DNA of 64,000 bases from Halomarina salina. Its GTDB lineage: Archaea; Halobacteriota; Halobacteria; Halobacteriales; Haloarculaceae. The position numbers were made by a program, and so were the translations under genes. Positions within the stretch are counted from its first letter, which is position 1. Each line of letters begins with the position of its first letter. Location of the stretch: contig NZ_JALLGW010000003.1 of the NCBI RefSeq assembly GCF_023074835.1, positions 1 through 64,000 on the forward strand. Direction: 5' to 3'. The notes beneath the pieces are model-generated. The model was given only the letters and a program-made list of their open reading frames with translations. It ran no database searches and was not told where the DNA came from. Shown piece after piece: positions 1 to 64,000 of the stretch.

Positions 1-1103
1 CGGCCCGCGAGTTCGTCGACGAGAAGGTGCGCCCGGACGTCGGCGAGCACTGGATCGAGGGGACGTTCCCGACGGACCTCGTCGAGGAGATGGGCGAGCT
101 GGGGTTCTACGCGCCCAACCTGGATGGGTACGACCTCCCCGACCTGAGCGAGACCGCCTACGGTCTGCTGATGCAGGAACTCGAGGCGGGCGATTCGGGG
201 CTGCGTTCGATGGCAAGCGTGCAGGGGGCGCTCGTGATGTACCCCATCCACGCGTTCGGCAGCGACGAGCAGAAAGACGAGTGGTTGCCCGCTCTCGGGC
301 GGGGCGAGGCGGTCGGCTGTTTCGGTCTGACCGAGCCACAGCACGGGTCGAACCCCACCGCGATGGAGACCTACGCGGAAGCCGAGGACGAAGGATACGT
401 CCTGAACGGCTCGAAGACATGGATCACGAACTCGCCGATTGCGGACGTGGCCATCGTCTGGGGGCGCGACCGGTCGGCCGAGGACACACCGGTTCGGGGT
501 TTCCTCGTCGAGACGGACCGCGACGGCGTCTCCACCAACAAGATCGACGAGAAGCTGTCGCTGCGGGCCTCCATCACGGGCGAGATCGGTCTGAACGACG
601 TCTACGTCCCCGAGGAGAACCTGTTGCCGGACGTCGAGGGGATGAAAGGACCGCTGTCGTGTCTCACGCAGGCGCGCTACGGCATCGCGTGGGGCGCTAT
701 CGGTGCGGCGCGGGACTGCTTCGAGACGGCTCGTGAGTACGCGACCGACCGCGAGCAGTTCGGCGGTCCCATCGCCCGGTTCCAGCTCCAACAGCAAAAG
801 CTGGCGGAGATGGCGACGCAGATCACGACGAGTCAGCTGTTGGCACATCGCCTCGCGGAACTGAAAGAGCGCGGCGAGATGCGTCCTCAGCACGTCTCGA
901 TGGCCAAGCGCAACAACGTGCGGATGGCGCGCGACCAGTCGCGTATCGCCCGCGAGATGCTCGGTGGGAACGGCATCACGGCGGACTACTCGCCGATGCG
1001 CCACATGGCCAACCTGGAGACCGTCTACACCTACGAGGGGACCCACGACATCCACACGCTGATTCTGGGTCAGGACCTCACCGGCTTCGCCGCCTACGAG
1101 TGA
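1..1103 (+). CDS. gcdH: Acyl-CoA dehydrogenase, glutaryl-CoA dehydrogenase-like (5' partial)
   Basis: Flavin enzyme that in its family oxidises and decarboxylates glutaryl-CoA to crotonyl-CoA. The reading frame is open from base 3 and already codes ACAD helix A (AREFVDEKVRP), so the true start lies before the window; the GTG at 27 is internal. Glutaryl-CoA dehydrogenase hallmarks are RSMASVQGALVMYPI (substrate pocket), the FAD-binding block FGLTEPQHGSNP, KTWITNSPIADVAIVWGR, SLRASITGEI and the C-terminal catalytic-Glu block YTYEGTHDIHTLILGQ. The stop overlaps the start of the next gene (thiolase), so the two are probably co-transcribed; crotonyl-CoA would pass to hydratase, dehydrogenase and thiolase steps. 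Substrate is inferred from family motifs; a related short-chain acyl-CoA is possible. Confidence 0.9.
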   Translation, partial: AREFVDEKVRPDVGEHWIEGTFPTDLVEEMGELGFYAPNLDGYDLPDLSETAYGLLMQELEAGDSGLRSMASVQGALVMYPIHAFGSDEQKDEWLPALGRGEAVGCFGLTEPQHGSNPTAMETYAEAEDEGYVLNGSKTWITNSPIADVAIVWGRDRSAEDTPVRGFLVETDRDGVSTNKIDEKLSLRASITGEIGLNDVYVPEENLLPDVEGMKGPLSCLTQARYGIAWGAIGAARDCFETAREYATDREQFGGPIARFQLQQQKLAEMATQITTSQLLAHRLAELKERGEMRPQHVSMAKRNNVRMARDQSRIAREMLGGNGITADYSPMRHMANLETVYTYEGTHDIHTLILGQDLTGFAAYE

Positions 1104-2245
1104 TGGCCGGGAAGCTACACCAACCGGTCGTCGTCTCCGCGGTCCGGACGGCTCAGGGGAAGGAGGGTGGCGTCTTCTCGGCGGTCCGCAGCGAGGAGCT
1201 CTCGGTGCCGCTGGTGAACCGGATGCTCGCCGAGACTGGACTCTCGGGCGATGAGGTGGACGACGTTCGCTGGGGCTGCGCCAAACAGGAGGGCGAGCAG
1301 GGCAACAACCTCGCCCGCGTCGTCGCGCTCCTCTCGGACCTCGGCGAGTCCGTGCCGGGGACGACCATCGACCGGCTCTGTGCCTCTTCCGCGGAGGCGC
1401 TCTTCTCCGCGGCCGACGCCATCCGGGCCGGCCAGCGCGACTGCGTCGTGGCCGGCGGCGTCGAGCAGATGTCCCGCGTCTCGCGGAAGTACGGCATCGG
1501 GAACTACCCCGGCATCGCGGCCGCCTGGGACCCGGACGACCTCCAGATGGGGGCAACTGCCGAGGCGGTGGCGAACCGCTACGGCGTCTCCCGGGCGGAC
1601 CAGGACGCGTACGGCGCGCGCTCCCAGCAGCGGGCGGTCGCCGCCACCGAGGCGGGTCGGTTCGACGACGAGATCGTCCCCATCGAGACGCCCGACGGGA
1701 CGGTCACCGAGGACGAGGGCCTCCGCCCCGGGACGACGGCCGAGTCCATCGCGGGGCTCCCGCCCGCCTTCGACGAGGACGGGACGGTCACCGCGGCGAC
1801 CGCGGCGCAGATATCGGACGGCGCGGCGGGCCTCCTGCTCACCTCGCGGGCGTTCGCCGAGGAACGTGGCCTCGACGTACTGGCCGAAGTGGGGAACCAC
1901 GAGGTCGCCGGCGTCGACCCCGAAGTGATGGGAATCGGTCCGGTTCCGGCGTGTGAGGGGCTGTTCGAGCGCTCGGGCACCGAGGCCGACGACTACGACC
2001 TCGTCGAACTGAACGAGGCGTTCGCGTCCCAGACGCTGTACTGCCAGCGCGAACTCGGCTTCGACGACGAGGTGTTCAACGTCAACGGTGGCGCTATCGC
2101 CATCGGCCACCCGCTGGGAGCGTCGGGGGCACGGCTCCCGGTCACGCTCGTCCACGAGATGCGGCGTCGCGACGCGTCGTCCGGGCTCGCCACGGAGTGC
2201 GTCGGGTACGGGCAGGGTGCGGCCGTCGAGTTGTTCGCACCGTAA
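1103..2245 (+). CDS. Thiolase (acetyl-CoA C-acyltransferase)
   Basis: Catalyses CoA-dependent cleavage of 3-ketoacyl-CoA to acetyl-CoA and a shortened acyl-CoA (or the reverse). The 380-residue protein has the three thiolase active-site elements: nucleophilic Cys93 (RLCASSAEA), His336 ([10 protein letters not shown]) and Cys366 ([10 protein letters not shown]). The ATG at 1103 overlaps the last base of the preceding glutaryl-CoA dehydrogenase-like stop codon; a GTG three bases earlier is possible. This implies translational coupling. CASS replaces the commoner CGSG after the nucleophile, which is tolerated in the family. Chain-length specificity cannot be read from the sequence. Confidence 0.92.
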
Positions 2246-2295
2246 TCCGTCCCCCTGAATCGGCGCGCGTCGGGCGTCCCCGAATTCGACTGCGT

Positions 2296-3435
2296 CTACA
2301 GGAGTCGGTCGGCGATGATGTTCTTCTGGATCTCGCTCGTCCCCTCGTAGATCTTCGTGATACGGGCGTCGCGGTAGTAGCGCTCGGCCGGGTGGTCGGA
2401 GACGTAGCCCGCCCCGCCGTGGACCTGGATGGACTCGTCGGCGACCTCGACCGACCGCTCGGAGGCGAACAGCTTCGCCATACTCGAGAACTGCGCGGCC
2501 ATCGACTGGTCGCCCTCCTCGACGGCCGAGGCGGCGCGGTAGGTGAGCGCCCGGGCGGCCTCGACGTTCGTCGCCATCTCCGCGAGTTTGTGGCGGATGG
2601 CCTGGAACTCGCCGATCTTCTGGTCGAACTGCTCGCGCTCGCCGGCGTAGTCGAGCGCCGCGTCGAACGCCCCCTGTGCGGCCCCGACGGCCTGGGCGGC
2701 GACGTTCGTCCGCCCGGAGGCGAAGAACTCCATCAGCTGGTAGAACCCCTGGTCCACCTCGCCGATGACGTTCTCCTCGGGAATCCGCGCGTCGTCAAGG
2801 ACGATTTCGGCGAGGTCCGACGCCCGGATACCGAGCTTGTTGTCTATCTTCGTCGGCTTCCAGCCCTCGACCTCGGTCGGGACGAGGAAGGCGGTGATGC
2901 CGCGGTGGCCCTCATCGGGGCTCGTCTTCGCCATCACGACGGCGACGTCGGCGACGGTACCGTTCGTAATCCACATCTTGTTGCCGTCGAGCACCCACTC
3001 GTCACCGTCCTTCTCCGCCCGCGTCTCGATGCCTGCGACGTTCGAGCCGTGAGCGGGCTCGGAGATGGCGCTGGCGGAGGCGGTCTCGCCGTCGGCGATG
3101 CGCGGGAGCCACTCCTCTTTCATCCACTCGTCGCCGAACTCGATGATCATGTCCGTCCCGAAGCCGGCCGACCCGACGGCCGACCCGATGCCGGGGTCCG
3201 CGCGCCACAGCTCCTCCGTGACGAGGACCGTCGAGAGCTTGTCCATCCCGGCCCCGCCGTAGTCGATGGGGATGTTCGGCGCGACGAAGTCGTACTCGGC
3301 CGCCGTCCGTCGGATCTCCTCGGGATACGTCCCCTGTTCGTCGTGTTCCTGTGCGACCGGCACGATCTCTTCGTCGGCGAACTCGCGGACCGCCTGCCGT
3401 ATCGCGCGATGCTCGTCGCTGAGGCTGAACGCCAT
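2296..3435 (-). CDS. Acyl-CoA dehydrogenase
   Basis: Canonical 379-residue ACAD: alpha,beta-dehydrogenation of an acyl-CoA using FAD, electrons going to electron-transfer flavoprotein. It shows the FAD block ISEPAHGSNVAG, the WITNGTVADVAVV strand and the C-terminal KIYEGTSEIQKNIIADRLL, whose Glu is the usual catalytic base of short/medium-chain enzymes. Start chosen at MAFSLSDEH (3435) because a TATA-like element near 3463 lies 27 bp upstream; an in-frame ATG 24 bases earlier would extend it. It is convergent with the thiolase gene and divergent from the TRAP transporter genes. Confidence 0.92.
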   Translation of the reverse strand: MAFSLSDEHRAIRQAVREFADEEIVPVAQEHDEQGTYPEEIRRTAAEYDFVAPNIPIDYGGAGMDKLSTVLVTEELWRADPGIGSAVGSAGFGTDMIIEFGDEWMKEEWLPRIADGETASASAISEPAHGSNVAGIETRAEKDGDEWVLDGNKMWITNGTVADVAVVMAKTSPDEGHRGITAFLVPTEVEGWKPTKIDNKLGIRASDLAEIVLDDARIPEENVIGEVDQGFYQLMEFFASGRTNVAAQAVGAAQGAFDAALDYAGEREQFDQKIGEFQAIRHKLAEMATNVEAARALTYRAASAVEEGDQSMAAQFSSMAKLFASERSVEVADESIQVHGGAGYVSDHPAERYYRDARITKIYEGTSEIQKNIIADRLL

Positions 3436-3614
3436 GGCCCGACGTCCGACCGTGTTCACAAGTACCTACCGATGGTCGATTCACGAGGCGAGTGGTGAGC
3501 GCTGGAGTCAGCGCCTCCGCGGGCGAGCGATCGCGAAGAGATGTGGATGTACAACGTTGTGTCCCGGTCGAGCGGCGTCGAACGCTGTTCGGGGATAGTA
3601 GCCGATACCAGAAC

Positions 3615-3622
3615 TTACTAAT
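3615..3622 (+). promoter_or_regulatory. TATA-like element of the TRAP operon
   Basis: TTACTAAT is centred about 30 bp before the ATG at 3649, the spacing expected for a leaderless or nearly leaderless haloarchaeal transcript. A perfect palindrome follows between it and the start codon. Confidence 0.55.
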
Positions 3623-3629
3623 GCCGGTG

Positions 3630-3649
3630 TTCTGAATGATGATTCAGAA
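3630..3649. promoter_or_regulatory. Perfect inverted repeat at TRAP operon start (operator candidate)
   Basis: TTCTGAAT-GATG-ATTCAGAA is a perfect 8-bp inverted repeat with a 4-bp spacer. Its last base is the A of the ATG start codon, so it covers the predicted transcription start. A repressor bound here would block initiation. The binding protein is unknown; no regulator gene is adjacent. Confidence 0.5.
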
Positions 3650-4734
3650 TGGGAAGCGATTCCACGGCTGAGAGTATCAAGCGTCGCGCGTTCTTGAAGG
3701 GGACCGTCGCAACGGCCGGTGTGGCCGGTGTCGCTGGCTGTTCGAGCCAGGGGGGTAACGGCAGCGGCGGCGACGGCAACGGGTCGAACGGCAACGGCTC
3801 CGGTGGCGGGTCGGGCCGGACCGACATGGTGATGACGACGTCGACGGAGACGACGGCGGCGTACGCCATGAGCCAGGGTATCTCCGCGGTCGTCAACGAG
3901 AACAGCGACGCGGTCCGCGTCGACGCGCGACCGAGCGAAGGGACGAACGCGAACATCGGTCGGCTCGACCGCGAGGAGGTCCAGATAGCGTACATCCAGA
4001 ACTGGGCCGCCGCGAAGATCAACGCCGGCGAGAAGCCGTTCGACCAGCTCACGTTCACGCCGAACCAGGTGTTCCACCTCTACGACCTCGGGTGGTTCCT
4101 CGCGACGCCCAACGGCGGGTGGGAGACGGCCTCCGACATCGAGTCGGGGAGCCGCGTCTCGCCGACCCCCCGTGGCTCCGGGACGGCCGAGATGCTGGAG
4201 ACCGCGCTGAGTTACGCGACGGAGGACTACGAACGCGTCAGCATCGACTACGGCGGGCAGGGGAGCGCCATGAGCGAGGGCCGTCTGGACGTCGGCGCGG
4301 CGACGCTCGTCAACTTCTCGGTCGAACCCGGCTGGCTCCAGGAGATGAAGGGGACGGTCGACCTCCGGATGCTCGGGTGGAGCGACGACGTCGTCTCGAA
4401 GATGCAGGAGGAACCCGGCCTGCTGCTCACCGAGGTGGAGACCGGCGACCTGGAGAACTACGCGTACACCCCGGAACCGGCGATGATGCCGTCGCTGGCG
4501 TACAACTTCATCGTCAGGAACGACTTCAGCTACGACGCCGTCTACGACCTCCTGGCGACGATGTACGAGAACCGCGAGGGGCTCAGCGAGTACCACGGAC
4601 TGCTCGGCAACCTCGCCGACGGCGAGTTCTGGCTGAAGAACGCCTACGACGACATCCCCTTCCACCCGGCCGCCGCCGACTTCTACGAGGAGCAGGGACT
4701 CTGGTCCGACGAGTTCACCCGCGGCGAGGAGTAG
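3649..4734 (+). CDS. TAXI-family TRAP transporter solute-binding lipoprotein
   Basis: Extracytoplasmic substrate receptor (361 residues) of a TRAP transporter. The N-terminus has a twin-arginine motif (KRRAFLK, Arg12-13), a short hydrophobic stretch and a lipobox ending in Cys31 (GVAGC), followed by a Gly/Ser/Asn-rich linker typical of haloarchaeal lipoproteins. The body follows the TAXI pattern, with TTSTETTAAYAMSQG near the start and a VQIAYIQN strand. The fused TRAP permease begins 9 bp after its stop, so the two form an operon. TAXI proteins bind carboxylates such as glutamate or dicarboxylates; here the setting suggests an organic acid feeding acyl-CoA metabolism (inference). Confidence 0.9.
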   Translation: MGSDSTAESIKRRAFLKGTVATAGVAGVAGCSSQGGNGSGGDGNGSNGNGSGGGSGRTDMVMTTSTETTAAYAMSQGISAVVNENSDAVRVDARPSEGTNANIGRLDREEVQIAYIQNWAAAKINAGEKPFDQLTFTPNQVFHLYDLGWFLATPNGGWETASDIESGSRVSPTPRGSGTAEMLETALSYATEDYERVSIDYGGQGSAMSEGRLDVGAATLVNFSVEPGWLQEMKGTVDLRMLGWSDDVVSKMQEEPGLLLTEVETGDLENYAYTPEPAMMPSLAYNFIVRNDFSYDAVYDLLATMYENREGLSEYHGLLGNLADGEFWLKNAYDDIPFHPAAADFYEEQGLWSDEFTRGEE

Positions 4735-4743
4735 CCTCCGGCG

Positions 4744-6735
4744 ATGAACGACTCAACCGTCACCCGCGAACGGGCGCTCTCGGGGCTCATCTACGTCATC
4801 GGCGTCGCGCTGACAGCGTACATGCTGTACTACGCCTACGAACGACCGTTCGTCCGGGTCAGACACTCCAACCTCTTCCTCGGGGTCGGCGTCGCCCTGT
4901 TCTACCTCTACGAGACGAAGAAGCACGTCTTCGGCACCGAGGATGTCGAGGCGTACCGCGACCGCGACCTCGACCACGACGGCTCCCTCGGTAGCCGCCT
5001 CCGGTCGCTCCTCGGACCGTACGACGGGATTTTCACGCTGCTCGGGGCCGTCGTCGCGGTCGCCGTCGCGGCGTACATCGAGCTGAACTTCCAGCGCCTC
5101 CAGTTCGACGCCCCCATCCTCGGGTACACCGAGATGGACTTCGTCGTCGGCGCGCTCATCGTCCTGCTCGTCGCCGACGCGACCAGACGCGCCTACGGCC
5201 TGGCCATCACCTCGGTGGTCGTCGTCGCCGTCGCCTACGCGATGGCCGGGCCGTGGCTCCCCGGCTTCCTCGGTCACACGGGGATGTCCTGGCAGGACGT
5301 CGCCCGGTTCGGAGCCGTGGGGCTCACCGGCACGTACGGGTTCATCCTCGGCGTCGGGACGACCTGGGTCGCCATCTTCATCATGTTCGCCGGGATGGCG
5401 AAGACCTACGGAGCGCTCGACTACATCCTCGACGTGGGGACGGAACTCGGCAACAAGCTCCGGTCGGGCGTCGTGCAGGTCTCGGTCGTCTCCAGCATGG
5501 CGATGGGCTCCATCACGGGGAGCGCCGCCGCCAACACCGCGACGACCGGGAGCTTCACCATCCCGATGATGCAGCGACAGGGCGTCCGCGACGACTTCGC
5601 GGCGGCCATCGAGAGCGTCGCCTCCTCGGGCGGACAGATGATGCCGCCCGTGATGGGCGTCGCGGCGTTCATCATGGCCGACATCCTGCAGGTGCCGTAC
5701 GTCCGCATCATCCAGGCCAGCCTGATTCCGGCACTGCTGTTCTACTTCAGCGTCGGTATCGCCGTCCAGTTCGTCGTGTTGCGCTTCGGCTGGACCACCG
5801 AGCGGACCGGCGAGTTCGACCGGAGCGTCCTCCGGGGGGGTGCGCACTTCGCCGTCCCGCTGGCCGTTCTGGTCTACACGCTCGTCGTCCTGCGGCTCAC
5901 GCCGCTGAGCGCCGGGCTCTACACGACCGTGACGATGGTCGTGACGATGTACGTCCGGAACCTCGTCGTCGACGGGCCGTCCGTCGGGACGCTGGTCGGG
6001 ACGACCCGGGAGACGCTCCGGGGCTTCCGCGACGGCGCGGTCGAGATGGCTCCGCTCGTCGGCGTGCTCGCCGCGATGGGTATCATTATCAGCATGCTCA
6101 CCCAGACCGGTCTGGCCCAGAAGATCAGCATCCGTATGGTAGGGCTGGCTGGCGGCGTCCTCGTCGCGGTGCTCCTGATGGCGATGGTGCTCAGCATCCT
6201 GTTCGGACTGGGGATGCCGACGCCCGCCGCCTACATCCTGGTGGTCATCCTCGTCGCGCCGGGCATCATCGAGGTGGGCGTCCCGCAGATAACCGCCCAC
6301 CTCTTCGTCTTCTACTTCGCGATGCTCTCCGCTATCACGCCACCGGTGGCTGTGGCGGTGGCCGTCGGGGCGCGCATCGCGGACGCTGACTTCCTGCAGA
6401 CGGGGAAGCAGGCGCTGCGCATCGGTGCGCCGGGCTTCTTCATCCCCTTCGCGTTCATCTCCAATCGGAGTCTCATCTTCTGGTCGTTCCCGGCGACGCT
6501 GCTCCACGCGGGTATCGTCTTCGTGGGGGTCGTCGCACTGGTGGCGGCGACCACCGGCTTCGACGGGAAACACCACCTCGGCCTGCCCCACCGGGCGGCG
6601 TACATCGCGCTCTCGTTCGTCGCGCTCTACGCCCCGATGACCGGTGTACAGGTCGTCGCGGCGACGCTCGCACTCGCCGGGCTGGGACTGAGCCAGCTCG
6701 ACCGCCTGCCAGCCGCCGTGTCACCGTCGAAGTAG
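4744..6735 (+). CDS. TRAP transporter permease, fused small and large membrane subunits
   Basis: Membrane component (663 residues) that moves the solute delivered by the upstream TAXI protein using an ion gradient. The first ~190 residues hold several membrane segments corresponding to the 4TM subunit, and the rest is the DctM-type 12TM domain, with conserved Gly/Ala-rich blocks such as SITGSAAANTATTG and FGLGMPTPAAYI. Fusion of the two subunits is normal in TAXI systems. Start ATG at 4744, immediately after the binding-protein stop. It is the last gene of the operon; a long stretch without a gene follows. Confidence 0.92.
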   Translation: MNDSTVTRERALSGLIYVIGVALTAYMLYYAYERPFVRVRHSNLFLGVGVALFYLYETKKHVFGTEDVEAYRDRDLDHDGSLGSRLRSLLGPYDGIFTLLGAVVAVAVAAYIELNFQRLQFDAPILGYTEMDFVVGALIVLLVADATRRAYGLAITSVVVVAVAYAMAGPWLPGFLGHTGMSWQDVARFGAVGLTGTYGFILGVGTTWVAIFIMFAGMAKTYGALDYILDVGTELGNKLRSGVVQVSVVSSMAMGSITGSAAANTATTGSFTIPMMQRQGVRDDFAAAIESVASSGGQMMPPVMGVAAFIMADILQVPYVRIIQASLIPALLFYFSVGIAVQFVVLRFGWTTERTGEFDRSVLRGGAHFAVPLAVLVYTLVVLRLTPLSAGLYTTVTMVVTMYVRNLVVDGPSVGTLVGTTRETLRGFRDGAVEMAPLVGVLAAMGIIISMLTQTGLAQKISIRMVGLAGGVLVAVLLMAMVLSILFGLGMPTPAAYILVVILVAPGIIEVGVPQITAHLFVFYFAMLSAITPPVAVAVAVGARIADADFLQTGKQALRIGAPGFFIPFAFISNRSLIFWSFPATLLHAGIVFVGVVALVAATTGFDGKHHLGLPHRAAYIALSFVALYAPMTGVQVVAATLALAGLGLSQLDRLPAAVSPSK

Positions 6736-7651
6736 GTGTCTCGCGTCCCCCGTCGCCCCTCTGTATCACGAGACGGCGTACCTCGCTCGACCCGCGGCGA
6801 GGTGTCGTGCAGGGTGTGTCGTAATGGTGATCTGTGAGTACGAGACCCTCGTTACAGGGTCGACTCCCTGAGCGTCGAGCCGACCCCTCGCACCGATGGC
6901 GAGCGCTTCGACGCGACGGACTCGCTAGCGATGGGAGGCAGGGCGCAATCGAGCAGGGCCGGCTGGATTCCGTAGCTCGACGTTCTGGGAGTGGTCTGCA
7001 CTCTCACCGGCGCGGTCGAGACCGACCGTCGTCTGCGCTTCGCGGACGTCTGTCGGGAGGCTATCGTCGGCCACACGGGGGGTGTGTTGGTGGTTTCTAA
7101 CCGGGTTGTATTGTCCAGAATGGCAATACTGGACTATCATATATGGGCGAGTGTGTTTTCGATGAGTGAATAGTGTTGGGAATAAGCTATCGCTGAAGGA
7201 TACAGTGGAAATATACACTGAACCTTCCTCGGCTAAGTACTGGACACGATATTCTCTAACCGGACTTCGGTTGTGCGACAGGTTGTGTATTGCACTAGAA
7301 CTGGTATTCTCTTCGGCGCGAAAGCACGTACCAGACGACTGGCCTCCCTGGAGCAGTCGAGACTCCGTCGACCGACCACCGGTCAGACCCGTCCATCGCG
7401 ACGTGAGAGTGCGGATGCAATCGTAACCGAAGGGAGTACCCTCGCGGGGCCGTAGGAGACTCGGAACTCGATAGAAGCGGGCTACTCGACCGAAATCGGG
7501 GGCGGTTCCTGGCCACTCCAGCGCCTACGCGTGTACAGATAGCGAGACGTGAGAGGAGTCGACACGCATCCGTTCCCGCCCGACGACGTAGACGACGGTG
7601 ACTACCCCCCGGAGTCCCTGGAAAGTATCGGCCTCGACTGTCGGTGACCCG
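6736..7651. other. Non-coding stretch, partly AT-richer
   Basis: No reading frame here has haloarchaeal protein character. The part from about 7090 to 7320 is clearly AT-richer than its surroundings and holds short inverted repeats, for example GTATTG (7108-7113) facing CAATAC (7124-7129), and CAGTG/CACTG near 7205-7220. It may be an eroded insertion or gene, but no recognisable transposase remains. A GGGTCGACTCCC hairpin near 6857 resembles a tRNA T-arm but no tRNA is present around it. Confidence 0.5.
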
Positions 7652-8848
7652 TTAGTAGAAGGTGTCTCCGGTCTTCGCCTTCTCGACCAGCAGGTCACAC
7701 GGGAGCGTCTCGGCCTGCTTGTTGGTGTCGTCGTGACGGCTCGCGACCTCGGTCAGTCGGTCGAGGACGACCGATGCACCGACCTCGTCTGCCTTCTCGA
7801 GTGGACCGACCGGCCAGTTGCCGCCGAGTTTCGCACCCGTGTCGATGTCCTCGACGCTCGCGACATCGTGTTGCACCATCTTGGCGGCCTCGTTGATGAT
7901 CGGCGCCCAGACGAGCAGGGTATCGAACCCCTGGCCAGCGTCGACCGCGATCTGTGGCTCGTCGCGTTCGTCGTAGTCGTAGTACCCGGCCCCCGACTTC
8001 CGACCGTACCGCCCCTTGTCGTACAACTGGTGCAGTATCGGACAGACCTCCGTGTCGTACGCCATGGGGCGGTCTTCGGTCAGGTGGTCCTGCTCGCCCT
8101 CGACGCGAATCTGGATGCCGCCCGTGAAGTCGGCGAGTTCGAACGGCCCCATCGGAAACCGTTCCTTGTACTTCATCGCCGAATCGATCTCCTCGATACT
8201 GTGCTCTCCCCTGTAGACCATCCACGCCGCTCCCTCACCGTAGGGCCGCATCAGGCGGTTGACGATGAACGAGGGGACGTCCATCCGACAGCGAATCGGT
8301 GTCTTGCCGAACGATTCGACGAGCGATTCGACGGTCCCCGCCACGTCGTCGGGCGTGTGTTCGGTCATGATCACCTCGACCAGATCCATCAGCATCGGCG
8401 GGTTGAACCAGTGGCTACCGACCACCTGTGCTGGCCGGTCCGTGACCTCTGCGAGGCGGGTGATGTTGAGCCCGGACGTGTTGGTCGCGAGAATCGCTTC
8501 GGAGGGGGTGGCTTCGTCGAGGTCCTCGAAGATGTCCTCTTTCACCGCTTGCTGCTCGACTGCGGCCTCGGTGACGAAGTCGGCGTCGCCGACCGCCTCG
8601 TCGAGGTCGGTCGTGAACTCCAGTCGGTCGAGGGCAGCGTCGGCGTCCTCTTGCGTCACTCGACCGTTCCCGACGGACTTGTCGTACGACCACTCGATTC
8701 GCTCGCTCGCCTCCTCGAGCTGTGATTCGTCGATGTCGTTCAGGTAGGTGTCGTAGCCGGCGAGCGCGGCGACGGCCGCGATGCCACGGCCCATCTGTCC
8801 ACTGCCGACGACGGCGACGGTCTCTATCTCGGTGCGGTCTACGACCAT
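7652..8848 (-). CDS. 3-hydroxyacyl-CoA dehydrogenase
   Basis: NAD-dependent oxidation of 3-hydroxyacyl-CoA to 3-ketoacyl-CoA, the third beta-oxidation step. The N-terminal Rossmann motif is VGSGQMGRG (Gly15-x-Gly17-x-x-Gly20), and the catalytic His lies in GSHWFNPPMLMDLVEVI. At 398 residues it is longer than the ~290-residue single-module enzymes, consistent with an extended or duplicated C-terminal helical domain. It is the only member of this family in the window and could serve the 3-hydroxyacyl-CoA produced by several modules. A TATA-like run near 8875 lies 27 bp before the ATG. Confidence 0.92.
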   Translation of the reverse strand: MVVDRTEIETVAVVGSGQMGRGIAAVAALAGYDTYLNDIDESQLEEASERIEWSYDKSVGNGRVTQEDADAALDRLEFTTDLDEAVGDADFVTEAAVEQQAVKEDIFEDLDEATPSEAILATNTSGLNITRLAEVTDRPAQVVGSHWFNPPMLMDLVEVIMTEHTPDDVAGTVESLVESFGKTPIRCRMDVPSFIVNRLMRPYGEGAAWMVYRGEHSIEEIDSAMKYKERFPMGPFELADFTGGIQIRVEGEQDHLTEDRPMAYDTEVCPILHQLYDKGRYGRKSGAGYYDYDERDEPQIAVDAGQGFDTLLVWAPIINEAAKMVQHDVASVEDIDTGAKLGGNWPVGPLEKADEVGASVVLDRLTEVASRHDDTNKQAETLPCDLLVEKAKTGDTFY

Positions 8849-8867
8849 ACTACCTGCTCACAGACGG

Positions 8868-8885
8868 TGGGAGAAAAAGGATACT
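8868..8885 (-). promoter_or_regulatory. Promoter of 3-hydroxyacyl-CoA dehydrogenase
   Basis: On the minus strand the run ATCCTTTTTCTCCC is centred 27 bp before the ATG at 8848, suggesting a leaderless transcript. Confidence 0.4.
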
Positions 8886-9335
8886 GTATGGATTCGGACG
8901 GACTGCTTCCTATCGGTTGGAGATGATACTCGTGGCCTTCTACCGAGAGCGGCGACACCAGGAAGCCGACGAGCGTCTCGTGAAAAGTGTCCCCAGGGAT
9001 GGGGAGTCGCACGTGACAAGCGTTTATGAACGGTACGCCACCGGCCAGGTGCAGCATGGCTGGAGCACCGACCGGGTCAGGATGTTGGTGCTTGTTACCA
9101 TTGTTCCTTCCGGCTGCGGAATCGATTGCTGCCTCTCACACGAGCGACGTGTTCGCAGGAGCGCCCTGCCAGGCCGCCGTCGTCGGTGACCGGGAGGCGG
9201 AGCTAGCCGGACGTCGACCTGGCGAATCATCTCGGACTGGACCAGTCACTTCCCGTCGTTGCTCGGAGCGGCGCACGGCGAGGTCTCTCGAACCGGCCGT
9301 CCCCGACTCCCGACCCCCGACGAGTGTTCGAGCGA

Positions 9336-9350
9336 CGAAAGGTCTAACAG
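9336..9350 (+). promoter_or_regulatory. BRE/TATA of acyl-CoA synthetase gene
   Basis: CGAAA (BRE-like) followed by GGTCTAACAG is centred 27 bp before the GTG at 9373 and supports that start. Confidence 0.5.
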
Positions 9351-9372
9351 CGAGTCCGACGAGTGACTCGAC

Positions 9373-10962
9373 GTGACTCACCTGCCGACGCTACCGGGAA
9401 CGCTCGCCCGGACGACCCGGAAGTACCCCGAGCGGGAGGCCGTCGTCTACCCGCGGAAGGACGTCCGGTTGACGTACGAGGAACTCGACCGCCGAGTGAC
9501 GCGGTGTGCGAACGCGCTCCGGGACCTCGGCGTCGAACCGGGCGACCGGGTCTCGCTGCTCATGTACAACTCCGCAGAGTTCGTCGTGGCGATGTTCGGG
9601 CTCCTCCGGGCGGGAGCGGTGTTCAACCCTATCAACTACCGTCTCGCACCGGGGGAGGTCGGCTACATCCTCGACGACTCGGATTCGAGCGTCCTCCTGT
9701 TCGAGGAGGCGACGCGAGAGACCGTCGAGGCCGGCCGCGACGAGTTCGGGACGGTCGACCGGTACCTGTACGTCGACGACGACGTCGAGTCGACGCCAGA
9801 CTACGCGAGGGGGTTCCACGAGACCGTCTCGACTGCGGACGACGGTCCCGTCGAGATCGAGGTCGCACCGACCGACCAGTACGCCATCATGTACACCTCC
9901 GGGACGACGGGACGACCGAAGGGTGTCGTCCACTCCCACCAGGACGCGACGTACCACAACATGCTGTACTTCGGTCGGCTGGACCTCGACTACACGGACG
10001 TCGGCGTCTCGGCCATGCCGCTGTACCACAACGCCGAACTCAACTGCGGTCTCTGCCCGCGACTGAACCTCGGGGCGACGACGGTCGTCCTCCACCAGTT
10101 CGACCCCGAGCGAGTCCTCGACGTGGTCGACGCCGAGCAGGCCACGCACCTGTTCGTCGCCTCCCGGACGTGGTCGGAGCTACTGTCTGCCGCCGAAGAC
10201 GCCGCCGACTTCGACGGGAGCAGCCTCCAGCTCGGTATCTACGGGGCCGCCCCGATGCCGCCCACGCTCCTCGAACAGTGCATCGAGACGTTCTGCGAGG
10301 ACTACGCGACTGCGTACGGGATGACCGAGATGGGGCCCTGTGCGACGTTCATCCGGCCGGACGAGGTCCACGACCAGCTCGGGAGCGTCGGTCGGGCCGC
10401 GCCCAACCACGAGCTACGTATCGTCTCGCCGACCGAGACCGAATCCCCCGACGACCCGGTCGCTCCGACGGACGTCGTCCAGCGCGGCGACGTCGGCGAG
10501 ATCATCCTCCAGGGGCCACCGATGCTGACCGAGTACTGGAACCGTCCCGGACTGACCGCGGACGCCATCCGCGACGGCTGGTTCTTCACCGGCGACGCCG
10601 GGTACGTCAACGAGGACGGCTACCTGTTCCTGGTCGACCGCATCGACGACATGATCATCTCGGGCGGCGAGAACATCTACCCGACCGAGATAGAGAACGT
10701 CCTCTACGACCACGAGGCGGTCGAGGCGGTCGCGGTCGTCGGCGAGGAGAACGGCGAGTGGGGGGAGCGTGTCGTCGCGTACGTCGTCGGGAGCGGGGCG
10801 GACGCCGACAGCCTCGACGAGTTCTGCCGCTCCCGCGACGAACTCGCCGACTTCAAACGCCCCCGCGAGTACTACTTCGTCGACGAACTGCCACGCAACC
10901 CGAGTGGCAAGATTCAGAAGTTCGAACTCCAGCCGTCCGACGTCGATGGGTCGTCGATATAG
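9373..10962 (+). CDS. AMP-forming acyl-CoA synthetase
   Basis: Activates a carboxylic acid to its CoA thioester through an acyl-adenylate. The 529-residue protein has the P-loop YTSGTTGRPKGV at about residues 173-184, the YGMTEMGPC motif, the hinge region (GDAGYVNEDGYLFLVDRIDD, then ENIYPTEIE) and the C-terminal catalytic Lys in NPSGKIQK near residue 511. GTG start at 9373 is supported by a promoter 27 bp upstream. It is followed by an F420 oxidoreductase and a MaoC hydratase on the same strand, each with its own promoter-like element. Substrate unknown; the family covers fatty, branched and aromatic acids. Confidence 0.92.
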   Translation: MTHLPTLPGTLARTTRKYPEREAVVYPRKDVRLTYEELDRRVTRCANALRDLGVEPGDRVSLLMYNSAEFVVAMFGLLRAGAVFNPINYRLAPGEVGYILDDSDSSVLLFEEATRETVEAGRDEFGTVDRYLYVDDDVESTPDYARGFHETVSTADDGPVEIEVAPTDQYAIMYTSGTTGRPKGVVHSHQDATYHNMLYFGRLDLDYTDVGVSAMPLYHNAELNCGLCPRLNLGATTVVLHQFDPERVLDVVDAEQATHLFVASRTWSELLSAAEDAADFDGSSLQLGIYGAAPMPPTLLEQCIETFCEDYATAYGMTEMGPCATFIRPDEVHDQLGSVGRAAPNHELRIVSPTETESPDDPVAPTDVVQRGDVGEIILQGPPMLTEYWNRPGLTADAIRDGWFFTGDAGYVNEDGYLFLVDRIDDMIISGGENIYPTEIENVLYDHEAVEAVAVVGEENGEWGERVVAYVVGSGADADSLDEFCRSRDELADFKRPREYYFVDELPRNPSGKIQKFELQPSDVDGSSI

Positions 10963-11014
10963 GGTATCGGGGTGTGCGACGCTCGACGACGGCGACCGGC
11001 CGCAGTGCAACCAC

Positions 11015-11030
11015 CGAAAAGCGTTTGAGT
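11015..11030 (+). promoter_or_regulatory. BRE/TATA of F420 oxidoreductase gene
   Basis: CGAAAA followed by GCGTTTGAGT is centred about 27 bp before the ATG at 11052. Confidence 0.45.
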
Positions 11031-11051
11031 GCCACCGGAGCAACACGAACG

Positions 11052-12038
11052 ATGCGCGCGAACGGTCTCACCCTCGGCGGCGACGCTCCGGAGGACATCG
11101 TCGAGTACGTCGAACTCGCGGAGAACGCCGGACTCGAAACGTACTGGCAGGGCGAATCCTGGGGGCGGAGCTCCGTCCCGACCATGACTCGGCTGCTCGA
11201 ACGGACGGCGTCCATCGACGTCTGCTCGGGCATCTTCAACGTCTACACACGCTCGCCAGCGCTGGTCGCGATGACGGCGAACACCCTCGCCGACCTGTCG
11301 GACGGGCGGTTCCGCGTCGGCCTGGGGATGAGCGGCCCCGCGGTCATCGAGAACTTCCACGGCGCAGAGTTCGACGAGCCGCTCAGGCGAACCCGCGAGT
11401 ACGTCGAAATCGTCCGCGCGTACCTGTCGGGCGACCGGGTAGAGTACGACGGTGAGCTGTTCGACCTCTCCGGGTTCGCGCTGGACGTGGAGCGAACCTA
11501 CGACTGTCCCATCTACGTCGCGGCGATGGGGGAGGTCAACCGCCAGCTCACCGGCGAGTTCGCGGACGGGTGGATACCCCTGCTGCTCCCGAACACGGCC
11601 GTCGGCGACGCGCTGGAGGCCGTCGAGCGTGGCACCGACCGCGGCGACCGGTCGCTCGCGGACGTCGACATCGCCCCCTGGGTGCCGACCTGCATCTCCG
11701 AGACGGACCCCGAGGCCGCCGAAGGAGCCGTCCGCTCGATGATCGCGTTCTACGTGGGGGCGATGGGTGACTACTACGCACAGATGGTGGCGAACTTCGG
11801 CTTCGAGGAGGAGGCCGAAGCGATTCAGGACGGCTGGAAGGCAGATACGCAGGCCGGTGCGGAGGACGCGGTCACCGACGAGATGGTCTCGGCTATCGGC
11901 GCCTGTGGCACGCCGGAGCAGGCGGCCGAGAGCTTCGAGCGCTTCGTCGATGCTGGTGCGGACTCGCCCGTCGCGTACCTCCCGAGCCGGTGGGCGAGCG
12001 ACGACGTCGTCCGGGAGACGATAACGCAGCTACAGTAG
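11052..12038 (+). CDS. LLM-class F420-dependent oxidoreductase
   Basis: Luciferase-like TIM-barrel oxidoreductase (328 residues), expected to use F420H2 or FMNH2 for hydride transfer or mono-oxygenation. Family signs are the N-terminal AENAGLETYWQGES strand, the LADLSDGRFRVGLGMSG block and the glycine-rich phosphate/cofactor region. The start at 11052 (MRANGL) is set by homology and by a promoter 27 bp upstream; the same frame stays open for about 1.7 kb further upstream but is only a shadow of the synthetase gene. Haloarchaea make coenzyme F420, so that cofactor is likely. Substrate not predictable. Confidence 0.88.
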   Translation: MRANGLTLGGDAPEDIVEYVELAENAGLETYWQGESWGRSSVPTMTRLLERTASIDVCSGIFNVYTRSPALVAMTANTLADLSDGRFRVGLGMSGPAVIENFHGAEFDEPLRRTREYVEIVRAYLSGDRVEYDGELFDLSGFALDVERTYDCPIYVAAMGEVNRQLTGEFADGWIPLLLPNTAVGDALEAVERGTDRGDRSLADVDIAPWVPTCISETDPEAAEGAVRSMIAFYVGAMGDYYAQMVANFGFEEEAEAIQDGWKADTQAGAEDAVTDEMVSAIGACGTPEQAAESFERFVDAGADSPVAYLPSRWASDDVVRETITQLQ

Positions 12039-12056
12039 TCGCTCGGTCGGACCCAT

Positions 12057-12066
12057 GATTTGATAG
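12057..12066 (+). promoter_or_regulatory. TATA-like element of maoC-like gene
   Basis: GATTTGATAG is centred about 28 bp before the GTG at 12091, arguing for a leaderless transcript with a GTG start. Confidence 0.45.
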
Positions 12067-12090
12067 TCGGTACCATCCTTCACTCGCAGT

Positions 12091-12540
12091 GTGCGATACT
12101 ACGAGGACATAGCGGTCGGGGAATCTTCCGAGTTCGGGGAGTACCAGTTCGAGAAAGCGGAGATCGTCGAGTTCGCGGAGAAGTACGACCCGCAGCCGTT
12201 CCACACGGACGAGGAGGCGGCCCAGGACACCGCGTACGGCGAACTCATCGCCAGCGGCTGGCAGACCGCCGCCGTCTGCATGCGGATGCTGGTCGACGGG
12301 TACGTGCACGACCAGGCGAGCATGGGGGCACGCGGCGTCGACGAACTCCGCTGGCGGAAACCGGTGACGCCTGGCGATACGCTCCACCTCCGGGTCGAGG
12401 TGGTCGACAAACGCCGCTCGGAGAGCGACCCCAGCCGTGGCTACGTCGACAACAAGATGGAGGGCATCAACCAGGACGGCGAGGTCGTCATCTCGTGGAT
12501 CGGCCTCGGGATGGTCGAGGTGCGCGACCCAGACGGGTAG
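12091..12540 (+). CDS. MaoC-like (R)-enoyl-CoA hydratase
   Basis: Small hot-dog-fold hydratase (149 residues) adding water to 2-enoyl-CoA to give (R)-3-hydroxyacyl-CoA. The catalytic Asp and His sit in the hydratase-2 motif KYDPQPFHTDEEAA at about residues 31-44, followed by GELIASGWQTAA. Length is that of single-domain MaoC/PhaJ proteins. GTG start at 12091 is supported by the promoter spacing. It lies downstream of the synthetase and F420 oxidoreductase on the same strand and is convergent with the CoA-transferase gene. Confidence 0.9.
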   Translation: MRYYEDIAVGESSEFGEYQFEKAEIVEFAEKYDPQPFHTDEEAAQDTAYGELIASGWQTAAVCMRMLVDGYVHDQASMGARGVDELRWRKPVTPGDTLHLRVEVVDKRRSESDPSRGYVDNKMEGINQDGEVVISWIGLGMVEVRDPDG

Positions 12541-12593
12541 CGGAGCGCCGGCCGTTCGGTCGCGGCCGCAGCGCCGACCAGCGCTTCGGAGCG

Positions 12594-13769
12594 TCAGGAG
12601 CCCTCGACGGCACCGCTGTCGAACAGCGCGTCGATCTCCGCGGCCTCGAAGCCGAACCGTCGCAGCACGTCGCTCGTCTGCTCGCCCAGTCCGGGGGCCT
12701 GCCCCCCCCCGCCCGAGAGCCCATGGTGTACCTCGGCCGGATACCCGATTCTGGGGAACCCCTCGCCGTCGGCGTCGACGACGCCGCGATTCCGGAGGTG
12801 AGGGTCGTCGAGCGCTTCGCGTGGCGTGTTCACCTTCCCGATCATGACCTCCTGCTCGCCGAGGTCGGCTTCCCACTCGGCGAGGCTCCGTGACCCGAAC
12901 ACCTCGCGCAGTTCGTCGCGAACGGCCCGCCTGACCGCCGGGTCGTCGGACTGGTGTTTGTCGACGAGTTCCGGTCTGTCGATGGCCGCACAGAGGTTCT
13001 CCCAGAACTTCGGCTCGAGTGCTGCCAGCGTCAGGTGTCGCCCGTTGCTCGTCTCGTAGATATCGTAGCAGGGGTACAGTCCCGTCAGGTTCGTCTCGCC
13101 CGGGCGCGGGTCCTCACCGGCGTTCGCCAGCGACCCGACCGCCTGGGAGAACGAGAGGACGGCGTCCGTCATCGAGACGTCGAGGTAGTTCCCGCCGGTG
13201 TTTCCTAGCTCCCGACCGAGCAGCGCACCGACGATGCTGAGCGCCGAGAACACGCCGCCGGCCATGTCGCCGACGGGGTAGCCGGTGATGCGAGGGCGCT
13301 CCTCCTCGTCGCGACGCGTCATGTCGAGGAGACCGGCGAAGCCCGCGTAGTTCAGGTCGTGACCGACCCGGTCGCTGTACGGGCCGGACTGTCCGTACCC
13401 GGACAGCGAGCAGTAGATGACGTCGGGATTCCGTTCTTCGACGTCGTCGTACCCGATTCCCAGTCGGTCGACGACGCCGGGACGGAACTGCTCGAAGACG
13501 ACGTCCGCCTCGGCCGCGAGTCGGAGGAACGCCTCCCGACCCTCGTCGGACTTGAGGTCGAGCGTGATGCTCTCCTTGCCCTGGTTGATGGCCGCGAACA
13601 TCGCCCCGTAGTCGCCGTCGACGGTCGGCTCGGCGTAGCGAGCGTAGTCGCCGCCGTTCGGCGCTTCTACCTTGACGACGTCCGCCCCCATCTCGGCCAG
13701 CAGGTGCGTCGCGTACGGGCCGGGCAGGAGGCGTGACAGGTCGAGTACCGTGATGGACTGCAGGTCCAT
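12594..13769 (-). CDS. Class III CoA-transferase (CaiB/BaiF family)
   Basis: Transfers CoA between acids; related enzymes act on formyl-, carnitinyl-, mesaconyl-, benzylsuccinyl- or alpha-methylacyl-CoA. The 391-residue protein starts with the family signature (LDLSRLLPGPYATHLLAEMGADVVKVE) at residues 8-34 and carries the conserved nucleophile Asp in the block YLDVSMTDAVL. Start at MDLQSI (13769), 27 bp downstream of a TATA-like element; an ATG 27 bases earlier is less likely. Alpha-methylacyl-CoA racemase is an alternative role within the same fold. Confidence 0.9.
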   Translation of the reverse strand: MDLQSITVLDLSRLLPGPYATHLLAEMGADVVKVEAPNGGDYARYAEPTVDGDYGAMFAAINQGKESITLDLKSDEGREAFLRLAAEADVVFEQFRPGVVDRLGIGYDDVEERNPDVIYCSLSGYGQSGPYSDRVGHDLNYAGFAGLLDMTRRDEEERPRITGYPVGDMAGGVFSALSIVGALLGRELGNTGGNYLDVSMTDAVLSFSQAVGSLANAGEDPRPGETNLTGLYPCYDIYETSNGRHLTLAALEPKFWENLCAAIDRPELVDKHQSDDPAVRRAVRDELREVFGSRSLAEWEADLGEQEVMIGKVNTPREALDDPHLRNRGVVDADGEGFPRIGYPAEVHHGLSGGGGQAPGLGEQTSDVLRRFGFEAAEIDALFDSGAVEGS

Positions 13770-13791
13770 GTGGCATGCTGACGCCCACCCA

Positions 13792-13802
13792 TGCAATAAA
13801 GC
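13792..13802 (-). promoter_or_regulatory. Promoter of CoA-transferase gene
   Basis: Minus-strand GCTTTATTGCA is centred 27 bp before the ATG at 13769. Confidence 0.5.
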
Positions 13803-13856
13803 CCGCCGTCGTCGTCGCGGCTCGGGGACCCGCCGGCTGAGGCCGGTCCGACCCGG

Positions 13857-14045
13857 TCACTCGCGTAACTGCGCCCGCTTGATCTTCCCGCTGGCAGTCT
13901 TCGGGAGTTCGTCGACGATCGCCACCTCGCGGGGGTACTCGTGTTTCGAGAGGGTCTCGCGTGCGAACGAACTGATCTCGTCGCGCAACTCCGGCGACGC
14001 CTCCCGGCCCGCGGTGAGGGTGACGAATGCCTTCACTATCTCCCC
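13857..14045 (-). pseudogene. C-terminal remnant of an acyl-CoA synthetase
   Basis: The last ~62 codons encode a typical synthetase C-terminus: GEIVKAFVTLTAG, then ETLSKHEYPREVAIVDELPKT and the ASGKIKRAQL motif with the catalytic Lys, ending in a normal stop. Upstream of about 14045 homology stops and the APC permease gene begins 26 bp away on the same strand. The ~450 N-terminal codons, including the AMP-binding domain, are missing, so the piece cannot be active. The relic is most simply explained by a deletion or insertion that brought the permease gene here. Confidence 0.85.
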
Positions 14046-14071
14046 CCGGGGCAGGCCCCGCCCACCTCGCG

Positions 14072-15418
14072 CTACGAAGACGCCGACCGTGCTGGCGAGG
14101 AGCCGAAGAGCCGCCGGATCGCGTAGTACCCTGTCAGCAGCGCGATGGCGACCGTCGACCAAACAACCTCTGTGAGGCCGAGGCCGACCATCGCGACGAC
14201 CAGTCCGACGCCGGCGACGCCGGCGACCAGGTGGCCAGCGGGAACCCGGAACGACGGCTGCACGTCGGTTCGATACCGCCTGAGCCCCAGAAACGAGAGG
14301 AGGTTGATGCCGTACGGGATGCCGGTCCCGACGATAGACGCGACCACGAGCAGTTCGTAGAAGTACCCCGGGAACAGCGAGAGCACGGCCGCCGACCCGC
14401 CGACCGCGACGACGCCGACGCTGGGGACTCCGGTCCCCGTGGTGACCGACGCGAACGGCGACGGCAGCGTCCCGTTCTGGCCGAGCGCGAACAGGACGCG
14501 ACTCGCGCTCATCGTCCCGACGAGCATCGTGGTGAAGATGGCGGCGACCGAGCCGAGCGCCAGCGCGTACCTCAGCCACTCGACGCCGAGTATCGTCGCG
14601 GCCGTCGCCAGCGGTGTCCGGAGCGTCGCACCGTCGGCCAGGAACTGGTCTACCGGTACCACGCCGTGAAGGGCGAAGACGACGAGAGCGTACAGGACGG
14701 TCGTGACGCCGAGCGAGAGCAGGATGGCCCGCGGTGCGGTGTACGCTGGCTCGCGTATCTCACCGATAGCGGCCGGGACGACCGTCCAGGCGCCGTACGC
14801 GGTCATCGATATCTGGACCGCGGCGAGGAACGACGCTGGGCCGCCGACGGCGAGCGGAGCGGTCCTCGCCGGGTCGACCCGTGCTGTGGCGACGGCGACG
14901 AAGGCGACGAGGACGGCGAGCAGGACGGCCGTGAGGAGCAGGTTGAGCCGACTCGTGACCTGCCCACCGAGGAGGTTGATTGCGGTCACGAGAGCGACCG
15001 CCGCGAGTGCGACCCCGGTCGTGTGGCCCGCCGCCGCCGGAACGACCGTCCCGAGGTACCCCGCGATGGCGAGCGCCGACACCGTGATGCCGAACACCCA
15101 GCCGATGGCGTAGCCGACCCCTTCGAGGTAGCTGGCGAACGCCCGGAGCCGTGTCGACGGCCCTAGCGTCTCGTACGGGAAGATGGCGAGCGCCCCGGTG
15201 CGCGGGAAAGCGAGGGTGAGTTCGGTGTAACAGAGCGCGATGGCGGTCATCAGGAGGCCGGCGAGCAACCACGCGAGCGGGGCAGCGGGACCGGCGAGTC
15301 GCCCCGTCGACCCGGGGAAGACGAAGATGGCCGAGCCGATCATGCCACCGACACTCAGGAGGAGACAGTCGAACAGACCGAGATGATCGGTCGACTCGGA
15401 GGCGGGCTGGTCCGTCAT
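14072..15418 (-). CDS. APC-family amino acid/amine permease
   Basis: Integral membrane transporter of about 448 residues with roughly 12 hydrophobic segments. The first segment carries the APC hallmark SVGGMIGSAIFVFPG, with the Gly-rich substrate-binding break. Start at MTDQPASES (15418); the frame stays open upstream but that sequence is not membrane-protein-like. Its 3' end lies beside a truncated acyl-CoA synthetase, so it is probably a newcomer at this site. Substrate (amino acid, polyamine or related amine) cannot be told. Confidence 0.88.
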   Translation of the reverse strand: MTDQPASESTDHLGLFDCLLLSVGGMIGSAIFVFPGSTGRLAGPAAPLAWLLAGLLMTAIALCYTELTLAFPRTGALAIFPYETLGPSTRLRAFASYLEGVGYAIGWVFGITVSALAIAGYLGTVVPAAAGHTTGVALAAVALVTAINLLGGQVTSRLNLLLTAVLLAVLVAFVAVATARVDPARTAPLAVGGPASFLAAVQISMTAYGAWTVVPAAIGEIREPAYTAPRAILLSLGVTTVLYALVVFALHGVVPVDQFLADGATLRTPLATAATILGVEWLRYALALGSVAAIFTTMLVGTMSASRVLFALGQNGTLPSPFASVTTGTGVPSVGVVAVGGSAAVLSLFPGYFYELLVVASIVGTGIPYGINLLSFLGLRRYRTDVQPSFRVPAGHLVAGVAGVGLVVAMVGLGLTEVVWSTVAIALLTGYYAIRRLFGSSPARSASS

Positions 15419-15956
15419 GCGTTCGTGAACGACCTCCGCCCGAGGTCCCCATGAATCCACGGTTTTCGGGTCCGGTCGGTCGCAGTGGCCGGAGTCGACC
15501 TGCGCGTGCCCCTCGACCAGCAGTGCGTTCGACGACCGTCCTCTGGTCGGAGACCGATTCGAAAGGTAATCGGGGAACACTCGGCGACCAGCAGAGGGCG
15601 GCGGTCCGTTACCGGGACGGACGGGACCCCTCGACGACCTGACGGCCACCCGACGCGAGCACGAGTCCGTAGTGGCTCTCCAGGTGTCTCCTCGACGGCT
15701 GGGAGGGACTGCTCGTGTTCACTCACGAAGCGGGCTACGAGTGGAGCGCCCCCTGCGACAGCAACGGGCCGACGGTCCGGCCGAGGAATCCGGGCACGGT
15801 CGGTCGGACGTCCGCGGTCGGTGAGTGACAGTCGTTCCACCGAATCGGACGCGCCACCGCCCGTGTGAGGGGCGGTTCGAAGGGGCCGCTGTCGGCCAGC
15901 CAGTCCACGGTTGACTGCCACGGCACGGCTCGGTCCGTGTCGGCCCGGCGCGACCG
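15419..15956. other. Intergenic region without recognisable gene
   Basis: About 540 bp between the APC permease and pccA. No frame looks like a haloarchaeal protein and no RNA gene is evident. Confidence 0.5.
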
Positions 15957-17786
<1,830 letters not shown>

Positions 17787-17915
17787 CTCGGCCCAATCTG
17801 CCCCCGCAGCGCACCTTACTCTACCGGTCGACGCACGCACCAGCGAACCGGTGCCGAGTCGCGTCCGTCGGAACGTCGACTCCTGCTCGGGGCGTCTCCG
17901 GGGGTCTCGACACGC

Positions 17916-18170
17916 TCAGCGCATTCGAGCGGTTCGGCCGCTGGCGGTCCAGGGGTCGGTCGGTGCTTCTCGCGGTACCCGCACGTCGCGACGCTGGAGC
18001 GTCGCGACTCGACCGGCGAACGCCCATCGCTCGCCGTCCCACGTCTCCTCTGTCTCCTCGTCGGCGGTGCGGGCCGCGGCTTGCGCTCGGAGGTGTGCGC
18101 GAACTGCGGCGACGATGGCGGCCGCCTCGTCGTCCGCGGCGTCGGCCAGTCCGGTGAGCTGGTCGGTCAT
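17916..18170 (-). CDS. pccX: Small third subunit of haloarchaeal propionyl-CoA carboxylase (PccX-like)
   Basis: An 84-residue acidic protein between the genes of the two large carboxylase subunits, starting at MTDQLTG 10 bp after pccB. It reads as an acyl-CoA carboxylase epsilon-like subunit: an Ala-rich helix with [15 protein letters not shown], then a [11 protein letters not shown] block and [12 protein letters not shown]. In Haloferax mediterranei an equivalent small subunit (PccX) is needed for full propionyl-CoA carboxylase activity. Assignment rests on position, size and this pattern. Confidence 0.8.
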
Positions 18171-18180
18171 CCTCGATGCC

Positions 18181-19722
18181 TCACAGCGGGATGTTGCCGT
18201 GTTTGCGCGAGGGGCCGTCGACGCGCTTGCTCCGCAGCATCTCCAGGTCACTGATCAGCCGCCGCCGGGTGTCGGTCGGTTCCAGGACGTCGTCGACGTA
18301 CCCACGGTTGGCGGCGGTGTAGGGGTTGGCGAACTCCTCGCGGTACTCGTCGATGAGTTCCTGGTGACGCTCCTCGGGGTCGTCGGCTTCGTCCAGTTCG
18401 CTCCGATACAGGACGTTGACGGCACCACGTGGTCCCATGACCGCGATTTCGGCGGTGGGCCAGGCGTAGTTGACGTCCGCGCCGACGTGCTTCGAGGCCA
18501 TCACGTCGTACGCCCCGCCGTACGCTTTCCGGGTGATGACGGTCATGAGCGGGACGGTCGCCTCGGAGAAGGCGTACAGCAGTTTCGCGCCGTGTTTGAT
18601 GATTCCGTTGTGCTCTTGGTCGGTCCCTGGCATGAACCCCGGCACGTCGACGAACGTCACGATGGGGATGTTGAACGCGTCGCAGAACCGGACGAACCGC
18701 GCGCCCTTCAGCGACGCGTCGATGTCTAGCGTCCCGGCGTCGACTCGCGGCTGGTTGGCGACCACGCCGACCGAGTGTCCGTCGAGGCGACCGAACCCCG
18801 TGACGAGGTTCCGGGCGTAGTCCCCCGCGCACTCGAAGAACGACCCCTCGTCGACCACGTCGTCGACGACGGAGACGATGTCGTACGGTTTCCGTGGTTG
18901 GTCGGGAACGATGTCGGCCACGTCGGCGTCGCGTTCGGGGTCGTCCCACGGTTCGACGCGCGGCGGATCCTCGACGTTGTTCTGCGGGAGGTACGACAGG
19001 AGGTGGCGGATGTCGTCGAGCGCCTCCTCTTCGGCCGGTTCTGCGAAATCCGCGACGCCCGTCTTCGACGTGTGGGTCTGTGCCCCGCCGAGTTCGTCGA
19101 AGCCGACCTCCTCGCCGGTGACCGTCTCGATGACGTCGGGGCCGGTGATGAACATGTGGCTGGTGTCCTGCACCATGAAGATGAAGTCCGTGATGGCGGG
19201 GGAGTAGACTGCACCGCCGGCGCACGGCCCCATGATGGCGGATATCTGTGGGATCACCCCACTGGCCTGCTGGTTGCGGTGGAAGACGTCGGCGTAGCCG
19301 CCGAGGGCGACGACGCCCTCCTGGATGCGCGCGCCCGCCGAGTCGTTCAGCCCGACGATGGGCGCACCGACCTCCATCGCCCTGTCCATCACCTTGCAGA
19401 CCTTCTCGGCGAACACCTCGCCGAGCGACCCGCCGAAGACGGTGAAGTCGTGGGCGAACACGAAGACGGTCCGGCCGTCCACCTCGCCGTACCCCGTGAC
19501 GACGCCGTCGCCCGCGGGGCGGTTCTCGTCGAGGTCGAAGTTCGTACTCCGGTGCCTCCGCAGTTGGTCTATCTCCTCGAAGGTGTCGTCGTCGAGGAAG
19601 TAGTCGATGCGCTCGCGAGCGGTCATCTTGCCCTTGTCGTGCTGGGCCTCGATGCGGTCTTCGCCGCCACCCTTCCTCGCGTCGGCTTTCTTCTCCCGCA
19701 GGTCGTCGATTCGGTCGTCCAT
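18181..19722 (-). CDS. pccB: Propionyl-CoA carboxylase, carboxyltransferase (beta) subunit
   Basis: Moves CO2 from carboxybiotin onto propionyl-CoA (or acetyl-CoA). It is 513 residues long, the normal size, with the two crotonase-like halves, the N-terminal [19 protein letters not shown] block, the oxyanion-hole region [13 protein letters not shown], the second-half motif [23 protein letters not shown] and [13 protein letters not shown]. Start at MDDRID (19722); a GTG-rich run of five codons upstream is an alternative. First gene of pccB-pccX-pccA. Confidence 0.94.
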
Positions 19723-19831
19723 CGTCACCGTGACCACTGACTCTGGCTCATCGATGACCGAGAGTCGCGCCTGCCGGAAAAGCGTTGTCGAACGACATCC
19801 CGTGCGTGGGTCGGTTCCGTCTCGACGCGCT

Positions 19832-20605
19832 TCAGGACGGTCGCTCGCGGTCGGGCCGCTCCGACGACGGCAGCCCGGCCCTGATCATCGACCCGTTCAG
19901 GTACGACGCTGCCCGACTACAGAGGAACTGTGCGAGGTCGGCGGTCTCTTCGGGGTGGCCGATGTACCGGTCGACCTGCTCCCGTGGTGGCATCTCACCG
20001 GGCTCGATGCCCATCGAGTCGACCACGCCCGGCGTCGCCACCAGGCCGGGGGCGATACAGTTCGTTCGGACGCCGTACTCGTTCCACTCGCCGGCCAGCG
20101 TCTCGGTGAGGTTCTTCAGCGCGGCCTTCGCCGCGCCGTACTGACTCATATCGGGCATACCCCCCTCGAGTCCGGCACCGCTGACGATGTACCCTCCGTC
20201 ACCCTCCCGCATGACCTCCCCGGCCGCCTGTGTGAAGTGGAACGCGCCGTGGAGGTTGATGTCGATGATGGTCTTCCAGGCGTTCTCCGAGAGGTCCTCG
20301 AACGGCGACTGGAAACTCCCGCCCGCGTTGTTGACGAGGGCGTCGACGTCGCCGAACTCTGCGGTCACCTCGTCGACGAACTCGAAGACGCGCTCTCGGT
20401 CGGTCACGTCGCACTCCGCGGCGTACACCGTCCCGCCGGCGTCCTCGATGTCGTCGACGACAGACTGGAACCGGTCGCGAGAGCGCGAACAGAGCGCGAC
20501 GTTCACGCCGTCGTCCGCGAACGTCTTGGCGATAGCCTCCCCGATGCCCTGCGATGCGCCCGTCACGATAGCGGTGTCTCCGTCGACGTGGAACTGAGAG
20601 ATCAT
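19832..20605 (-). CDS. Short-chain dehydrogenase/reductase
   Basis: NAD(P)-dependent oxidoreductase of 257 residues. Motifs are TGASQGIG (cofactor), NNAGGS and the catalytic YGAAK, preceded by a Ser in VSGAGLEGG. Start at MISQFHV (20605), since a TATA-like ACTATAGG lies about 33 bp upstream; an ATG seven codons earlier is possible. It lies between the carboxylase operon and a kinase-hydratase-ACAD cluster on the same strand. A hydroxyacyl-CoA or alcohol substrate is likely from context. Confidence 0.9.
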   Translation of the reverse strand: MISQFHVDGDTAIVTGASQGIGEAIAKTFADDGVNVALCSRSRDRFQSVVDDIEDAGGTVYAAECDVTDRERVFEFVDEVTAEFGDVDALVNNAGGSFQSPFEDLSENAWKTIIDINLHGAFHFTQAAGEVMREGDGGYIVSGAGLEGGMPDMSQYGAAKAALKNLTETLAGEWNEYGVRTNCIAPGLVATPGVVDSMGIEPGEMPPREQVDRYIGHPEETADLAQFLCSRAASYLNGSMIRAGLPSSERPDRERPS

Positions 20606-20691
20606 GCGACTGTCGTGTGATACCACCCGACGTACCTATAGTTACCGGAAGGTGGACCCGCAGCCGTCCGGGTCGCTCGCCCGTAGCGCCG

Positions 20692-21756
20692 CTAGAGCGG
20701 CTCCTCGCCGTCGATGATACGACGCGCTCGCTCGCCCAGCGCGGGGACGTACTCCTCCATCAGCGGGTAGTTCGGGTTGTCCGCGTTGCCCTCCAGGTGG
20801 CGGCGGTACATCATCTCGCAGGTGCTGGCGGTCTTGAAGACACCGAACGTTCGGTAGAACCGCTCGTTCGAGAACGCTCGTCCGGTCTGCTCCTCGTACC
20901 GGTCGAGGAGTTCGCGCCGAGTGAGGTAGCCGGGGGACGCCTCGACCCGGCTGTTCAGCGGATCGTCGAACTCGGGGTCCTCGGGGTCGAACCAGTGGGC
21001 GAGCGTCCAGCCGAGGTCCGTCAGCGGGTCGCCGCGCGTCGACATCTCCCAGTCGAACACACCGACGAGGTCCGGGGGCGTCCCCGGCCCGAACATGACG
21101 TTGTCGAGGGAGTAGTCGCCGTGGAGCAGCGTGTGGTCGTACTCCGTCGGGACGTTCGCGGCCAGCCAGTCGGCGACGGTGTGCAGTTCCGGCACGGAGC
21201 GGTCGTCGTCGGTCACCTCGACCGCCCACTCGAGTTGGTCCGTCCACCGCTCGACCTGTCGCTCGGTGTACCCCTCGGGGTGACCGAGGTCGTCCAGTCC
21301 GACGGTCTCCGGGTCTAGCGTGTGAATCTCGACGAGCGTATCGACGAACCGCTCCGAGAGCGCACGTCGCTGGTCGGGCGCGGCGAACCGGTCGGGTTCC
21401 ACGTCGCGGATGACGTCGCCCGCCAGGCGCTCCATCAGGTAGAACTCCGCCCCGAGCACGGCGCGGTCTTCGCAGGCGGCGACCGTCGACGGCACCGGTA
21501 CGGCTGTGTCTTCGAGCGCGGACATGACGCGATACTCCCGCAGCACGTCGTGTGCTGCGTCGGCAGTCTCCCCCGCGGGCGGTCGCCTGAGGACGAGTTC
21601 GCGGTCCCCCCAGCCGACGAACAGCGTCTCGTTCGAGTGACCAGCCTGGTGGTACTCGACGGTCAGCGGTCCGCCTGGCCCGACCGCCCTCTCGAGGAAT
21701 CGCGCCAGTCGCTCCTCGTCGTAGAGTCGGTCGAGGTACTCCCGACGGTCGGTCAT
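20692..21756 (-). CDS. APH-type phosphotransferase (ACAD10/11 N-domain-like kinase)
   Basis: Protein-kinase-like phosphotransferase of 354 residues. It has the catalytic loop HGDYSLDNVMF (His212, Asp214, Asn219) and the metal-binding FDWEMSTRGDP (Asp235). Homologues are fused to an acyl-CoA dehydrogenase in ACAD10/11, or stand alone beside ACAD genes, and phosphorylate 4-hydroxyacyl-CoAs, as LvaA does in Pseudomonas. The ATG overlaps the stop of a 19-codon upstream ORF in ATGA. It is very similar to the kinase at 50128 (both share GHSNETLFV and AHDVLREY). Followed on the genome by enoyl-CoA hydratase and two ACAD genes, all on the same strand. Antibiotic phosphorylation is unlikely in this context. 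Confidence 0.88.
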   Translation of the reverse strand: MTDRREYLDRLYDEERLARFLERAVGPGGPLTVEYHQAGHSNETLFVGWGDRELVLRRPPAGETADAAHDVLREYRVMSALEDTAVPVPSTVAACEDRAVLGAEFYLMERLAGDVIRDVEPDRFAAPDQRRALSERFVDTLVEIHTLDPETVGLDDLGHPEGYTERQVERWTDQLEWAVEVTDDDRSVPELHTVADWLAANVPTEYDHTLLHGDYSLDNVMFGPGTPPDLVGVFDWEMSTRGDPLTDLGWTLAHWFDPEDPEFDDPLNSRVEASPGYLTRRELLDRYEEQTGRAFSNERFYRTFGVFKTASTCEMMYRRHLEGNADNPNYPLMEEYVPALGERARRIIDGEEPL

Positions 21757-21812
21757 CGCTGCACCGACGGTTCGTCGAGAGCGTGGTCGTCCGCGCGGTG
21801 AGCGTGTGACAT
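21753..21812 (-). CDS. 19-codon leaderless upstream ORF coupled to the kinase gene
   Basis: The ORF MSHAHRADDHALDEPSVQR begins at an ATG 27 bp downstream of the TATA-like TTAAC element near 21838, where a leaderless transcript should start. Its TGA overlaps the kinase ATG in ATGA. Translation of the kinase therefore probably depends on ribosomes that first read this peptide. No homologue is known to me. Whether the peptide has a role or is only a coupling device is open. Confidence 0.5.
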   Translation of the reverse strand: MSHAHRADDHALDEPSVQR

Positions 21813-21832
21813 GGTACCGCTTCGTACAGCAG

Positions 21833-21843
21833 CCCGTTAACCG
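21833..21843 (-). promoter_or_regulatory. Promoter of the micro-ORF/kinase transcript
   Basis: Minus-strand CGGTTAACGGG is centred 26-27 bp before the ATG at 21812 but more than 80 bp before the kinase ATG, so it fits the micro-ORF as first cistron. Confidence 0.55.
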
Positions 21844-21884
21844 TTCGGTCGGTGACCACTAACGAGGGGTCGTCGCCGTGGGCG

Positions 21885-22679
21885 TTACCGTCCCCTGAAC
21901 TCGGGGTCGTAGTCGTCTTCGGCGAACGCTCTGGCTCCCTCCTGGTGGTCCTCCGTCTCGAGGAGGGGTTCGAAGCGACGGCGGTCGTACGACCGCCCCT
22001 CGTTGAGACCGACCTGGGTCGCGACGTTCGCGGCGTCCTTGATGGCCTGCACCGCCAGCGGCGGCTTGGCGGCCAGCGTCTCCGCGAACTCCCGGGTCGC
22101 CTCGTCGAGGTCGGCGTCGTCGTAGACGCGGTTGACGATGTCCAGTTCGTCCGCCCGGTCGGCCGAGAGGTGGTCGCCGGTCATCGCCACCTCCTTCGCG
22201 ACCGACGGGTTGGCCAGTCGGCTGATGAACTGGACGCCGCCGGCCCCCGGAATCAGCCCCAGGTCGACCTCCGGGAGCCCGAGCCGAGCGTCGCTGTGTG
22301 CGAACCTGAAGTCACAGGCCATCGCCGTCTCGAGGCCGCCACCGAGGCAGTACCCCCGAATCTTCGCGATGATCGGCACCGGGAACTCCTGGATGAACTC
22401 GTAGTGGTGCTGTCCGGACGTCTCGCCCGGCGACGCCTCGCTGAACTCGGAGATGTCCGCGCCGGCACAGAAGTTCCCCTCCGCACCCTCGACGACGACG
22501 GCACGCAGCGCGATACCGTCCGCGTCCTCGTTGTGCGACTCCAGCCACTGCAACCCCGCGACGAGGTCTTGCCGTAACTGGTCGCTGAGCGCGTTCAGCG
22601 CGTCTGGCCGGTTCAACGTCAGTCGCCCGACGTGCGTTTCCTCGTCGAACTCCGCCTCGACTGTCTCGAACTCCTCCAT
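21885..22679 (-). CDS. Enoyl-CoA hydratase (crotonase family)
   Basis: Adds water to trans-2-enoyl-CoA. The 264-residue protein keeps both catalytic glutamates of classical crotonase, in LGGGLETAMACD and LGLPEVDLGLIPGAGG, and the oxyanion-hole block NFCAGADISEF. The other two crotonase-family members in this window lack these glutamates, so this is the most likely true hydratase. Promoter GCATAGTTCT is centred 27 bp before the ATG. It sits between the kinase gene and the paired ACAD genes. Confidence 0.92.
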   Translation of the reverse strand: MEEFETVEAEFDEETHVGRLTLNRPDALNALSDQLRQDLVAGLQWLESHNEDADGIALRAVVVEGAEGNFCAGADISEFSEASPGETSGQHHYEFIQEFPVPIIAKIRGYCLGGGLETAMACDFRFAHSDARLGLPEVDLGLIPGAGGVQFISRLANPSVAKEVAMTGDHLSADRADELDIVNRVYDDADLDEATREFAETLAAKPPLAVQAIKDAANVATQVGLNEGRSYDRRRFEPLLETEDHQEGARAFAEDDYDPEFRGR

Positions 22680-22701
22680 GGGTTCGCATGTCAGAGACGA
22701 G

Positions 22702-22711
22702 GCATAGTTCT
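22702..22711 (-). promoter_or_regulatory. Promoter of enoyl-CoA hydratase gene
   Basis: Minus-strand AGAACTATGC is centred 27 bp before the ATG at 22679. Confidence 0.5.
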
Positions 22712-22853
22712 ACTGGAGCAGGCAGCGTCGCCGACGCCGTGCGGCGTCGACACCGGCCGGTCGTGGACTCCTGCGAGGAATCCGTCGGACAGACTCCCTC
22801 GGCGGCCCGACCGGGAAGGGGGTCCTCGTCGACCGCGTCGCCGACGTCGCGCT

Positions 22854-23996
22854 CTACCGCTCTGCGAGACGCTCTTCGAGGAGTCGGTCCTGGTGGTCCT
22901 CGGGCGACCCCAGGAAGTTCCGCCACGCCTTGGCCTGTTTCAGGTAGATGTGCCCGTCGTGGTCCCACGTGAACCCCATCCCGCCGTGGTTCCACATGTC
23001 GTCGCCGAACACGCGGTGGAGTCGGTCGGCGGCGTACGTCTTCACCGCAGACACCGAGCGTGTCGCGTCGGGTTCGCCCGCGTCGAGCGCCCAGGCCGCG
23101 TAGTACACCAGCGACCGCGCGCTCTGCATCTCTATCCACATGTCCGCGATGCGGTGTTTGACCGCCTGGAACTTGCCGACGGGCTGTCCGTACTGTTCGC
23201 GTTTGGTGCCGTGTTCCGTCGACAGTTCGACCGCCCTGTCGGCCGCGCCGACCAGCATCGCGCTGCGCGCGACCGTGTACCGGTCGGCGGCGCTGGAGAG
23301 TGCGTCTCCCGCCTCGTGGCGGTCGCCGAGCAAGGCGGCATCGCCGACCGAGAGGTCCGAGAACGTCACCTCGTACATCGGACGCGTCCGGTCGAGGCTG
23401 TCGAGTCGACGCGTCTCGACCGCCTCCTCGTCCGTTCCGACGACGAACAGCGAGATGCCGTCGTCCCCCGACCCGTCGCCCGTCCGGCCGGCGACGACCA
23501 GGTGGTCGACCTCGCCGCCGTACGGGACGAGCGTCTTCGTCCCCGAGAGCCGGTGGCCGTCGTCGGTCTCGTCGACGTCGAGGGTGACTGCCTCGGGGAG
23601 CGACTCGTTGCGGTCGTCGTAGAGCGCGAACGAGAACCTCTGGTCGCCACGGGCGACTGCCGGGAGGTGACGTTCACGCTGGTCGTCGGTGCCCAGTTCG
23701 TCGAGGAGTGGTACTGCGAACGCCGCGGTCTCTGGGAGCGGTCCGGGCAGCGCGTACCGGCCGGTGACTTCCAGCAATGCGGTCAGGTACACCATCCCCT
23801 CGCCGAACCCGTCGTACTCCGGCGGAACGGTGATGGCTGTGTAGTCCAGGTCGGCGAGGTCGGCCCAGAGTTCGTCGACGACGCGCTCGTCGCCCTCCAT
23901 CCGTCGTCTCGCCAGTTCGATGCCGCCCTCGGACTCGATGAACTCGCGGGCTGTCTTTCGAATTCGCTCCTGTTCGTCGGTGAGTGTTGCGTCCAT
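22854..23996 (-). CDS. Acyl-CoA dehydrogenase, divergent subunit of a two-gene ACAD
   Basis: A 380-residue ACAD-fold protein starting at MDATLTDEQERI, 5 bp after the stop of a second ACAD gene. It is degenerate compared with canonical members: the FAD-contacting block is replaced by FSFALYDDRNESLPEAV, and the C-terminal catalytic-Glu motif is absent, with WRNFLGSPEDHQDRLLEERL instead. This matches the small or non-catalytic partner of heterotetrameric ACADs such as actinobacterial FadE28-FadE29 (ChsE), where each active site is built from two different subunits. Partner is the gene at 24002. Likely substrate is a bulky or branched acyl-CoA (inference). Confidence 0.87.
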   Translation of the reverse strand: MDATLTDEQERIRKTAREFIESEGGIELARRRMEGDERVVDELWADLADLDYTAITVPPEYDGFGEGMVYLTALLEVTGRYALPGPLPETAAFAVPLLDELGTDDQRERHLPAVARGDQRFSFALYDDRNESLPEAVTLDVDETDDGHRLSGTKTLVPYGGEVDHLVVAGRTGDGSGDDGISLFVVGTDEEAVETRRLDSLDRTRPMYEVTFSDLSVGDAALLGDRHEAGDALSSAADRYTVARSAMLVGAADRAVELSTEHGTKREQYGQPVGKFQAVKHRIADMWIEMQSARSLVYYAAWALDAGEPDATRSVSAVKTYAADRLHRVFGDDMWNHGGMGFTWDHDGHIYLKQAKAWRNFLGSPEDHQDRLLEERLAER

Positions 23997-24001
23997 AGCT
24001 A

Positions 24002-25201
24002 TCAGGCCCTGTGGCTCTCTTGGCTCTTGTCGTCCTTCGGCAGACCGAGCACGCGTTCGCCGATGATGTTCCGCTGTACGTCGCCCGTTCCCGCTGCGAT
24101 CCACGACCCGTACGAACCGAGGTAGTCGTCGGCCAACTGCCCGTCCCGCGGACCGTCCTCCCAGAGCGCCACCTCGGGACCGAGGACGTCCATCGCGACG
24201 TTCGTGAGGTCGTTCCTGAGTTCATCGGCGACGACCAGGTCCATCGACCCTTCTGGTCCGGGGGTGCCCGACTCGCTCCGTTTGCTCACGTTCCGGTAGT
24301 GAGAGACCTTCGCTGCCTGGATTCGTGCGTCGAGGTCGGCGAGGTCGCGGCGAACACGCGCGTCCTCGATCAACGGTTCTCCGCCTCTGGTCTCGTCGCG
24401 GCAGTACTCCAGGAGGTCGAGGTAGTCCTGTTCGATGGAGAAGATGGTCGTCGTACTGTGTTCGAACGCCGAGAGCGTCATCACGACGTCCCAGCCGTGG
24501 CCCACTTCGCCGACCACGTTCTCGGCGCTCGCCACCGCGTCGTCGAAGTACACTTGGTTGAACCCCTCCTCGTCGCTGGCCTGGTGGATCGGGTCCATCG
24601 ACACGCCCTCCTGGTCGACGTCGACCAGCAGCGTCGTGATGCCCTCGTGTTTCTCGCCGGAAGCGTCCGTCCGCGCCACGAGGAAACACCAGTCCGCGTA
24701 CTGGGCGTAACTCGTCCAGATCTTCTGCCCGTTGATGACCCACTCGTCGCCCTGCTTCTCCGCACTCGTGGTGAGACTGGCGATGTCCGACCCGGCGTCC
24801 GGTTCCGAGTAGCCCTGACACCAGATCTCCTCGCCGCTCAGGATGTTCGGGACGAACCGCTCCTTCTGTGCCTCCGTCCCGGCCGCGACGAGCGTCGGGC
24901 CGACGAAGTTGATGCCGACCACGTTGATCTGTGGTGGCGCTCGCGCTCGTGCCATCTCCTCGCGGTAGATGGTCTGTTCGACGAGCGACGCGCCGCGGCC
25001 ACCGTACTCCTCCGGCCAGTGAACGCCCGCCCACCCACCGTCGTAGAGGGTTCGCTGCCAGTCGCGGAGGAACCGTTCCCGCTCGCTACCCTCCGGCAGC
25101 TGCCGGTCGCCGTCCTGCCAGTCCGACGGCAGGTTCTCCGCCAGCCACTCGCGGAGGTCCTGCCGGAACGCCTCGTGCTCGTCGTCGTAGTCGAAGTTCA
25201 T
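24002..25201 (-). CDS. Acyl-CoA dehydrogenase, FAD-binding partner of a two-gene ACAD
   Basis: A 399-residue ACAD with FAD/substrate blocks CQGYSEPDAGSDIASL and KIWTSYAQYADWCFLVAR, and the C-terminal IAAGTGDVQRNIIGERVLGLP typical of FadE29/FadE26-type subunits, in which the usual YEGT Glu is replaced. Start at MNFDYDDEHEAF (25201). The next ACAD gene follows after 5 bp, so the two are almost certainly co-translated and form a heteromeric enzyme. Such pairs degrade steroid side chains and branched acids in actinobacteria; the haloarchaeal substrate is unknown. Confidence 0.9.
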   Translation of the reverse strand: MNFDYDDEHEAFRQDLREWLAENLPSDWQDGDRQLPEGSERERFLRDWQRTLYDGGWAGVHWPEEYGGRGASLVEQTIYREEMARARAPPQINVVGINFVGPTLVAAGTEAQKERFVPNILSGEEIWCQGYSEPDAGSDIASLTTSAEKQGDEWVINGQKIWTSYAQYADWCFLVARTDASGEKHEGITTLLVDVDQEGVSMDPIHQASDEEGFNQVYFDDAVASAENVVGEVGHGWDVVMTLSAFEHSTTTIFSIEQDYLDLLEYCRDETRGGEPLIEDARVRRDLADLDARIQAAKVSHYRNVSKRSESGTPGPEGSMDLVVADELRNDLTNVAMDVLGPEVALWEDGPRDGQLADDYLGSYGSWIAAGTGDVQRNIIGERVLGLPKDDKSQESHRA

Positions 25202-26200
25202 AGGTTCGGTGGCCCGTGACACCTCGTGACAGGGCGAGCGCAATAAGTGTGCACGTCGGAGCCGGCGTCCGCCGCCGAGACCAGCGCCGTTCCGACGCTA
25301 GGGACCCCTCCGCCGTCGGGTCGTCCCGGTGTCGGCAACTGACCGTGTCGTCAGCGTCTCGACTCCCCGTCTCCACTCTCCGTCGCCGGCCGAATCTCGG
25401 TGAAACGTGAACGAACCTGTCCAAGAGGATCGAACGCGATAGACGGTGAGGATAGAACCGAATCCCCGCCTTTCGTCCGAGAGACTCCAGTTCGCCGTCA
25501 ACCCTGGTTGGTACGATACTCGCCTCGGTTTCCTATTCACGGCCTGGACGGCGAACGCACTCCTCTGGCGCTGACGAGAGAACGTATTCAATACTGTTGG
25601 ACGGCGTGCGTTCGCCGAACGAAAGGCGGTTCGCCAGCGGACCACCGTTGTCGCCGACTGTCCCGGCACCCTGCGGCCAACGAGCACCCTACGACCTCGC
25701 TCGACTCTCGCAGGAGTCGTCACACGACTACGTCCGTTATCCACCCCCCGGTCAGCGCTCTCCAAACGTCCACCCTCGCTCTCCACTGGATAACAAAACT
25801 ACGTTTGTGATTACTGGGTCCGTCGTGTTCGACCATCGACTCGTGAGAATGCGCTACCGACGGGTCACGGTTCCCATTCATGGTGTTTGACAACACTGAA
25901 CACGACCGTCCGGTCAGTAGTTCGCTACAGCTCTCGACGGGCGTGTTGGCCGATATCTCGGTCCAATTCGAACTGAATCTCCCGAATTCGGCGGCGATGG
26001 CTCCCCGTAGCTGTTCGAGCACGTTGAACGCCTCTTGGCAGACTGTGCCATGGACTGCCGTCTCCGACACCAGGGAAGAGATGGCTGGAGACTGGTTCAC
26101 GTCGTCTCGGAGTTCGCGAGCGCCGGTTCACCCCGTTACCCACGCCGTACACCGGTTCGACAGCGACGGCTTCATTGCCGTCCCCGCTGAGGTGTTCGTC
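25202..26200. other. One-kilobase region without a convincing gene
   Basis: The reading frame of the next ACAD stays open for 321 bases upstream of its start, but the encoded sequence is not acidic and does not match the family, so I do not count it as coding. The region is visibly less GC-rich than the genes (for example 25400-25620 and 25780-26000) and the start of the downstream gene lacks a strong promoter. It probably holds eroded DNA. A minus-strand frame at 25720-26100 has no recognisable domain. Confidence 0.5.
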
Positions 26201-27367
26201 ATGGGTACCGCGGAGACAGCGATGCACGACATGATTCGGGAGACCGTCAGGGACGTCGCCGGCGAGTTCGACCGTGAGTACTGGCGCGAGCACGTCGACG
26301 AGAAGGAGTTCCCGGAGGAGTACTGGCAGGCACTGGCCGACGACGGCTGGCTGGGCGTCGCCATCCCCGAGGAGTACGGCGGCGAGGGCCTCGGGATGGA
26401 GGAGATGGCGATCGTCATCGAGGAACTCGCACGCGGTGGCGGGCAGGGTGGTATCATCTTCATCCTCACGCCCGTCTTCGGCGGTATCGGCATCACCCGC
26501 CACGGCACCGAGGCGCAGAAGGAGGAGTACCTCCCGAAGATCGCCTCGGGCGAGATGCGCTTCTGCATGGGGCTGACCGAACCGCGTGCCGGGACGAACA
26601 CGCTCAACATCGACACCTCGGCCGAACGGGAGGGAAGCGAGTTCGTGGTCGACGGCGAGAAGACGTTCATCAGCAGCGTGGAGACGGCCGACGAGATGTT
26701 GCTCGTCGCCCGAACGAGCGAGTTCGACCCGGAGAACCCGACGCACGGCGTCTCGCTGTTTCTCGTCCCCGACCCGGCGGACCAGGACGGCGTCTCCTAC
26801 TCGACGCTCGACACCGCCGTCCCGTGGTTCGAAGACCAGTACCAGATCCACTTCGACGGCCTCCGTGTCCCCGAGGAACGCATCCTCGGCGGGGAGGACG
26901 AGGGCCTGCGCCTCCTGTTCGACACGCTGAACACCGAGCGTATCGCGGGCGCAGCGAGCGCACTGGGTGGGGGGCTCCGGGCGGTGGACCTCGCGGTGGA
27001 CTACGCGAACGACCGGGAGGTGTTCGGCCAGCCCATCGGTGCCCACCAGGCCATCCAGCACCCGCTGGCCGACTCGTACGCGAAACTGCTCTCGTCGCGC
27101 GAACTCCTGTACAAGGCAGCGCGGAAGTGGGACGCTGGCGAGGACTGCGGCATGGAGACGAACGCGGCGAAACTCCTCACCAGCGAGTTCGCCACGGAAG
27201 CCGCAGACCGGGCCGTCCAGACCCACGGCGGCAACGGGTTCACTCGCGAGTACGAGGTGTACGACATCTGGCAGAACGCGCGGGTCACGCAGACCGTCCC
27301 CGTCTCCAACGAGATGGCGAAGAACTACATCGCCGAACACCACCTCGGCCTGCCGAGGTCCTACTGA
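26201..27367 (+). CDS. Acyl-CoA dehydrogenase lacking the C-terminal catalytic Glu motif
   Basis: A 388-residue ACAD with a good N-terminal domain (IPEEYGGEGLGMEEMA), FAD block CMGLTEPRAGTNTLNID and DREVFGQPIGAHQAIQ. Where most members have YEGT it reads ARVTQTVPVSNEMAKNYIAEH, so the usual catalytic Glu is missing; the base may come from another helix, as in isovaleryl-CoA dehydrogenase. Start at MGTAET (26201) chosen by homology; the frame is open 107 codons further upstream without ACAD character. A synthetase gene follows 88 bp downstream on the same strand. Confidence 0.9.
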   Translation: MGTAETAMHDMIRETVRDVAGEFDREYWREHVDEKEFPEEYWQALADDGWLGVAIPEEYGGEGLGMEEMAIVIEELARGGGQGGIIFILTPVFGGIGITRHGTEAQKEEYLPKIASGEMRFCMGLTEPRAGTNTLNIDTSAEREGSEFVVDGEKTFISSVETADEMLLVARTSEFDPENPTHGVSLFLVPDPADQDGVSYSTLDTAVPWFEDQYQIHFDGLRVPEERILGGEDEGLRLLFDTLNTERIAGAASALGGGLRAVDLAVDYANDREVFGQPIGAHQAIQHPLADSYAKLLSSRELLYKAARKWDAGEDCGMETNAAKLLTSEFATEAADRAVQTHGGNGFTREYEVYDIWQNARVTQTVPVSNEMAKNYIAEHHLGLPRSY

Positions 27368-27423
27368 ACAGTCGAGAGTCACGTGACACCCGGTCGGGTT
27401 CGAGCGCTCCCGGCCGGCATACA

Positions 27424-27435
27424 GCTATTTGTAGG
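27424..27435 (+). promoter_or_regulatory. Promoter of acyl-CoA synthetase gene
   Basis: GCTATTTGTAGG is centred 27 bp before the ATG at 27456. Confidence 0.5.
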
Positions 27436-27455
27436 GTGACGTGTTACCACTCGCT

Positions 27456-28982
27456 ATGCGGGGACTTACATTCGGCCACGTAGCGGAAACGAACGCCCGG
27501 AAGTACCCTGACGACGACTGCCTCGTGATGGAGACGTCGGCAGGGACGGAGCGACTCACGTTCGCCGAGTTCAACGAACGGGCCGACCAGGCGGCACACC
27601 TCCTCGACGGCTACGGTATCGAGCAGGGCGACCGGGTCGCGGTGTACATGCAGAACAACACAGAGACGCTGGAGACGTACTACGGCGCGATGAAACTCGG
27701 CGCGCTGCCGGTCCCCGTGAACCACCGGTTCAAGGACCGCGAGGTGCACTACGTCCTCGAAGACAGCGGGGCCGACCTCATCGTCTTCGACGACGACGCC
27801 GAACCGACCGTCGGCACGCTCGCCGCCGACGACGCGCCCGTCGACGACTTCCTGTACGTCGGTGAGGACCGACCCGAGTACGCCGACGACTTCACCGCCG
27901 CTCGCGAGGCAGCCGCCACTGAACGCGTCGAGGTCGTCCCCAGTCGACTGGACGACGCCGCGCTGATGTACACCAGCGGGACGACGGGCGCCCCCAAGGG
28001 CTGTGTCCTCACGCACGACAACATCGTACAGAACTCCGTGAACACGGTGTACAGCGCGGGGTTCGAGGAGAACGACAACACGTTCCTCGTCGTCACGCCG
28101 ATGTTCCACATCGCGGCGTTCGGCGTGTTCAACAACACGTTCTACATCGGTGGCACCAGCTACGTCACCGAGGGGTTCGACCCGGTCCGGACGATGGAGA
28201 TCATCGAAGACGAGTCCATCACGGGCTCGTTCTTCGTGCCGACGATGAGTCGGGCGCTGCTCGCCGTCGACGACTTCGACAGTTACGACGTCTCGTCGTT
28301 CGAGTACTACATGACGGGCGCGGCACCCTCGGGCGAGGAGCTGAAGAAGGCCGTCACGGAGGCGTTCGACGCGGAGTTCTTCGAGGTGTTCGGCCAGACC
28401 GAGATGTCACCCGTGACGACGATCCTCCACCCCGAGGACGCCCTGCGGAAACCCGACAGCATCGGGAAGCCCATCGTCAACGTCACGGTCAAGGTCGTCG
28501 ACGAGGACGGCGAGGAGGTCGAACAGGGCGAGATCGGTCGCATCGCGTACAAGGGGCCGACGGCGTTCCGCGAGTACCTCGGGATGCCCGAGAAGACCGC
28601 CGAGGTGTTCGACGACGAGGGCTACTTCGTCTCCGGAGACCTGGTCTACCGGGACGAAGAGGGGTTCGTCTACTTCGTCGGCCGCGCCGACGACATGATC
28701 ATCACGGGTGGGGAGAACGTCCACCCGGCCGAGATAGAGGAGGTGCTCCACGAACACGCGGCCATCTCCGAGGCGGCCGTCGTCGGCGTCCCCGACGAGA
28801 CGTGGGGTGAACGCGTCAAGGCCGTCGTGGTCCTCGAAGACGGCGCGACGCTCACCGCCGAGGAGGTGACCTCGTTCGTCGACGAGCGCCTCGCGGACTT
28901 CAAGAAGCCCCGTGAGGTCCAGTTCCTGGACGAACTCCCCCGGAATCCGACCGGGAAGGTCGTGAAGGCACAGCTGGAGTGA
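27456..28982 (+). CDS. AMP-forming acyl-CoA synthetase
   Basis: A 508-residue adenylating enzyme with P-loop YTSGTTGAPKGCV, FGQTEMSPV, the hinge FVGRADDMIITGGENVHPAEIE and the catalytic Lys in NPTGKVVK. The start at MRGLTFG (27456) has a TATA-like element 27 bp upstream and aligns with the start of the paralogue at 46092 (MHGMTIG). The two proteins share long blocks, and the C-terminal part is also closely matched by the relic at 61011. It is flanked by two ACAD genes. Substrate unknown. Confidence 0.93.
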   Translation: MRGLTFGHVAETNARKYPDDDCLVMETSAGTERLTFAEFNERADQAAHLLDGYGIEQGDRVAVYMQNNTETLETYYGAMKLGALPVPVNHRFKDREVHYVLEDSGADLIVFDDDAEPTVGTLAADDAPVDDFLYVGEDRPEYADDFTAAREAAATERVEVVPSRLDDAALMYTSGTTGAPKGCVLTHDNIVQNSVNTVYSAGFEENDNTFLVVTPMFHIAAFGVFNNTFYIGGTSYVTEGFDPVRTMEIIEDESITGSFFVPTMSRALLAVDDFDSYDVSSFEYYMTGAAPSGEELKKAVTEAFDAEFFEVFGQTEMSPVTTILHPEDALRKPDSIGKPIVNVTVKVVDEDGEEVEQGEIGRIAYKGPTAFREYLGMPEKTAEVFDDEGYFVSGDLVYRDEEGFVYFVGRADDMIITGGENVHPAEIEEVLHEHAAISEAAVVGVPDETWGERVKAVVVLEDGATLTAEEVTSFVDERLADFKKPREVQFLDELPRNPTGKVVKAQLE

Positions 28983-29043
28983 CGTAGTCTGTGGAGTCGG
29001 TCAACGACGACGTCGACCCAGAACTGCCGCCGGGACGCGACCC

Positions 29044-30270
29044 TTACTCCCCGACGCCGTACTGCTTGGCGATGGTGTTGAGTTGAATCTCGTCGGTGCC
29101 CTCGACGACGCGGAAGATACGCGCCTCGTGGAGGTGCTCCATCAGGCCCGTCTCCTCGGCGAGGCCGTTGCCGCCGTGGACCTGCACGACGTCGTCCGCC
29201 ACGTCCCAGTACGTGTTCGTCGCGTAGTACTTGAGGATGGACGAGTCGGCGATTGCCTGTTCGCCCTGGTCGAGTTTCCACGCGCAGCGAAGCCCCGCCG
29301 CGTCCGCGGCGTACGTCTTCGCCCGTCCCTCGGCGATCTTGTGGGAGATGCCCTGGAACCCGGCGATGGACTGGCCGAACGCCTCGCGGTCGTTGGCGTA
29401 CTCCGTCGCCGTATCGAGCAGCCACTCGGCGTTGCCGACCGCCTGCGCGCCGATCTCGATGCGACCCAGCGAGAGGAACCCCATCGCGGCGTAGAACGCG
29501 TCGTCCACCTCACCGAGGACGCGGTCCTCGCCGACTCGCACGTCGTCGAGGTGGACCTCCGACTGCAGCCCTTCGGACCCGACGGCGTTGTTGAGGCTAC
29601 CGATCTCGTACTCGTCGTCCTCGACGAGGAAGCAGGTGATGCCGCCGTAGCGGCCCGCCTCCTCCTGTGGCGTCGTCCGGGCGAACACCTGCAGGAAGTC
29701 GGCGTACGGCGCGTTCGTTATCCACTGCTTCGTCCCGTTGAGCACCCACTCGTCGCCGTCGCGCTCCGCCGTGGTCGACATGTTCGGCGAGTCCGACCCG
29801 ACGCCGGGTTCGGTCTGTCCGAATCCCGTCGACTTCTCGGCCCGAACCGTCGGTTCGAGGTAGCGCTCGACCTGCTCACCTTCCGCCTGCACGAGCAGCG
29901 GTTTCGGCCCGAACGGGCCGGCGAGGACCTGTCCGGTCAGCGGCGTCCCCATCGCGGCCAGGTGCTTGTTGGCGCGATACCAGGTCACGTTCGAGACGTC
30001 CTGCCCGCCGCACTCCTCGGGGAGGTTCATCGCGTAGAAGCCCGCTTCGGCGCTCTTCTGTCGAATCGTTCGGTACGCCTCCAGCACCTCGTCGGTCAGT
30101 CTGCCGTCCGGTTCGTGGCCGAGCCGTGGGTTCCGGAGGGTCTCACCGAGGTCGTTCGCGACCGGTTCCACCTCCTGCTCGACGAAGTCCTCGAGACTCT
30201 GGAGGATGAGACGCGTCTCCTCGTCCGTGCCGAACGCTACACCCGAGGCGGTCCCTGTTGTGTCTGCCAT
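29044..30270 (-). CDS. Acyl-CoA dehydrogenase
   Basis: A 408-residue ACAD with FGQTEPGVGSDSPNMST, KQWITNAPYADFLQVFAR and C-terminal FRVVEGTDEIQLNTIAKQYG, in which the catalytic Glu is kept. Start at MADTTGTAS (30270); a minus-strand TATA-like GAGTTATGTG lies about 30 bp upstream within an inverted repeat. Divergent from the thiolase gene at 30430, so the 160-bp gap is a two-way control region. Confidence 0.92.
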   Translation of the reverse strand: MADTTGTASGVAFGTDEETRLILQSLEDFVEQEVEPVANDLGETLRNPRLGHEPDGRLTDEVLEAYRTIRQKSAEAGFYAMNLPEECGGQDVSNVTWYRANKHLAAMGTPLTGQVLAGPFGPKPLLVQAEGEQVERYLEPTVRAEKSTGFGQTEPGVGSDSPNMSTTAERDGDEWVLNGTKQWITNAPYADFLQVFARTTPQEEAGRYGGITCFLVEDDEYEIGSLNNAVGSEGLQSEVHLDDVRVGEDRVLGEVDDAFYAAMGFLSLGRIEIGAQAVGNAEWLLDTATEYANDREAFGQSIAGFQGISHKIAEGRAKTYAADAAGLRCAWKLDQGEQAIADSSILKYYATNTYWDVADDVVQVHGGNGLAEETGLMEHLHEARIFRVVEGTDEIQLNTIAKQYGVGE

Positions 30271-30280
30271 AGGCTGGGCG

Positions 30281-30308
30281 GGAGTTACACCACCGGACAC
30301 ATAACTCC
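30281..30308. promoter_or_regulatory. Inverted repeat over the ACAD promoter
   Basis: GGAGTTA (30281-30287) faces TAACTCC (30302-30308) with 14 bp between. The right-hand arm overlaps the minus-strand TATA-like element (30296-30307) of the ACAD gene starting at 30270. It is a candidate operator for a dimeric regulator. Confidence 0.4.
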
Positions 30309-30386
30309 TCGTCTCGCGGGGACCGGGCGAGCGGGAGACGAGCTGGCCGGGTGCCGCCCTCACCACCTGGGTGGAACGTCCCCGAA

Positions 30387-30406
30387 CGAAACACGAACAC
30401 TAATGC
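30387..30406 (+). promoter_or_regulatory. BRE/TATA of thiolase gene
   Basis: CGAAACACGAACACTAATGC carries a BRE-like CGAAAC and a TATA-like ACACTAATGC centred 27-28 bp before the ATG at 30430, supporting that start over the ATG at 30403. Confidence 0.5.
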
Positions 30407-30429
30407 CCGTTCACACGCACCATGGACCT

Positions 30430-31581
30430 ATGCAGGACGCGTACATCGTCGACGCCATCCGTACCCCGTTCGGGAAACGCGACGGCTCGTTCCGCGACAC
30501 ACACCCGCAGGACCTCGCCGCAGCCCCGTTGAACGCGCTGGAGCGACGCAACGGCTTCTCCGGCCCCGACGACATCGAGGACGTCGTCTACGGCTGCGTG
30601 ACGCCCACGGACGAACAGGCGAACAACATCGCGCGACTCGCGCCGATGGTCGCCGGGTGGGGCGACGACGTCCCCGGCGTCCAGTTAGACCGGATGTGCG
30701 GGTCCGGCCAGCAGGCCGTCAACTTCGCGGCGGGGCAGGTGCGCGCTGGCTTCCACGACGTCCTCGTGGCCGGCGGCGTCGAGCACATGACGCGCGTACC
30801 GATGGGTTCGGCGGGGAGCAGCATCACGGACACGTACTTCGAGCACTTCGACGAGCTGACGACGCAGGGCGAGGGCGCCGAGCGTATCGCCGCCAACGGC
30901 GGATTCACGCGCGACGACCTCGACGGTATCGCCGTCGACTCCCAGCACCGCTGGGGCGACGCGGCGAAGAGCGGTAAGTACGACGAGCAGGTCGTCCCCG
31001 TCGAGGTCGAACTCGACGGCGAGCACGTCGTGGTCGAAGAGGACGAGCACCCGCGGCCGGAGACCGATACCGAGACGCTCGGCGGCATCCCGCTGGCGTT
31101 CCGCGAGGAGGGGAACGGCGTCATCCACGCCGGGAACTCCTCGGGCATCGTCGACGGGTCGGCCGCGACGCTCGTCGCGTCGGGCGACGCCTGCGAGGAG
31201 CACGGCTGGGAGCCGAAGGCGCGCATCGTCGACACGCACGTCGTCGGCGTCGACCCGGTGACGATGCTCCGTGGCCCGATTCCGGCGACCAACGAACTAC
31301 TGGAGCAGAACGACCTCACCGTCGACGACATCGACCGGTTCGAGGTGAACGAGGCGTTCGCCTCCGTCGTCGCGGCGTGGCTGGAGGAGACGGGGGCGGA
31401 CTGGGACCGGACGAACGTCTGGGGCGGCGCCATCGCCCACGGTCACCCGCTCGGGGCGACCGGTGCGGCGCTTCTCGGGAAACTGCCCTACCAGCTGGAG
31501 GAGTGCGACGGCAAGTACGGTATCTCCACGATGTGCATCGGGTTCGGTCAGGGCATCGCTACCCTCGTCGAACGCGTCTGA
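30430..31581 (+). CDS. Thiolase (acetyl-CoA C-acetyltransferase family)
   Basis: A 383-residue thiolase with Cys90 (DRMCGSGQQA), His339 (AHGHPLGATGA) and Cys369 (TMCIGFGQG). The start at MQDAYIVDAIRTP is the normal thiolase N-terminus and lies 27 bp after a promoter. The frame is open far upstream only because it is antisense to the ACAD gene. Divergent from that ACAD; likely final step of the same degradation route. Confidence 0.93.
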   Translation: MQDAYIVDAIRTPFGKRDGSFRDTHPQDLAAAPLNALERRNGFSGPDDIEDVVYGCVTPTDEQANNIARLAPMVAGWGDDVPGVQLDRMCGSGQQAVNFAAGQVRAGFHDVLVAGGVEHMTRVPMGSAGSSITDTYFEHFDELTTQGEGAERIAANGGFTRDDLDGIAVDSQHRWGDAAKSGKYDEQVVPVEVELDGEHVVVEEDEHPRPETDTETLGGIPLAFREEGNGVIHAGNSSGIVDGSAATLVASGDACEEHGWEPKARIVDTHVVGVDPVTMLRGPIPATNELLEQNDLTVDDIDRFEVNEAFASVVAAWLEETGADWDRTNVWGGAIAHGHPLGATGAALLGKLPYQLEECDGKYGISTMCIGFGQGIATLVERV

Positions 31582-31737
31582 ACGGCCGTCGACCACGGCC
31601 CAGTTCTCGACGGCTGGGGTGGCGGACGACCGACCGTTGCCGTCTCCTGACTCACCGATGGAACAGCGGCCACGAACGTGGCCACACTCGCGAGTGCCCC
31701 GACCCTCGGTCGGGGAGTCGCAACAGGGAGCCGACGG

Positions 31738-33084
31738 TCACTCGGTCAGGCTACACTGGCTCTCCTCGCACGGCCGAGCGTTCTCGCCGGCCTCCGAGGT
31801 GGTGAGTATCTCTCGGGTCGGGAACGACTTCTCGCCCCACCAGCCCTCCGTGCTCTCGACGGTCTTCGACACGTCGATGTTGGCGGTCGCCTGGTGGTCG
31901 CACTCCCGCAGTCGGGTCTCGCCGGTCGGTCCCTCGACGCTCATCCCTTCGAGCGCGGAGACGAGGGCCGCCGAATCGGCCGACCCGGCGGACGCCCCCG
32001 TCTCGGCGGCGGCCTTCGCGGTCAGCCGCGTCGCACTGTACGCGGTGGTCGACCACGTGTCCGGGACCGCGCCGCCGTTCATCTCCATGTACTCGTTGAC
32101 GAACGCGCGGTTCGCCTCGGTGTCTCGCTCGAAGTAGTAGCCCGCGCCGTACGTGCCGACGGCGGCCGCGCCGGCGCCCTTCATCACGTCCACCGAGTTG
32201 AGGATGAGGACGTCCATCTGGTCCATCAGTCCGAAGCTCGACATCTGTTTGGCCGCGTTCACGGCGTCCGACCCGGCCGCTCGGACGCAGACGAGGTCCG
32301 CGTCGGAGCCGGCCACCTTCTGTATCTCCGTCGAGTAGTCCGTCGCGCCCAGCTTCGGCCACACCTGTTCGACGACCTCGCCACCGTTCTCTTCGGCCAC
32401 CTCGACGAACCCGCCGACGCTCGCCCGGCCCCACGAGTAGTCGGCACCCATCGTCGCGACCGTCTTCCCGAGGTTCTCCATCGACCACTCGGCCAGCGCC
32501 CGCGTGTTCTGGTACGTGTTCCCGATGGTTCGGAAGGTGTAGCGGTTGCAGTTCTCCCCGGTGAGCGGTTCCGCGGACGCGCCGGTGATGACGAGCGGCG
32601 TCTCGGTCTGCTTGGCGTGCTCCGACACCGCCGCCGCGACGGCGGAACTGTTCGTCCCGACGAGGACGTCGACGTTCTTCTGTTCGGTCAGCTCCCTCGC
32701 TCGCCGCAGCCCCTCCGTCGGGTCGAGTTTCGTGTCGACGACGCCGGCGTTCTCGACGGTGACGTCCCTCTCCGAGCTGATCCGTTCGAGAGCGACGTCG
32801 GTCCCCCCGGCCTGGTACTCGCCGAGGCTGGAGTACGGACCGCTGAGCGGGTAGAGGAACCCGACCTTGATCGAGGCGGTGCCGGACCCGCCGCCTCCGG
32901 ACTCGTTGGAACTACTGCCGTTCGACTGTTCGGTCCCACCGCCACTCCCACCACCACCGCCGCCGCCGTCACCGCCACCGGCCTGTTCGCTAGTACACCC
33001 CGCCAGTCCGATCAACCCGCCAGCGGTCGCTCCCGTCCCGATACGACGCAACACAGTTCGTCTACTGTGCTCTCTCTTGTCCAT
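31738..33084 (-). CDS. ABC transporter substrate-binding lipoprotein, branched-chain amino acid (LivK) type
   Basis: Secreted receptor of 448 residues. Twin-arginine motif (SRRTVL, Arg8-9), lipobox LAGC with Cys30, then a Gly/Ser-rich linker and a periplasmic-binding fold starting at IKVGFLYPLSGPYSSLGEYQAGG. No permease or ATPase gene is nearby. The only Liv-type transporter in the window is at 54-57.8 kb, where a paralogue (57928) is encoded; the two share about 50 nearly identical residues around ATMGADY and EVVEQVWPKLGATDYSTEIQ. Both end in a C-terminal RPCEExxCSL motif. Ligand could be an amino acid, a short acid or an aromatic acid. Confidence 0.9.
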   Translation of the reverse strand: MDKREHSRRTVLRRIGTGATAGGLIGLAGCTSEQAGGGDGGGGGGGSGGGTEQSNGSSSNESGGGGSGTASIKVGFLYPLSGPYSSLGEYQAGGTDVALERISSERDVTVENAGVVDTKLDPTEGLRRARELTEQKNVDVLVGTNSSAVAAAVSEHAKQTETPLVITGASAEPLTGENCNRYTFRTIGNTYQNTRALAEWSMENLGKTVATMGADYSWGRASVGGFVEVAEENGGEVVEQVWPKLGATDYSTEIQKVAGSDADLVCVRAAGSDAVNAAKQMSSFGLMDQMDVLILNSVDVMKGAGAAAVGTYGAGYYFERDTEANRAFVNEYMEMNGGAVPDTWSTTAYSATRLTAKAAAETGASAGSADSAALVSALEGMSVEGPTGETRLRECDHQATANIDVSKTVESTEGWWGEKSFPTREILTTSEAGENARPCEESQCSLTE

Positions 33085-33112
33085 TGTTATGGTATATGGT
33101 AGCTAGCAACAA

Positions 33113-33130
33113 CGAAACTAAAGTGTTTCG
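33113..33130. promoter_or_regulatory. Promoter of the binding-protein gene inside a palindrome
   Basis: CGAAAC-TAAAGT-GTTTCG has perfect 6-bp arms. On the minus strand the distal arm is a BRE-like CGAAAC and the centre ACTTTA is the TATA-like element, about 37 bp before the ATG at 33084 (leader of about 10 nt). The symmetry may be an operator overlapping the core promoter. Confidence 0.45.
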
Positions 33131-33351
33131 CAGAGCGGGACACGATTGCTCCTCTACTACTCGTCGATGGGGGATTCGTCACGGGCATCCGAGAAGGGGG
33201 CTCTCACGGGTGAACTGGTATACGTTGTCGGCTCGCACGGCCACACGGATGATCGACCACGACGAACCGAGGAGCGAGGCACGGACCGCGAACGACTGCC
33301 CGCCCGCCGACGCCGGACGACGGCGGACCACAGCACGCGTGACGACGGACA

Positions 33352-34530
33352 ATGGGTACTGAGGACTCGATACGGCCGTTCGAGGTGGACGTCTCGGAGG
33401 TGGCCGTCGACGACCTCCGGAGGCGGCTGGACGACGCACGCTGGCCCGACGACCCGCCGGTTCCCGGCTGGGAGTACGGTGCCGACCCGACGTACCTCCG
33501 GACGCTCTGTGAGTACTGGCGCGACGAGTTCGACTGGGATGCGTTCGAACGGCGGTTCAACCGGTTCGACCAGTTCACGACGAGCGTCGACGGCCAGCGG
33601 GTCCACTTCTACCACGTGCGCTCGCCCGACCCCGACGCCGTCCCGTTGCTGTTGAGTCACGGCTGGCCCGGTTCGGTCGCGGAGTTCCTCGACGTCCTCG
33701 GCCCGCTGAGTGACCCGTCGGCTCACGGCGGCGACACGAGCGACGCGTTCCACGTCGTCGCGCCGTCGCTGCCGGGGTACGGGTTCTCGGGACCGACCGA
33801 CGAACCGGGCTACGACGTCCGGCGAATCGCCACCGTGTTCGACGACCTGATGGACCGCCTCGGCTACGACCGCTACGTCGCCCAGGGGGGTGACTGGGGG
33901 GCGCTGATAACGGCGATACTGGGCGCGACACGCCCGGACCGCGTCGCCGCTATCCACACGAACCTCCTGTTCGTCTCGCCCTCTCGGTTCGAGGACCCGA
34001 CCGGAATGCTCGACGAGGAGGGGATGGCCGACTACGAGGCGACGAAAGCGGCCCGCGACGGCGAGACCGGCTACCAGGCGATACAGTCGACGAAGCCCCA
34101 GACGCTCGCCTACGGGCTCACCGACTCGCCGGTCGGCCTCGCGGCGTGGATCGTCGAGAAGTTCCTGACCTGGAGCGACAGCGACGGCGACGTCGAGTCG
34201 AGTTTCGACCGCGACCGACTGCTCGACAACCTGAGCGTCTACTGGCTCACGGGAACCATCAACGCCTCGATGCGGCTGTACTACGAGACGGAGTTCGCCG
34301 AGGTCGTCCCCGACAGCGTCGACGTGCCGACCGGGCACGCCCGCTACCCGGTGGAGGTGTCGCGGACGCCCCGCGCCTGGGCGGAGGCGGTGTACGACAT
34401 CGAGCACTGGGTCGACATGCCCGAGGGCGGCCACTTCGCCGCGATGGAGGTCCCCGACCTGTTCGTCGACGACGTGCGGACCTTCTTCGCGGACCATCGG
34501 GGGTTCGGCGGCGACCCAGCGGACGGCTGA
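33352..34530 (+). CDS. Epoxide hydrolase N-terminal domain alpha/beta hydrolase
   Basis: A 392-residue alpha/beta hydrolase of the microsomal-type epoxide hydrolase group. Residues 1-110 form the EHN domain (PFEVDVSEVAVDDLRRRLDDARWP; WEYGADPTYL). The hydrolase core has the oxyanion motif SHGWPGS, the nucleophile elbow QGGDWGALIT with Asp as nucleophile, and the catalytic His in EGGHFAAME near the C-terminus. Asp rather than Ser at the elbow favours epoxide over ester hydrolysis. It stands alone on the plus strand, convergent with the hyu-type operon. Substrate unknown. Confidence 0.88.
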   Translation: MGTEDSIRPFEVDVSEVAVDDLRRRLDDARWPDDPPVPGWEYGADPTYLRTLCEYWRDEFDWDAFERRFNRFDQFTTSVDGQRVHFYHVRSPDPDAVPLLLSHGWPGSVAEFLDVLGPLSDPSAHGGDTSDAFHVVAPSLPGYGFSGPTDEPGYDVRRIATVFDDLMDRLGYDRYVAQGGDWGALITAILGATRPDRVAAIHTNLLFVSPSRFEDPTGMLDEEGMADYEATKAARDGETGYQAIQSTKPQTLAYGLTDSPVGLAAWIVEKFLTWSDSDGDVESSFDRDRLLDNLSVYWLTGTINASMRLYYETEFAEVVPDSVDVPTGHARYPVEVSRTPRAWAEAVYDIEHWVDMPEGGHFAAMEVPDLFVDDVRTFFADHRGFGGDPADG

Positions 34531-34586
34531 TGCGCCGTTCGCGTTCGACGACGACGTCGGCCCCGTGACCGCGACGACCTGGCCAC

Positions 34587-35363
34587 CTAGAGGTCGTCCA
34601 GCGCCAACCAGTCGTCGGCCCCTCGGGCGAGGGCGTAGGGGGCGAACGCCTCGGGGTCGACCGTCGCGAGTTCGGTCTGGCTCGACGTCAGGTCTGCTTC
34701 GGCGTAGGCGGCCCCGAGGGTCTCTTCGACGGTGACGTCGGCCAGGGGGTCGTGGTCGGTCCGGCCGAGCGTCACCGCCCCCGGACCGGTCTCGAAGCGG
34801 TGGAGGTCGCTCTCGAAGTCGACGCGGACGAGCGTGGGGTCGAACTGGAACCCACCGCCGGTCACGTCGGGCAGGTACTTGTAGTGGAACACGGTCCGGG
34901 GGGCGGGGTCGATGTCCCGTCGCGAGTCCGTGGTCGCGTCGACGCCGAGGAGGTGTTCGCCACGCCGGGCGACTCGGCCGGCGACCTCGTCGCCGTCGCG
35001 GTCCAGCCCGATTTCGGCGCGCTTCTTCGGTTCGCCGAGCAGTTCACGACCCCAGCGGACCGCGGCGTCCGTCGACATCGCCATCCACAGACAGTAGCTG
35101 CCGACAGTCCCCTCGTGTTCGGCCCGGACGTACAGCCCGCTGCCGTCGAACGACCCGACGCAGTTACTCCGACCGACCTGAACGACCTCCGCTTCGACTC
35201 GCGGGTCGTCGGTCGGGTCCAGTCCCGGCGGGAGGACCTCCTCGACGACGTCCTGCCGGGTTCGGTACCTGACGGAGACCGACCGGGTGTCGACGAACCG
35301 GTTCGTCGCCATCCGGTCTCGAATCGCGGCGACCTCCTCGGACGACCGCACGAACCCGGTCAT
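34587..35363 (-). CDS. Acetoacetate decarboxylase family protein
   Basis: A 258-residue protein of the ADC family, which decarboxylates acetoacetate or related beta-keto acids, or uses the same Schiff-base Lys for aldol chemistry. Family marks are ELLGEPKKRAEI, with the Lys pair of the active site, and HYKYLPDVTGGGFQFDP. Start at MTGFVRSSEE (35363); the frame upstream is antisense shadow of hyuB. It follows hyuB by 26 bp and is the third gene of the hyuA-hyuB-adc set. Acetoacetate itself is not proven as substrate. Confidence 0.82.
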   Translation of the reverse strand: MTGFVRSSEEVAAIRDRMATNRFVDTRSVSVRYRTRQDVVEEVLPPGLDPTDDPRVEAEVVQVGRSNCVGSFDGSGLYVRAEHEGTVGSYCLWMAMSTDAAVRWGRELLGEPKKRAEIGLDRDGDEVAGRVARRGEHLLGVDATTDSRRDIDPAPRTVFHYKYLPDVTGGGFQFDPTLVRVDFESDLHRFETGPGAVTLGRTDHDPLADVTVEETLGAAYAEADLTSSQTELATVDPEAFAPYALARGADDWLALDDL

Positions 35364-35389
35364 GGTTCGACGTGGTACCTCACGGTCGG

Positions 35390-37048
35390 TCACTCCGGGT
35401 CGTGGCCGTACACGTCGCGGGCTCGCTCCGGCGAGACGTACCCCAGGCGGACGTCGCGTTCGACGAGCGCCGGGTCGCGCTCCTCGGGGTCGCCGTACCC
35501 CCCTGGCGTCGCGGAGGTGAACGTCAGCGTCTCGTCGGGCTGGAGCACTCCCGGTCCGTTCGGTGCGACGTCGTCGGCCGCGTCCGAGGAGACGGTGGCC
35601 GGCTGCCCGGCCTCGCCGCCGTCGAACCCCTCGGGCCCCTCGTCGGCCCGACCGGAGGTGAGACTGTAGTAGACCGGCCGCTCGGTCGGGTTGTGGATGG
35701 CGACACGCATCGCCGGCCCCGACCGCTGTTCGCCGGCCCCCTCGCGGTCGGGGACCATCTCGGTCGCCTCCCACCGGATGGGACCGTAGCGCTCGAACAT
35801 CTCTATCGGCGTCGACTTGCCGTTGTACGGGAAGAACACCGCGGGCGTCCCGTCCTTGTTCGCGCGGGCGGGCATCCCGCCAGCGGTACCGGAGACGGCG
35901 ATGAACTCCTCGTCGTTCTCGTCCTGTCCGCTGAACGCCGCGAGCTGGATACCGGCCATCTCGCTGAGCGCCGACTCGGGGACGACCTGCCCGAGCGCGC
36001 GGATGAGCGCGTCCTCCGCCTGCGAGTAGGTGAGGTGACGGCCCATCGTCGCCACCGGCCGGTCGCAGTTGAGGACCGAGCCCTCGGGTGCGCGGACCTC
36101 GATGGGCCGGAAGTAGCCCTCCGAGTTCGGGAGGTCCGGGACCAGCATGCACTTGACGACGTACTCGGTGACGGTCACGACGTTGCCGAACGGACAGTTG
36201 AGGCCCCCGTCGACCTGGTCGGAGGTCCCCTCGAAGTCGACGAGCAGGTCGTCGCCGTCGACGGTGACGGCCACGGCGATGGTGACGTCGAGGTCGTTGA
36301 CCTCGAACGACACCTCGCTCTCGTAGGTGCCGTCGGGGAGGTCGGCGAGTCGCTCTCGGAGCGCGCGCTCGGACCGGTCGATGACCTGCTCGGTCACCCG
36401 GTCGAACGTCTCGCGGCCGTACTCCTCGACGACCTCCGTGAGGCGGCGCTCGCCCAGCGTGTTCCCCGAGCGCAGCGCTTCGATGTCGCCGGTCGCCTGG
36501 TGAGGGATGCGGACGTTGCCCCTGACGAACGCGTCGACCGCCTCGTTGCGCTCGCCGGCCTCGTAGAGCTTCGTCGGCGGTATCAGTAGCCCCTCCTCGT
36601 ACACCTGACCGGCGTCGGTCGACCAGCCTCCGCGGTTGCCGCCGACGTCGTCGGTGTGACCGAGCGCGCCCGTTATCCCGACCAGGTCGTCGTCGACGAA
36701 CACCGGGTCGAGGACGACGACGTCGGAGAGGTGCCCCCCGCCGATCCAGGGGTCGTTCGTGACGATGGTGTCGCCCGGTTCGAGGTCCTCGGGCGGAAAG
36801 TGCTCGTCGAGAATCGCTCGCGTCGTCCGCGAGAGACTCCCCGAGAGGACGGGGACGCTCTGTGCCGAGAGCCCGATCGCCTCGCCGTCGGCAGTCATCA
36901 CCGCCGTGGACGCGTCGGCCGCCTCGCGGATGCTGAACGAGAACGCGAGTCGCTCGGCGGCGTCGTACATCTCGTCGGCGGTCGCCTGCAGGCGGTTCCA
37001 CAGCACCTGGGTCTCCAGGTCGCTCGGGCCCGATTCGCCACTACTCAT
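35390..37048 (-). CDS. hyuB: Hydantoinase B/oxoprolinase-type subunit
   Basis: A 552-residue HyuB-family protein. It contains the conserved TNDPWIGGGHLSDVVVLDPVF block, LGHTDDVGG, the central RGNVRIPHQATGDIEAL, the SGxxDEN region and a C-terminal SATPGGYGDPEERDP. With HyuA it forms enzymes that use ATP to open 5-oxoproline or hydantoins or, in the acetone/acetophenone carboxylase branch, to carboxylate ketones. Which one cannot be told from sequence; the downstream acetoacetate decarboxylase-like gene points to keto acid chemistry. The hyuA stop is 220 bp upstream. Confidence 0.9.
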   Translation of the reverse strand: MSSGESGPSDLETQVLWNRLQATADEMYDAAERLAFSFSIREAADASTAVMTADGEAIGLSAQSVPVLSGSLSRTTRAILDEHFPPEDLEPGDTIVTNDPWIGGGHLSDVVVLDPVFVDDDLVGITGALGHTDDVGGNRGGWSTDAGQVYEEGLLIPPTKLYEAGERNEAVDAFVRGNVRIPHQATGDIEALRSGNTLGERRLTEVVEEYGRETFDRVTEQVIDRSERALRERLADLPDGTYESEVSFEVNDLDVTIAVAVTVDGDDLLVDFEGTSDQVDGGLNCPFGNVVTVTEYVVKCMLVPDLPNSEGYFRPIEVRAPEGSVLNCDRPVATMGRHLTYSQAEDALIRALGQVVPESALSEMAGIQLAAFSGQDENDEEFIAVSGTAGGMPARANKDGTPAVFFPYNGKSTPIEMFERYGPIRWEATEMVPDREGAGEQRSGPAMRVAIHNPTERPVYYSLTSGRADEGPEGFDGGEAGQPATVSSDAADDVAPNGPGVLQPDETLTFTSATPGGYGDPEERDPALVERDVRLGYVSPERARDVYGHDPE

Positions 37049-37268
37049 GAGGCAACCCCCAGGACGCGCGTCGGTGCGGCGTCGGTCCGTCGCCGTCGGG
37101 TCTCGTGGTACTCATCTCGGTCGTGTGCATCGTCAGCACACGACCACGTATACCTCACGACTGTCTCGAACGCGTACTGTCTCACCGCTCGATGACTCTG
37201 CCCTGCCTGCGCTCCGGGTGTTCGGTCGGTCGCCAGCGACTGCCGTGAAATCGGTTCTGTTCGAGTGT

Positions 37269-39347
37269 TCATTGGTCGAGTTCGATCGTTACGTCGTAGT
37301 TCTCGGCGACGTGCACCGTCGAGTCGGGGTCGGCCACGACCGTCGTCTGGTCGGCCTCGACGACCGCCGGCCCCGCGAGTTCGCTCCCCGGGTCGAGTGT
37401 CGCCCAGCGGTAGACGTCGGTCTCGACCGAGCCGTGTTCGTCGCCGAAGTAGACCTCGCGGCCGTCGGGGTCGGTGGCGTCGTCGGCGGGCGCTGCCAAC
37501 TGGGCGATGTCGGTCTCGTCGGACGCCTCCCGGAGTTCGAGCCGATAGTTCAGGACCTCGACCGGGAACTCCAGCGTCTCGCGGTTGAACTTCTCCTCGT
37601 AGGTCCGCTCGAACGCCTCACAGGCGACTTCCGGGGTCACCTCGTCGACGTCGTAGCCGGGCAGCGGGACCTTTATCTCGTGGCCCTGGTTGACGTGCCG
37701 CATGTCGAGACTGAGGGTGGTCGACACCCGTCCCTCGTCGACGTTCGCTCTGGAGAGCACCGCACGGGCCTCCTCGTAGAGGGGCTGGAACTGCCGTTCG
37801 AAGGCCTCCCGGTCGAGCGCCGAGACGACCGACTGGTGGGTCGAACTCGTCTCGTACATCCGGGGGGCCTCGGTGAGTCCGATGGAGGAGCCGACGCCCG
37901 CGCCGAACGGACAGATGACCTCCTCGAAGCCGAGTTTCTGGGCGATCCGGAACGCGTGTGACGGCCCGGCTCCGCCGAGTGCGGTGATGCTCAGTCCCCG
38001 CGTGTCGACGCCGCGACTCGCCGCGTAGCGACGGAAGGCGGTCGCCATGTTCTCGTTGACGACCTCGAACACGCGCCACGCGGCGTCCGTGACCGAGACG
38101 TCGAGCGGGTCGGCGAGCTCGGCCTCGAAGATCGAGCGCGTCCGCTCTGCGGCGAGGTCCATGCGCCCGCCGTAGAAGTTCTCGGGGTCGAGAAAGCCCA
38201 GCAGGAGGGAGGCGTCGGTCACCGTCGGTCTGTCGCCCCCCTGGTCGTAACAGATGGGGCCGGGGTCGGACCCAGCGGACTCCGGGCCGACCTCGACGAG
38301 TCCCGCGTCATTGACCGAGGCGACGGACCCGCCACCGGCGCCGATCTCCGTCAGGTCGATCTGCGGCGAGATGATGTCGTAGCCGCTCCCCTCGCGGAAC
38401 CGGTGGACGCGAGCGACGTCGGTCTGGTACTTCATCGGGACGTCGCCGTCGCGGACGATGGCACCCTTCGCGGTCGTCCCGCCCATGTCGAACGAGAAGA
38501 CGTCGTCGTAGCCGTGGTCGTCGCCGAAGATTCGGGAGGCGAGGACGCCGGCGGCCGGCCCGGACTCGACGAGGCGGATGGGTTCGGCCTTCGCGGTCTG
38601 GATGTCGACGACGCCGCCGCTCGACGTCATCAGGTAGACCTCGCCCTCGAACCCCTCGTCGCGGAGTTCCTCGCGCAGGAAGTCGAGGTAGTCCTCGACG
38701 ACCGGGGCGACGTAGGCGTTGATGGCCGTCGTCGACGTCCGCTCGTACTCCCGGATGACCGGAACGACCGCCGACGACAGCGAGACGTTCACGTCGGGGT
38801 ACGACTCGGCGAGGACGTCTTCGACGACCCGCTCGTGACCGTCGTCGACGTACGAGTGCAACAGCGACACCGCGATGGAGTCGACCCCGTGGTCCTCCAC
38901 GAGCGTCGCCGCCCGGTCGCGGACCTCGTCGCGGTCGATGGGTCGAACCACCGCTCCGTCGTCGTCCAGTCGCTCGTCGAGTTCGAGGCGTCGGTCACGC
39001 GGCACCAGCGGGTCGGGGTACTCCATGTCCCAGTCGAACATGTCGTACCGCGACCCGCGGCGGAGTTCCAGGGAGTCGCGGATGCCCGCCGTCGTCAGCA
39101 GGCCGGTCGTCGCACCGGTCTTCTCGATGAGCGTGTTCGAGACGAGCGTCGTCCCGTGGATGACCGTCCCCACGTCGCTCGCGGCGATGCCCCGTTCGGA
39201 GAGCAGCCGACGCGCCCCGGCGAGGGCACCGACCGCCGGGTTGTCCCGCGTCGTCGGTTCCTTCTCGGTGGTGACCTCTCTGGCCGACTCGTCGACCAGC
39301 GTGAAGTCCGTGAACGTCCCTCCGATGTCGATGCCAAGTGTATGCAT
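37269..39347 (-). CDS. hyuA: Hydantoinase A/oxoprolinase-type subunit (ATPase)
   Basis: A 692-residue HyuA-family protein of the actin/Hsp70-like ATPase fold. N-terminal phosphate motif IDIGGTFTDF, then HGTTLVSNTLIEKTGATTGLL, a second phosphate loop FSFDMGGTTAKGA and an adenosine-region LGGAGPSHAF. Start at MHTLGIDIGG (39347); the first Met of the open frame is ten residues earlier and less likely. Partner hyuB follows on the same strand. Upstream lies a small inverted repeat and a TATA-like element. Confidence 0.92.
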   Translation of the reverse strand: MHTLGIDIGGTFTDFTLVDESAREVTTEKEPTTRDNPAVGALAGARRLLSERGIAASDVGTVIHGTTLVSNTLIEKTGATTGLLTTAGIRDSLELRRGSRYDMFDWDMEYPDPLVPRDRRLELDERLDDDGAVVRPIDRDEVRDRAATLVEDHGVDSIAVSLLHSYVDDGHERVVEDVLAESYPDVNVSLSSAVVPVIREYERTSTTAINAYVAPVVEDYLDFLREELRDEGFEGEVYLMTSSGGVVDIQTAKAEPIRLVESGPAAGVLASRIFGDDHGYDDVFSFDMGGTTAKGAIVRDGDVPMKYQTDVARVHRFREGSGYDIISPQIDLTEIGAGGGSVASVNDAGLVEVGPESAGSDPGPICYDQGGDRPTVTDASLLLGFLDPENFYGGRMDLAAERTRSIFEAELADPLDVSVTDAAWRVFEVVNENMATAFRRYAASRGVDTRGLSITALGGAGPSHAFRIAQKLGFEEVICPFGAGVGSSIGLTEAPRMYETSSTHQSVVSALDREAFERQFQPLYEEARAVLSRANVDEGRVSTTLSLDMRHVNQGHEIKVPLPGYDVDEVTPEVACEAFERTYEEKFNRETLEFPVEVLNYRLELREASDETDIAQLAAPADDATDPDGREVYFGDEHGSVETDVYRWATLDPGSELAGPAVVEADQTTVVADPDSTVHVAENYDVTIELDQ

Positions 39348-39353
39348 ATCTCG

Positions 39354-39366
39354 TGAACGTTGTTCA
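39354..39366. promoter_or_regulatory. Short palindrome before hyuA
   Basis: TGAAC-GTT-GTTCA, perfect 5-bp arms, lies between the minus-strand TATA-like CGATTAAGTG (39375-39384) and the hyuA start. Possible operator; short enough to be chance. Confidence 0.3.
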
Positions 39367-39455
39367 GCGAAGTGCACTTAATCGTTGCCCGATGGTAACA
39401 GGAACGTGACGGTTCCTACGGTCGCCGCCGACCGGCGTGGCCGGCGCGTCGGCCC

Positions 39456-41129
39456 TCAGGAGTCTGAGGTGGCGACTCGTTCGCGGAGCGACTCACGGCG
39501 GACCTTCCCGGTCGACGTCTTCGGGAGTTCGTCGACGAACTCGATTCGCCGGGGGTACTCGTACGGGGCGAGGCGGTCCTTCACGCGCTCTTCGAGCGTC
39601 CGTTTCAGGGTCGCGGACCCCTCGGTCCCGTCGGCGACGACGACGAACGCGTTCGGGACCTCGCCTCGCTGGTCGTCGGGGACGCCGATGACGCCGACGT
39701 CGGCCACGGCGTCGTGACTGGCGAGCGTTTCCTCGATCTCCTCGGGACTAACCCGGTAGCCCGAGGTGATGATGACGTCGTCGGTCCGCCCTTCGAACGA
39801 GAAGTAGCCCTCCTCGTCGACCGTCCCGAGGTCCTCGGTGAGGAGCCACCCGTTTCGCACCTTCTCGTCGGTCAGGTCGGGTTCGTCCCAGTACTCCACG
39901 AAACAGACCGGGTCGCCCTCGTACCGGACTGCAATCTCGCCCACCTCGCCCGCTTCGACGGTCGGTTCGGCCGTCTCGGGGTCGACGACCGTCACCTCGT
40001 GGCCCGGCACTGCCAGCCCCATCTTCCCGGCGCGAACCGGTCGCAACGCGCTGCAGTCGCCCACGACGAGGTTCGCCTCGGTCTGTCCGTACGCCTCCTC
40101 GAACGACGCGCCGTCGAACGTCTCCGTCACCCACGTGATGACGCTCTCGCCGACCGCCTCGCCGCCGGCCGACACCGACTCGATGGACGCGACGTCGAAC
40201 CGGTCGGTCGGCGCGTCGACCTGCATCATCATGCGGAGCGCCGTCGTCGGGCCGCCCCAGTTCGTGATGCCGTAGCGCTCGACGAGTTCGAACTCCGTCT
40301 CGGGGTCGAACCGGTCCGCGTCGTAGGCGACGAGCGGTCGACCGTAGAACAGCGTCGGCATCACCATCGAGAACAGCGACCCGATCCACGACCACTCGAC
40401 GGGCGTCCGAAAGACCGTCCCGTCGGTGGTGCCGGCCGCCAGGAAGTTCTCGGCGAACGCCGGGAGGTGACCGAGCAGCAGGCGGTGGGCGTGCAACACT
40501 CCCTTCGGGTTGCCGGTCGTCCCGCTCGTGTAGATGATGGTGGCGTCGTCCTCGGGGTCCGTGGGCTCGCGCTCGAACCGTGCGGACGCCTCGTCGATGG
40601 CGCTCCACTCGGCCTCCGCCGACGTCGGGGGAGCGTCGACGGTCAGCACGGTCTCCAGCGCGTCGAGGTCGTCGCGCACCTCGCGGAGCGTGTCGGCGCT
40701 CGACGGACCGACGACGCACCCGATAGCGCCGCAGTCGTCGAGGCGGTAGCCGAGCGCGTCCGGCCCGAACTGCGTGCTGAGCGGGACCGAGACGGCGTTG
40801 CGTTTCCAGATGGCGACGTGAGCGATGGCGGCCTCAGGGCGCTGTCCAAGACAGATGCCCACGCGGTCGCCCCGCTCGACGCCCGCCGACGCGAGGTAGT
40901 TGGCGAGTCGGTTCGCTTCCTCCTGAACGTCCCCGTACGTCAGGGTTCGGCGCTCGCCGGCCGCGGACTCGGCGTAGAACGCGACTCGCTCCGGGTCGTC
41001 GGCCCACTGGTCGCAGACGTACTCGGCCATGTTGAACCGCTCGGGAATCTCCCACTCGAACGCCTCGCGGAGCGCCTCGTAGCTCTCCCAGTCGCGCTCG
41101 TAGAAGTGATAGGCGTCCAGTCGTGACAT
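39456..41129 (-). CDS. Acyl-CoA synthetase, medium-chain/acetyl-CoA synthetase type
   Basis: A 557-residue AMP-forming synthetase with the longer N-terminus of the acetyl/medium-chain (MACS) branch. Motifs are IIYTSGTTGNPKGVL, the YGQTEAN adenylate motif, the hinge FSFEGRTDDVIITSGYRVSPEEIE and the catalytic Lys in TSTGKVRRESL. TATA-like GTAATAACAC is centred 28 bp before the ATG at 41129. It lies between the hyu operon and an ACAD gene, all on the minus strand. Substrate unknown, probably short or medium-chain. Confidence 0.92.
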   Translation of the reverse strand: MSRLDAYHFYERDWESYEALREAFEWEIPERFNMAEYVCDQWADDPERVAFYAESAAGERRTLTYGDVQEEANRLANYLASAGVERGDRVGICLGQRPEAAIAHVAIWKRNAVSVPLSTQFGPDALGYRLDDCGAIGCVVGPSSADTLREVRDDLDALETVLTVDAPPTSAEAEWSAIDEASARFEREPTDPEDDATIIYTSGTTGNPKGVLHAHRLLLGHLPAFAENFLAAGTTDGTVFRTPVEWSWIGSLFSMVMPTLFYGRPLVAYDADRFDPETEFELVERYGITNWGGPTTALRMMMQVDAPTDRFDVASIESVSAGGEAVGESVITWVTETFDGASFEEAYGQTEANLVVGDCSALRPVRAGKMGLAVPGHEVTVVDPETAEPTVEAGEVGEIAVRYEGDPVCFVEYWDEPDLTDEKVRNGWLLTEDLGTVDEEGYFSFEGRTDDVIITSGYRVSPEEIEETLASHDAVADVGVIGVPDDQRGEVPNAFVVVADGTEGSATLKRTLEERVKDRLAPYEYPRRIEFVDELPKTSTGKVRRESLRERVATSDS

Positions 41130-41152
41130 ATCGTGACACATCCCGACACCGC

Positions 41153-41162
41153 GTAATAACAC
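41153..41162 (-). promoter_or_regulatory. Promoter of MACS-type synthetase gene
   Basis: Minus-strand GTGTTATTAC is centred 28 bp before the start at 41129. Confidence 0.45.
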
Positions 41163-41232
41163 TGTCGCCGAGGGTGGGAGCCGCCGTCACCTCGTCCCCT
41201 CGCACCGTCACCCTCGACCGCAGCCCACTCGG

Positions 41233-42492
41233 TCAGATGTAGTCGAAGAGGTGGCCGGCGACTCTGCGTTTCTGGATTTCCTCTGCGCCCTCGGTGATGC
41301 GGTAGCGGCGGTGGTGGCGGTAGATGTGCTCGAACGGTTTGTGGCGACTGTAGCCGACGCCGCCGTGGACCTGCATCGCCTGGTCGGCGGCTCGGCAGAC
41401 GAGGTTGTTGGCGGTGTAGTTGCACATCGCGACCAGTTCGCTCACCGACGACCCCGACTCGGTGATCATCTGCCCCTCGTCGTCGAGGGCCGCGGCGGTC
41501 TTCCGGACGGTGTTGCGGAGCATCTCGGCTTCCGTGTGCAGTTCCGCCAGCGGGAACTGGATGGCCTGCCGGGAGGCCAGCGGTTCGCCCCACGTCTCGC
41601 GCTCCTTGGCGTAGTCGACCGCCTCGTCGATGCAGAACTGCGCCGCGCCGAGGCTCGCGGCCGCCTGCCGGATGCGGCTCTCGTGGACGAACCGCTGGGC
41701 GACGTGCAGCCCCTTGCCCTCCTCGCCGACGATGGCGCTGTCGGGCACGCGGACGCCGTCGAGAGAGACTTCGGCGTGGTCGGTCGGCATGTTGAACGTC
41801 CACCAGAAGTACTCGACCTCGAACCCGTCGGCGTCCGTCGGGACGAGGAAGGCGGTGATGCCCTCGCCGTCGCCGTCCTCGCCGCTCGTCCGGGCGAACA
41901 CGAGGTCGTAGTCGGCGACGTGCATCCCGCTGTTCCAGCGTTTGGCGCCGTCGATGACCCACTCGTCGCCCGCGGGACCGCCGACCCGTTCGGCACTGGT
42001 GTCCATCCACGTCGCGTCCGACCCGTGTTCCGGCTCGGTCAGACCGAAGGCGACGAACACCTCGCCGCTGGTGACGTCCTCGATGAGCTCCTGTTGCTCG
42101 TCGGTCCCGAACCGTTCGAGAATCTGGGGGAACTGGTGGTTGCCGACGATGGAGGCCTCGCTCTGGAGCACGTTGTGCAGGCCGACTCCCTTGTGAGCGA
42201 GGTGTTCTCTGACGATGGCCATCCCGAGGTTCGTCCCTCCCTGCCCGCCCATCCGCTCGGGGAGCGCGTACCGGTAGAAGCCCGCCTCGTCGGCCCGCCG
42301 TCGCATCTCCGAGAGCAGGTCTTCCCACTCCTCTGCGGGTTGACCGTCCCGCTCCCAGTCCGTCCGCGCGTGTTCCCGTCGCTCGTCGAAGAACTCCTCG
42401 TGTTCCGCTTCGAGCGGTTCGATCTCCTCTTCGATGAACTGGTCCAGGTCGTCGAGCAGTTCCTGTATCTCCTCCGGGATGCCGAACTCCAT
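41233..42492 (-). CDS. Acyl-CoA dehydrogenase
   Basis: A 419-residue ACAD with FGLTEPEHGSDATWMDT, GLHVAQRFVHESRIRQAAASLG and C-terminal YRITEGAEEIQKRRVAGHLF (Glu kept). It starts at MEFGIPEEIQ (42492) because a TATA-like CCTATTTGTC is centred 27 bp upstream; the alternative ATG at 42507 would place the TATA only 12 bp away. Related to the ACAD at 46187, sharing an acidic EREIEPLE-type N-terminal helix and a GGPAGDEWVIDG block. Confidence 0.92.
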   Translation of the reverse strand: MEFGIPEEIQELLDDLDQFIEEEIEPLEAEHEEFFDERREHARTDWERDGQPAEEWEDLLSEMRRRADEAGFYRYALPERMGGQGGTNLGMAIVREHLAHKGVGLHNVLQSEASIVGNHQFPQILERFGTDEQQELIEDVTSGEVFVAFGLTEPEHGSDATWMDTSAERVGGPAGDEWVIDGAKRWNSGMHVADYDLVFARTSGEDGDGEGITAFLVPTDADGFEVEYFWWTFNMPTDHAEVSLDGVRVPDSAIVGEEGKGLHVAQRFVHESRIRQAAASLGAAQFCIDEAVDYAKERETWGEPLASRQAIQFPLAELHTEAEMLRNTVRKTAAALDDEGQMITESGSSVSELVAMCNYTANNLVCRAADQAMQVHGGVGYSRHKPFEHIYRHHRRYRITEGAEEIQKRRVAGHLFDYI

Positions 42493-42514
42493 GAGGAACG
42501 GTACCATCGTTTCC

Positions 42515-42524
42515 GACAAATAGG
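42515..42524 (-). promoter_or_regulatory. Promoter of ACAD gene, deciding its start
   Basis: Minus-strand CCTATTTGTC is centred 27 bp before the ATG at 42492. This excludes the upstream ATG at 42507 if the transcript is leaderless. Confidence 0.5.
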
Positions 42525-42568
42525 TTCGCCCGGTCGACGGTCGACGCGGCCGACGACCGGTCCCCGTG

Positions 42569-43372
42569 TCAGTGTCCCTCGAACTCGGGCTCTCGTCCCT
42601 CCTGGAAGGCGCTGACGCCCTCCTCGTGGTCGGCCGTGTCCATGAGGGCCGCCTGTGCGGTCGCCTCGGACTGCAGCGCGCCCCGGAGTGACTGGTCACC
42701 GTTGCTGTCGAGGAGGCGCTTGGAGTGTCTGAGCGCCGCCGTCGGTCCGCTGGCGACCTGCTGGACGTACCGGTCGGCACGTTCGTCGAACGTCTCGGCG
42801 TCGAACACCCGTTCGAACAGGCCGAGGTCGGCCGCTCGCTGCGCGTCGACCAACTCGCCGCTGAACACGAGGTCCTTGGCCCGGCCTCGGCCGACCAGTC
42901 GCGGCAGGAAGTGCGAGAGTCCGGAGTCGATGGTGAGACCGACCTGCCGGAACCCGAACCCGATCTTCGCGTCCGTACTCGCCACCCGGACGTCGCAGGC
43001 CAGTGCGATGGCACCGCCAGCGCCGAACGCCGGCCCGCCGAGTTTCGCGACGACCGGGAGCGGGAAGGTCGCGACGGTCTCGACGAGGTCGTGGGCGCTG
43101 TCCGTGATGCGCTCGACGGCGTCGGCGGCGGTCGTCCGCTCGCGTTCGCCCATGCTCTCGATGTCCCCGCCAGCACAGAACACGCCTTCGCTGCCCGTCA
43201 CGACGACGCAGCGCACGTCGTCGCGCGCCTGGAGGTCCTCGAACGCGTCCGTGACGCCAGCTATCACGTCCGGGGAGAGTGCGTTCCGTCGCTCGGGTCT
43301 GTTCAGCCTGACCGTGGCGACCCCGTCGTCCACGTCGAGGAGGACGGCGTCGTCGATGTCGCTCGTCGACAC
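42569..43372 (-). CDS. Enoyl-CoA hydratase/isomerase, PaaG-like
   Basis: A 267-residue crotonase-family protein with oxyanion block VFCAGGDIESMG. The two glutamates of hydratases are replaced: GAGGAIALACD has no Glu, and the second site reads FRQVGLTIDSGLSHFLPRLVG with an Asp, as in PaaG-type double-bond isomerases. Isomerisation is therefore more likely than hydration. GTG start at 43372 is inferred from family length; an upstream ATG would add 23 unlikely residues. A palindrome lies between this GTG and the promoter. Confidence 0.87.
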   Translation of the reverse strand: MSTSDIDDAVLLDVDDGVATVRLNRPERRNALSPDVIAGVTDAFEDLQARDDVRCVVVTGSEGVFCAGGDIESMGERERTTAADAVERITDSAHDLVETVATFPLPVVAKLGGPAFGAGGAIALACDVRVASTDAKIGFGFRQVGLTIDSGLSHFLPRLVGRGRAKDLVFSGELVDAQRAADLGLFERVFDAETFDERADRYVQQVASGPTAALRHSKRLLDSNGDQSLRGALQSEATAQAALMDTADHEEGVSAFQEGREPEFEGH

Positions 43373-43380
43373 GGTACGAC

Positions 43381-43397
43381 CCGAACCGCGGGTTCGG
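43381..43397. promoter_or_regulatory. Palindrome at the enoyl-CoA isomerase promoter (operator candidate)
   Basis: CCGAACC-GCG-GGTTCGG has perfect 7-bp arms and sits between the minus-strand TATA-like element (about 43400-43410) and the GTG at 43372, over the predicted transcription start. Its GC-rich arms differ from the AT-rich palindrome at 3630. Confidence 0.45.
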
Positions 43398-43500
43398 ATA
43401 CATGTTAGTGCGTGACACACTCTAGGACGACTCGACACCATCTCTTCGGAGTCGACTCGCTGGCGTCCGTATCCGTTGCTACCTCCCCGACAGATGAGTA

Positions 43501-43510
43501 CAGTTAACAG
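43501..43510 (+). promoter_or_regulatory. Promoter of F420 oxidoreductase gene
   Basis: CAGTTAACAG is centred 28 bp before the ATG at 43534. Confidence 0.5.
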
Positions 43511-43533
43511 GCCGAGCGCGAGTGGTGTAGCCG

Positions 43534-44553
43534 ATGAGCGAGCTCAAGATAGACGTCGGCGTCCAGGGACTGTCCGACGAGACCGCCGACCTCGCGAGGA
43601 AGGCGGAGGAGTTCGGCTTCGACGGGGTGTTCGCGTCGGAACTCGACACGGACCCGTTCCTCCCGCTGTCGCTGGTCGCCGAACACACCTCGACCGTCGA
43701 ACTGGGAACCCGCATCGCCACGTCGTTCACGCGTTCACCGATGGTGCTGGCGTACATGGCGTGGAACCTGCAGCGATACTCGAACGGCCGGATGGTCCTC
43801 GGCCTCGGGACGCAGGTGAAAGGGCACAACGAGCGGCGGTTCTCCGTCGACTTCGAGTGGGAGCGACCGGGGCCACGGCTCCGCGAGGAGGTCCTGGCGC
43901 TTCGCCACATCTTCGACGTGTTCCAGGGTGAAGCCGACGACCTGGACTTCGACGGCGAGTTCTACGAGTTCTCGCTGATGACCGAGGAGTTCAATCCTGG
44001 CCCCATCGAGGAGGGGCCACCGGCCATCTGGACGGCCGGCGTCAACGAGTACATGCTCACGATGGCCGGCGAGGTCGCCGACGGCCTCTGCATGCACGCG
44101 TTCAACACGCCGAAGTACACCGACGAAGTCATCGCCCCGCTCGTCGAGAAGGGCGCGAACATCGGCGACCGCGACCCCGAGGCGGTCGACCTCTCGGCCA
44201 GTCCGTTCCTCGTCACCGGCGAGACCGAGGAGCAACGTCGGGAGATGCTCCAGGAAGCGAAACGGCGCATCGCGTTCTACGGGTCGACGCGGACGTACCA
44301 CGACGTCCTCGAACTCCACGGCTGGAAGGACGTCGGCATGGAACTCCACGAGCTGTCGAAGGACGACCAGTGGGGCGAGATGACCGAACTGGTCACCGAC
44401 GAGATGGTCGACGCGTTCGCCATCCGCGCACCGCCCGAGGACCTCGGTGAAGAGATCGTCGAGACGTACGGGGGCGTCGCCGACCGCGTCCAGCTACAGT
44501 TCGACGGCAGCGACTACTGGGCGGACGTACTCGAAGACCTTCGCGCGGCGTGA
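43534..44553 (+). CDS. LLM-class F420-dependent oxidoreductase
   Basis: A 339-residue luciferase-like TIM barrel. N-terminal KAEEFGFDGVFASEL, the STVELGTRIATSFTRSP strand, SNGRMVLGLGTQVKGHNERRFS and the AGEVADGLCMHAF block fit a subfamily of F420-dependent LLM proteins. The promoter is at leaderless spacing. It lies between a PaaG-like isomerase and the synthetase-ACAD-SDR-kinase module. Reaction unknown; reduction or mono-oxygenation of an acyl-CoA or ring substrate is possible. Confidence 0.87.
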   Translation: MSELKIDVGVQGLSDETADLARKAEEFGFDGVFASELDTDPFLPLSLVAEHTSTVELGTRIATSFTRSPMVLAYMAWNLQRYSNGRMVLGLGTQVKGHNERRFSVDFEWERPGPRLREEVLALRHIFDVFQGEADDLDFDGEFYEFSLMTEEFNPGPIEEGPPAIWTAGVNEYMLTMAGEVADGLCMHAFNTPKYTDEVIAPLVEKGANIGDRDPEAVDLSASPFLVTGETEEQRREMLQEAKRRIAFYGSTRTYHDVLELHGWKDVGMELHELSKDDQWGEMTELVTDEMVDAFAIRAPPEDLGEEIVETYGGVADRVQLQFDGSDYWADVLEDLRAA

Positions 44554-44586
44554 ACGGTCTCCGACGACCGATCCACGTGCGAGTAC

Positions 44587-46092
44587 TCACGCCAGTTCGC
44601 TCTTGAGCACCTTGCCGGTCGGGTTGCGCGGCAGTTCGTCGTAGAACTCGACTCGTCGCGGCTTCTTGAAGTCCGCCAGCCGAGCCGCCACGTGTGCGAC
44701 GACGTCCGACTGGGAGAGTGAGGACCCCTCGGCCGCGACGACACACGCTTTCACGGCCTCGCCCCACTCCTGGTCTGGGACGCCGATGACGGCGACTTCC
44801 GCGATGTCGGGGTGGTCGTGGAGCACCTCCTCTATCTCGGCCGGGTGGACGTTCTCGCCGCCGGTGATGATCATGTCGTCGGCGCGGCCGACGAAGTGGA
44901 AGAAGCCGTCCTCGTCGCGGTGGACGAGGTCGTCGGAGACGAACCAGCCGTCGTCGAACACCTCGGCGGTCTTCTCGGGCATCCCGTGGTACCGGTCGAA
45001 GACGGTCGGCCCGCGGTAGGCGATGCGGCCCACTTCGCCCGGTGGCAGTTCCTCGCCGCCCTCGTCGACGACCTTCGCGCCCAGGTTCAACATCGACTCG
45101 CCGACGCTGTCGGCCTTCTCGATGGCGTCATCCGGGAGGAGGTGGAGACAGAGCGCCTCCGTCTGACCGAACGTCTCGATGACGTCGCAGTCGAAGCGGT
45201 CCATCGTCTCTCGCTTGAGCGCCGCCCCGACCGGCGCGGCTCCCGTGCTGTACGTGTCGAGGCTGGAGACGTCGAACGCGTCGAACGCGTCGAGGTCCAG
45301 CAGCATCCGGGTCTGCGTCGGGACGAGGTACGTCGAGTTCACCCGCTCCGCCTCGATCAGCGAGAGCGTCCGTTCTGCGTCGAACCCGTCGACGACGACG
45401 GTCGCGCCCCCTGCGTAGAAGTTGTTCAGGAAGGGGACGAACGCGCCGACGTGGAACAGCGGCGTCGAGACGAGGTGACGGTTGCCCGGTTCGAGGAACG
45501 CCCACGCCTCGGCGGCGTCCTGCGCCAGCTGGACGAGGTTGTCGTGGGTGTAGACACAGCCCTTCGGGTCACCGGTCGTCCCCGAGGTGTACATGATGCC
45601 GGCCTCGTCCAGTCGACCGACGTCGGCGTCGAGGGTCGTCGGGTCGTCGGCGAGGAGCGCCTCGTAGGAGTCGGCGAACGACGGCGGGTCGTCGACGGAG
45701 ACGACGTGGTCGACGGCGTCGCGGACGTCCGCGAGCGTCTCCGCGCCGAAGTCGTCGACGAGACAGAGGCTCGCGTCGCTGTCCTCGAGGACGTAGCGGA
45801 CCTCCTCGCCCTTGAACCGGTGGTTGACGGGGACGACCAGCGCGCCGAGCTTCATCGCCCCGACGAACGCTTCGAGCGTCTCGGCGTTGTTCTTCGTGTA
45901 CAGCGCGACGCTGTCGCCCTTCTCGACGCCCCGCTCGGCGAGTCCCGCCGCGAGTCGGTCGGTCCGGTCGTCGAACGCTTCGAACGTGTGAGTGACGAGT
46001 CGCTCGCCGTTCGCCCGGTGTACGACCGCCTCGCGGTCCGGCCACTTGCGGGCGTTGCGCTCGGCGAGGTACCCGATGGTCATCCCGTGCAT
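44587..46092 (-). CDS. AMP-forming acyl-CoA synthetase
   Basis: A 501-residue enzyme with YTSGTTGDPKGCVYTHDN, ETFGQTEALCLHL, FVGRADDMIITGGENVHPAEIE and the catalytic Lys in NPTGKVLKSELA. Start at MHGMTIG (46092): a TATA-like element is centred 27 bp upstream and the paralogue at 27456 starts the same way (MRGLTFG). Divergent from an ACAD gene across a 94-bp shared promoter region. In the proposed 4-hydroxyacid module it would make the CoA ester, as LvaE does. Confidence 0.93.
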   Translation of the reverse strand: MHGMTIGYLAERNARKWPDREAVVHRANGERLVTHTFEAFDDRTDRLAAGLAERGVEKGDSVALYTKNNAETLEAFVGAMKLGALVVPVNHRFKGEEVRYVLEDSDASLCLVDDFGAETLADVRDAVDHVVSVDDPPSFADSYEALLADDPTTLDADVGRLDEAGIMYTSGTTGDPKGCVYTHDNLVQLAQDAAEAWAFLEPGNRHLVSTPLFHVGAFVPFLNNFYAGGATVVVDGFDAERTLSLIEAERVNSTYLVPTQTRMLLDLDAFDAFDVSSLDTYSTGAAPVGAALKRETMDRFDCDVIETFGQTEALCLHLLPDDAIEKADSVGESMLNLGAKVVDEGGEELPPGEVGRIAYRGPTVFDRYHGMPEKTAEVFDDGWFVSDDLVHRDEDGFFHFVGRADDMIITGGENVHPAEIEEVLHDHPDIAEVAVIGVPDQEWGEAVKACVVAAEGSSLSQSDVVAHVAARLADFKKPRRVEFYDELPRNPTGKVLKSELA

Positions 46093-46114
46093 GCCCGTGC
46101 AGACCGGACTGTGG

Positions 46115-46164
46115 TATGTAAATCCTTCCCAGCCACCGACCCACCGCGCACCGGGATTTATTGC
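46115..46164. promoter_or_regulatory. Divergent promoter pair, synthetase and ACAD
   Basis: Minus-strand GGATTTACATA (46115-46125) lies 27 bp before the synthetase ATG at 46092, and plus-strand GATTTATTGC (46155-46164) lies 27 bp before the ACAD ATG at 46187. The two TATA elements share GATTTA and are only 30 bp apart, so they may be controlled together. Confidence 0.55.
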
Positions 46165-46186
46165 GGTGGTGATGCCATCCCGTACC

Positions 46187-47401
46187 ATGGACTTCGAGGA
46201 GCCAGCAGCCGCGACCGACCTGAAGGACGAACTCTCGGCGTTCATCGAGCGCGAGATCGAACCGCTCGAGGAGGACCACGAGCGATTCCTCGGCCCCGAC
46301 GCGGAGCGACACATCTTCGACGAGAACTTCGAGCAGGTCCCCGAGTACCTCGACCTGAAGGAGACGATTCGCAAACGCGCTGCGGAGGCGGACTTCTGGG
46401 GGATGAGCATGCCGGAGTCGGTCGGTGGCCGGGGCGTCGACACGCTCACCAGCGCCATCGTCTCGGAGTTCCTGGAGAACCGTCCGCCAGGGTTCCACAC
46501 GTACGCCGTGCAGGGCGCGGGTGGCGGGCCGACACCCATCCTGCTCGCCTGCGACGAGGCGCAGCGCGAGGAGTACCTCGACCCGCTGATGGCCGGCGAG
46601 AAGACCACCTGCTTCGCACTCACCGAACCGGACCACGGGAGCGACCCGAACTTCCTGGAGACGACCGCCGAACGGGTCAGCGGACCCGCAGGCGACGAGT
46701 GGGTCATCGACGGCGAGAAGTCGTGGATCAGCAACGGCCCGTACGCCGACTTCGCGATGGTGTTCGCTCGGACGAGTGGCGACGCGGGCGAGGTCGGTGG
46801 CATCTCCTGTTTCCTCGTCGACGCCGACACGCCCGGCTTCGAGGTGGGCGACGTCCACCGGCCGATGGGACACGCGTGGGTCGCCCCCTCGAAGCTCCGG
46901 TTCGACGACTGTCGCGTCGGCGACGACCAGCTCCTCGGCGACGAAGGGGCGGGGTTCTACCAGGCGATGAACTGGATCGGGAACGCGCGGCTGAACGTCG
47001 CCGCCGGCTGCGTCGGCTCGGCCGAGTTCCTCGTCGAGAAGGCGCTCGACTACGCCGAGGACCGCGAGACGTTCGGGAAACCGCTCGTCGAACGACAGGG
47101 CATCTCGTTCCCGCTCGCCGAGGTGGCGACCGACGTCGAGCGGACGCGACAGCTCTATCGCTACGCCGCCTGGAAGGTCGACGACGACCGCGACGCGCGC
47201 AAGGAGATCGCCATGGCGAAGCTCTCGGCGGCCACCCTGGAGAACCGGGCCGCCGACGTCGCCATGCAGGTCCACGGTGGGTCGGGGTACTCCAGGCGCG
47301 AACCCATCGAGGAACGCTACCGGACCTCTCGTGGGAAGCGACTCACCGAGGGTACCGACGAGATGCAGAAACAGACCATCGTGGGAGAACTGCGCGACTG
47401 A
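46187..47401 (+). CDS. Acyl-CoA dehydrogenase
   Basis: A 404-residue ACAD with FALTEPDHGSDPNFLETT, KSWISNGPYADFAMVFAR, ETFGKPLVERQGIS and C-terminal KRLTEGTDEMQKQTIVGEL (Glu kept). Start at MDFEEPAAA (46187) is fixed by the promoter 27 bp upstream; an ATG at 46172 is too close to it. In the proposed module it takes the place of LvaC, which acts on a phosphorylated 4-hydroxyacyl-CoA; simple dehydrogenation is the conventional alternative. Confidence 0.92.
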   Translation: MDFEEPAAATDLKDELSAFIEREIEPLEEDHERFLGPDAERHIFDENFEQVPEYLDLKETIRKRAAEADFWGMSMPESVGGRGVDTLTSAIVSEFLENRPPGFHTYAVQGAGGGPTPILLACDEAQREEYLDPLMAGEKTTCFALTEPDHGSDPNFLETTAERVSGPAGDEWVIDGEKSWISNGPYADFAMVFARTSGDAGEVGGISCFLVDADTPGFEVGDVHRPMGHAWVAPSKLRFDDCRVGDDQLLGDEGAGFYQAMNWIGNARLNVAAGCVGSAEFLVEKALDYAEDRETFGKPLVERQGISFPLAEVATDVERTRQLYRYAAWKVDDDRDARKEIAMAKLSAATLENRAADVAMQVHGGSGYSRREPIEERYRTSRGKRLTEGTDEMQKQTIVGELRD

Positions 47402-47506
47402 CCGGTCGGTCGTCGGCGACGCTCCGCACCCTCTGATTCTCTGCACACGGCGAGAAGAACGACGAGCCGACCGGCCCGAGAGGGGTCCCGCGCCTATCGA
47501 CGCGCG

Positions 47507-48283
47507 CTAGCCGCGGATGTAGCCGCCGTTGACGCTGAGCACCTCGCCGGTGACCCAGTCGGCGGCGTCGCTACAGAGGAACGCCACGGCGTCGGCGTGG
47601 TCTTCGGGTTCGCCGATACGGTCGAGCGCGTACGACTCGAGGATCTTCTCCTCGTACTCCTCGATCCACTCGGCGGTCGCCGGCGTCTTCGTCGTGCCCG
47701 GCGACAGGCAGTTCACGCGGACGCCGTCGCCCCCGACCTCGTGGGCGACGGTCCGGGTGAACGAGACGTTCCCCGCCTTCGCCGCCCCGTAGACGGACAG
47801 TCCTGGGTCGTTCCCCTTGAACGAGTCGCTGGCGAAGTTGACGATAGCGCCGCCTTCGTCCTGCTCGGTCATGTGGGGGAGGACGGCGTGCGTGCAGTTC
47901 ATCGTCCCGTAGAGACAGACGCCGACGATCTTCTCCCAGCCCTCCGGTTCGGTGTCGACGAACGGTTTGCTCTCCCCGATGCCGGCGTTGTTGACGAGGC
48001 TGTCGATTCGACCGAACGCGTCGTCGACGGTCTCGACCATCTCGGTGACGGCGTCGTACGACGAGACGTCGGTCTCGACCGCGATGGCCTCGACGTCGTG
48101 GTCGTCCTCCAGTTCGGCGGCCGCCTCCTCGGCTGGCCCCTCCTCGATGTCGGCGATGGCGACGTTCGAACCGAGTGCGGCGAACGTGTCGCTGATCTGC
48201 CGTCCGATGCCCGACGCTCCGCCGGTGACGATAGCCGTCTGGCCGGAGAAGTCTATCTCTCCAATCGCGTTGCTTACGCGCAT
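47507..48283 (-). CDS. Short-chain dehydrogenase/reductase
   Basis: A 258-residue SDR with TGGASGIGRQ, NNAGIGES, a Ser in FASDSFKG and the catalytic YGAAK. C-terminal VTGEVLSVNGGYIRG is typical of classical SDRs. Promoter CACTTATCAG is centred 27 bp before the ATG. Divergent from the small gene at 48418. In the proposed module it could interconvert a 4-oxo- and a 4-hydroxyacyl-CoA (LvaD-like role); this is inference. Confidence 0.92.
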   Translation of the reverse strand: MRVSNAIGEIDFSGQTAIVTGGASGIGRQISDTFAALGSNVAIADIEEGPAEEAAAELEDDHDVEAIAVETDVSSYDAVTEMVETVDDAFGRIDSLVNNAGIGESKPFVDTEPEGWEKIVGVCLYGTMNCTHAVLPHMTEQDEGGAIVNFASDSFKGNDPGLSVYGAAKAGNVSFTRTVAHEVGGDGVRVNCLSPGTTKTPATAEWIEEYEEKILESYALDRIGEPEDHADAVAFLCSDAADWVTGEVLSVNGGYIRG

Positions 48284-48306
48284 CGCAGAACCCTTCAGAA
48301 CCGGTC

Positions 48307-48395
48307 CTGATAAGTGTTATCACGTCGCCGAACACGCGGGGCCCGCCCGTGGCAGAGCGCACCCAAACCGTCGGCAGCGCCGACAGTTTCTTATC
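48307..48395. promoter_or_regulatory. Divergent promoters of SDR and kinase-partner genes
   Basis: Minus-strand CACTTATCAG (48307-48316) serves the SDR ATG at 48283, and plus-strand TTTCTTATCG (48387-48395) is centred 27 bp before the ATG at 48418. The second fixes the start of the small gene. Confidence 0.5.
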
Positions 48396-48417
48396 GACAC
48401 ACCGAGTGGCGTGTGCT

Positions 48418-48897
48418 ATGCCATACCTTCGTCCGGAACTCGTTCTCGACCGGTTCTCGTCGTTCGCTCGCGACGACGTCCGGCCGGCCATCACCGGTGA
48501 GGGCGACGAGTTCCTCGAAGCACAGGTCGGGTCGATGTCCAGCACCCTCTCGTTCCTCTCGAAGGAACTGGGGGGGATGGGTGAGAGCGTCGAAACACAG
48601 CACGAGGCGCTACTCGCGGCGCTGGACGACGCGGATGACGTCCTGGACGACGCGGCCGTCGAGGGAGCGGACCTCTCGGTGAGCGTCGAGGAGACGCGTC
48701 GACGCGTATCGAACGCTCCCCGCGACGACGTCTACGAACACGAGCGAGTGCTCGTCGAGGCGAGCGCCGACCTCCTCGAAGCCGTCGACGAGGGACTCGA
48801 CCGCGAGACGGCGCGGGCCGTCCGCACCCCGCTGTACGGGTTCCTCGAGACGCGCGTCGAGTCGCAACTGCGGATGCTCGGGCGAGAGGCGGAATGA
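48418..48897 (+). CDS. Small acidic protein coupled to kinase (LvaB-like partner candidate)
   Basis: A 159-residue, mostly helical, acidic protein with no motif I can assign firmly. Its N-terminus (MPYLRPELVLDRFSSFARDD, then VRPAI and, after a short gap, FLSKELGG) resembles the layout of small proteins found next to kinase genes in bacteria, where LvaB is required by the 4-hydroxyacyl-CoA kinase LvaA. The ATG at 48418 lies 27 bp after a TATA-like element; the GTG at 48349 would be upstream of that promoter. Its TGA overlaps the kinase ATG (ATGA), so the two are translated together and may form one complex. Confidence 0.75.
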   Translation: MPYLRPELVLDRFSSFARDDVRPAITGEGDEFLEAQVGSMSSTLSFLSKELGGMGESVETQHEALLAALDDADDVLDDAAVEGADLSVSVEETRRRVSNAPRDDVYEHERVLVEASADLLEAVDEGLDRETARAVRTPLYGFLETRVESQLRMLGREAE

Positions 48898-49970
48898 CGG
48901 CCGACCTCGACACCGTCGCGGAGGACCTCTCGACGTACCTCTCTGGCCGACTGGCCGACGGCCCCGTCGACGTGACGGACGTCCTGAGCCACACGGAGGG
49001 CTGGTCGCGCCGGACCATCTCGTTCACGGGCCACTGGGCCGACGACGGCGCGGAGACGTCCCAGCGCTTCGTCGTCCGCATCAGCACCGACTACGACGAC
49101 GTCGACGACGCGACGGACACCCGGAACGACATCGAGACGGAGTTCAGAACGATGAAGGCCGGCTACGAGGCGGGCGTCCCGGCACCGGAACCCTACCTCT
49201 ACGAGTCGGACCCCGCCGTCCTCGGCGGGCCCTTCTTCGTCGTCGAACACCTCGACGGCGACGCGCTCATCACCTGGGACCCGCGCAACCGACAGCGGCT
49301 CTACGACGCGTGGGACGACCCGGAGAACACGCTTCCGAGCCAGTTCGTCGACGCCGTCGCCGCCATCCACACCGTCTCCCCCCAGGACGTCCCGTTCCTG
49401 GAGCAGACGGACCCCGAGGCCGTCGTCGACCGGGAACTCGACACGTACGAGCGCATCTACGAGGAGACGAGGCTGAAACGGGAGCCGGCGATTCAGGAGG
49501 CGCTGCGGTGGTTCCGGGCCAACAAACCCGAGGTCACCGAGACGACGCTCGTCCACGGGGACTTCCGCATCGGGAACGTCCTCGTCACCGACGATGAACT
49601 CACGGGCGTCCTCGACTGGGAACTCGCACAGGTCGGCGACCCGCTGTACGACCTCGGCTACGCGAGCACGCGGTACTTCGCCGGAAAGCTCCTCGACCCC
49701 ATCGAACGGCCGGAACTGGCGAGCGCCCTGGTCGAGCGCGAGTGGTTGTACGACGAGTACGAGCGACGGACGGGCCGGACGGTCGACCGGGACCGGGTCC
49801 GGTACTGGCAGGCGTTCTCGACGTTCACGATGCTGACCAGAGGTGTGGCCGGCGCGCACCGGTACCACACCGGGGAGAGCGACGACGTCAGGAGCGCCTG
49901 GTTCCAGTACATCGTCCCCGGCCAGATAGAGGACCTGCTGACGACCATCACCGACGACCGGACGCGCTGA
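48894..49970 (+). CDS. APH-type phosphotransferase (LvaA-like kinase candidate)
   Basis: A 358-residue kinase-fold phosphotransferase with catalytic loop VHGDFRIGNVLV and metal motif LDWELAQVGDPLYDLGY. It differs from the other two kinases of the window, which form a closer pair, in the nucleotide-binding N-lobe (GWSRRTISFTG). The start overlaps the stop of the upstream 159-residue gene. Relatives phosphorylate 4-hydroxyacyl-CoA so that an ACAD-like enzyme can eliminate phosphate. The ACAD, SDR and synthetase genes needed lie within 4.5 kb. Confidence 0.87.
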   Translation: MTADLDTVAEDLSTYLSGRLADGPVDVTDVLSHTEGWSRRTISFTGHWADDGAETSQRFVVRISTDYDDVDDATDTRNDIETEFRTMKAGYEAGVPAPEPYLYESDPAVLGGPFFVVEHLDGDALITWDPRNRQRLYDAWDDPENTLPSQFVDAVAAIHTVSPQDVPFLEQTDPEAVVDRELDTYERIYEETRLKREPAIQEALRWFRANKPEVTETTLVHGDFRIGNVLVTDDELTGVLDWELAQVGDPLYDLGYASTRYFAGKLLDPIERPELASALVEREWLYDEYERRTGRTVDRDRVRYWQAFSTFTMLTRGVAGAHRYHTGESDDVRSAWFQYIVPGQIEDLLTTITDDRTR

Positions 49971-50070
49971 CCCGACACACTGATTCTCCCTTCGCTCACC
50001 GGCGGCGTCCGCTGTTCGTCTCCGTGGTGAACGGGGTCGCTATCGACGACGTGGTTCGTCGGTCCGTCCA

Positions 50071-50080
50071 CGCTTATGTG
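50071..50080 (+). promoter_or_regulatory. Promoter of the 9-codon ORF/kinase transcript
   Basis: CGCTTATGTG is centred 27 bp before the ATG at 50102 and 53 bp before the kinase GTG, so it fits a leaderless start at the micro-ORF. Confidence 0.5.
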
Positions 50081-50101
50081 GGTGGGCCTCGCACGCCTCG
50101 T

Positions 50102-50131
50102 ATGGAACGACTGGAGGGTGAGGACTCGTGA
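50102..50131 (+). CDS. 9-codon leaderless upstream ORF coupled to kinase gene
   Basis: ATG-initiated MERLEGEDS starts where a leaderless transcript is predicted and ends in a TGA that overlaps the kinase GTG start (GTGA). The arrangement repeats that found before the paralogous kinase at 21756, although the peptides do not resemble each other. Confidence 0.45.
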   Translation: MERLEGEDS

Positions 50132-51195
50132 GTGAGAGCGACGACTCGTACTTCGAGCGCCTCGTCGACGTAGACGCGCTCGAATCGTACCTCGAAAGCC
50201 ACCTCGGAGCGACGGACACGTTCGAGGTCGACCGGCACGCCGGGGGGCACTCCAACGAGACGCTGTTCGTCACGTGGGGGGACCGCGACCTGGTCGTCCG
50301 ACGGCCACCGCCGGGCGAGACTGCCGACACGGCCCACGACGTCCTCCGGGAGTACACGGTAATGGAGGCACTCCAGGGAACCGACGTCCCGGTTCCGGAG
50401 ACGGTCCTCGCCTGCGACGACCACGACGTCATCGGGAGCGACTTCTACGTGATGGTGCGCGAACGCGGCGTCGTGATTCGCGACGAGGAACCGGACCAGT
50501 TCGCGGCCCCCGACCACCGTCGCCGACTCGGTGAGCAGATGGTCGACACGCTAGCGTCCATCCACCGGGTCGACTACGAGGCGGTCGGTCTGGAGGAGTT
50601 CGGCCGACCGGACGGGTTCACCCAGCGCCAGGTCGACCGCTGGCAACGCCAGTACGAGTGGGCGTTCGAGGTCACGACGGACGAACGCGACGTGCCGGCG
50701 GTCCACGAACTGACCGACTGGCTTCAGGCGAACGTCCCCGAGGACCCGCCACACGCGCTCGTTCACGGCGACTACAAGCTGGACAACGTCATGTTCGAGA
50801 CGTCGCCGCCGCCGACGGTCCGCTCGGTGTTCGACTGGGAGATGTCGACGCTCGGCGACCCGTTCGCCGACCTCGGGTGGCTGCTCTCGTACTGGCCCGA
50901 CGACGGCGACCAGTCGGCCGCCGTCGGTACCGCCGGCGGGGCGGAGTTCCTGCTCCGGGACGGCTACCCGACCCGCGACGAACTGGTCGACCGGTACGAG
51001 TCCGCCACCGGTCTCGAGTTCGCGAACGACCGCTTCTACCGAGCACTGGCGGTGTACAAGCTCGGGGCGCTCGGGGAGATGTTCTTCCGCCGGCACCTCG
51101 AGGGCAACGCGGACGACGACACGTACCCGCAGATGGAAGAGCGCGTGCCGACGCTCGCAGCGCGCGCGAAGCGCATCGTCGAGGGCGAGGAGTGA
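50128..51195 (+). CDS. APH-type phosphotransferase (ACAD10/11 N-domain-like kinase)
   Basis: A 355-residue kinase, close paralogue of the one at 20692: both share GHSNETLFV, RRPP.GETAD.AHDVLREY and DNVMF. Catalytic loop VHGDYKLDNVMF and metal motif FDWEMSTLGDPFADLGW. It starts with GTG at 50128 in a 4-base overlap with a 9-codon ORF. An HSDL2-like SDR follows on the same strand after about 100 bp. A 4-hydroxyacyl-CoA or related acyl-CoA is the probable substrate class. Confidence 0.87.
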   Translation: MSESDDSYFERLVDVDALESYLESHLGATDTFEVDRHAGGHSNETLFVTWGDRDLVVRRPPPGETADTAHDVLREYTVMEALQGTDVPVPETVLACDDHDVIGSDFYVMVRERGVVIRDEEPDQFAAPDHRRRLGEQMVDTLASIHRVDYEAVGLEEFGRPDGFTQRQVDRWQRQYEWAFEVTTDERDVPAVHELTDWLQANVPEDPPHALVHGDYKLDNVMFETSPPPTVRSVFDWEMSTLGDPFADLGWLLSYWPDDGDQSAAVGTAGGAEFLLRDGYPTRDELVDRYESATGLEFANDRFYRALAVYKLGALGEMFFRRHLEGNADDDTYPQMEERVPTLAARAKRIVEGEE

Positions 51196-51264
51196 CCGAC
51201 GACCGCTGGCGTCGTCCGTGACGGACCCCAGCGTCGTCTGCAGCGTGAGGGTTGCCGGGACGAC

Positions 51265-51274
51265 AAGCTTGAGG
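51265..51274 (+). promoter_or_regulatory. TATA-like element of HSDL2-like SDR gene
   Basis: AAGCTTGAGG is centred 28 bp before the ATG at 51298; weak match. Confidence 0.35.
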
Positions 51275-51297
51275 GTTCTTCTCACGAAGCGACGTGC

Positions 51298-52149
51298 ATG
51301 GCGCTCGAAACGCCCGACCTGAGCGGACGGACCGCCTTCATCACGGGTACGACACGGGGTATCGGCAAGGAGATCGCACTCTCGCTGGCGGACGCCGGCT
51401 GCAACGTCGTCTCGACGGGCAAGACCGTCGACGACAGCGACTCAGACCTGGAGGGGACCATCCACAAGACCGCCGACGCCTGCGAGGAACGAGGTGTCGA
51501 GGCGCTTCCAATCCAGTTGAACCTCCGCGACGTCGACCAGGTGGAGGCCGCCGCGCAGCAGGCCATCGACGAGTTCGGCGAGGTCGACATCGTCATCAAC
51601 AACGCCAGTGCCATCCAGATCGCGTCCGTCGAGGAGATGCCGGCCGACCGGTTCGACCTCGTCGCCGACGTCAACGTCCGGGGCACGTACGCCACCTCGC
51701 GAGCGTTCGTCCCGCATCTCGAGGAGATCGGCGGTGGCCACATCCTGACGAACGCGCCCCCCATCCAGGTCGACCGTGCGCCGGGCCAGGCCGCGTACGC
51801 CTGGTCGAAGATGGGGATGACGTTCGTCACGCTGTCGCTGGCCGACGAACTCCGCGAGCACGGCGTCGCAGCGAACACGTTCTGGCCGGTGACGACCATC
51901 GACACGCGGGCGTCGCGGTACTTCGGGCTCGGCACCGAAGACGACTGGCGGACGCCCGACATCCTCGCGGATACGGTGCTGGAACTCCTGTCCCGTGACC
52001 CGAGCGAGTTCAGCGGCAACTCGGTGTACGACGAGGAGATACTGCGCGAGGTCGGCGTCGAGGACTTCTCGGAGTACAACTGCACGCCCGGCGACCCCGA
52101 CCCGGACTCCGCCGCGCTGTTCGACCCCGAGTTCCAGCGTCCCGAGTGA
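51298..52149 (+). CDS. HSDL2-like short-chain dehydrogenase with altered catalytic Ser
   Basis: A 283-residue SDR of the hydroxysteroid dehydrogenase-like 2 group, with TGTTRGIGKEIALSLADAG, NNASAIQ and a C-terminal extension (residues 230-283) that is longer than in classical SDRs. The catalytic Tyr167 and Lys171 are present (YAWSK), but the usual Ser of the NLSPP-type segment is replaced: it reads TNAPPIQ, with Ala153. Activity as a classical dehydrogenase is therefore uncertain. It lies downstream of a kinase gene and convergent with an F420 oxidoreductase gene. Confidence 0.87.
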   Translation: MALETPDLSGRTAFITGTTRGIGKEIALSLADAGCNVVSTGKTVDDSDSDLEGTIHKTADACEERGVEALPIQLNLRDVDQVEAAAQQAIDEFGEVDIVINNASAIQIASVEEMPADRFDLVADVNVRGTYATSRAFVPHLEEIGGGHILTNAPPIQVDRAPGQAAYAWSKMGMTFVTLSLADELREHGVAANTFWPVTTIDTRASRYFGLGTEDDWRTPDILADTVLELLSRDPSEFSGNSVYDEEILREVGVEDFSEYNCTPGDPDPDSAALFDPEFQRPE

Positions 52150-52194
52150 ACCGACGCGCGTTCCGGTAGCCGCCAGGATGTCCGTCCCGTTGCG

Positions 52195-53208
52195 TCACCG
52201 ATTGTTCGGCGCGACGGCCCGCATCGTCGCCTCGATGGCGTCGTCGTCTGCCGGTCCGACCCAGCCGATTCGGACGGCATCACAGCCGTCGATGGCGGCG
52301 AACTCGTCGACGATGGCGTTGACCTCGTCGGGCGTCCCGCAGGCGACGAGGCCGTCGAGCACCTCGTCCTCGACGGCAGCGACCGCCGCCTCGCGGTCAC
52401 CGTCCTGCCAGTGGCCGCGGACCGTCTCGACCATCCCTTCGTACCCCTGGTCCGCGATGGACTGCCGGTAGAAGGGGCCGTACAGGGAGATCATGAACGC
52501 GACGTGCTGTCGACCGAGCTGTCTCGCCTTCTCGCCGTCCTCGAGCGCACACGCCCGCAGGAGCACCGAGGTGCGGAGCGCGTCGGGGTCGCGGTCGCCG
52601 AGTTCGGCACCTCGCCTGAGGTCCTCCAGCCGTCGTTCCAGGCCCTCGGGGGTGAACAGCTGTGGCACCCACCCGTCGGCGAACCGGCCGGCGAGTTCGA
52701 CGCCCTTCGGGCCGAGTGCGGCGACGTCGATGGGCACCTCGACCGGCGTCGGGAGTTCGAGCTGGAACCCCTCCGGCGTGAACACCTCGCCGTCGTACGT
52801 CACCGTCTCGCCGGCAGTCGCCTGGTTCACGATATCGATGGCCTCGCGCAGTCGCCGGAGTGGCCGTTCGAACGAGAGGCCGTGCCAGCCCTCGACGAGC
52901 GCTGGCGAACTCGTCCCGAGGCCCAGTCTGAACCGTCCGTCCGCCAGCGACTGGACGGACGCGGCCGCCTGTGCGATCTGACTCGGTGAGCGGGAGAACG
53001 GGCCGATGACCTCGTCGGCGATGCCGATGGTCCCCGTTCGGTCCGCGAGGACGGTCAACAGTGCGACGCTGTCCCAGCCGGTCGTCTCACCGAAGCCCAC
53101 CGTGTCGAAGCCGAGGTCCTCGACGTCGCGCGCGACCGCCGCGAAGTCGTCGAGCGTGTCGTGGCGATCCGGTGTGAGCGTCACGTCGAGTTCGAAGTCG
53201 TCTGACAT
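52195..53208 (-). CDS. LLM-class F420-dependent oxidoreductase
   Basis: A 337-residue luciferase-like TIM barrel with FDTVGFGETTGWDSVALL, SVQSLADGRFRLGLGTSSPALVEGWHG and the cofactor block ELAGRFADGWVPQLF, followed by the CGTPDEVNAIVDEFA segment seen also in the protein at 11052. Promoter CGGTTAACTT is centred 28 bp upstream. Third LLM gene of the window; all three lie beside acyl-CoA genes. F420 is the likely cofactor. Confidence 0.88.
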   Translation of the reverse strand: MSDDFELDVTLTPDRHDTLDDFAAVARDVEDLGFDTVGFGETTGWDSVALLTVLADRTGTIGIADEVIGPFSRSPSQIAQAAASVQSLADGRFRLGLGTSSPALVEGWHGLSFERPLRRLREAIDIVNQATAGETVTYDGEVFTPEGFQLELPTPVEVPIDVAALGPKGVELAGRFADGWVPQLFTPEGLERRLEDLRRGAELGDRDPDALRTSVLLRACALEDGEKARQLGRQHVAFMISLYGPFYRQSIADQGYEGMVETVRGHWQDGDREAAVAAVEDEVLDGLVACGTPDEVNAIVDEFAAIDGCDAVRIGWVGPADDDAIEATMRAVAPNNR

Positions 53209-53231
53209 CGTACCGACGTGCAGACCCCGCC

Positions 53232-53241
53232 AAGTTAACCG
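53232..53241 (-). promoter_or_regulatory. Promoter of LLM oxidoreductase gene
   Basis: Minus-strand CGGTTAACTT is centred 28 bp before the ATG at 53208. Confidence 0.5.
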
Positions 53242-53407
53242 TTGACGTCGGACCGGAGTCCAACACGCTCGAACGATGCCGACCCGCAGAGAGCGCCACC
53301 CCGGTTCGGCGTTCGTCGATGCGGCGTCGAAGTACCTACGGGTAAGAGAACATTTAGAAGTTCAATCCAGTCGAATAGTGGCCGGAATCAGTACAACGAT
53401 GTTAAAC

Positions 53408-53418
53408 GCTTTTATGCC
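53408..53418 (+). promoter_or_regulatory. Promoter of IclR regulator gene
   Basis: GCTTTTATGCC, preceded by an AT-rich stretch from 53345, is centred 27 bp before the ATG at 53439. Confidence 0.55.
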
Positions 53419-53438
53419 TTTGGTTTCCAACAACACGT

Positions 53439-54197
53439 ATGCAAGAGGAGGTAAAAACCATCGCGTCGGTGAACAAGGCGCTGGACATCATGGAGGGGCT
53501 GTGGAAGCTCGACGGGGCCGGCGTCACCGAACTCGCCGAGTATCTCGACTTCTCGAAGAGTACGGTCCACATCCACCTGACGACGCTGGAGGAGAAGGGG
53601 TACGTCGTCTCCACGGACAGACAGTACGAACTCGGCCTCCGGTTCCTGAACTACGGCGAGTACGTCAAACGCGCACAACCCCTCTACGCCGCCGCGAAAC
53701 CGGCGGTCGAGAACCTGGCGAACGAGACCGGCGAACTCGTGTTCTGCTGGGTCGAAGAGCAGGGGCTGGCGACGGCGCTCTGTGCGAAGGCGGGCGACCG
53801 GGCCGTCCAGACCACCATCCGGGTCGGCACCCACACCTACATGCACGGGGCGGCGGCGGGCAAGGCCATCCTCGCGTACCTCCCCGACGAGCGGGTCGAC
53901 GAGATACTCGACCAGTGGGGGATGCCGCGGCTCACCGACCGGACGATAACGAGCCGGGAGCGTCTCAAGGAGCAACTGGAGACGAATCGGCAACAGGGCG
54001 TGTTCTTCAGTCAGCACGAGTACCGGCGGGGCGTCGCGTCGATCGGTGTTCCCATCCGCGGCGAGGAGTGCGTCCACGGGTCGATCTCCGTCTACGGCCC
54101 GTCGATGCGCCTGACGAAGGACCACGCGAAGACGGAGCTGTCGAACCAGCTCCTCTCCTCGGCGAACCAGATCGAGGTCGACCTGACGGTCGGCTGA
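53439..54197 (+). CDS. IclR-family transcriptional regulator
   Basis: A 252-residue regulator: N-terminal winged helix-turn-helix (ALDIMEGLWKLDGAGVTELAEYLDFSKSTVHIHLTTLEEKGYV, residues 14-56) and a C-terminal effector domain with GTHTYMHGAAAGKAILAYLP and GVASIGVPIRG. IclR proteins control catabolic genes in response to small acids. It is the only regulator gene in the window; it is convergent with the Liv ATPase genes, and the palindromes noted at several promoters are candidate targets, though none is next to it. Confidence 0.92.
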   Translation: MQEEVKTIASVNKALDIMEGLWKLDGAGVTELAEYLDFSKSTVHIHLTTLEEKGYVVSTDRQYELGLRFLNYGEYVKRAQPLYAAAKPAVENLANETGELVFCWVEEQGLATALCAKAGDRAVQTTIRVGTHTYMHGAAAGKAILAYLPDERVDEILDQWGMPRLTDRTITSRERLKEQLETNRQQGVFFSQHEYRRGVASIGVPIRGEECVHGSISVYGPSMRLTKDHAKTELSNQLLSSANQIEVDLTVG

Positions 54198-54301
54198 CGA
54201 CTGAGGAGTTACCGTTCTTCTGTCTGTCGTCGCGGGGTCGGTCGCTCGGGCGGCTTCCCGTCGACGCTCCCGTCAGCCGACCGACGAGCGCTGGAGAGAG
54301 A

Positions 54302-54994
54302 CTACACCGCGATGTGCTCGCGCAGCGTCGGGTCGTCGGCCTCGAGCCCGTCGGCGGCGCTCTCGTGGACGATTCGGCCGTTGGCGAGGACGTAGACCCG
54401 GTCGGCGACGGACAGCGCCAGGTTCACGTTCTGTTCGACGAGCAGGATGGTGAGGTCGTCCTTGAGGTCGACGAGCGCGTCTCGAACGTCGGCGACGATC
54501 TGTGGCGCTAACCCCTCGCTCGGTTCGTCGAGCAGGAGCAAGTCGGTCCCGCCGAGCATCCCCCGTGCGATGACGAGCATCTGCTGTTCGCCGCCGGAGA
54601 GGTCGCCGGCCTTGGCTTCGCGGAGTTCCGAGAGCTTCGGGAACAGTTCGTACGCGTCGTCGACGGTCCACTCGCCGCCGCGGCCGGCCGGCACCTCCAG
54701 GTTCTCCGCGACGGTGAGCGGTTCCCACACCTGCCTGTCTTCGGGCACGTAGCCGATACCACGGCGGATGATCTCGAAGGTCGACAGGCCGGTGATGTCC
54801 TCGTCGTCGTACCGAATCTGGCCCGACCTGGGCGGGACGATGCCGGCGACGCTGCGTAACGTGGTCGTCTTCCCCGCCCCGTTCCGGCCGAGCAGCGCGA
54901 CGACCTCGCCGTCGTTCACGTCGAGCGAGACGTCGTGGAGGACCTGGCTCTGTCCGTAGTACGCGTCGATGGCGTCGATATCGAGTCTCGCCAT
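54302..54994 (-). CDS. livF: ABC transporter ATP-binding protein, LivF type
   Basis: A 230-residue ATPase powering uptake of branched-chain amino acids or similar carboxylates. Walker A GRNGAGKTTTL, signature LSGGEQQMLVIARG and Walker B LLLLDEPSEGLA are intact. Start ATG overlaps the stop of livG, so the two are translationally coupled. Divergent permease genes and a binding-protein gene complete the transporter. Confidence 0.93.
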   Translation of the reverse strand: MARLDIDAIDAYYGQSQVLHDVSLDVNDGEVVALLGRNGAGKTTTLRSVAGIVPPRSGQIRYDDEDITGLSTFEIIRRGIGYVPEDRQVWEPLTVAENLEVPAGRGGEWTVDDAYELFPKLSELREAKAGDLSGGEQQMLVIARGMLGGTDLLLLDEPSEGLAPQIVADVRDALVDLKDDLTILLVEQNVNLALSVADRVYVLANGRIVHESAADGLEADDPTLREHIAV

Positions 54995-55737
54995 CAGGCC
55001 ACCCCTCCCAGGTACGCCTCCTGTACCGACTCGTCTGCCTGTACCTCCGACGGCGGCCCCGAGGCGATGATCGACCCGTTCTGCAGCACCAGCACCGTAT
55101 CGGAGATGTTCATCACGATGTCCATGTTGTGTTCGACGAAGAGGATGGTGTACTCGCCGGCGAGGTCGTCGATGAGGTCCAGCATCTCCTCGATCTCTAC
55201 CTGGCTCATCCCGGCCGCCGGTTCGTCGAGCAACAGCAACTCGGGGCCGATGGCGAGCGCGAGCGCGATTTCGAGCGACCGCTTGTCGCCGTGTGACAGC
55301 GAGCTAGCGAGGCGGTCGCGCTCGGACGCGAGACCGACCGTCGAGAGCATCTCCAGCGCCTCCTCGGTGTAGTCGTCGCGACTGTCGACGTGCTGGTAGA
55401 AGTTCCACCCACCCCGATGCCGGGCCTGGACCGCGACGCAGACGTTCTCGAGGACGCTGAGCCCCTCGAAGACGTTCGTTATCTGGAAGGACCGAGCCAC
55501 GCCCTTCCGCGCGATCGCCTCCGGCGTGAGCCCGGTGATCTCCTCGTCCCGGAACCGGACCACTCCGGAGGAGGGTTCGAGCGCCCCCGCCAGCATGTTG
55601 AACAGCGTGGTCTTCCCCGCGCCGTTCGGCCCGATCAGCGAGGTGATCTCTCCCCGCGGAACGGAGATGTCGACGTCGTCGACCGCCGTCACGCCGCCGA
55701 AGTGCTTGGTCAGACCGCTGGTCTCCAGTACCCCCAT
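54994..55737 (-). CDS. livG: ABC transporter ATP-binding protein, LivG type
   Basis: A 247-residue ATPase with Walker A GPNGAGKTTLF, signature LSHGDKRSLEIALAL and Walker B LLLLDEPAAGMS. The segment RHRGGWNFYQ is in the LivG-specific insertion. Unlike most genes here it has a clear Shine-Dalgarno sequence (GGGAGGAAGG, 55741-55750) a few bases before the ATG, so it is probably made from a transcript with a leader. First gene of livG-livF, divergent from livH. Confidence 0.93.
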   Translation of the reverse strand: MGVLETSGLTKHFGGVTAVDDVDISVPRGEITSLIGPNGAGKTTLFNMLAGALEPSSGVVRFRDEEITGLTPEAIARKGVARSFQITNVFEGLSVLENVCVAVQARHRGGWNFYQHVDSRDDYTEEALEMLSTVGLASERDRLASSLSHGDKRSLEIALALAIGPELLLLDEPAAGMSQVEIEEMLDLIDDLAGEYTILFVEHNMDIVMNISDTVLVLQNGSIIASGPPSEVQADESVQEAYLGGVA

Positions 55738-55740
55738 CTA

Positions 55741-55750
55741 CCTTCCTCCC
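55741..55750 (-). promoter_or_regulatory. Strong Shine-Dalgarno sequence of livG
   Basis: Minus-strand GGGAGGAAGG ends 4 bp before the ATG at 55737. It stands out in a window where most genes look leaderless. Confidence 0.6.
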
Positions 55751-55800
55751 GAATCGGTTGGCACTATCATGAGAACCTATCGCTTGGTGTGTGTTCCCCA

Positions 55801-55814
55801 CCCATAAGTTTAAC
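55801..55814. promoter_or_regulatory. Shared TATA region between livG and livH
   Basis: CCCATAAGTTTAAC is AT-rich and nearly symmetrical in its centre. Read on plus it lies about 36 bp before the livH ATG (leader about 9 nt). Read on minus (GTTAAACTTATGGG) it would give a livG leader of about 45 nt, consistent with the Shine-Dalgarno there. Confidence 0.5.
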
Positions 55815-55846
55815 CGTGCCCCCTTCGCTGCTCTTGCAGAGGGTGT

Positions 55847-56725
55847 ATGACATCAGCTAGCGTCCTGGTCGGCCTCACACTGAACGGTATCGCCATCGGA
55901 ATGTTACTGCTGCTCGTCGCCTCCGGACTGTCGCTCATCTTCGGGCTGATGGGCGTGGTCAACTTCGCGCACGGGTCGCTGTACATGTTCGGGGCCTACT
56001 TCGGCCTCGTCCTGTTCGACAGAACGGGGGTGTTCCTGCTGGCCCTCCTGCTCGCCCCGTTCCTCGTCGCCGGCATCGGGGTGCTGATGGAGTACCTCAC
56101 GCTCCGACCGCTCTACGGGCGCGACCCGCTCTATCAGATACTCCTGACGTTCGGCATCGCCCTCATCCTCGACGAGGTGGTCATCCTCGTCTGGGGACCG
56201 AACGCGCTCAACTTCGCGGGGCCGTCGTGGCTCACGGGGGTGTTCACGGTCGCCGGGGCAGCGCTCCCCATCTACCGCGTGTTCGTCATCGTTCTCGGGG
56301 CTGTCGTGGCGGTCGGCCTCTACCTATTTCTCCAGCGGACCCGCTACGGCCTGGTCGTCCGGGCCGGCACCGCCAATCGGACGATGGTCGAGGCCAACGG
56401 CATCAACGTCAAGCGAGCGTTCACCATCATGTTCGCGGTCGGTGCGGGGATGGCGGCCCTCGGCGGCGTCGTCGCCGGGCCGATGCTGAGCGTCTACCCC
56501 GCCATGGGACTGGACATGGTCATCGAGGCGTTCGTCGTCGTGGTCATCGGCGGACTGGGGAGCTTCCGCGGGTCGGTCGTCGGGGCGTTGCTCGCGGGCC
56601 TGGCGCAGGCCTTCGGGAGCTTCTACATCCCGTCGCTCTCCTCCATCATCATCTTCACGCTCATGATCGTCGTGTTGCTGGTGCGTCCGGGCGGTCTCTT
56701 CGGTGACCCGGAGGTGGAACACTGA
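55847..56725 (+). CDS. livH: Branched-chain amino acid ABC transporter permease, LivH type
   Basis: A 292-residue membrane protein with about eight hydrophobic segments and the LivH signatures SLIFGLMGVVNFAHGSLYMFGAY near the N-terminus and FVVVVIGGLGSFRGSVVGALLAG near the C-terminus. Its TGA overlaps the livM ATG. Divergent from livG-livF across a common promoter region. Confidence 0.93.
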   Translation: MTSASVLVGLTLNGIAIGMLLLLVASGLSLIFGLMGVVNFAHGSLYMFGAYFGLVLFDRTGVFLLALLLAPFLVAGIGVLMEYLTLRPLYGRDPLYQILLTFGIALILDEVVILVWGPNALNFAGPSWLTGVFTVAGAALPIYRVFVIVLGAVVAVGLYLFLQRTRYGLVVRAGTANRTMVEANGINVKRAFTIMFAVGAGMAALGGVVAGPMLSVYPAMGLDMVIEAFVVVVIGGLGSFRGSVVGALLAGLAQAFGSFYIPSLSSIIIFTLMIVVLLVRPGGLFGDPEVEH

Positions 56726-57759
56726 TGGCGGTCAGTCTCAGCCAGCGCTTCGCGGGGATGTCCGGTCGGCTCCAGTGGGTCATCGGCATCGCCCTGCTGG
56801 TCGGCTTCCTCGCGGTTCCGCAGGTGTACGGCAGCTACCGGACAGGGCTGGCGGTCGAACTCCTCGTCCTCCTGCTGTTCGCGGCCAGCTACGACCTGCT
56901 CATCGGGTACACCGGCGTCGTCTCGTTCGGCCACGCGCTCCCGTACGGTGCCGCCGCGTACGTGATGGGGATGGCGATGGCGGGACGACCCCTCCCACTG
57001 ATTCCCGACGTGGGGGTCTCGTTCCCCGTGGCGGTCGGACTCGCCCTGCTCGCGGTCGTGGTCATCTCGGTGGTCACGGGGTGGCTGGCGTTCCGACTGT
57101 CGGGGGTGTACTTCGCCGTGTTGACGCTGGCGTTCTCGATGGTCGGCTACTACGCCGTCTTCGAGTCGACCGAGTTCACCGGCGGGGACAACGGCCTGCT
57201 CATCGCTCGCCCCGACCTGCTCGGCGTCCCGCTTTCGGACTACGTGACGTTCTACTACTTCGCCCTCTGGGTCGTCGTGCTCTCGTTCCTGGCGATGCGG
57301 CGGCTCACGAAGTCGCCGTTCGGGCGAGTGCTCGTCAGCATCCGGGAGAACGAGGACCGCGCGCGGTTCCTCGGCTACGACACGACGCACTACAAGCTGG
57401 CCGTGTTCGTCGTCGCGGGCCTCTTCGCCGGCGTCGCCGGCCTCCTGCAGGGGCTGTACCTCAACATCCTGACGCCGAACATGCTGTACTGGTCGACCGG
57501 CGGCGACGCCCTGCTCGTGACGCTCATCGGTGGGATGGGGACGCTCTGGGGCGTCATCTTCGGGGCCGCGTTCCTGCTGGGCGCACGCGAACTCCTCACC
57601 GGGTTCATCGAGGGGTGGCCCATCGTGCTCGGCGTCGTGTACGTCCTGTTCGTCCTGTTCGTCCCGGACGGCATCGCCGGCTTCCTCACCGACCGGAGCC
57701 GCTCGACCTGGGACGTCCTCGCCGACCTCCGGGGAGGGGACGGGGACGACGACGACTGA
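56725..57759 (+). CDS. livM: Branched-chain amino acid ABC transporter permease, LivM type
   Basis: A 344-residue membrane permease with LLFAASYDLLIGYTGVVSFGHAL, the TGWLAFRLSGVYFAVLTLAFS block, SIRENEDRARFLGYDT (coupling loop to the ATPases) and LIGGMGTLWGVIFGAAFLLG. The C-terminus is highly acidic (GDGDDDD). Start overlaps livH. The binding-protein gene follows 168 bp later with its own promoter. Confidence 0.93.
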   Translation: MAVSLSQRFAGMSGRLQWVIGIALLVGFLAVPQVYGSYRTGLAVELLVLLLFAASYDLLIGYTGVVSFGHALPYGAAAYVMGMAMAGRPLPLIPDVGVSFPVAVGLALLAVVVISVVTGWLAFRLSGVYFAVLTLAFSMVGYYAVFESTEFTGGDNGLLIARPDLLGVPLSDYVTFYYFALWVVVLSFLAMRRLTKSPFGRVLVSIRENEDRARFLGYDTTHYKLAVFVVAGLFAGVAGLLQGLYLNILTPNMLYWSTGGDALLVTLIGGMGTLWGVIFGAAFLLGARELLTGFIEGWPIVLGVVYVLFVLFVPDGIAGFLTDRSRSTWDVLADLRGGDGDDDD

Positions 57760-57890
57760 GAGCGCTTCCCCGTCGACTTCGCCCTCGGTACCGCTGTATC
57801 ACGCAGTAGTCGTCCGCGAGCGCCCCGAGTCGAGCCACACGGCCCCCCCGGAGCCTCGGCCGCCGCCGAGAGACGGGAGAAGCCGGGGCA

Positions 57891-57900
57891 ACGCTTAACC
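57891..57900 (+). promoter_or_regulatory. Promoter of Liv binding-protein gene
   Basis: ACGCTTAACC lies about 31 bp before the ATG at 57928. A separate promoter would allow the receptor to be made in excess over the permease. Confidence 0.45.
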
Positions 57901-57927
57901 GGACGCTCGTCTACGCTATGATAGCTC

Positions 57928-59262
57928 ATGTCACGAGGCGAGCCAGCGGACACGAGACGACAGTTTCTCCAGCGTGCGAGCGGCGGCGCGCTGGCAGGGG
58001 GAATAGTAGCGCTCGCGGGCTGTACGAGCGAGCAGGCAGGTGGCGGCGGCGGCGGCGGTGGTGGTGGCGAAGACGACGGAGGTGGTGGCAACTCGACGGG
58101 GTCGGGCAACAGCACCGGTGGCGGTGGCGGGGGTGACGTCACGTTGCGAATCGGTGGCCTGTTCCCGACCAGTGGCCCGTACTCGGCCATCGGGGTGGAC
58201 CAGCGCGTCGGGATGGAGGTCGCACTGCGCCACATCGAGGATAGCGACACGAACGTCACGGTCGAGACGGAGGTCGCCGACACGCAACTCGACCCCGAAC
58301 AGGGGCTTCGGCGAGCGCGTGAGTTGTCCGGAGACGTCGACGTGTTCACCGGGCTGGGGAGTTCGTCGGTCGCCACCGCCGTCTCCAACTTCGCCCGGCA
58401 GAACCAGGTGCCGTTGATGGTCACGACAGCGACCAACGAGGCGATCACTGGAGAGGACTGCAACCAGTACACCTTTCGGTCGAACACCCACACGTACCAG
58501 AACCAGAAGCCGAACGCGGAGTGGGCGATGGAGAACCTCGGGAAGACGTTCGCGACGATGGGCGCCGACTACGCCTGGGGTCGCGCGAGCGTCGGGGCGT
58601 TCGTCGAGGTCGCCGAACAGAACGGCGGGGAGGTGGTCGAACAGGTGTGGCCGAAGCTGGGTGCGACGGACTACTCGACGGAGATCCAGCGGGTCGCGTC
58701 GACGGACGCAGACTTCCTCCTCGTTCGGTGCTCCGGGACGGACGGCATCAACTCGGCGAAGCAGATCGCCAGCTTCGGACTGAAAGAGCAGATGGACGTC
58801 ATCACCAACCAGACGGGAATCCTCGCGCAAGGCGCGGGAGAGGCGTGTATCGGGAACTACGGTATGGTTCCGTACCACGCGGCCCTCAGCAGCGAGCAGA
58901 CGGGCAACGAACAGAACGCCCGGTTCGTCGAAGACTACCGCTCGATCGGAGACGGGAGCGACCCGAGCACATACTCGTTCACGTCGTACATGGGCGTTCG
59001 CTTCCTCGCGAAAGCGGCCGCCGAGTCGGGGTCGGCGAGTGCGAACGACCTCGTCTCCTCGCTTGAGGGACTCTCGCTCACCGGTCCGAAGGGTCAGATG
59101 AAAATCCGCGCGTGCGACCACCAGGCGACGAACGCGATTTGGTCTACTCGACTCGTCTCGCCGGAGGGCACCGAGTTCGACTATCCGATTCCGGAGTTCC
59201 TCGCCAAACACGAAGCCGACTCGAACCTGCGACCCTGCGAGGAGACCGGCTGTAGTCTCTGA
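57928..59262 (+). CDS. livK: ABC transporter substrate-binding lipoprotein, LivK type
   Basis: A 444-residue receptor for the adjacent Liv transporter. Twin-arginine motif (RRQFLQ, Arg10-11), lipobox LAGC with Cys32, a long Gly/Asn/Ser linker, then a binding domain starting IGGLFPTSGPYSAIGVDQRVGM. It is a paralogue of the protein at 31738 and shares its C-terminal RPCEExxCSL ending. Being next to livHM it is the likely cognate receptor; the other may feed the same permease a second ligand. Confidence 0.92.
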   Translation: MSRGEPADTRRQFLQRASGGALAGGIVALAGCTSEQAGGGGGGGGGGEDDGGGGNSTGSGNSTGGGGGGDVTLRIGGLFPTSGPYSAIGVDQRVGMEVALRHIEDSDTNVTVETEVADTQLDPEQGLRRARELSGDVDVFTGLGSSSVATAVSNFARQNQVPLMVTTATNEAITGEDCNQYTFRSNTHTYQNQKPNAEWAMENLGKTFATMGADYAWGRASVGAFVEVAEQNGGEVVEQVWPKLGATDYSTEIQRVASTDADFLLVRCSGTDGINSAKQIASFGLKEQMDVITNQTGILAQGAGEACIGNYGMVPYHAALSSEQTGNEQNARFVEDYRSIGDGSDPSTYSFTSYMGVRFLAKAAAESGSASANDLVSSLEGLSLTGPKGQMKIRACDHQATNAIWSTRLVSPEGTEFDYPIPEFLAKHEADSNLRPCEETGCSL

Positions 59263-59307
59263 ACTCGTCGAGGTGGATAGACGGCCCGGCGCACCCGAAA
59301 TATCCAA

Positions 59308-59318
59308 CCATTTTTACC
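59308..59318 (+). promoter_or_regulatory. Promoter of enoyl-CoA isomerase gene
   Basis: CCATTTTTACC is centred 27 bp before the ATG at 59340. Confidence 0.5.
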
Positions 59319-59339
59319 CTCGCGCTCGGAGCGGGTACC

Positions 59340-60128
59340 ATGGCGACCGAGAGCTACGAGAACTTCGAGACGACGCTCGACGACGGCGTCCTCCGCGCGG
59401 AGATACACGGCACGTCGAAGATGAACGCGCTCAACGACACGATGACCGAGGAGTTGCTGGACCTCGCGGTCCGCCTCCACGAGGAGCCGATTCGGTGTTT
59501 CGTGCTCACCGGCTCCGACGGCGTGTTCTGTGCGGGCGGCGACGTGGAGACGTTCGGCAGCGACGACGCGCCCAGCGAGATGCGCAAGGGGGCGTCGCTG
59601 CTCCACGACGCCATCGTCCAGTTCCACCAGGCGGAGGTGCCGGTCGTCGTGGGGGTCAACGGCGCGGCTGTCGGTGCGGGGTTCAGTCTCGGCATCTTCG
59701 GCGACTTCGTCCTCGCCAGCGAGGCGTCGTACTTCCAGTTCGGCTACCCCGGCATCGGCGCGACGGGCGACGGCGCCTCGACGTACTTCCTGCCGCGGGT
59801 CGTGGGCCTCCGACAGGCCAAACGTATCGCGCTGCTGAACGAGCGCATCGACCCAGAGGAGGCGGTGGACCTGGGACTGGCGACCGAAGCAGTCCCCGAC
59901 GAGGAGTTCGAGGACCGCCTCGGAGCGGTCGCAGCGCGAATCGCCGAGGGACCGACCGTCGCACTCGGCCGGACCCAGCGACTGCTGACCGAGAGTACGT
60001 CGCGAGGCATCGAGGCGCAACTCGCCGCGGAGACGGACGTCATCGCGGAGACGGCGAAGACCGACGACTTCCAGGAGGGTGTCAGCGCGTTCGCCGAGAA
60101 GCAGTCCCCCGAGTTCGAAGGACGATAG
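59340..60128 (+). CDS. Enoyl-CoA hydratase/isomerase, PaaG-like
   Basis: A 262-residue crotonase-family protein with oxyanion block VFCAGGDVETFG. The hydratase glutamates are not conserved: GAGFSLGIFGDF replaces the first site, and YPGIGATGDGASTYFLPRVVG carries an Asp at the second, as in PaaG-type isomerases. Ring or chain double-bond isomerisation is thus more likely than hydration. Related in this respect to the gene at 42569. Located directly after the Liv receptor gene. Confidence 0.87.
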   Translation: MATESYENFETTLDDGVLRAEIHGTSKMNALNDTMTEELLDLAVRLHEEPIRCFVLTGSDGVFCAGGDVETFGSDDAPSEMRKGASLLHDAIVQFHQAEVPVVVGVNGAAVGAGFSLGIFGDFVLASEASYFQFGYPGIGATGDGASTYFLPRVVGLRQAKRIALLNERIDPEEAVDLGLATEAVPDEEFEDRLGAVAARIAEGPTVALGRTQRLLTESTSRGIEAQLAAETDVIAETAKTDDFQEGVSAFAEKQSPEFEGR

Positions 60129-61010
60129 TCCCGACTGCAACCGGCGTCCCGTGAAGCCGCTTCACTCTTCCCCCCGATGTCGACTGAGCGTGTCGCTCTC
60201 TCGGCTCCCGTCGTGCGGATCACGATACGCGCGTCCTACATGGTCGAACGTTACCGTCGCTCTCTGCACACCGTGAACCCTCTTCCTGTACGGACCGCGA
60301 CGCCTGTGTACGGCGAGACCGGGGCAACGAACGGGACACGTCGGTCGGTGTAGTGGGCTCTGAAACAACACATTTCGCAGAATTTGGCCGGGATATTACT
60401 ATCGTTAGAGGAAACGACACGGAAACGGAAAGTCGTTCATCAGGGGTGAACGGGACCGTTCGAGAGTCAGTCGGACGGTTCGTTCGGAACGTGGCGGGGA
60501 GGCGTCTCTCGGGATTCCTGGCTCCATCGGCACCAGCGCCTCCGACTGACGTGAAATCGCCATCTCGAGCGTTCGCCGGTTACCAGTTCGGCTCACAAGG
60601 ATACGTGTGTTATGGTTGTGGCGGCAACAAGGCGTCACGAGATCGGTCGGACAGCCGTCTGTGGCCGAGTAATCGGTGCTCCCCGTGGAGCGGACGAAGC
60701 GGGGGTACGTTCTATCAACGACCGGCTCACGACCTCCGCGGCACACATTCGACCACCGACCGAGGAAGTAACGGGTCATCGGTCCGGACGAGAGTGCTAC
60801 GCTGCACAGTGAAGGACCGCCGAACCGAGTACATTCAACCACATCGAACGCCATCTCGCCGACGTTACCCGTCTATCCCTCTGTGTTGGAGTCGCTCAGT
60901 CAGTAGAACTCCGAATGACACTAGGAGTACCTCCATTCGACCTCAGCGAACGGAGCCGCCTCGAACTCCACTGTGACCTGGTGTAAACGGCCGTCCGAGC
61001 GAGCGACCAC
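60129..61010. other. Eroded region upstream of a synthetase relic
   Basis: Nearly 900 bp with lower GC (for example 60355-60430 and 60590-60630) and no reading frame of haloarchaeal character; a 207-codon frame at 60353 is basic and Ser/Arg-rich, unlike neighbours. It precedes the truncated synthetase at 61011, so it may be degraded or imported sequence that replaced the missing part of that gene. Confidence 0.5.
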
Positions 61011-61334
61011 GAAATTGTCATCTCGGGCGGGGAGAACATCTACCCGGCCGAGATAGAGGAGGTGCTCCACGAACATCCCGACGTCGACGAGGTGGCCGTC
61101 GTCGGCGTCCCCGACGAGACGTGGGGTGAGCGCGTCGAGGCCGCGGTCACGCCCGTACCGGGAGCGGAACCGACGCCCGAGGAGCTACAGACGTTCGTGG
61201 GCGAGCGACTCGCCGACTTCAAGAAGCCCCGCGAGTTCGTGTTCCTCGACGCCCTCCCGCGGAACCCGACCGGGAAGGTGCTGAAAGCGCCGCTCGAAGA
61301 CGAGGAGAGCGTCGTGGTCGGGTGGGACTCCTGA
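61011..61334 (+). pseudogene. C-terminal remnant of an acyl-CoA synthetase
   Basis: Synthetase homology begins abruptly at about 61014 with IVISGGENIYPAEIEEVLHE and continues through VVGVPDETWGERV, LADFKKPREFVFLDALPRNP and the catalytic-Lys segment TGKVLKAPLE to a normal stop (~107 codons). The AMP-binding domain is missing, so it cannot work alone. The GTG at 61062 could start a short peptide, but no known function fits. It is closest to the intact genes at 27456 and 46092, including stretches of identical DNA, so it looks like a broken third copy. Confidence 0.85.
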
Positions 61335-61378
61335 CCGGCCCTCGTGTCCCCGACCTCGCCCAGGTCGCCTCGGACCGT

Positions 61379-61389
61379 GGATTTACGTC
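61379..61389 (+). promoter_or_regulatory. Promoter of ACAD11-like gene
   Basis: GGATTTACGTC is centred 27-28 bp before the ATG at 61412 and supports that start over the open frame from 61322. Confidence 0.5.
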
Positions 61390-61411
61390 CTGGGTGGTCG
61401 TGCCATACGAC

Positions 61412-62650
61412 ATGGAGTACCACGACTCCGAGAAAGCGGTCGAAGTAGCGGCCCGCGTCGAGGCGTTCATGGAAGAGGAAGTGCTGCCCCGAGAGCGGGA
61501 AGCGCTACGGACCCAGGAGCGCATCAGCGAAGACGAGATCCACGAGTTCTGGGAGCTGGCGAAAGAGCGCGACCTGTTCGCGCCGCAGGTGCCCGAGGAG
61601 TACGGGGGGCAGGGCCTGAACTTCCAGGACATGCTCCCGTCGTTCGAGCAGGTCGGGCGGTCGCTGTTCGGCGCACTCTCCATCCGGGCGAACGCTCCGC
61701 AGGAGGGCAACATGCACACCATCGAGATGGCGGGCACCGACGAACAGAAAGAGGAGTACCTGCACCCGCTCGTGCAGGGAGACATCCGGTCGGCGTTCTC
61801 GATGACCGAACCGCTCGACGGCGGTGGCTCCGACCCGAAGATGCTCAAGACCACAGCACGGAAAGACGGCGACGAGTGGGTCATCAACGGCCACAAGTGG
61901 TGGACTTCAGATGGGTACAACGCCGACGTCCTGCTGGTGATGGCCCGGACGGACCTCGACGCCCACCCCTACGAGGGGACGTCCATCTTCCTCGTTCCGA
62001 CCGACCTCGACGGCGTCAACGTCGTCCGGAACGTGGGGCATCTCGGCGGTCACGGTATCGTCGACATCGAGCGAGGCCACGCCGAGATCAAGTACGAGGG
62101 CGTGCGGGTCCCGGAGGAGGCGCTCCTTGGAGAGGAGGGCGGCGGGTTCCGCCTGGCGCAACTGCGCCTCGGCGGCGGCCGACTGACCCACTGCATGCGC
62201 TACTCGGGGATGGCCGAACGGTCCCTCGAGATATCGAAGGCGTACCTCCAGGACCGCCACGCGTTCGACGGGACGCTCTCGGAGAAGCAGGCGCTGCGCC
62301 ACCGCATCGCGAACGCCGAGACCCAGCTCCACGCCGCACGGACGATGGTGCGCCACGCCGCGCGCGAACTCGACGACAGCGACGCCCGCATCGAGGTGGC
62401 GATGGCGAAGCTGTTCACCGCGAACGTCACGAACGACATCATGGACCTGGCCGTGCAGTGTCTCGGCGGGAACGGCATCGGGAAGGACCTCCCCGTCGCG
62501 TACTTCTACGAGTCCGTCCGACCCTTCCGCATCGTCGACGGGGCCGACGAAGTCCACCGGCGCAGCATCGCCCGGCACGCCTTCGACGACGTCTACGACG
62601 AGGACATGGAGAACGTGCTCACGTTCGACTCGGACCTCGACATGACCTGA
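61412..62650 (+). CDS. ACAD10/11-like acyl-CoA dehydrogenase
   Basis: A 412-residue ACAD whose C-terminal half follows the ACAD domain of ACAD10/11: LGGGRLTHCMRYSGMAERSLEI, LAVQCLGGNGIGKDLPVAYFYE and FRIVDGADEVHRRSIA, where Asp replaces the catalytic Glu of ordinary ACADs. The FAD block reads FSMTEPLDGGGSDPK. In ACAD10/11 this domain eliminates phosphate from 4-phosphoacyl-CoA made by the fused kinase; here the kinase domain is absent, but three separate kinase genes lie elsewhere in the window. Start at MEYHDSEKA (61412). Confidence 0.88.
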   Translation: MEYHDSEKAVEVAARVEAFMEEEVLPREREALRTQERISEDEIHEFWELAKERDLFAPQVPEEYGGQGLNFQDMLPSFEQVGRSLFGALSIRANAPQEGNMHTIEMAGTDEQKEEYLHPLVQGDIRSAFSMTEPLDGGGSDPKMLKTTARKDGDEWVINGHKWWTSDGYNADVLLVMARTDLDAHPYEGTSIFLVPTDLDGVNVVRNVGHLGGHGIVDIERGHAEIKYEGVRVPEEALLGEEGGGFRLAQLRLGGGRLTHCMRYSGMAERSLEISKAYLQDRHAFDGTLSEKQALRHRIANAETQLHAARTMVRHAARELDDSDARIEVAMAKLFTANVTNDIMDLAVQCLGGNGIGKDLPVAYFYESVRPFRIVDGADEVHRRSIARHAFDDVYDEDMENVLTFDSDLDMT

Positions 62651-62709
62651 CGACCGGGCACGGACCGGGGTCAGGGGAGTCCACCCCTCGCCCGTCGTGT
62701 CCGACGAAC

Positions 62710-62720
62710 GTTTTTATTCC
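62710..62720 (+). promoter_or_regulatory. Promoter before the molybdenum hydroxylase gene
   Basis: GTTTTTATTCC is centred 27 bp before the ATG at 62742, not before the CDS start at 62791. Confidence 0.55.
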
Positions 62721-62741
62721 GGGAGCGCCAAGCCGTGTCTT

Positions 62742-62786
62742 ATGATATCGAATGGCACGAACCTCGTCGCGGTAGCGAGGGTGTGA
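62742..62786 (+). CDS. 14-codon upstream ORF before molybdenum hydroxylase gene
   Basis: ATG-initiated MISNGTNLVAVARV starts at the predicted leaderless transcript start and ends in TGA 4 bp before the GTG of the hydroxylase gene. It resembles the short ORFs before the kinase genes at 21756 and 50128, but without a direct overlap. Confidence 0.35.
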   Translation: MISNGTNLVAVARV

Positions 62787-62790
62787 GGCG

Positions 62791-64000
62791 GTGGCGATCG
62801 ACCCCATCGAACCGAGCGACGCCCGACCGAGCGAACTCGTCGGCTCGGCCATCCAGCGCCGCGAGGACCCGCATCTCCTCACGGGCGACGCGGAGTACAC
62901 CGACGACATCGCGTACGAGGGGGAACTCCACCTGGCGTTGCTCGGCAGTCGGTACGGCCACGCGACGATCCAGTCGGTCGACGCCAGCGAGGCGCTGGCC
63001 GACGACCGCGTGGTGGCGGTCTACACCCAGGACGACGTCACGGCGTCCGGCATCGACGGGGTCCTGCGCGTCGGAGCTCCGGAGGACGGGACGGCCCCGG
63101 ACAACCCCCTGCTGGCAGGCGACCGAGCGCGGTACAGGGGACAGCCCGTCGCCGCCGTCGTCGCCACCGAGCGCTACGCCGCCCGAGACGCCATCGGCGC
63201 TATCGACGTCGACTACGAACGGAAAGACGCGGTCGTAGACCCGGTCGCGGCCGTCGGCGAAGACGGTCCGACGGTCCACGAGTCCGCGCCGGACAACGTC
63301 GCGTTCGACTGGGAGGTCGGGGACGAGTCCGCCGTCGAGAGCGCGTTCGCCGAGGCGGATACGGTCGTCTCGACGGACATCGAGATAAACCGGGTCCTCC
63401 CGACGGCGATGGAACCGCGGGCCGCCACCGCGCGCTACGACCCGTCGAGCGACGAACTCTCACTGGAGCTCTCGACGCAGAACCCCCACACGATCAGGGA
63501 CGACGTCGCTCACACGCTCGACCACCCGGCTGAGAAGGTCCGCGTCCGACCGCCGGACGTCGGAGGCGGGTTCGGCGGGAAGCTCCAGCCCTACGCGGGC
63601 CAGCTGCTCGCGGCCTGGGCGGCGAAACGCCAGGAGCGCCCGGTGAAGTGGGTGGCGACCAGAACCGAGGACTCCCTGTCGATGGTCCACTCGCGCCAGC
63701 AGTCGATCACGGCGGAGGCCGCGGTCGACGACGACGGCACCGTCCGCGGCGTCCGGGCGGAGTCGGTGGCACCGGTCGGGGGCTACCTCGTCCCCGGCGG
63801 GAAGATCGTCCCGACGAACCTCGGGCTGATGGCGAGCGGCCAGTACGACATCCCGGCCGTCCACGTCCGCGTCACCGGCGCGTTCACGCACACGGCCCCG
63901 ATGGCGGCGTACCGAGGGGCGGGTCGTCCGGAGGCGACGTACTTCATCGAGCGGCTGCTGCGTACCGTCGCGGACGAACTCGACATCGACCCGGTCGAAC
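62791..64000 (+). CDS. Molybdenum hydroxylase large subunit (xanthine/CO dehydrogenase family), 3' partial
   Basis: Molybdopterin-binding subunit that hydroxylates a carbon centre (xanthine, aldehydes, N-heterocycles, aromatic acyl-CoA or CO by family). An unbroken frame runs from the GTG at 62791 to the window end (403 codons); an in-frame TAG at 62773 limits the start. Seen are the N-terminal domain (SAIQRREDPHLLTGDAEYTDD, then GQPVAAVVATERYAARDA), the Gly-rich molybdopterin motif VGGGFGGKLQPYAG and AAYRGAGRPEATYFIE. Small (2Fe-2S) and medium (FAD) subunit genes are not upstream, so if present they lie beyond the window. Substrate not predictable. Confidence 0.9.
   Translation, partial: MAIDPIEPSDARPSELVGSAIQRREDPHLLTGDAEYTDDIAYEGELHLALLGSRYGHATIQSVDASEALADDRVVAVYTQDDVTASGIDGVLRVGAPEDGTAPDNPLLAGDRARYRGQPVAAVVATERYAARDAIGAIDVDYERKDAVVDPVAAVGEDGPTVHESAPDNVAFDWEVGDESAVESAFAEADTVVSTDIEINRVLPTAMEPRAATARYDPSSDELSLELSTQNPHTIRDDVAHTLDHPAEKVRVRPPDVGGGFGGKLQPYAGQLLAAWAAKRQERPVKWVATRTEDSLSMVHSRQQSITAEAAVDDDGTVRGVRAESVAPVGGYLVPGGKIVPTNLGLMASGQYDIPAVHVRVTGAFTHTAPMAAYRGAGRPEATYFIERLLRTVADELDIDPVE

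Follow-up and report, generated by a model that had tools for sequence, protein, structure and literature searches.

Coupled leaderless small ORFs have been described in mycobacteria on the basis of mapped transcription start sites (TSSs), ribosome footprints and an enrichment above chance (Shell et al. 2015, PMC4633059). They start with RTG at the 5' end of the transcript, have 5–50 codons and end with a TGA placed inside the RTGA of the next gene; in an example given in that report, the layout was kept and the peptide diverged. For haloarchaea, the relevant reports concern H. volcanii, in which 72% of coding transcripts were described as leaderless and 28% as carrying 5'-UTRs (PMC4983044). 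The uORFs presented in the same work encode 15–31 aa with a low pI, precede normal genes and come from leaders of 150–250 nt only, and the section devoted to them does not mention stop–start overlaps (Babski et al. 2016, PMC4983044). In this species, Shine-Dalgarno (SD) motifs were reported as non-functional in 5'-UTRs (PMC3986360), and nine of nine tested overlapping or very close gene pairs, including pairs with the four-nucleotide ATGA stop–start overlap, were strictly coupled, the upstream partners being ordinary genes (Huber et al. 2019, PMC6728339). Fifteen nucleotides of the upstream gene were enough according to PMC10666635, a result obtained with E. coli fusions and not with a free-standing archaeal micro-ORF. 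In a limited literature search, no report was found that describes exactly this coupled class for haloarchaea.

The locus compared here with these systems lies in the window, i.e., the whole 64,000-nt stretch of Halomarina salina DNA that was analysed, and its features are listed in Table 1. The micro-ORF preceding the kinase gene consists of an ATG, 18 further codons and a TGA, read from 21812 to 21753 on the minus strand. The TGA occupies positions 21755..21753, and the ATGA at 21756..21753 is common to the micro-ORF stop and the kinase ATG (4-nt overlap). The initial annotation had described both the 19-codon ORF opened by the ATG at 21812 and the shared ATGA; its coordinates and distances agreed with the sequence and the overlap was confirmed. 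The length falls inside the 5–50 aa range of the mycobacterial class and the TGA lies inside the RTGA of the following gene, as in that class, whereas the RTG is here placed at a predicted 5' end. The ATGA also corresponds to the overlap of the H. volcanii pairs, but in those the upstream partner is an ordinary gene and not a micro-ORF. The micro-ORF resembles the H. volcanii uORFs in size, low pI and position upstream of a normal gene; it differs from them in opening at the predicted 5' end of a leader of only 56 nt, counted from 21812 to the kinase ATG. The kinase start was unambiguous because no other in-frame ATG or GTG was present between the preceding stop and codon 40 of the gene, and the candidate of an alternative start further upstream was rejected, as none exists.

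Table 1. Coordinates of the features around the kinase start (positions in the window).
Feature	Position	Strand	Basis and remarks
APH-fold kinase gene	20692..21756	-	PF01636, Pfam E = 9.5e-51
Micro-ORF	21753..21812	-	19 codons, predicted leaderless; MSHAHRADDHALDEPSVQR, then stop; TGA overlaps the kinase ATG
Weak SD-like GGTG before the kinase ATG	21762..21765	-	Sequence; putative match to the haloarchaeal anti-SD; the H. halobia ortholog has GGCG
-10 AA element of haloarchaeal promoters	21821..21822	-	Sequence; -10 is A-enriched upstream of the genes of this genome
Predicted archaeal promoter core	21837..21847	-	BRE-like CGAA 21847..21844 and TATA-like TTAA 21840..21837
Enoyl-CoA hydratase gene	21885..22679	-	PF00378, E = 1e-51; 128 nt upstream of the kinase ATG

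Sequence similarity relates the kinase to ACAD11 (PDB 8v3v, E = 2.2e-45; 8v3u, E = 2.8e-44), specifically to its kinase domain, which is reported to phosphorylate 4-hydroxyacyl-CoAs (PMC12440821). Judged by this homology, it is a probable 4-hydroxyacyl-CoA kinase of the ACAD10/11-LvaA type. The kinase gene shares its strand with the hydratase gene and two acyl-CoA dehydrogenase genes, and the surroundings encode acyl-CoA dehydrogenases, a short-chain dehydrogenase and subunits of a biotin-dependent carboxylase. Because of the ACAD11 kinship and the surrounding acyl-CoA dehydrogenase and carboxylase-subunit genes, a role in the breakdown of 4-hydroxy acids is likely. A paralogous kinase gene (57% identical) is located at 50128-51195 (+) of the window; it starts with GTGA, in which a 9-codon ATG ORF (MERLEGEDS) ends; the promoter score of this ORF is weak (3.6), below the p < 0.005 threshold of the larger sample used below. 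Directly before this paralog, a more distant APH-type kinase is encoded at 49107-49919 (+), 32% identical over residues 63-338.

Promoter placement was evaluated with two matrices trained without the kinase gene. For the first one, covering 464 kb with genes called in the organism's own genome, 278 of 413 genes, those with at least 60 nt to the previous gene, were aligned on their starts and displayed a clear leaderless signal: A-rich positions -34/-33, a T/A-rich stretch from -30 to -26 and A at -10. The larger matrix was based on 2.464 Mb and 2314 genes, 1711 of which had a gap of at least 60 nt. The centre of the TTAA element is located about 27 nt upstream of the micro-ORF ATG, and this ATG was recognised as promoter-bearing with p = 0.0017 (464 kb matrix) and p = 0.0009 (2.46 Mb matrix), the strength corresponding to about the 72nd percentile of gene starts in the 464 kb matrix. 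At the kinase ATG no promoter was detected (p = 0.45 and p = 0.32, respectively). The earlier proposal that the TATA-like element faces the start of the micro-ORF rather than that of the kinase was thus borne out.

The best matrix position in the 129-nt stretch was 21811, one nucleotide inside the micro-ORF ATG (p = 0.0001 in the 2.46 Mb matrix, against 0.0009 at 21812). If transcription started there or at 21810, the AUG would not be intact and the micro-ORF would never be leaderless. We consider this quite improbable, as 21812 is an A after a C, which is the usual initiator preference, and a best position at +1 is common. Of 860 genes that have a good promoter no more than 6 nt from the start, 355 showed the matrix peak at position 0, 152 at -1 and 132 at +1. 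Because of the frequency of such +1 peaks, the offset is ordinary and 21812 is a plausible TSS as predicted from the matrix, 21811 being possible too.

The micro-ORF and the overlap alone were unremarkable because a coupled upstream ORF of 8–60 codons with any promoter preceded 227 of 1711 genes (ATG-started in 111 of 1711), and 583 of 1711 gene starts were RTGA; these starts were called with a codon-based gene finder of our own rather than taken from curated annotation, and all enrichment tests share one genome. The part above chance was the coincidence with a promoter. When only genes lacking a promoter at their own start were considered, 19 of 65 promoter-bearing (p < 0.005) upstream ATG ORFs ended at RTGA in the 2.46 Mb, compared with 54 of 615 low-score ATGs (Fisher p = 1.0e-5); stratified by distance, the same contrast gave an odds ratio of 3.25 (p = 1.1e-4). 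Where the promoter position was as strong but the codon was not a start codon, the frame ended at RTGA in 125 of 1619 cases (7.7%; Fisher p = 6.5e-7 versus 19/65), and 20 column-permuted matrices yielded a pooled rate of 8.1%. Expressed as odds ratios, promoter-bearing ATG ORFs ended at RTGA 3 to 5 times above control codons. About 5 of the 19 coupled ATG cases are expected by chance at the 7.7% control rate, with about 14 in excess. No RTGA-end enrichment was observed for GTG ORFs in the 2.46 Mb (3/36). With exact overlaps excluded, 23 promoter-bearing ATG ORFs stopped between -10 and +16 nt of the gene start, against 12.2 expected from distance-matched controls. A smaller first sample of 1.264 Mb analysed at p < 0.01 gave 9/34 versus 28/313 (Fisher p = 0.005), and the direction was the same at all thresholds tried on the 2.46 Mb (p < 0.01, 0.005 and 0.002). 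The layout of promoter plus coupled ORF is over-represented in this genome, as in the class of Shell et al. 2015.

These counts bear on a reading in which the mRNA starts near 21812 as well, but translation of the kinase begins de novo at its own AUG behind the 56-nt leader, the micro-ORF being a chance frame. An AUG at the 5' end of a transcript is the standard start signal in haloarchaea, and one stands at the predicted 5' end here. Together with the rate at which promoter-bearing ATGs reach RTGA, well above control, this renders de novo initiation unlikely, even though it fits the 28% of H. volcanii coding transcripts with 5'-UTRs, the 227 of 1711 genes preceded by coupled ORFs and the lack of conservation of the micro-ORF peptide described below.

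The same locus (L068) was found in Halomarina halobia PSR21, a member of the same genus (G051, record NZ_CP119993.1). The hydratase gene is intact there, and the neighbouring kinase gene (3001-3348 of L068) is cut short by a frameshift after about 47 codons, with only about the first 97 residues matching. The promoter region matches that of H. salina at 82% identity across 45 nt, TATAA replacing TTAA at the same spacing, and a GTG, also RTG, occupies the position of the micro-ORF ATG with promoter p = 0.0008 (464 kb matrix). The overlap is lost in this broken kinase gene, with ATGG in place of ATGA and the TGA gone. Over the 57 codon-bearing nucleotides of the micro-ORF, the two species are 75% identical, with 4/5/5 differences at codon positions 1/2/3, in comparison with 20/12/79 in the hydratase gene and 3/4/15 at the kinase start. 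The micro-ORF peptide is thus without visible codon-level constraint between these two species, and peptide conservation was rejected on the even spread of the differences. Conservation of the peptide or of the overlap had been suggested as a check of the first description: the peptide did not pass it, and the overlap was lost in the sole close ortholog, whose kinase gene is broken.

A functional or regulatory peptide, i.e., a leader peptide or attenuator, is accordingly the least probable of the readings considered, with only a very slight chance. The peptide's pI of 5.7 resembles haloarchaeal values, and 88% of control spacer ORFs have a lower codon score, but 89% of gene starts have a higher one, the codon positions are unconstrained between the two species and nothing in Rfam matched in 21600..22000. 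Neither a conserved peptide nor a regulatory codon run, by which an attenuator would be recognised, was found in the micro-ORF. A regulatory hairpin was also considered as a candidate. The leader with the kinase start folded at -35.7 kcal/mol (z = -1.41, 18 of 200 shuffles equally good) and the H. halobia counterpart folded differently (z = +0.86), so no hairpin is claimed.

Two further relatives with intact kinase genes were inspected. In L036, from a Salinirussus MAG, the kinase is 74% identical and shares its ATGA with the end of a 52-codon ORF (2786-2943) that has a strong leaderless promoter of its own (p = 0.0004, 464 kb matrix). In L007 (G144; kinase 76% identical), it is the hydratase gene that ends in the ATGA of the kinase. 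In all three intact kinases of the subfamily that were inspected, the start codon falls within an ATGA that also ends an upstream frame, and the upstream partner varies. This pattern is suggestive only, because many members of the wider family start with RTGA. The homolog survey, performed with the own-genome matrix, comprised 64 loci, of which one had no start and 63 were counted, L008 and L036 being one locus. RTGA was the start in 52/63 and an own promoter was present at the start in 25/63. A coupled upstream RTG at p < 0.01 was detected in 8/63 rows, which include the micro-ORF itself, the L008/L036 duplicate and two ORFs of at most 20 nt, and the nearest-RTG rule picked the wrong start for L007. 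Since RTGA is simply common in this kinase family, the survey adds little.

The direct hydratase–kinase overlap in L007, and the two acyl-CoA dehydrogenase genes, hydratase gene and kinase gene on one strand in H. salina, would agree with a reading in which readthrough of the hydratase operon provides most of the kinase expression, with a minor internal promoter and a micro-ORF that is not leaderless on that mRNA. This is improbable, as the 128-nt gap holds a promoter of gene-start strength that is retained in H. halobia.

In the 2.46 Mb, 22 genes combined a promoter with a coupled upstream ORF (19 ATG, 3 GTG). Eleven of them were mapped to H. halobia loci, and four of these were dropped because of low identity or an unaligned start (#3, #12, #18 and #20). 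Among the seven comparable orthologs, promoter and coupling were retained in three (#2, #5 and #9) and not retained in #1, #7 and #10; #6 was weak, its coupled GTG scoring 3.2 and ATG 0.8. In two of the three retained cases the ORF length had changed, from 23 to 24 and from 14 to 12 codons, with the overlap kept via an ATGA/GTGA switch. For the control set, 28 genes were drawn from 88, 12 were mapped and 7 were comparable, a short-chain dehydrogenase with matches only to many paralogs being left out; some coupled RTG without a promoter was retained in 4 of these 7. With numbers this small (3/7 promoter-coupled, 4/7 controls), no conservation is claimed for the class.

Elsewhere in the own genome, C1:890609-894211 (-) and C1:704043-705146 (-) are strong candidates for genes with conserved coupled leaderless micro-ORFs, of 23 and 6 codons, respectively, both retained with the promoter in H. 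halobia. Another gene, C3:162442-163656 (-), starting MSQNKILDGVTVLDLSTFVT, follows a 23-codon coupled micro-ORF whose promoter score of 9.6 was among the strongest; no clear ortholog of this gene was found in H. halobia.

By analogy, the micro-ORF is best read as a haloarchaeal member of the class described in mycobacteria. The two differ in that the mycobacterial cases are bacterial with mapped TSSs, while here the organism is archaeal and the TSS a prediction, the enrichment concerns ATG but not GTG ORFs, and the overlap is not retained in the single close ortholog. We assign a probability of roughly 0.62 to the explanation that the leaderless micro-ORF loads ribosomes and hands them to the kinase by termination–reinitiation. 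The kinase mRNA would start at or within one nucleotide of 21812, placing the micro-ORF AUG at its 5' end; a ribosome would start on this AUG by the leaderless route, the main one in haloarchaea, reach the UGA at 21755..21753 and re-initiate on the overlapping kinase AUG. An mRNA beginning with this AUG should be read as micro-ORF and then kinase, given the leaderless majority, the non-working SD motifs, the strict coupling and the 15-nt sufficiency cited above, and we infer a start at the micro-ORF, its translation and re-initiation as the most likely sequence of events. The micro-ORF would act as a cis element, a ribosome loader, the peptide sequence being of little importance.

Several observations speak against this explanation: the coupled stop is lost in H. 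halobia, the matrix prefers 21811, the peptide is unconstrained, about 5 of the 19 cases are expected by chance, GTG ORFs are unenriched and promoterless coupling was retained as often in controls. The initial annotation had predicted that the kinase is translated only by re-initiation after the peptide. The re-initiation part gains from the promoter at the micro-ORF ATG, the RTGA excess and the coupling known from H. volcanii, while the word 'only' went unsupported.

A broader reading, tentative and held at slightly under even odds, is that haloarchaea, in which SD motifs do not drive initiation in 5'-UTRs, possess a class of genes whose promoter lies tens of nucleotides too far upstream for leaderless translation, the gap being bridged by disposable leaderless micro-ORFs ending at RTGA. 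As part of that reading, the micro-ORF would be a loader selected for its frame and end point and not for its peptide. The kind is known from mycobacteria; a haloarchaeal class behind this micro-ORF would possibly be new. The question of how leader-bearing haloarchaeal genes are translated when SD pairing fails (PMC3986360) becomes testable here: if micro-ORFs load ribosomes, a point mutation at 21812 should shut off the kinase. Should the class prove real, haloarchaeal gene finders and promoter annotation would have systematically overlooked coupled micro-ORFs.

Follow-up and report, generated by a model that had tools for sequence, protein, structure and literature searches.

Whether archaea possess a phosphorylation-elimination route for 4-hydroxy acids, a route assigned to genes only recently and in Pseudomonas and mammals, is the question raised by the 64-kb stretch of Halomarina salina DNA analysed here (the window), which is plasmid sequence. 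An earlier note had read the interval 44587-49970 as an archaeal counterpart of the lva (levulinate) pathway, with a synthetase as LvaE, an SDR as LvaD, a small protein and a kinase as LvaB and LvaA, and an ACAD as LvaC. No description of an archaeal route of this kind was found in the open literature searched, and archaea are absent from PMC12440821 and PMC11342911. Our analysis suggests that a wider region, at 39-63 kb, probably allows 4-hydroxy (or 4-oxo) acids to enter beta-oxidation in this haloarchaeon, by a route that would work in the manner of LvaA/LvaC and ACAD10/11. The firmly classified parts of this probable module are the kinase kin2 and the flavoprotein 61412, with kin1 and a small subunit as a putative second kinase.

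Gene content of the plasmid locus

All five genes of the interval lie where the earlier note had them. The 4-base ATGA overlap (48894-48897) of the 159-aa ORF with the gene of the APH-type kinase is present in the sequence, and the 3-hydroxyacyl-CoA dehydrogenase listed for the window was likewise recovered (Table 1). The synthetase and the SDR at 47507 lie on the minus strand and ACAD 45992, the small ORF and kin1 on the plus strand, so that the interval is a gene cluster rather than a single operon. An ABC transporter that resembles those for branched-chain amino acids (54302-59262) lies between kin2 and ACAD 61412, as does a regulator of the IclR family (53439); together they suggest that a carboxylic acid may be imported.

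Table 1. Features of the window considered in the analysis, in order of position
Feature	Position	Strand	Basis
3-Hydroxyacyl-CoA dehydrogenase, putative downstream beta-oxidation	7652-8848	-	PF02737 8e-62, PF00725 5e-36
kin3, further ACAD10/11-type kinase	20692-21756	-	APH 7.5e-51; tree
Conventional-type ACAD 41233 (Glu, without HCMR)	41233-42405 (start approximate)	-	ACAD tree and residue table
AMP-forming acyl-CoA synthetase	44587-46143	-	PF00501 6e-83
Conventional-type ACAD 45992 (LvaC candidate of the earlier note)	46172-47401 (start uncertain)	+	WRVAAG and Glu
SDR (LvaD candidate of the earlier note)	47507-48283	-	SDR family match
159-aa all-helical protein, candidate non-catalytic kinase subunit	48418-48897	+	Pairing with kin1
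kin1, APH-fold kinase, LvaA side of family	48894-49970	+	PF01636 7e-34
kin2, ACAD10/11-type kinase	50128-51195	+	PDB 9o56 1.6e-68, 3dxp 4e-55, ACAD11 1.7e-49; tree
SDR, PRK08278 subfamily, directly 3' of kin2	51298-52149	+	NF006133 1e-103
Enoyl-CoA hydratase/isomerase, upstream of ACAD 61412	59340-60128	+	PF00378 2e-46
LvaC/ACAD10/11-type flavoprotein 61412, predicted 4-phosphoacyl-CoA to 2-enoyl-CoA	61412-62650	+	Residues, PDB neighbours

The kinases and the helical partner of kin1

The window holds three such kinases, kin1, kin2 and kin3. When LvaA was compared against the genome, kin1 was the best match (30%, E 2e-25), with other kinases at 8e-15 or worse, and in a tree of 34 kinases, some of whose rows are long, kin1 grouped with LvaA and with small-ORF-partnered bacterial kinases, opposite ACAD11, 3dxp, 9o56, kin2, kin3 and Rv3168 (support 97/94). 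The match to the ACAD11 kinase domain was at 1.7e-49 for kin2, compared with only 3.4e-18 for kin1. The order of these matches, taken with the split in the tree, indicates that kin1 is LvaA-like and that kin2 and kin3 are ACAD11-like. The reading of the gene at 48894 as an LvaA-like kinase thus appears well founded. The inventory of the earlier note overlooked the second, ACAD11-type kinase at 50128-51195. The motifs of kin1 are intact in the alignment (HGDFRIGN, LDWE), and those of kin2 (HGDYKLDN, FDWE) conform to the ACAD11-type HGDxxxxN, with its catalytic Asp and Asn, and to DWE. The APH superfamily is common to kin1 and to Rv3168 (3ats) and related APH-like kinases, with kin1 placed outside that clade. 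No relatives of kin1 or of LvaB were found in viral contigs.

The 159-residue product matched no family in Pfam, NCBIfam or the PDB, in keeping with its description as a protein of unknown family. It is the product of a real gene, with homologues of 40-76% identity that share an MPYL/MPHL start and always adjoin a kin1 orthologue. Among the 391 Halobacteria genomes searched, the small protein and kin1 occur in the identical 12 (12/12 co-occurrence), and the ATGA stop-start overlap is retained in most named relatives. This strict pairing, which can be read directly from the genomes, supports the prediction that the two proteins form an obligate pair, in which the small protein would be a candidate kin1 subunit, LvaB-like in position. 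AlphaFold2 confidently predicts a five-helix bundle (mean pLDDT 87), and this fold gave no match to the PDB and viral libraries at E up to 0.001.

According to published work, LvaA interacts with LvaB and neither is dispensable (PMC6692424), and the LvaB of the lva operon on the Pseudomonas plasmid p12939-PER, annotated as a 4-hydroxypentanoyl-CoA kinase subunit, belongs to the family DUF6285 (PF19802). This family did not match the small protein at E up to 10 (gathering cut-off 28.1 bits) and had no member above the Pfam cut-off in the 391 Halobacteria genomes. Comparison of a small-protein profile with a profile of LvaB relatives gave E 0.05-0.09, a score equalled in 1 of 100 column shuffles, which is no more than suggestive. 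Membership of DUF6285 was rejected on the combined outcome of hmmscan, the 391-genome Pfam search, an HMM search and the profile comparison, none of which reached significance; Rhodococcus small ORFs beside kinases, also considered as relatives, gave no significant match. Of the proposed lva-like coupling, the 4-base overlap and the strict pairing hold, but homology with LvaB found no significant support in these searches. The pair offers a clean case for learning what makes a small partner necessary to LvaA-type kinases and not to ACAD11-type kinases.

A putative eliminating flavoprotein and the predicted route

Structural and mutational work ascribes phosphate handling in ACAD11 to R626, to H634 and R637 of the HCMR motif and to the catalytic Asp D753, the mouse residues tied to 4-phosphoacyl-CoA handling being R626, R631, HCMR (H634-C-M-R637) and D753, and LvaC has the same HCMR motif and catalytic Asp (PMC12440821). 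An LvaC query against the genome returned 31 ACAD matches, and the motif and Asp occur together in only two of them, the chromosomal C1:2912931 and ACAD 61412 of the window. The latter is the second-best LvaC match in the genome (37-38%, E 2e-76) and carries the full R-R-HCMR signature with the catalytic Asp (equivalents of R626, R631, H634-C-M-R637 and Asp753). Its nearest PDB structures are 4hr3 (9e-70) and ACAD11 (9e-62), followed at 5e-48 by the next, and ordinary ACADs rank well behind these two as structural relatives. The prediction that the window encodes an ACAD of the 4-phosphoacyl-CoA type is thereby supported.

The gene that qualifies as LvaC-like lies outside the interval to which the earlier note had assigned the pathway. 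ACAD 45992, its LvaC candidate, has WRVAAG and Glu in place of RRHCMR and Asp, and in most genomes it is not adjacent to kin1. ACAD 41233 also has ordinary residues, with Glu for Asp and HCMR absent. The SDR at 47507 ranks only 23rd among 27 LvaD matches in the genome and the synthetase is the 11th LvaE match, the best being chromosomal, so that neither can be maintained as an orthologue; LvaE itself is dispensable in P. putida (PMC6692424). What survives of the proposed archaeal lva counterpart is the kinase, its pairing with the small protein and the presence of a 4-phosphoacyl-CoA-type ACAD, while the LvaC, LvaD and LvaE assignments fail on residues and ranks. Nothing at the locus is specific to levulinate, and its naming as the substrate was a guess.

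In the route that we consider probable, an acyl-CoA synthetase (44587 or another) would form the CoA thioester, the ACAD11-type kin2 would phosphorylate the 4-hydroxyl, and kin1 would probably do so as well, in a partnership with the small helical subunit 48418 like that of LvaA with LvaB. Flavoprotein 61412, of the ACAD10/11 type, would then expel the phosphate to give a 2-enoyl-CoA, to be processed further by enoyl-CoA hydratase and 3-hydroxyacyl-CoA dehydrogenase. The sequences establish the family membership and catalytic residues of kin2 and 61412, the conserved clustering, and that kin1 and the small protein are strictly paired; we infer the substrates, the role of the small protein and the supply of 61412 by kin1 as well as by kin2. 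In a bolder extension, about which we are somewhat doubtful, the 159-aa family would be a new type of subunit, obligate but non-catalytic, for a hydroxyacyl-CoA kinase of archaea, with no relationship to LvaB or at most a very remote one, and haloarchaea in general would have an undescribed 4-hydroxy-acid pathway of the ACAD10/11 type, in which as many as four kinases feed two eliminating flavoproteins.

Comparison with the P. putida lva operon (lvaABCDE), for which the copy on p12939-PER served as reference (L038: a prpR-type regulator, LvaA, LvaB, LvaC, LvaD, LvaE, DUF485 and a symporter), reveals both shared and divergent features. Common to both are an LvaA-side kinase, a small protein whose gene has a 4-base overlap, an ACAD with HCMR and Asp, and a synthetase and SDR nearby. 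The haloarchaeal small gene, however, lies 5' of its kinase whereas the LvaB gene lies 3', and its product has 159 aa against the 118 aa of LvaB, with no detectable DUF6285 match; the LvaC-type ACAD of the window is 11 kb from kin1, additional ACAD11-type kinases are present, and the SDR and synthetase are non-orthologous to LvaD and LvaE. Relative to mammalian ACAD10 and ACAD11, kinase-ACAD fusions that act on 4-hydroxy acids, the similarity of kin2 is to the kinase domain and that of 61412 to the ACAD domain, of which it has every signature residue, but the archaeal proteins are encoded by separate, plasmid-borne genes and their activity is predicted.

Conservation across haloarchaea and competing readings

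In Halomarina halobia the 39.4-54.2 kb block is conserved gene for gene (L161), including the synteny of SDR 51298 with kin2 and an 83% identical synthetase. Natronolimnohabitans innermongolicus and Salinadaptatus halalkaliphilus (L165, L166), together with related genomes, confirm a cluster in which an LvaC-like ACAD (80-82% identical to 61412), a kin2 orthologue (70-72%), a 41233-type ACAD, a 44587-type synthetase (58-61%), kin1 and the small protein lie within 20 kb, and four related loci (L049-L052) hold the LvaC-like gene, kin2, synthetase, kin1 and small protein within the same distance. Kinase and LvaC-like ACAD are thus close in L049-L052, L165 and L166, and 10 kb apart (kin2 to 61412) in the window. 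The remaining kin1 loci share the small protein, kin1, usually the 41233-type ACAD and mostly the synthetase, whose orthologues stand near kin1 in most kin1 loci at 51-62% identity. Orthologues of 61412 (74-85%) were confirmed in two kin1 genomes without one near kin1. At least two matches to the DNA pattern for RL[TS]HCMR occur in 12/12 kin1 genomes versus 59/391 overall, an association with a hypergeometric P of ~5e-11 that ignores kinship.

The usual ACAD neighbour of kin1 and the small protein is the Glu-containing 41233 type and not the LvaC type, so that kin1 might serve a different reaction. Kin1, the small protein, ACAD 41233 and the synthetase would then form a separate pathway, in which the kinase acts on another acyl-CoA hydroxyl and the conventional ACAD dehydrogenates, with kin2 and 61412 merely sharing the plasmid. 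Nearly every kin1 locus has a 41233-type ACAD, including loci with no LvaC-like gene inside 10 kb, and in Variovorax a DUF6285-bearing kinase pair stands beside Glu-type ACADs, which likewise counts against the single route, as do the 10 kb between the LvaC-like gene and kin2 in the window and the absence of LvaD and LvaE orthologues from the cluster. We nonetheless regard such a separation as rather unlikely, given the HCMR matches in every kin1 genome, the occurrence of both modules in one cluster at several loci and the position of kin1 on the side of LvaA in the tree.

Two further readings are much weaker than the combined kin2/61412 and kin1 route. Degradation of levulinate by the five genes of 44587-49970, as originally proposed, agrees with the parts list, the kinase-small coupling and the rank of kin1 as best LvaA match; it is very improbable in view of the residues and mostly non-adjacent position of ACAD 45992, the low ranks of the SDR and synthetase, and searches that did not establish small protein-LvaB homology. 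It is equally hard to credit that kin1 modifies a non-CoA small molecule, such as a drug or alcohol, amid an incidental acyl-CoA neighbourhood: its APH fold is common to antibiotic kinases, but ACAD11 and acyl-CoA-linked kinases stand far above these among its nearest solved relatives, and its synthetase and ACAD neighbours are conserved.

In many other haloarchaea, and also on the chromosome of H. salina itself, an LvaC-like ACAD has an ACAD11-type kinase as its direct neighbour. A kin3 relative adjoins an LvaC-like orthologue (74%) at locus L181. The RL[TS]HCMR pattern was matched in 202/391 genomes, and among 30 pattern loci, being those returned by the search and not a random draw, 29 code for LvaC-like proteins; at 13 of these an ACAD11-type kinase gene is no more than 1.5 kb away. 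This residue signature suggests that the key enzyme is possibly present in about half of the haloarchaeal species sampled, and it provides exact gene pairs for testing. An order of SDR, LvaC-like gene, kinase and sometimes 3-hydroxyacyl-CoA dehydrogenase recurs in several families, and such clusters are better candidates for the archaeal lva counterpart than the interval 44587-49970.

Contig ends and replicon topology

Positions 1-18080 of the window are identical, over 18,080 bases and with 0 mismatches, to G000:C3:243093-261172, the far end of the same 261,172-base contig. This repeat at both contig ends is terminal redundancy, which makes it likely that the replicon is circular, with a length of 243,092 bases.

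Additional genes in the window

Features of the window considered here
Feature	Position	Strand	Note
Biotin carboxylase and carboxyltransferase genes	15957-19737	-	carboxyltransferase mmdA-like
Adjoining gene pair	35390-37048 and 37269-39377	-, -	one member of the hydantoinase B/oxoprolinase family, one neighbour
F420-type LLM oxidoreductases in the cluster (n = 2)	43534-44553 and 52195-53208	+, -	TIGR03617, TIGR04024

The propionyl-CoA carboxylase named in the earlier note agrees with the predicted products of the biotin-dependent carboxylase genes. The neighbour of the hydantoinase B/oxoprolinase gene is similar to caprolactamase alpha and acetophenone carboxylase subunits. In other haloarchaea, a relative of the forward-strand LLM oxidoreductase was found near the LvaC-like flavoprotein gene.

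Kinase-partner loci elsewhere

An extra copy of the acyl-CoA dehydrogenase-family, small-protein and kinase genes, apparently decayed, was observed within one other Halobacteria genome (L053, G193:C2:418641-420146). Among bacterial lva-like operons, a histidine phosphatase gene often directly follows the gene of the LvaB family, DUF6285 (L119, L121, L122, L123). On Rhodococcus plasmids (L039, L125, L126), APH-type kinases are followed by small ORFs of 126-177 aa, annotated as hypothetical, which possibly represent additional kinase-partner families.
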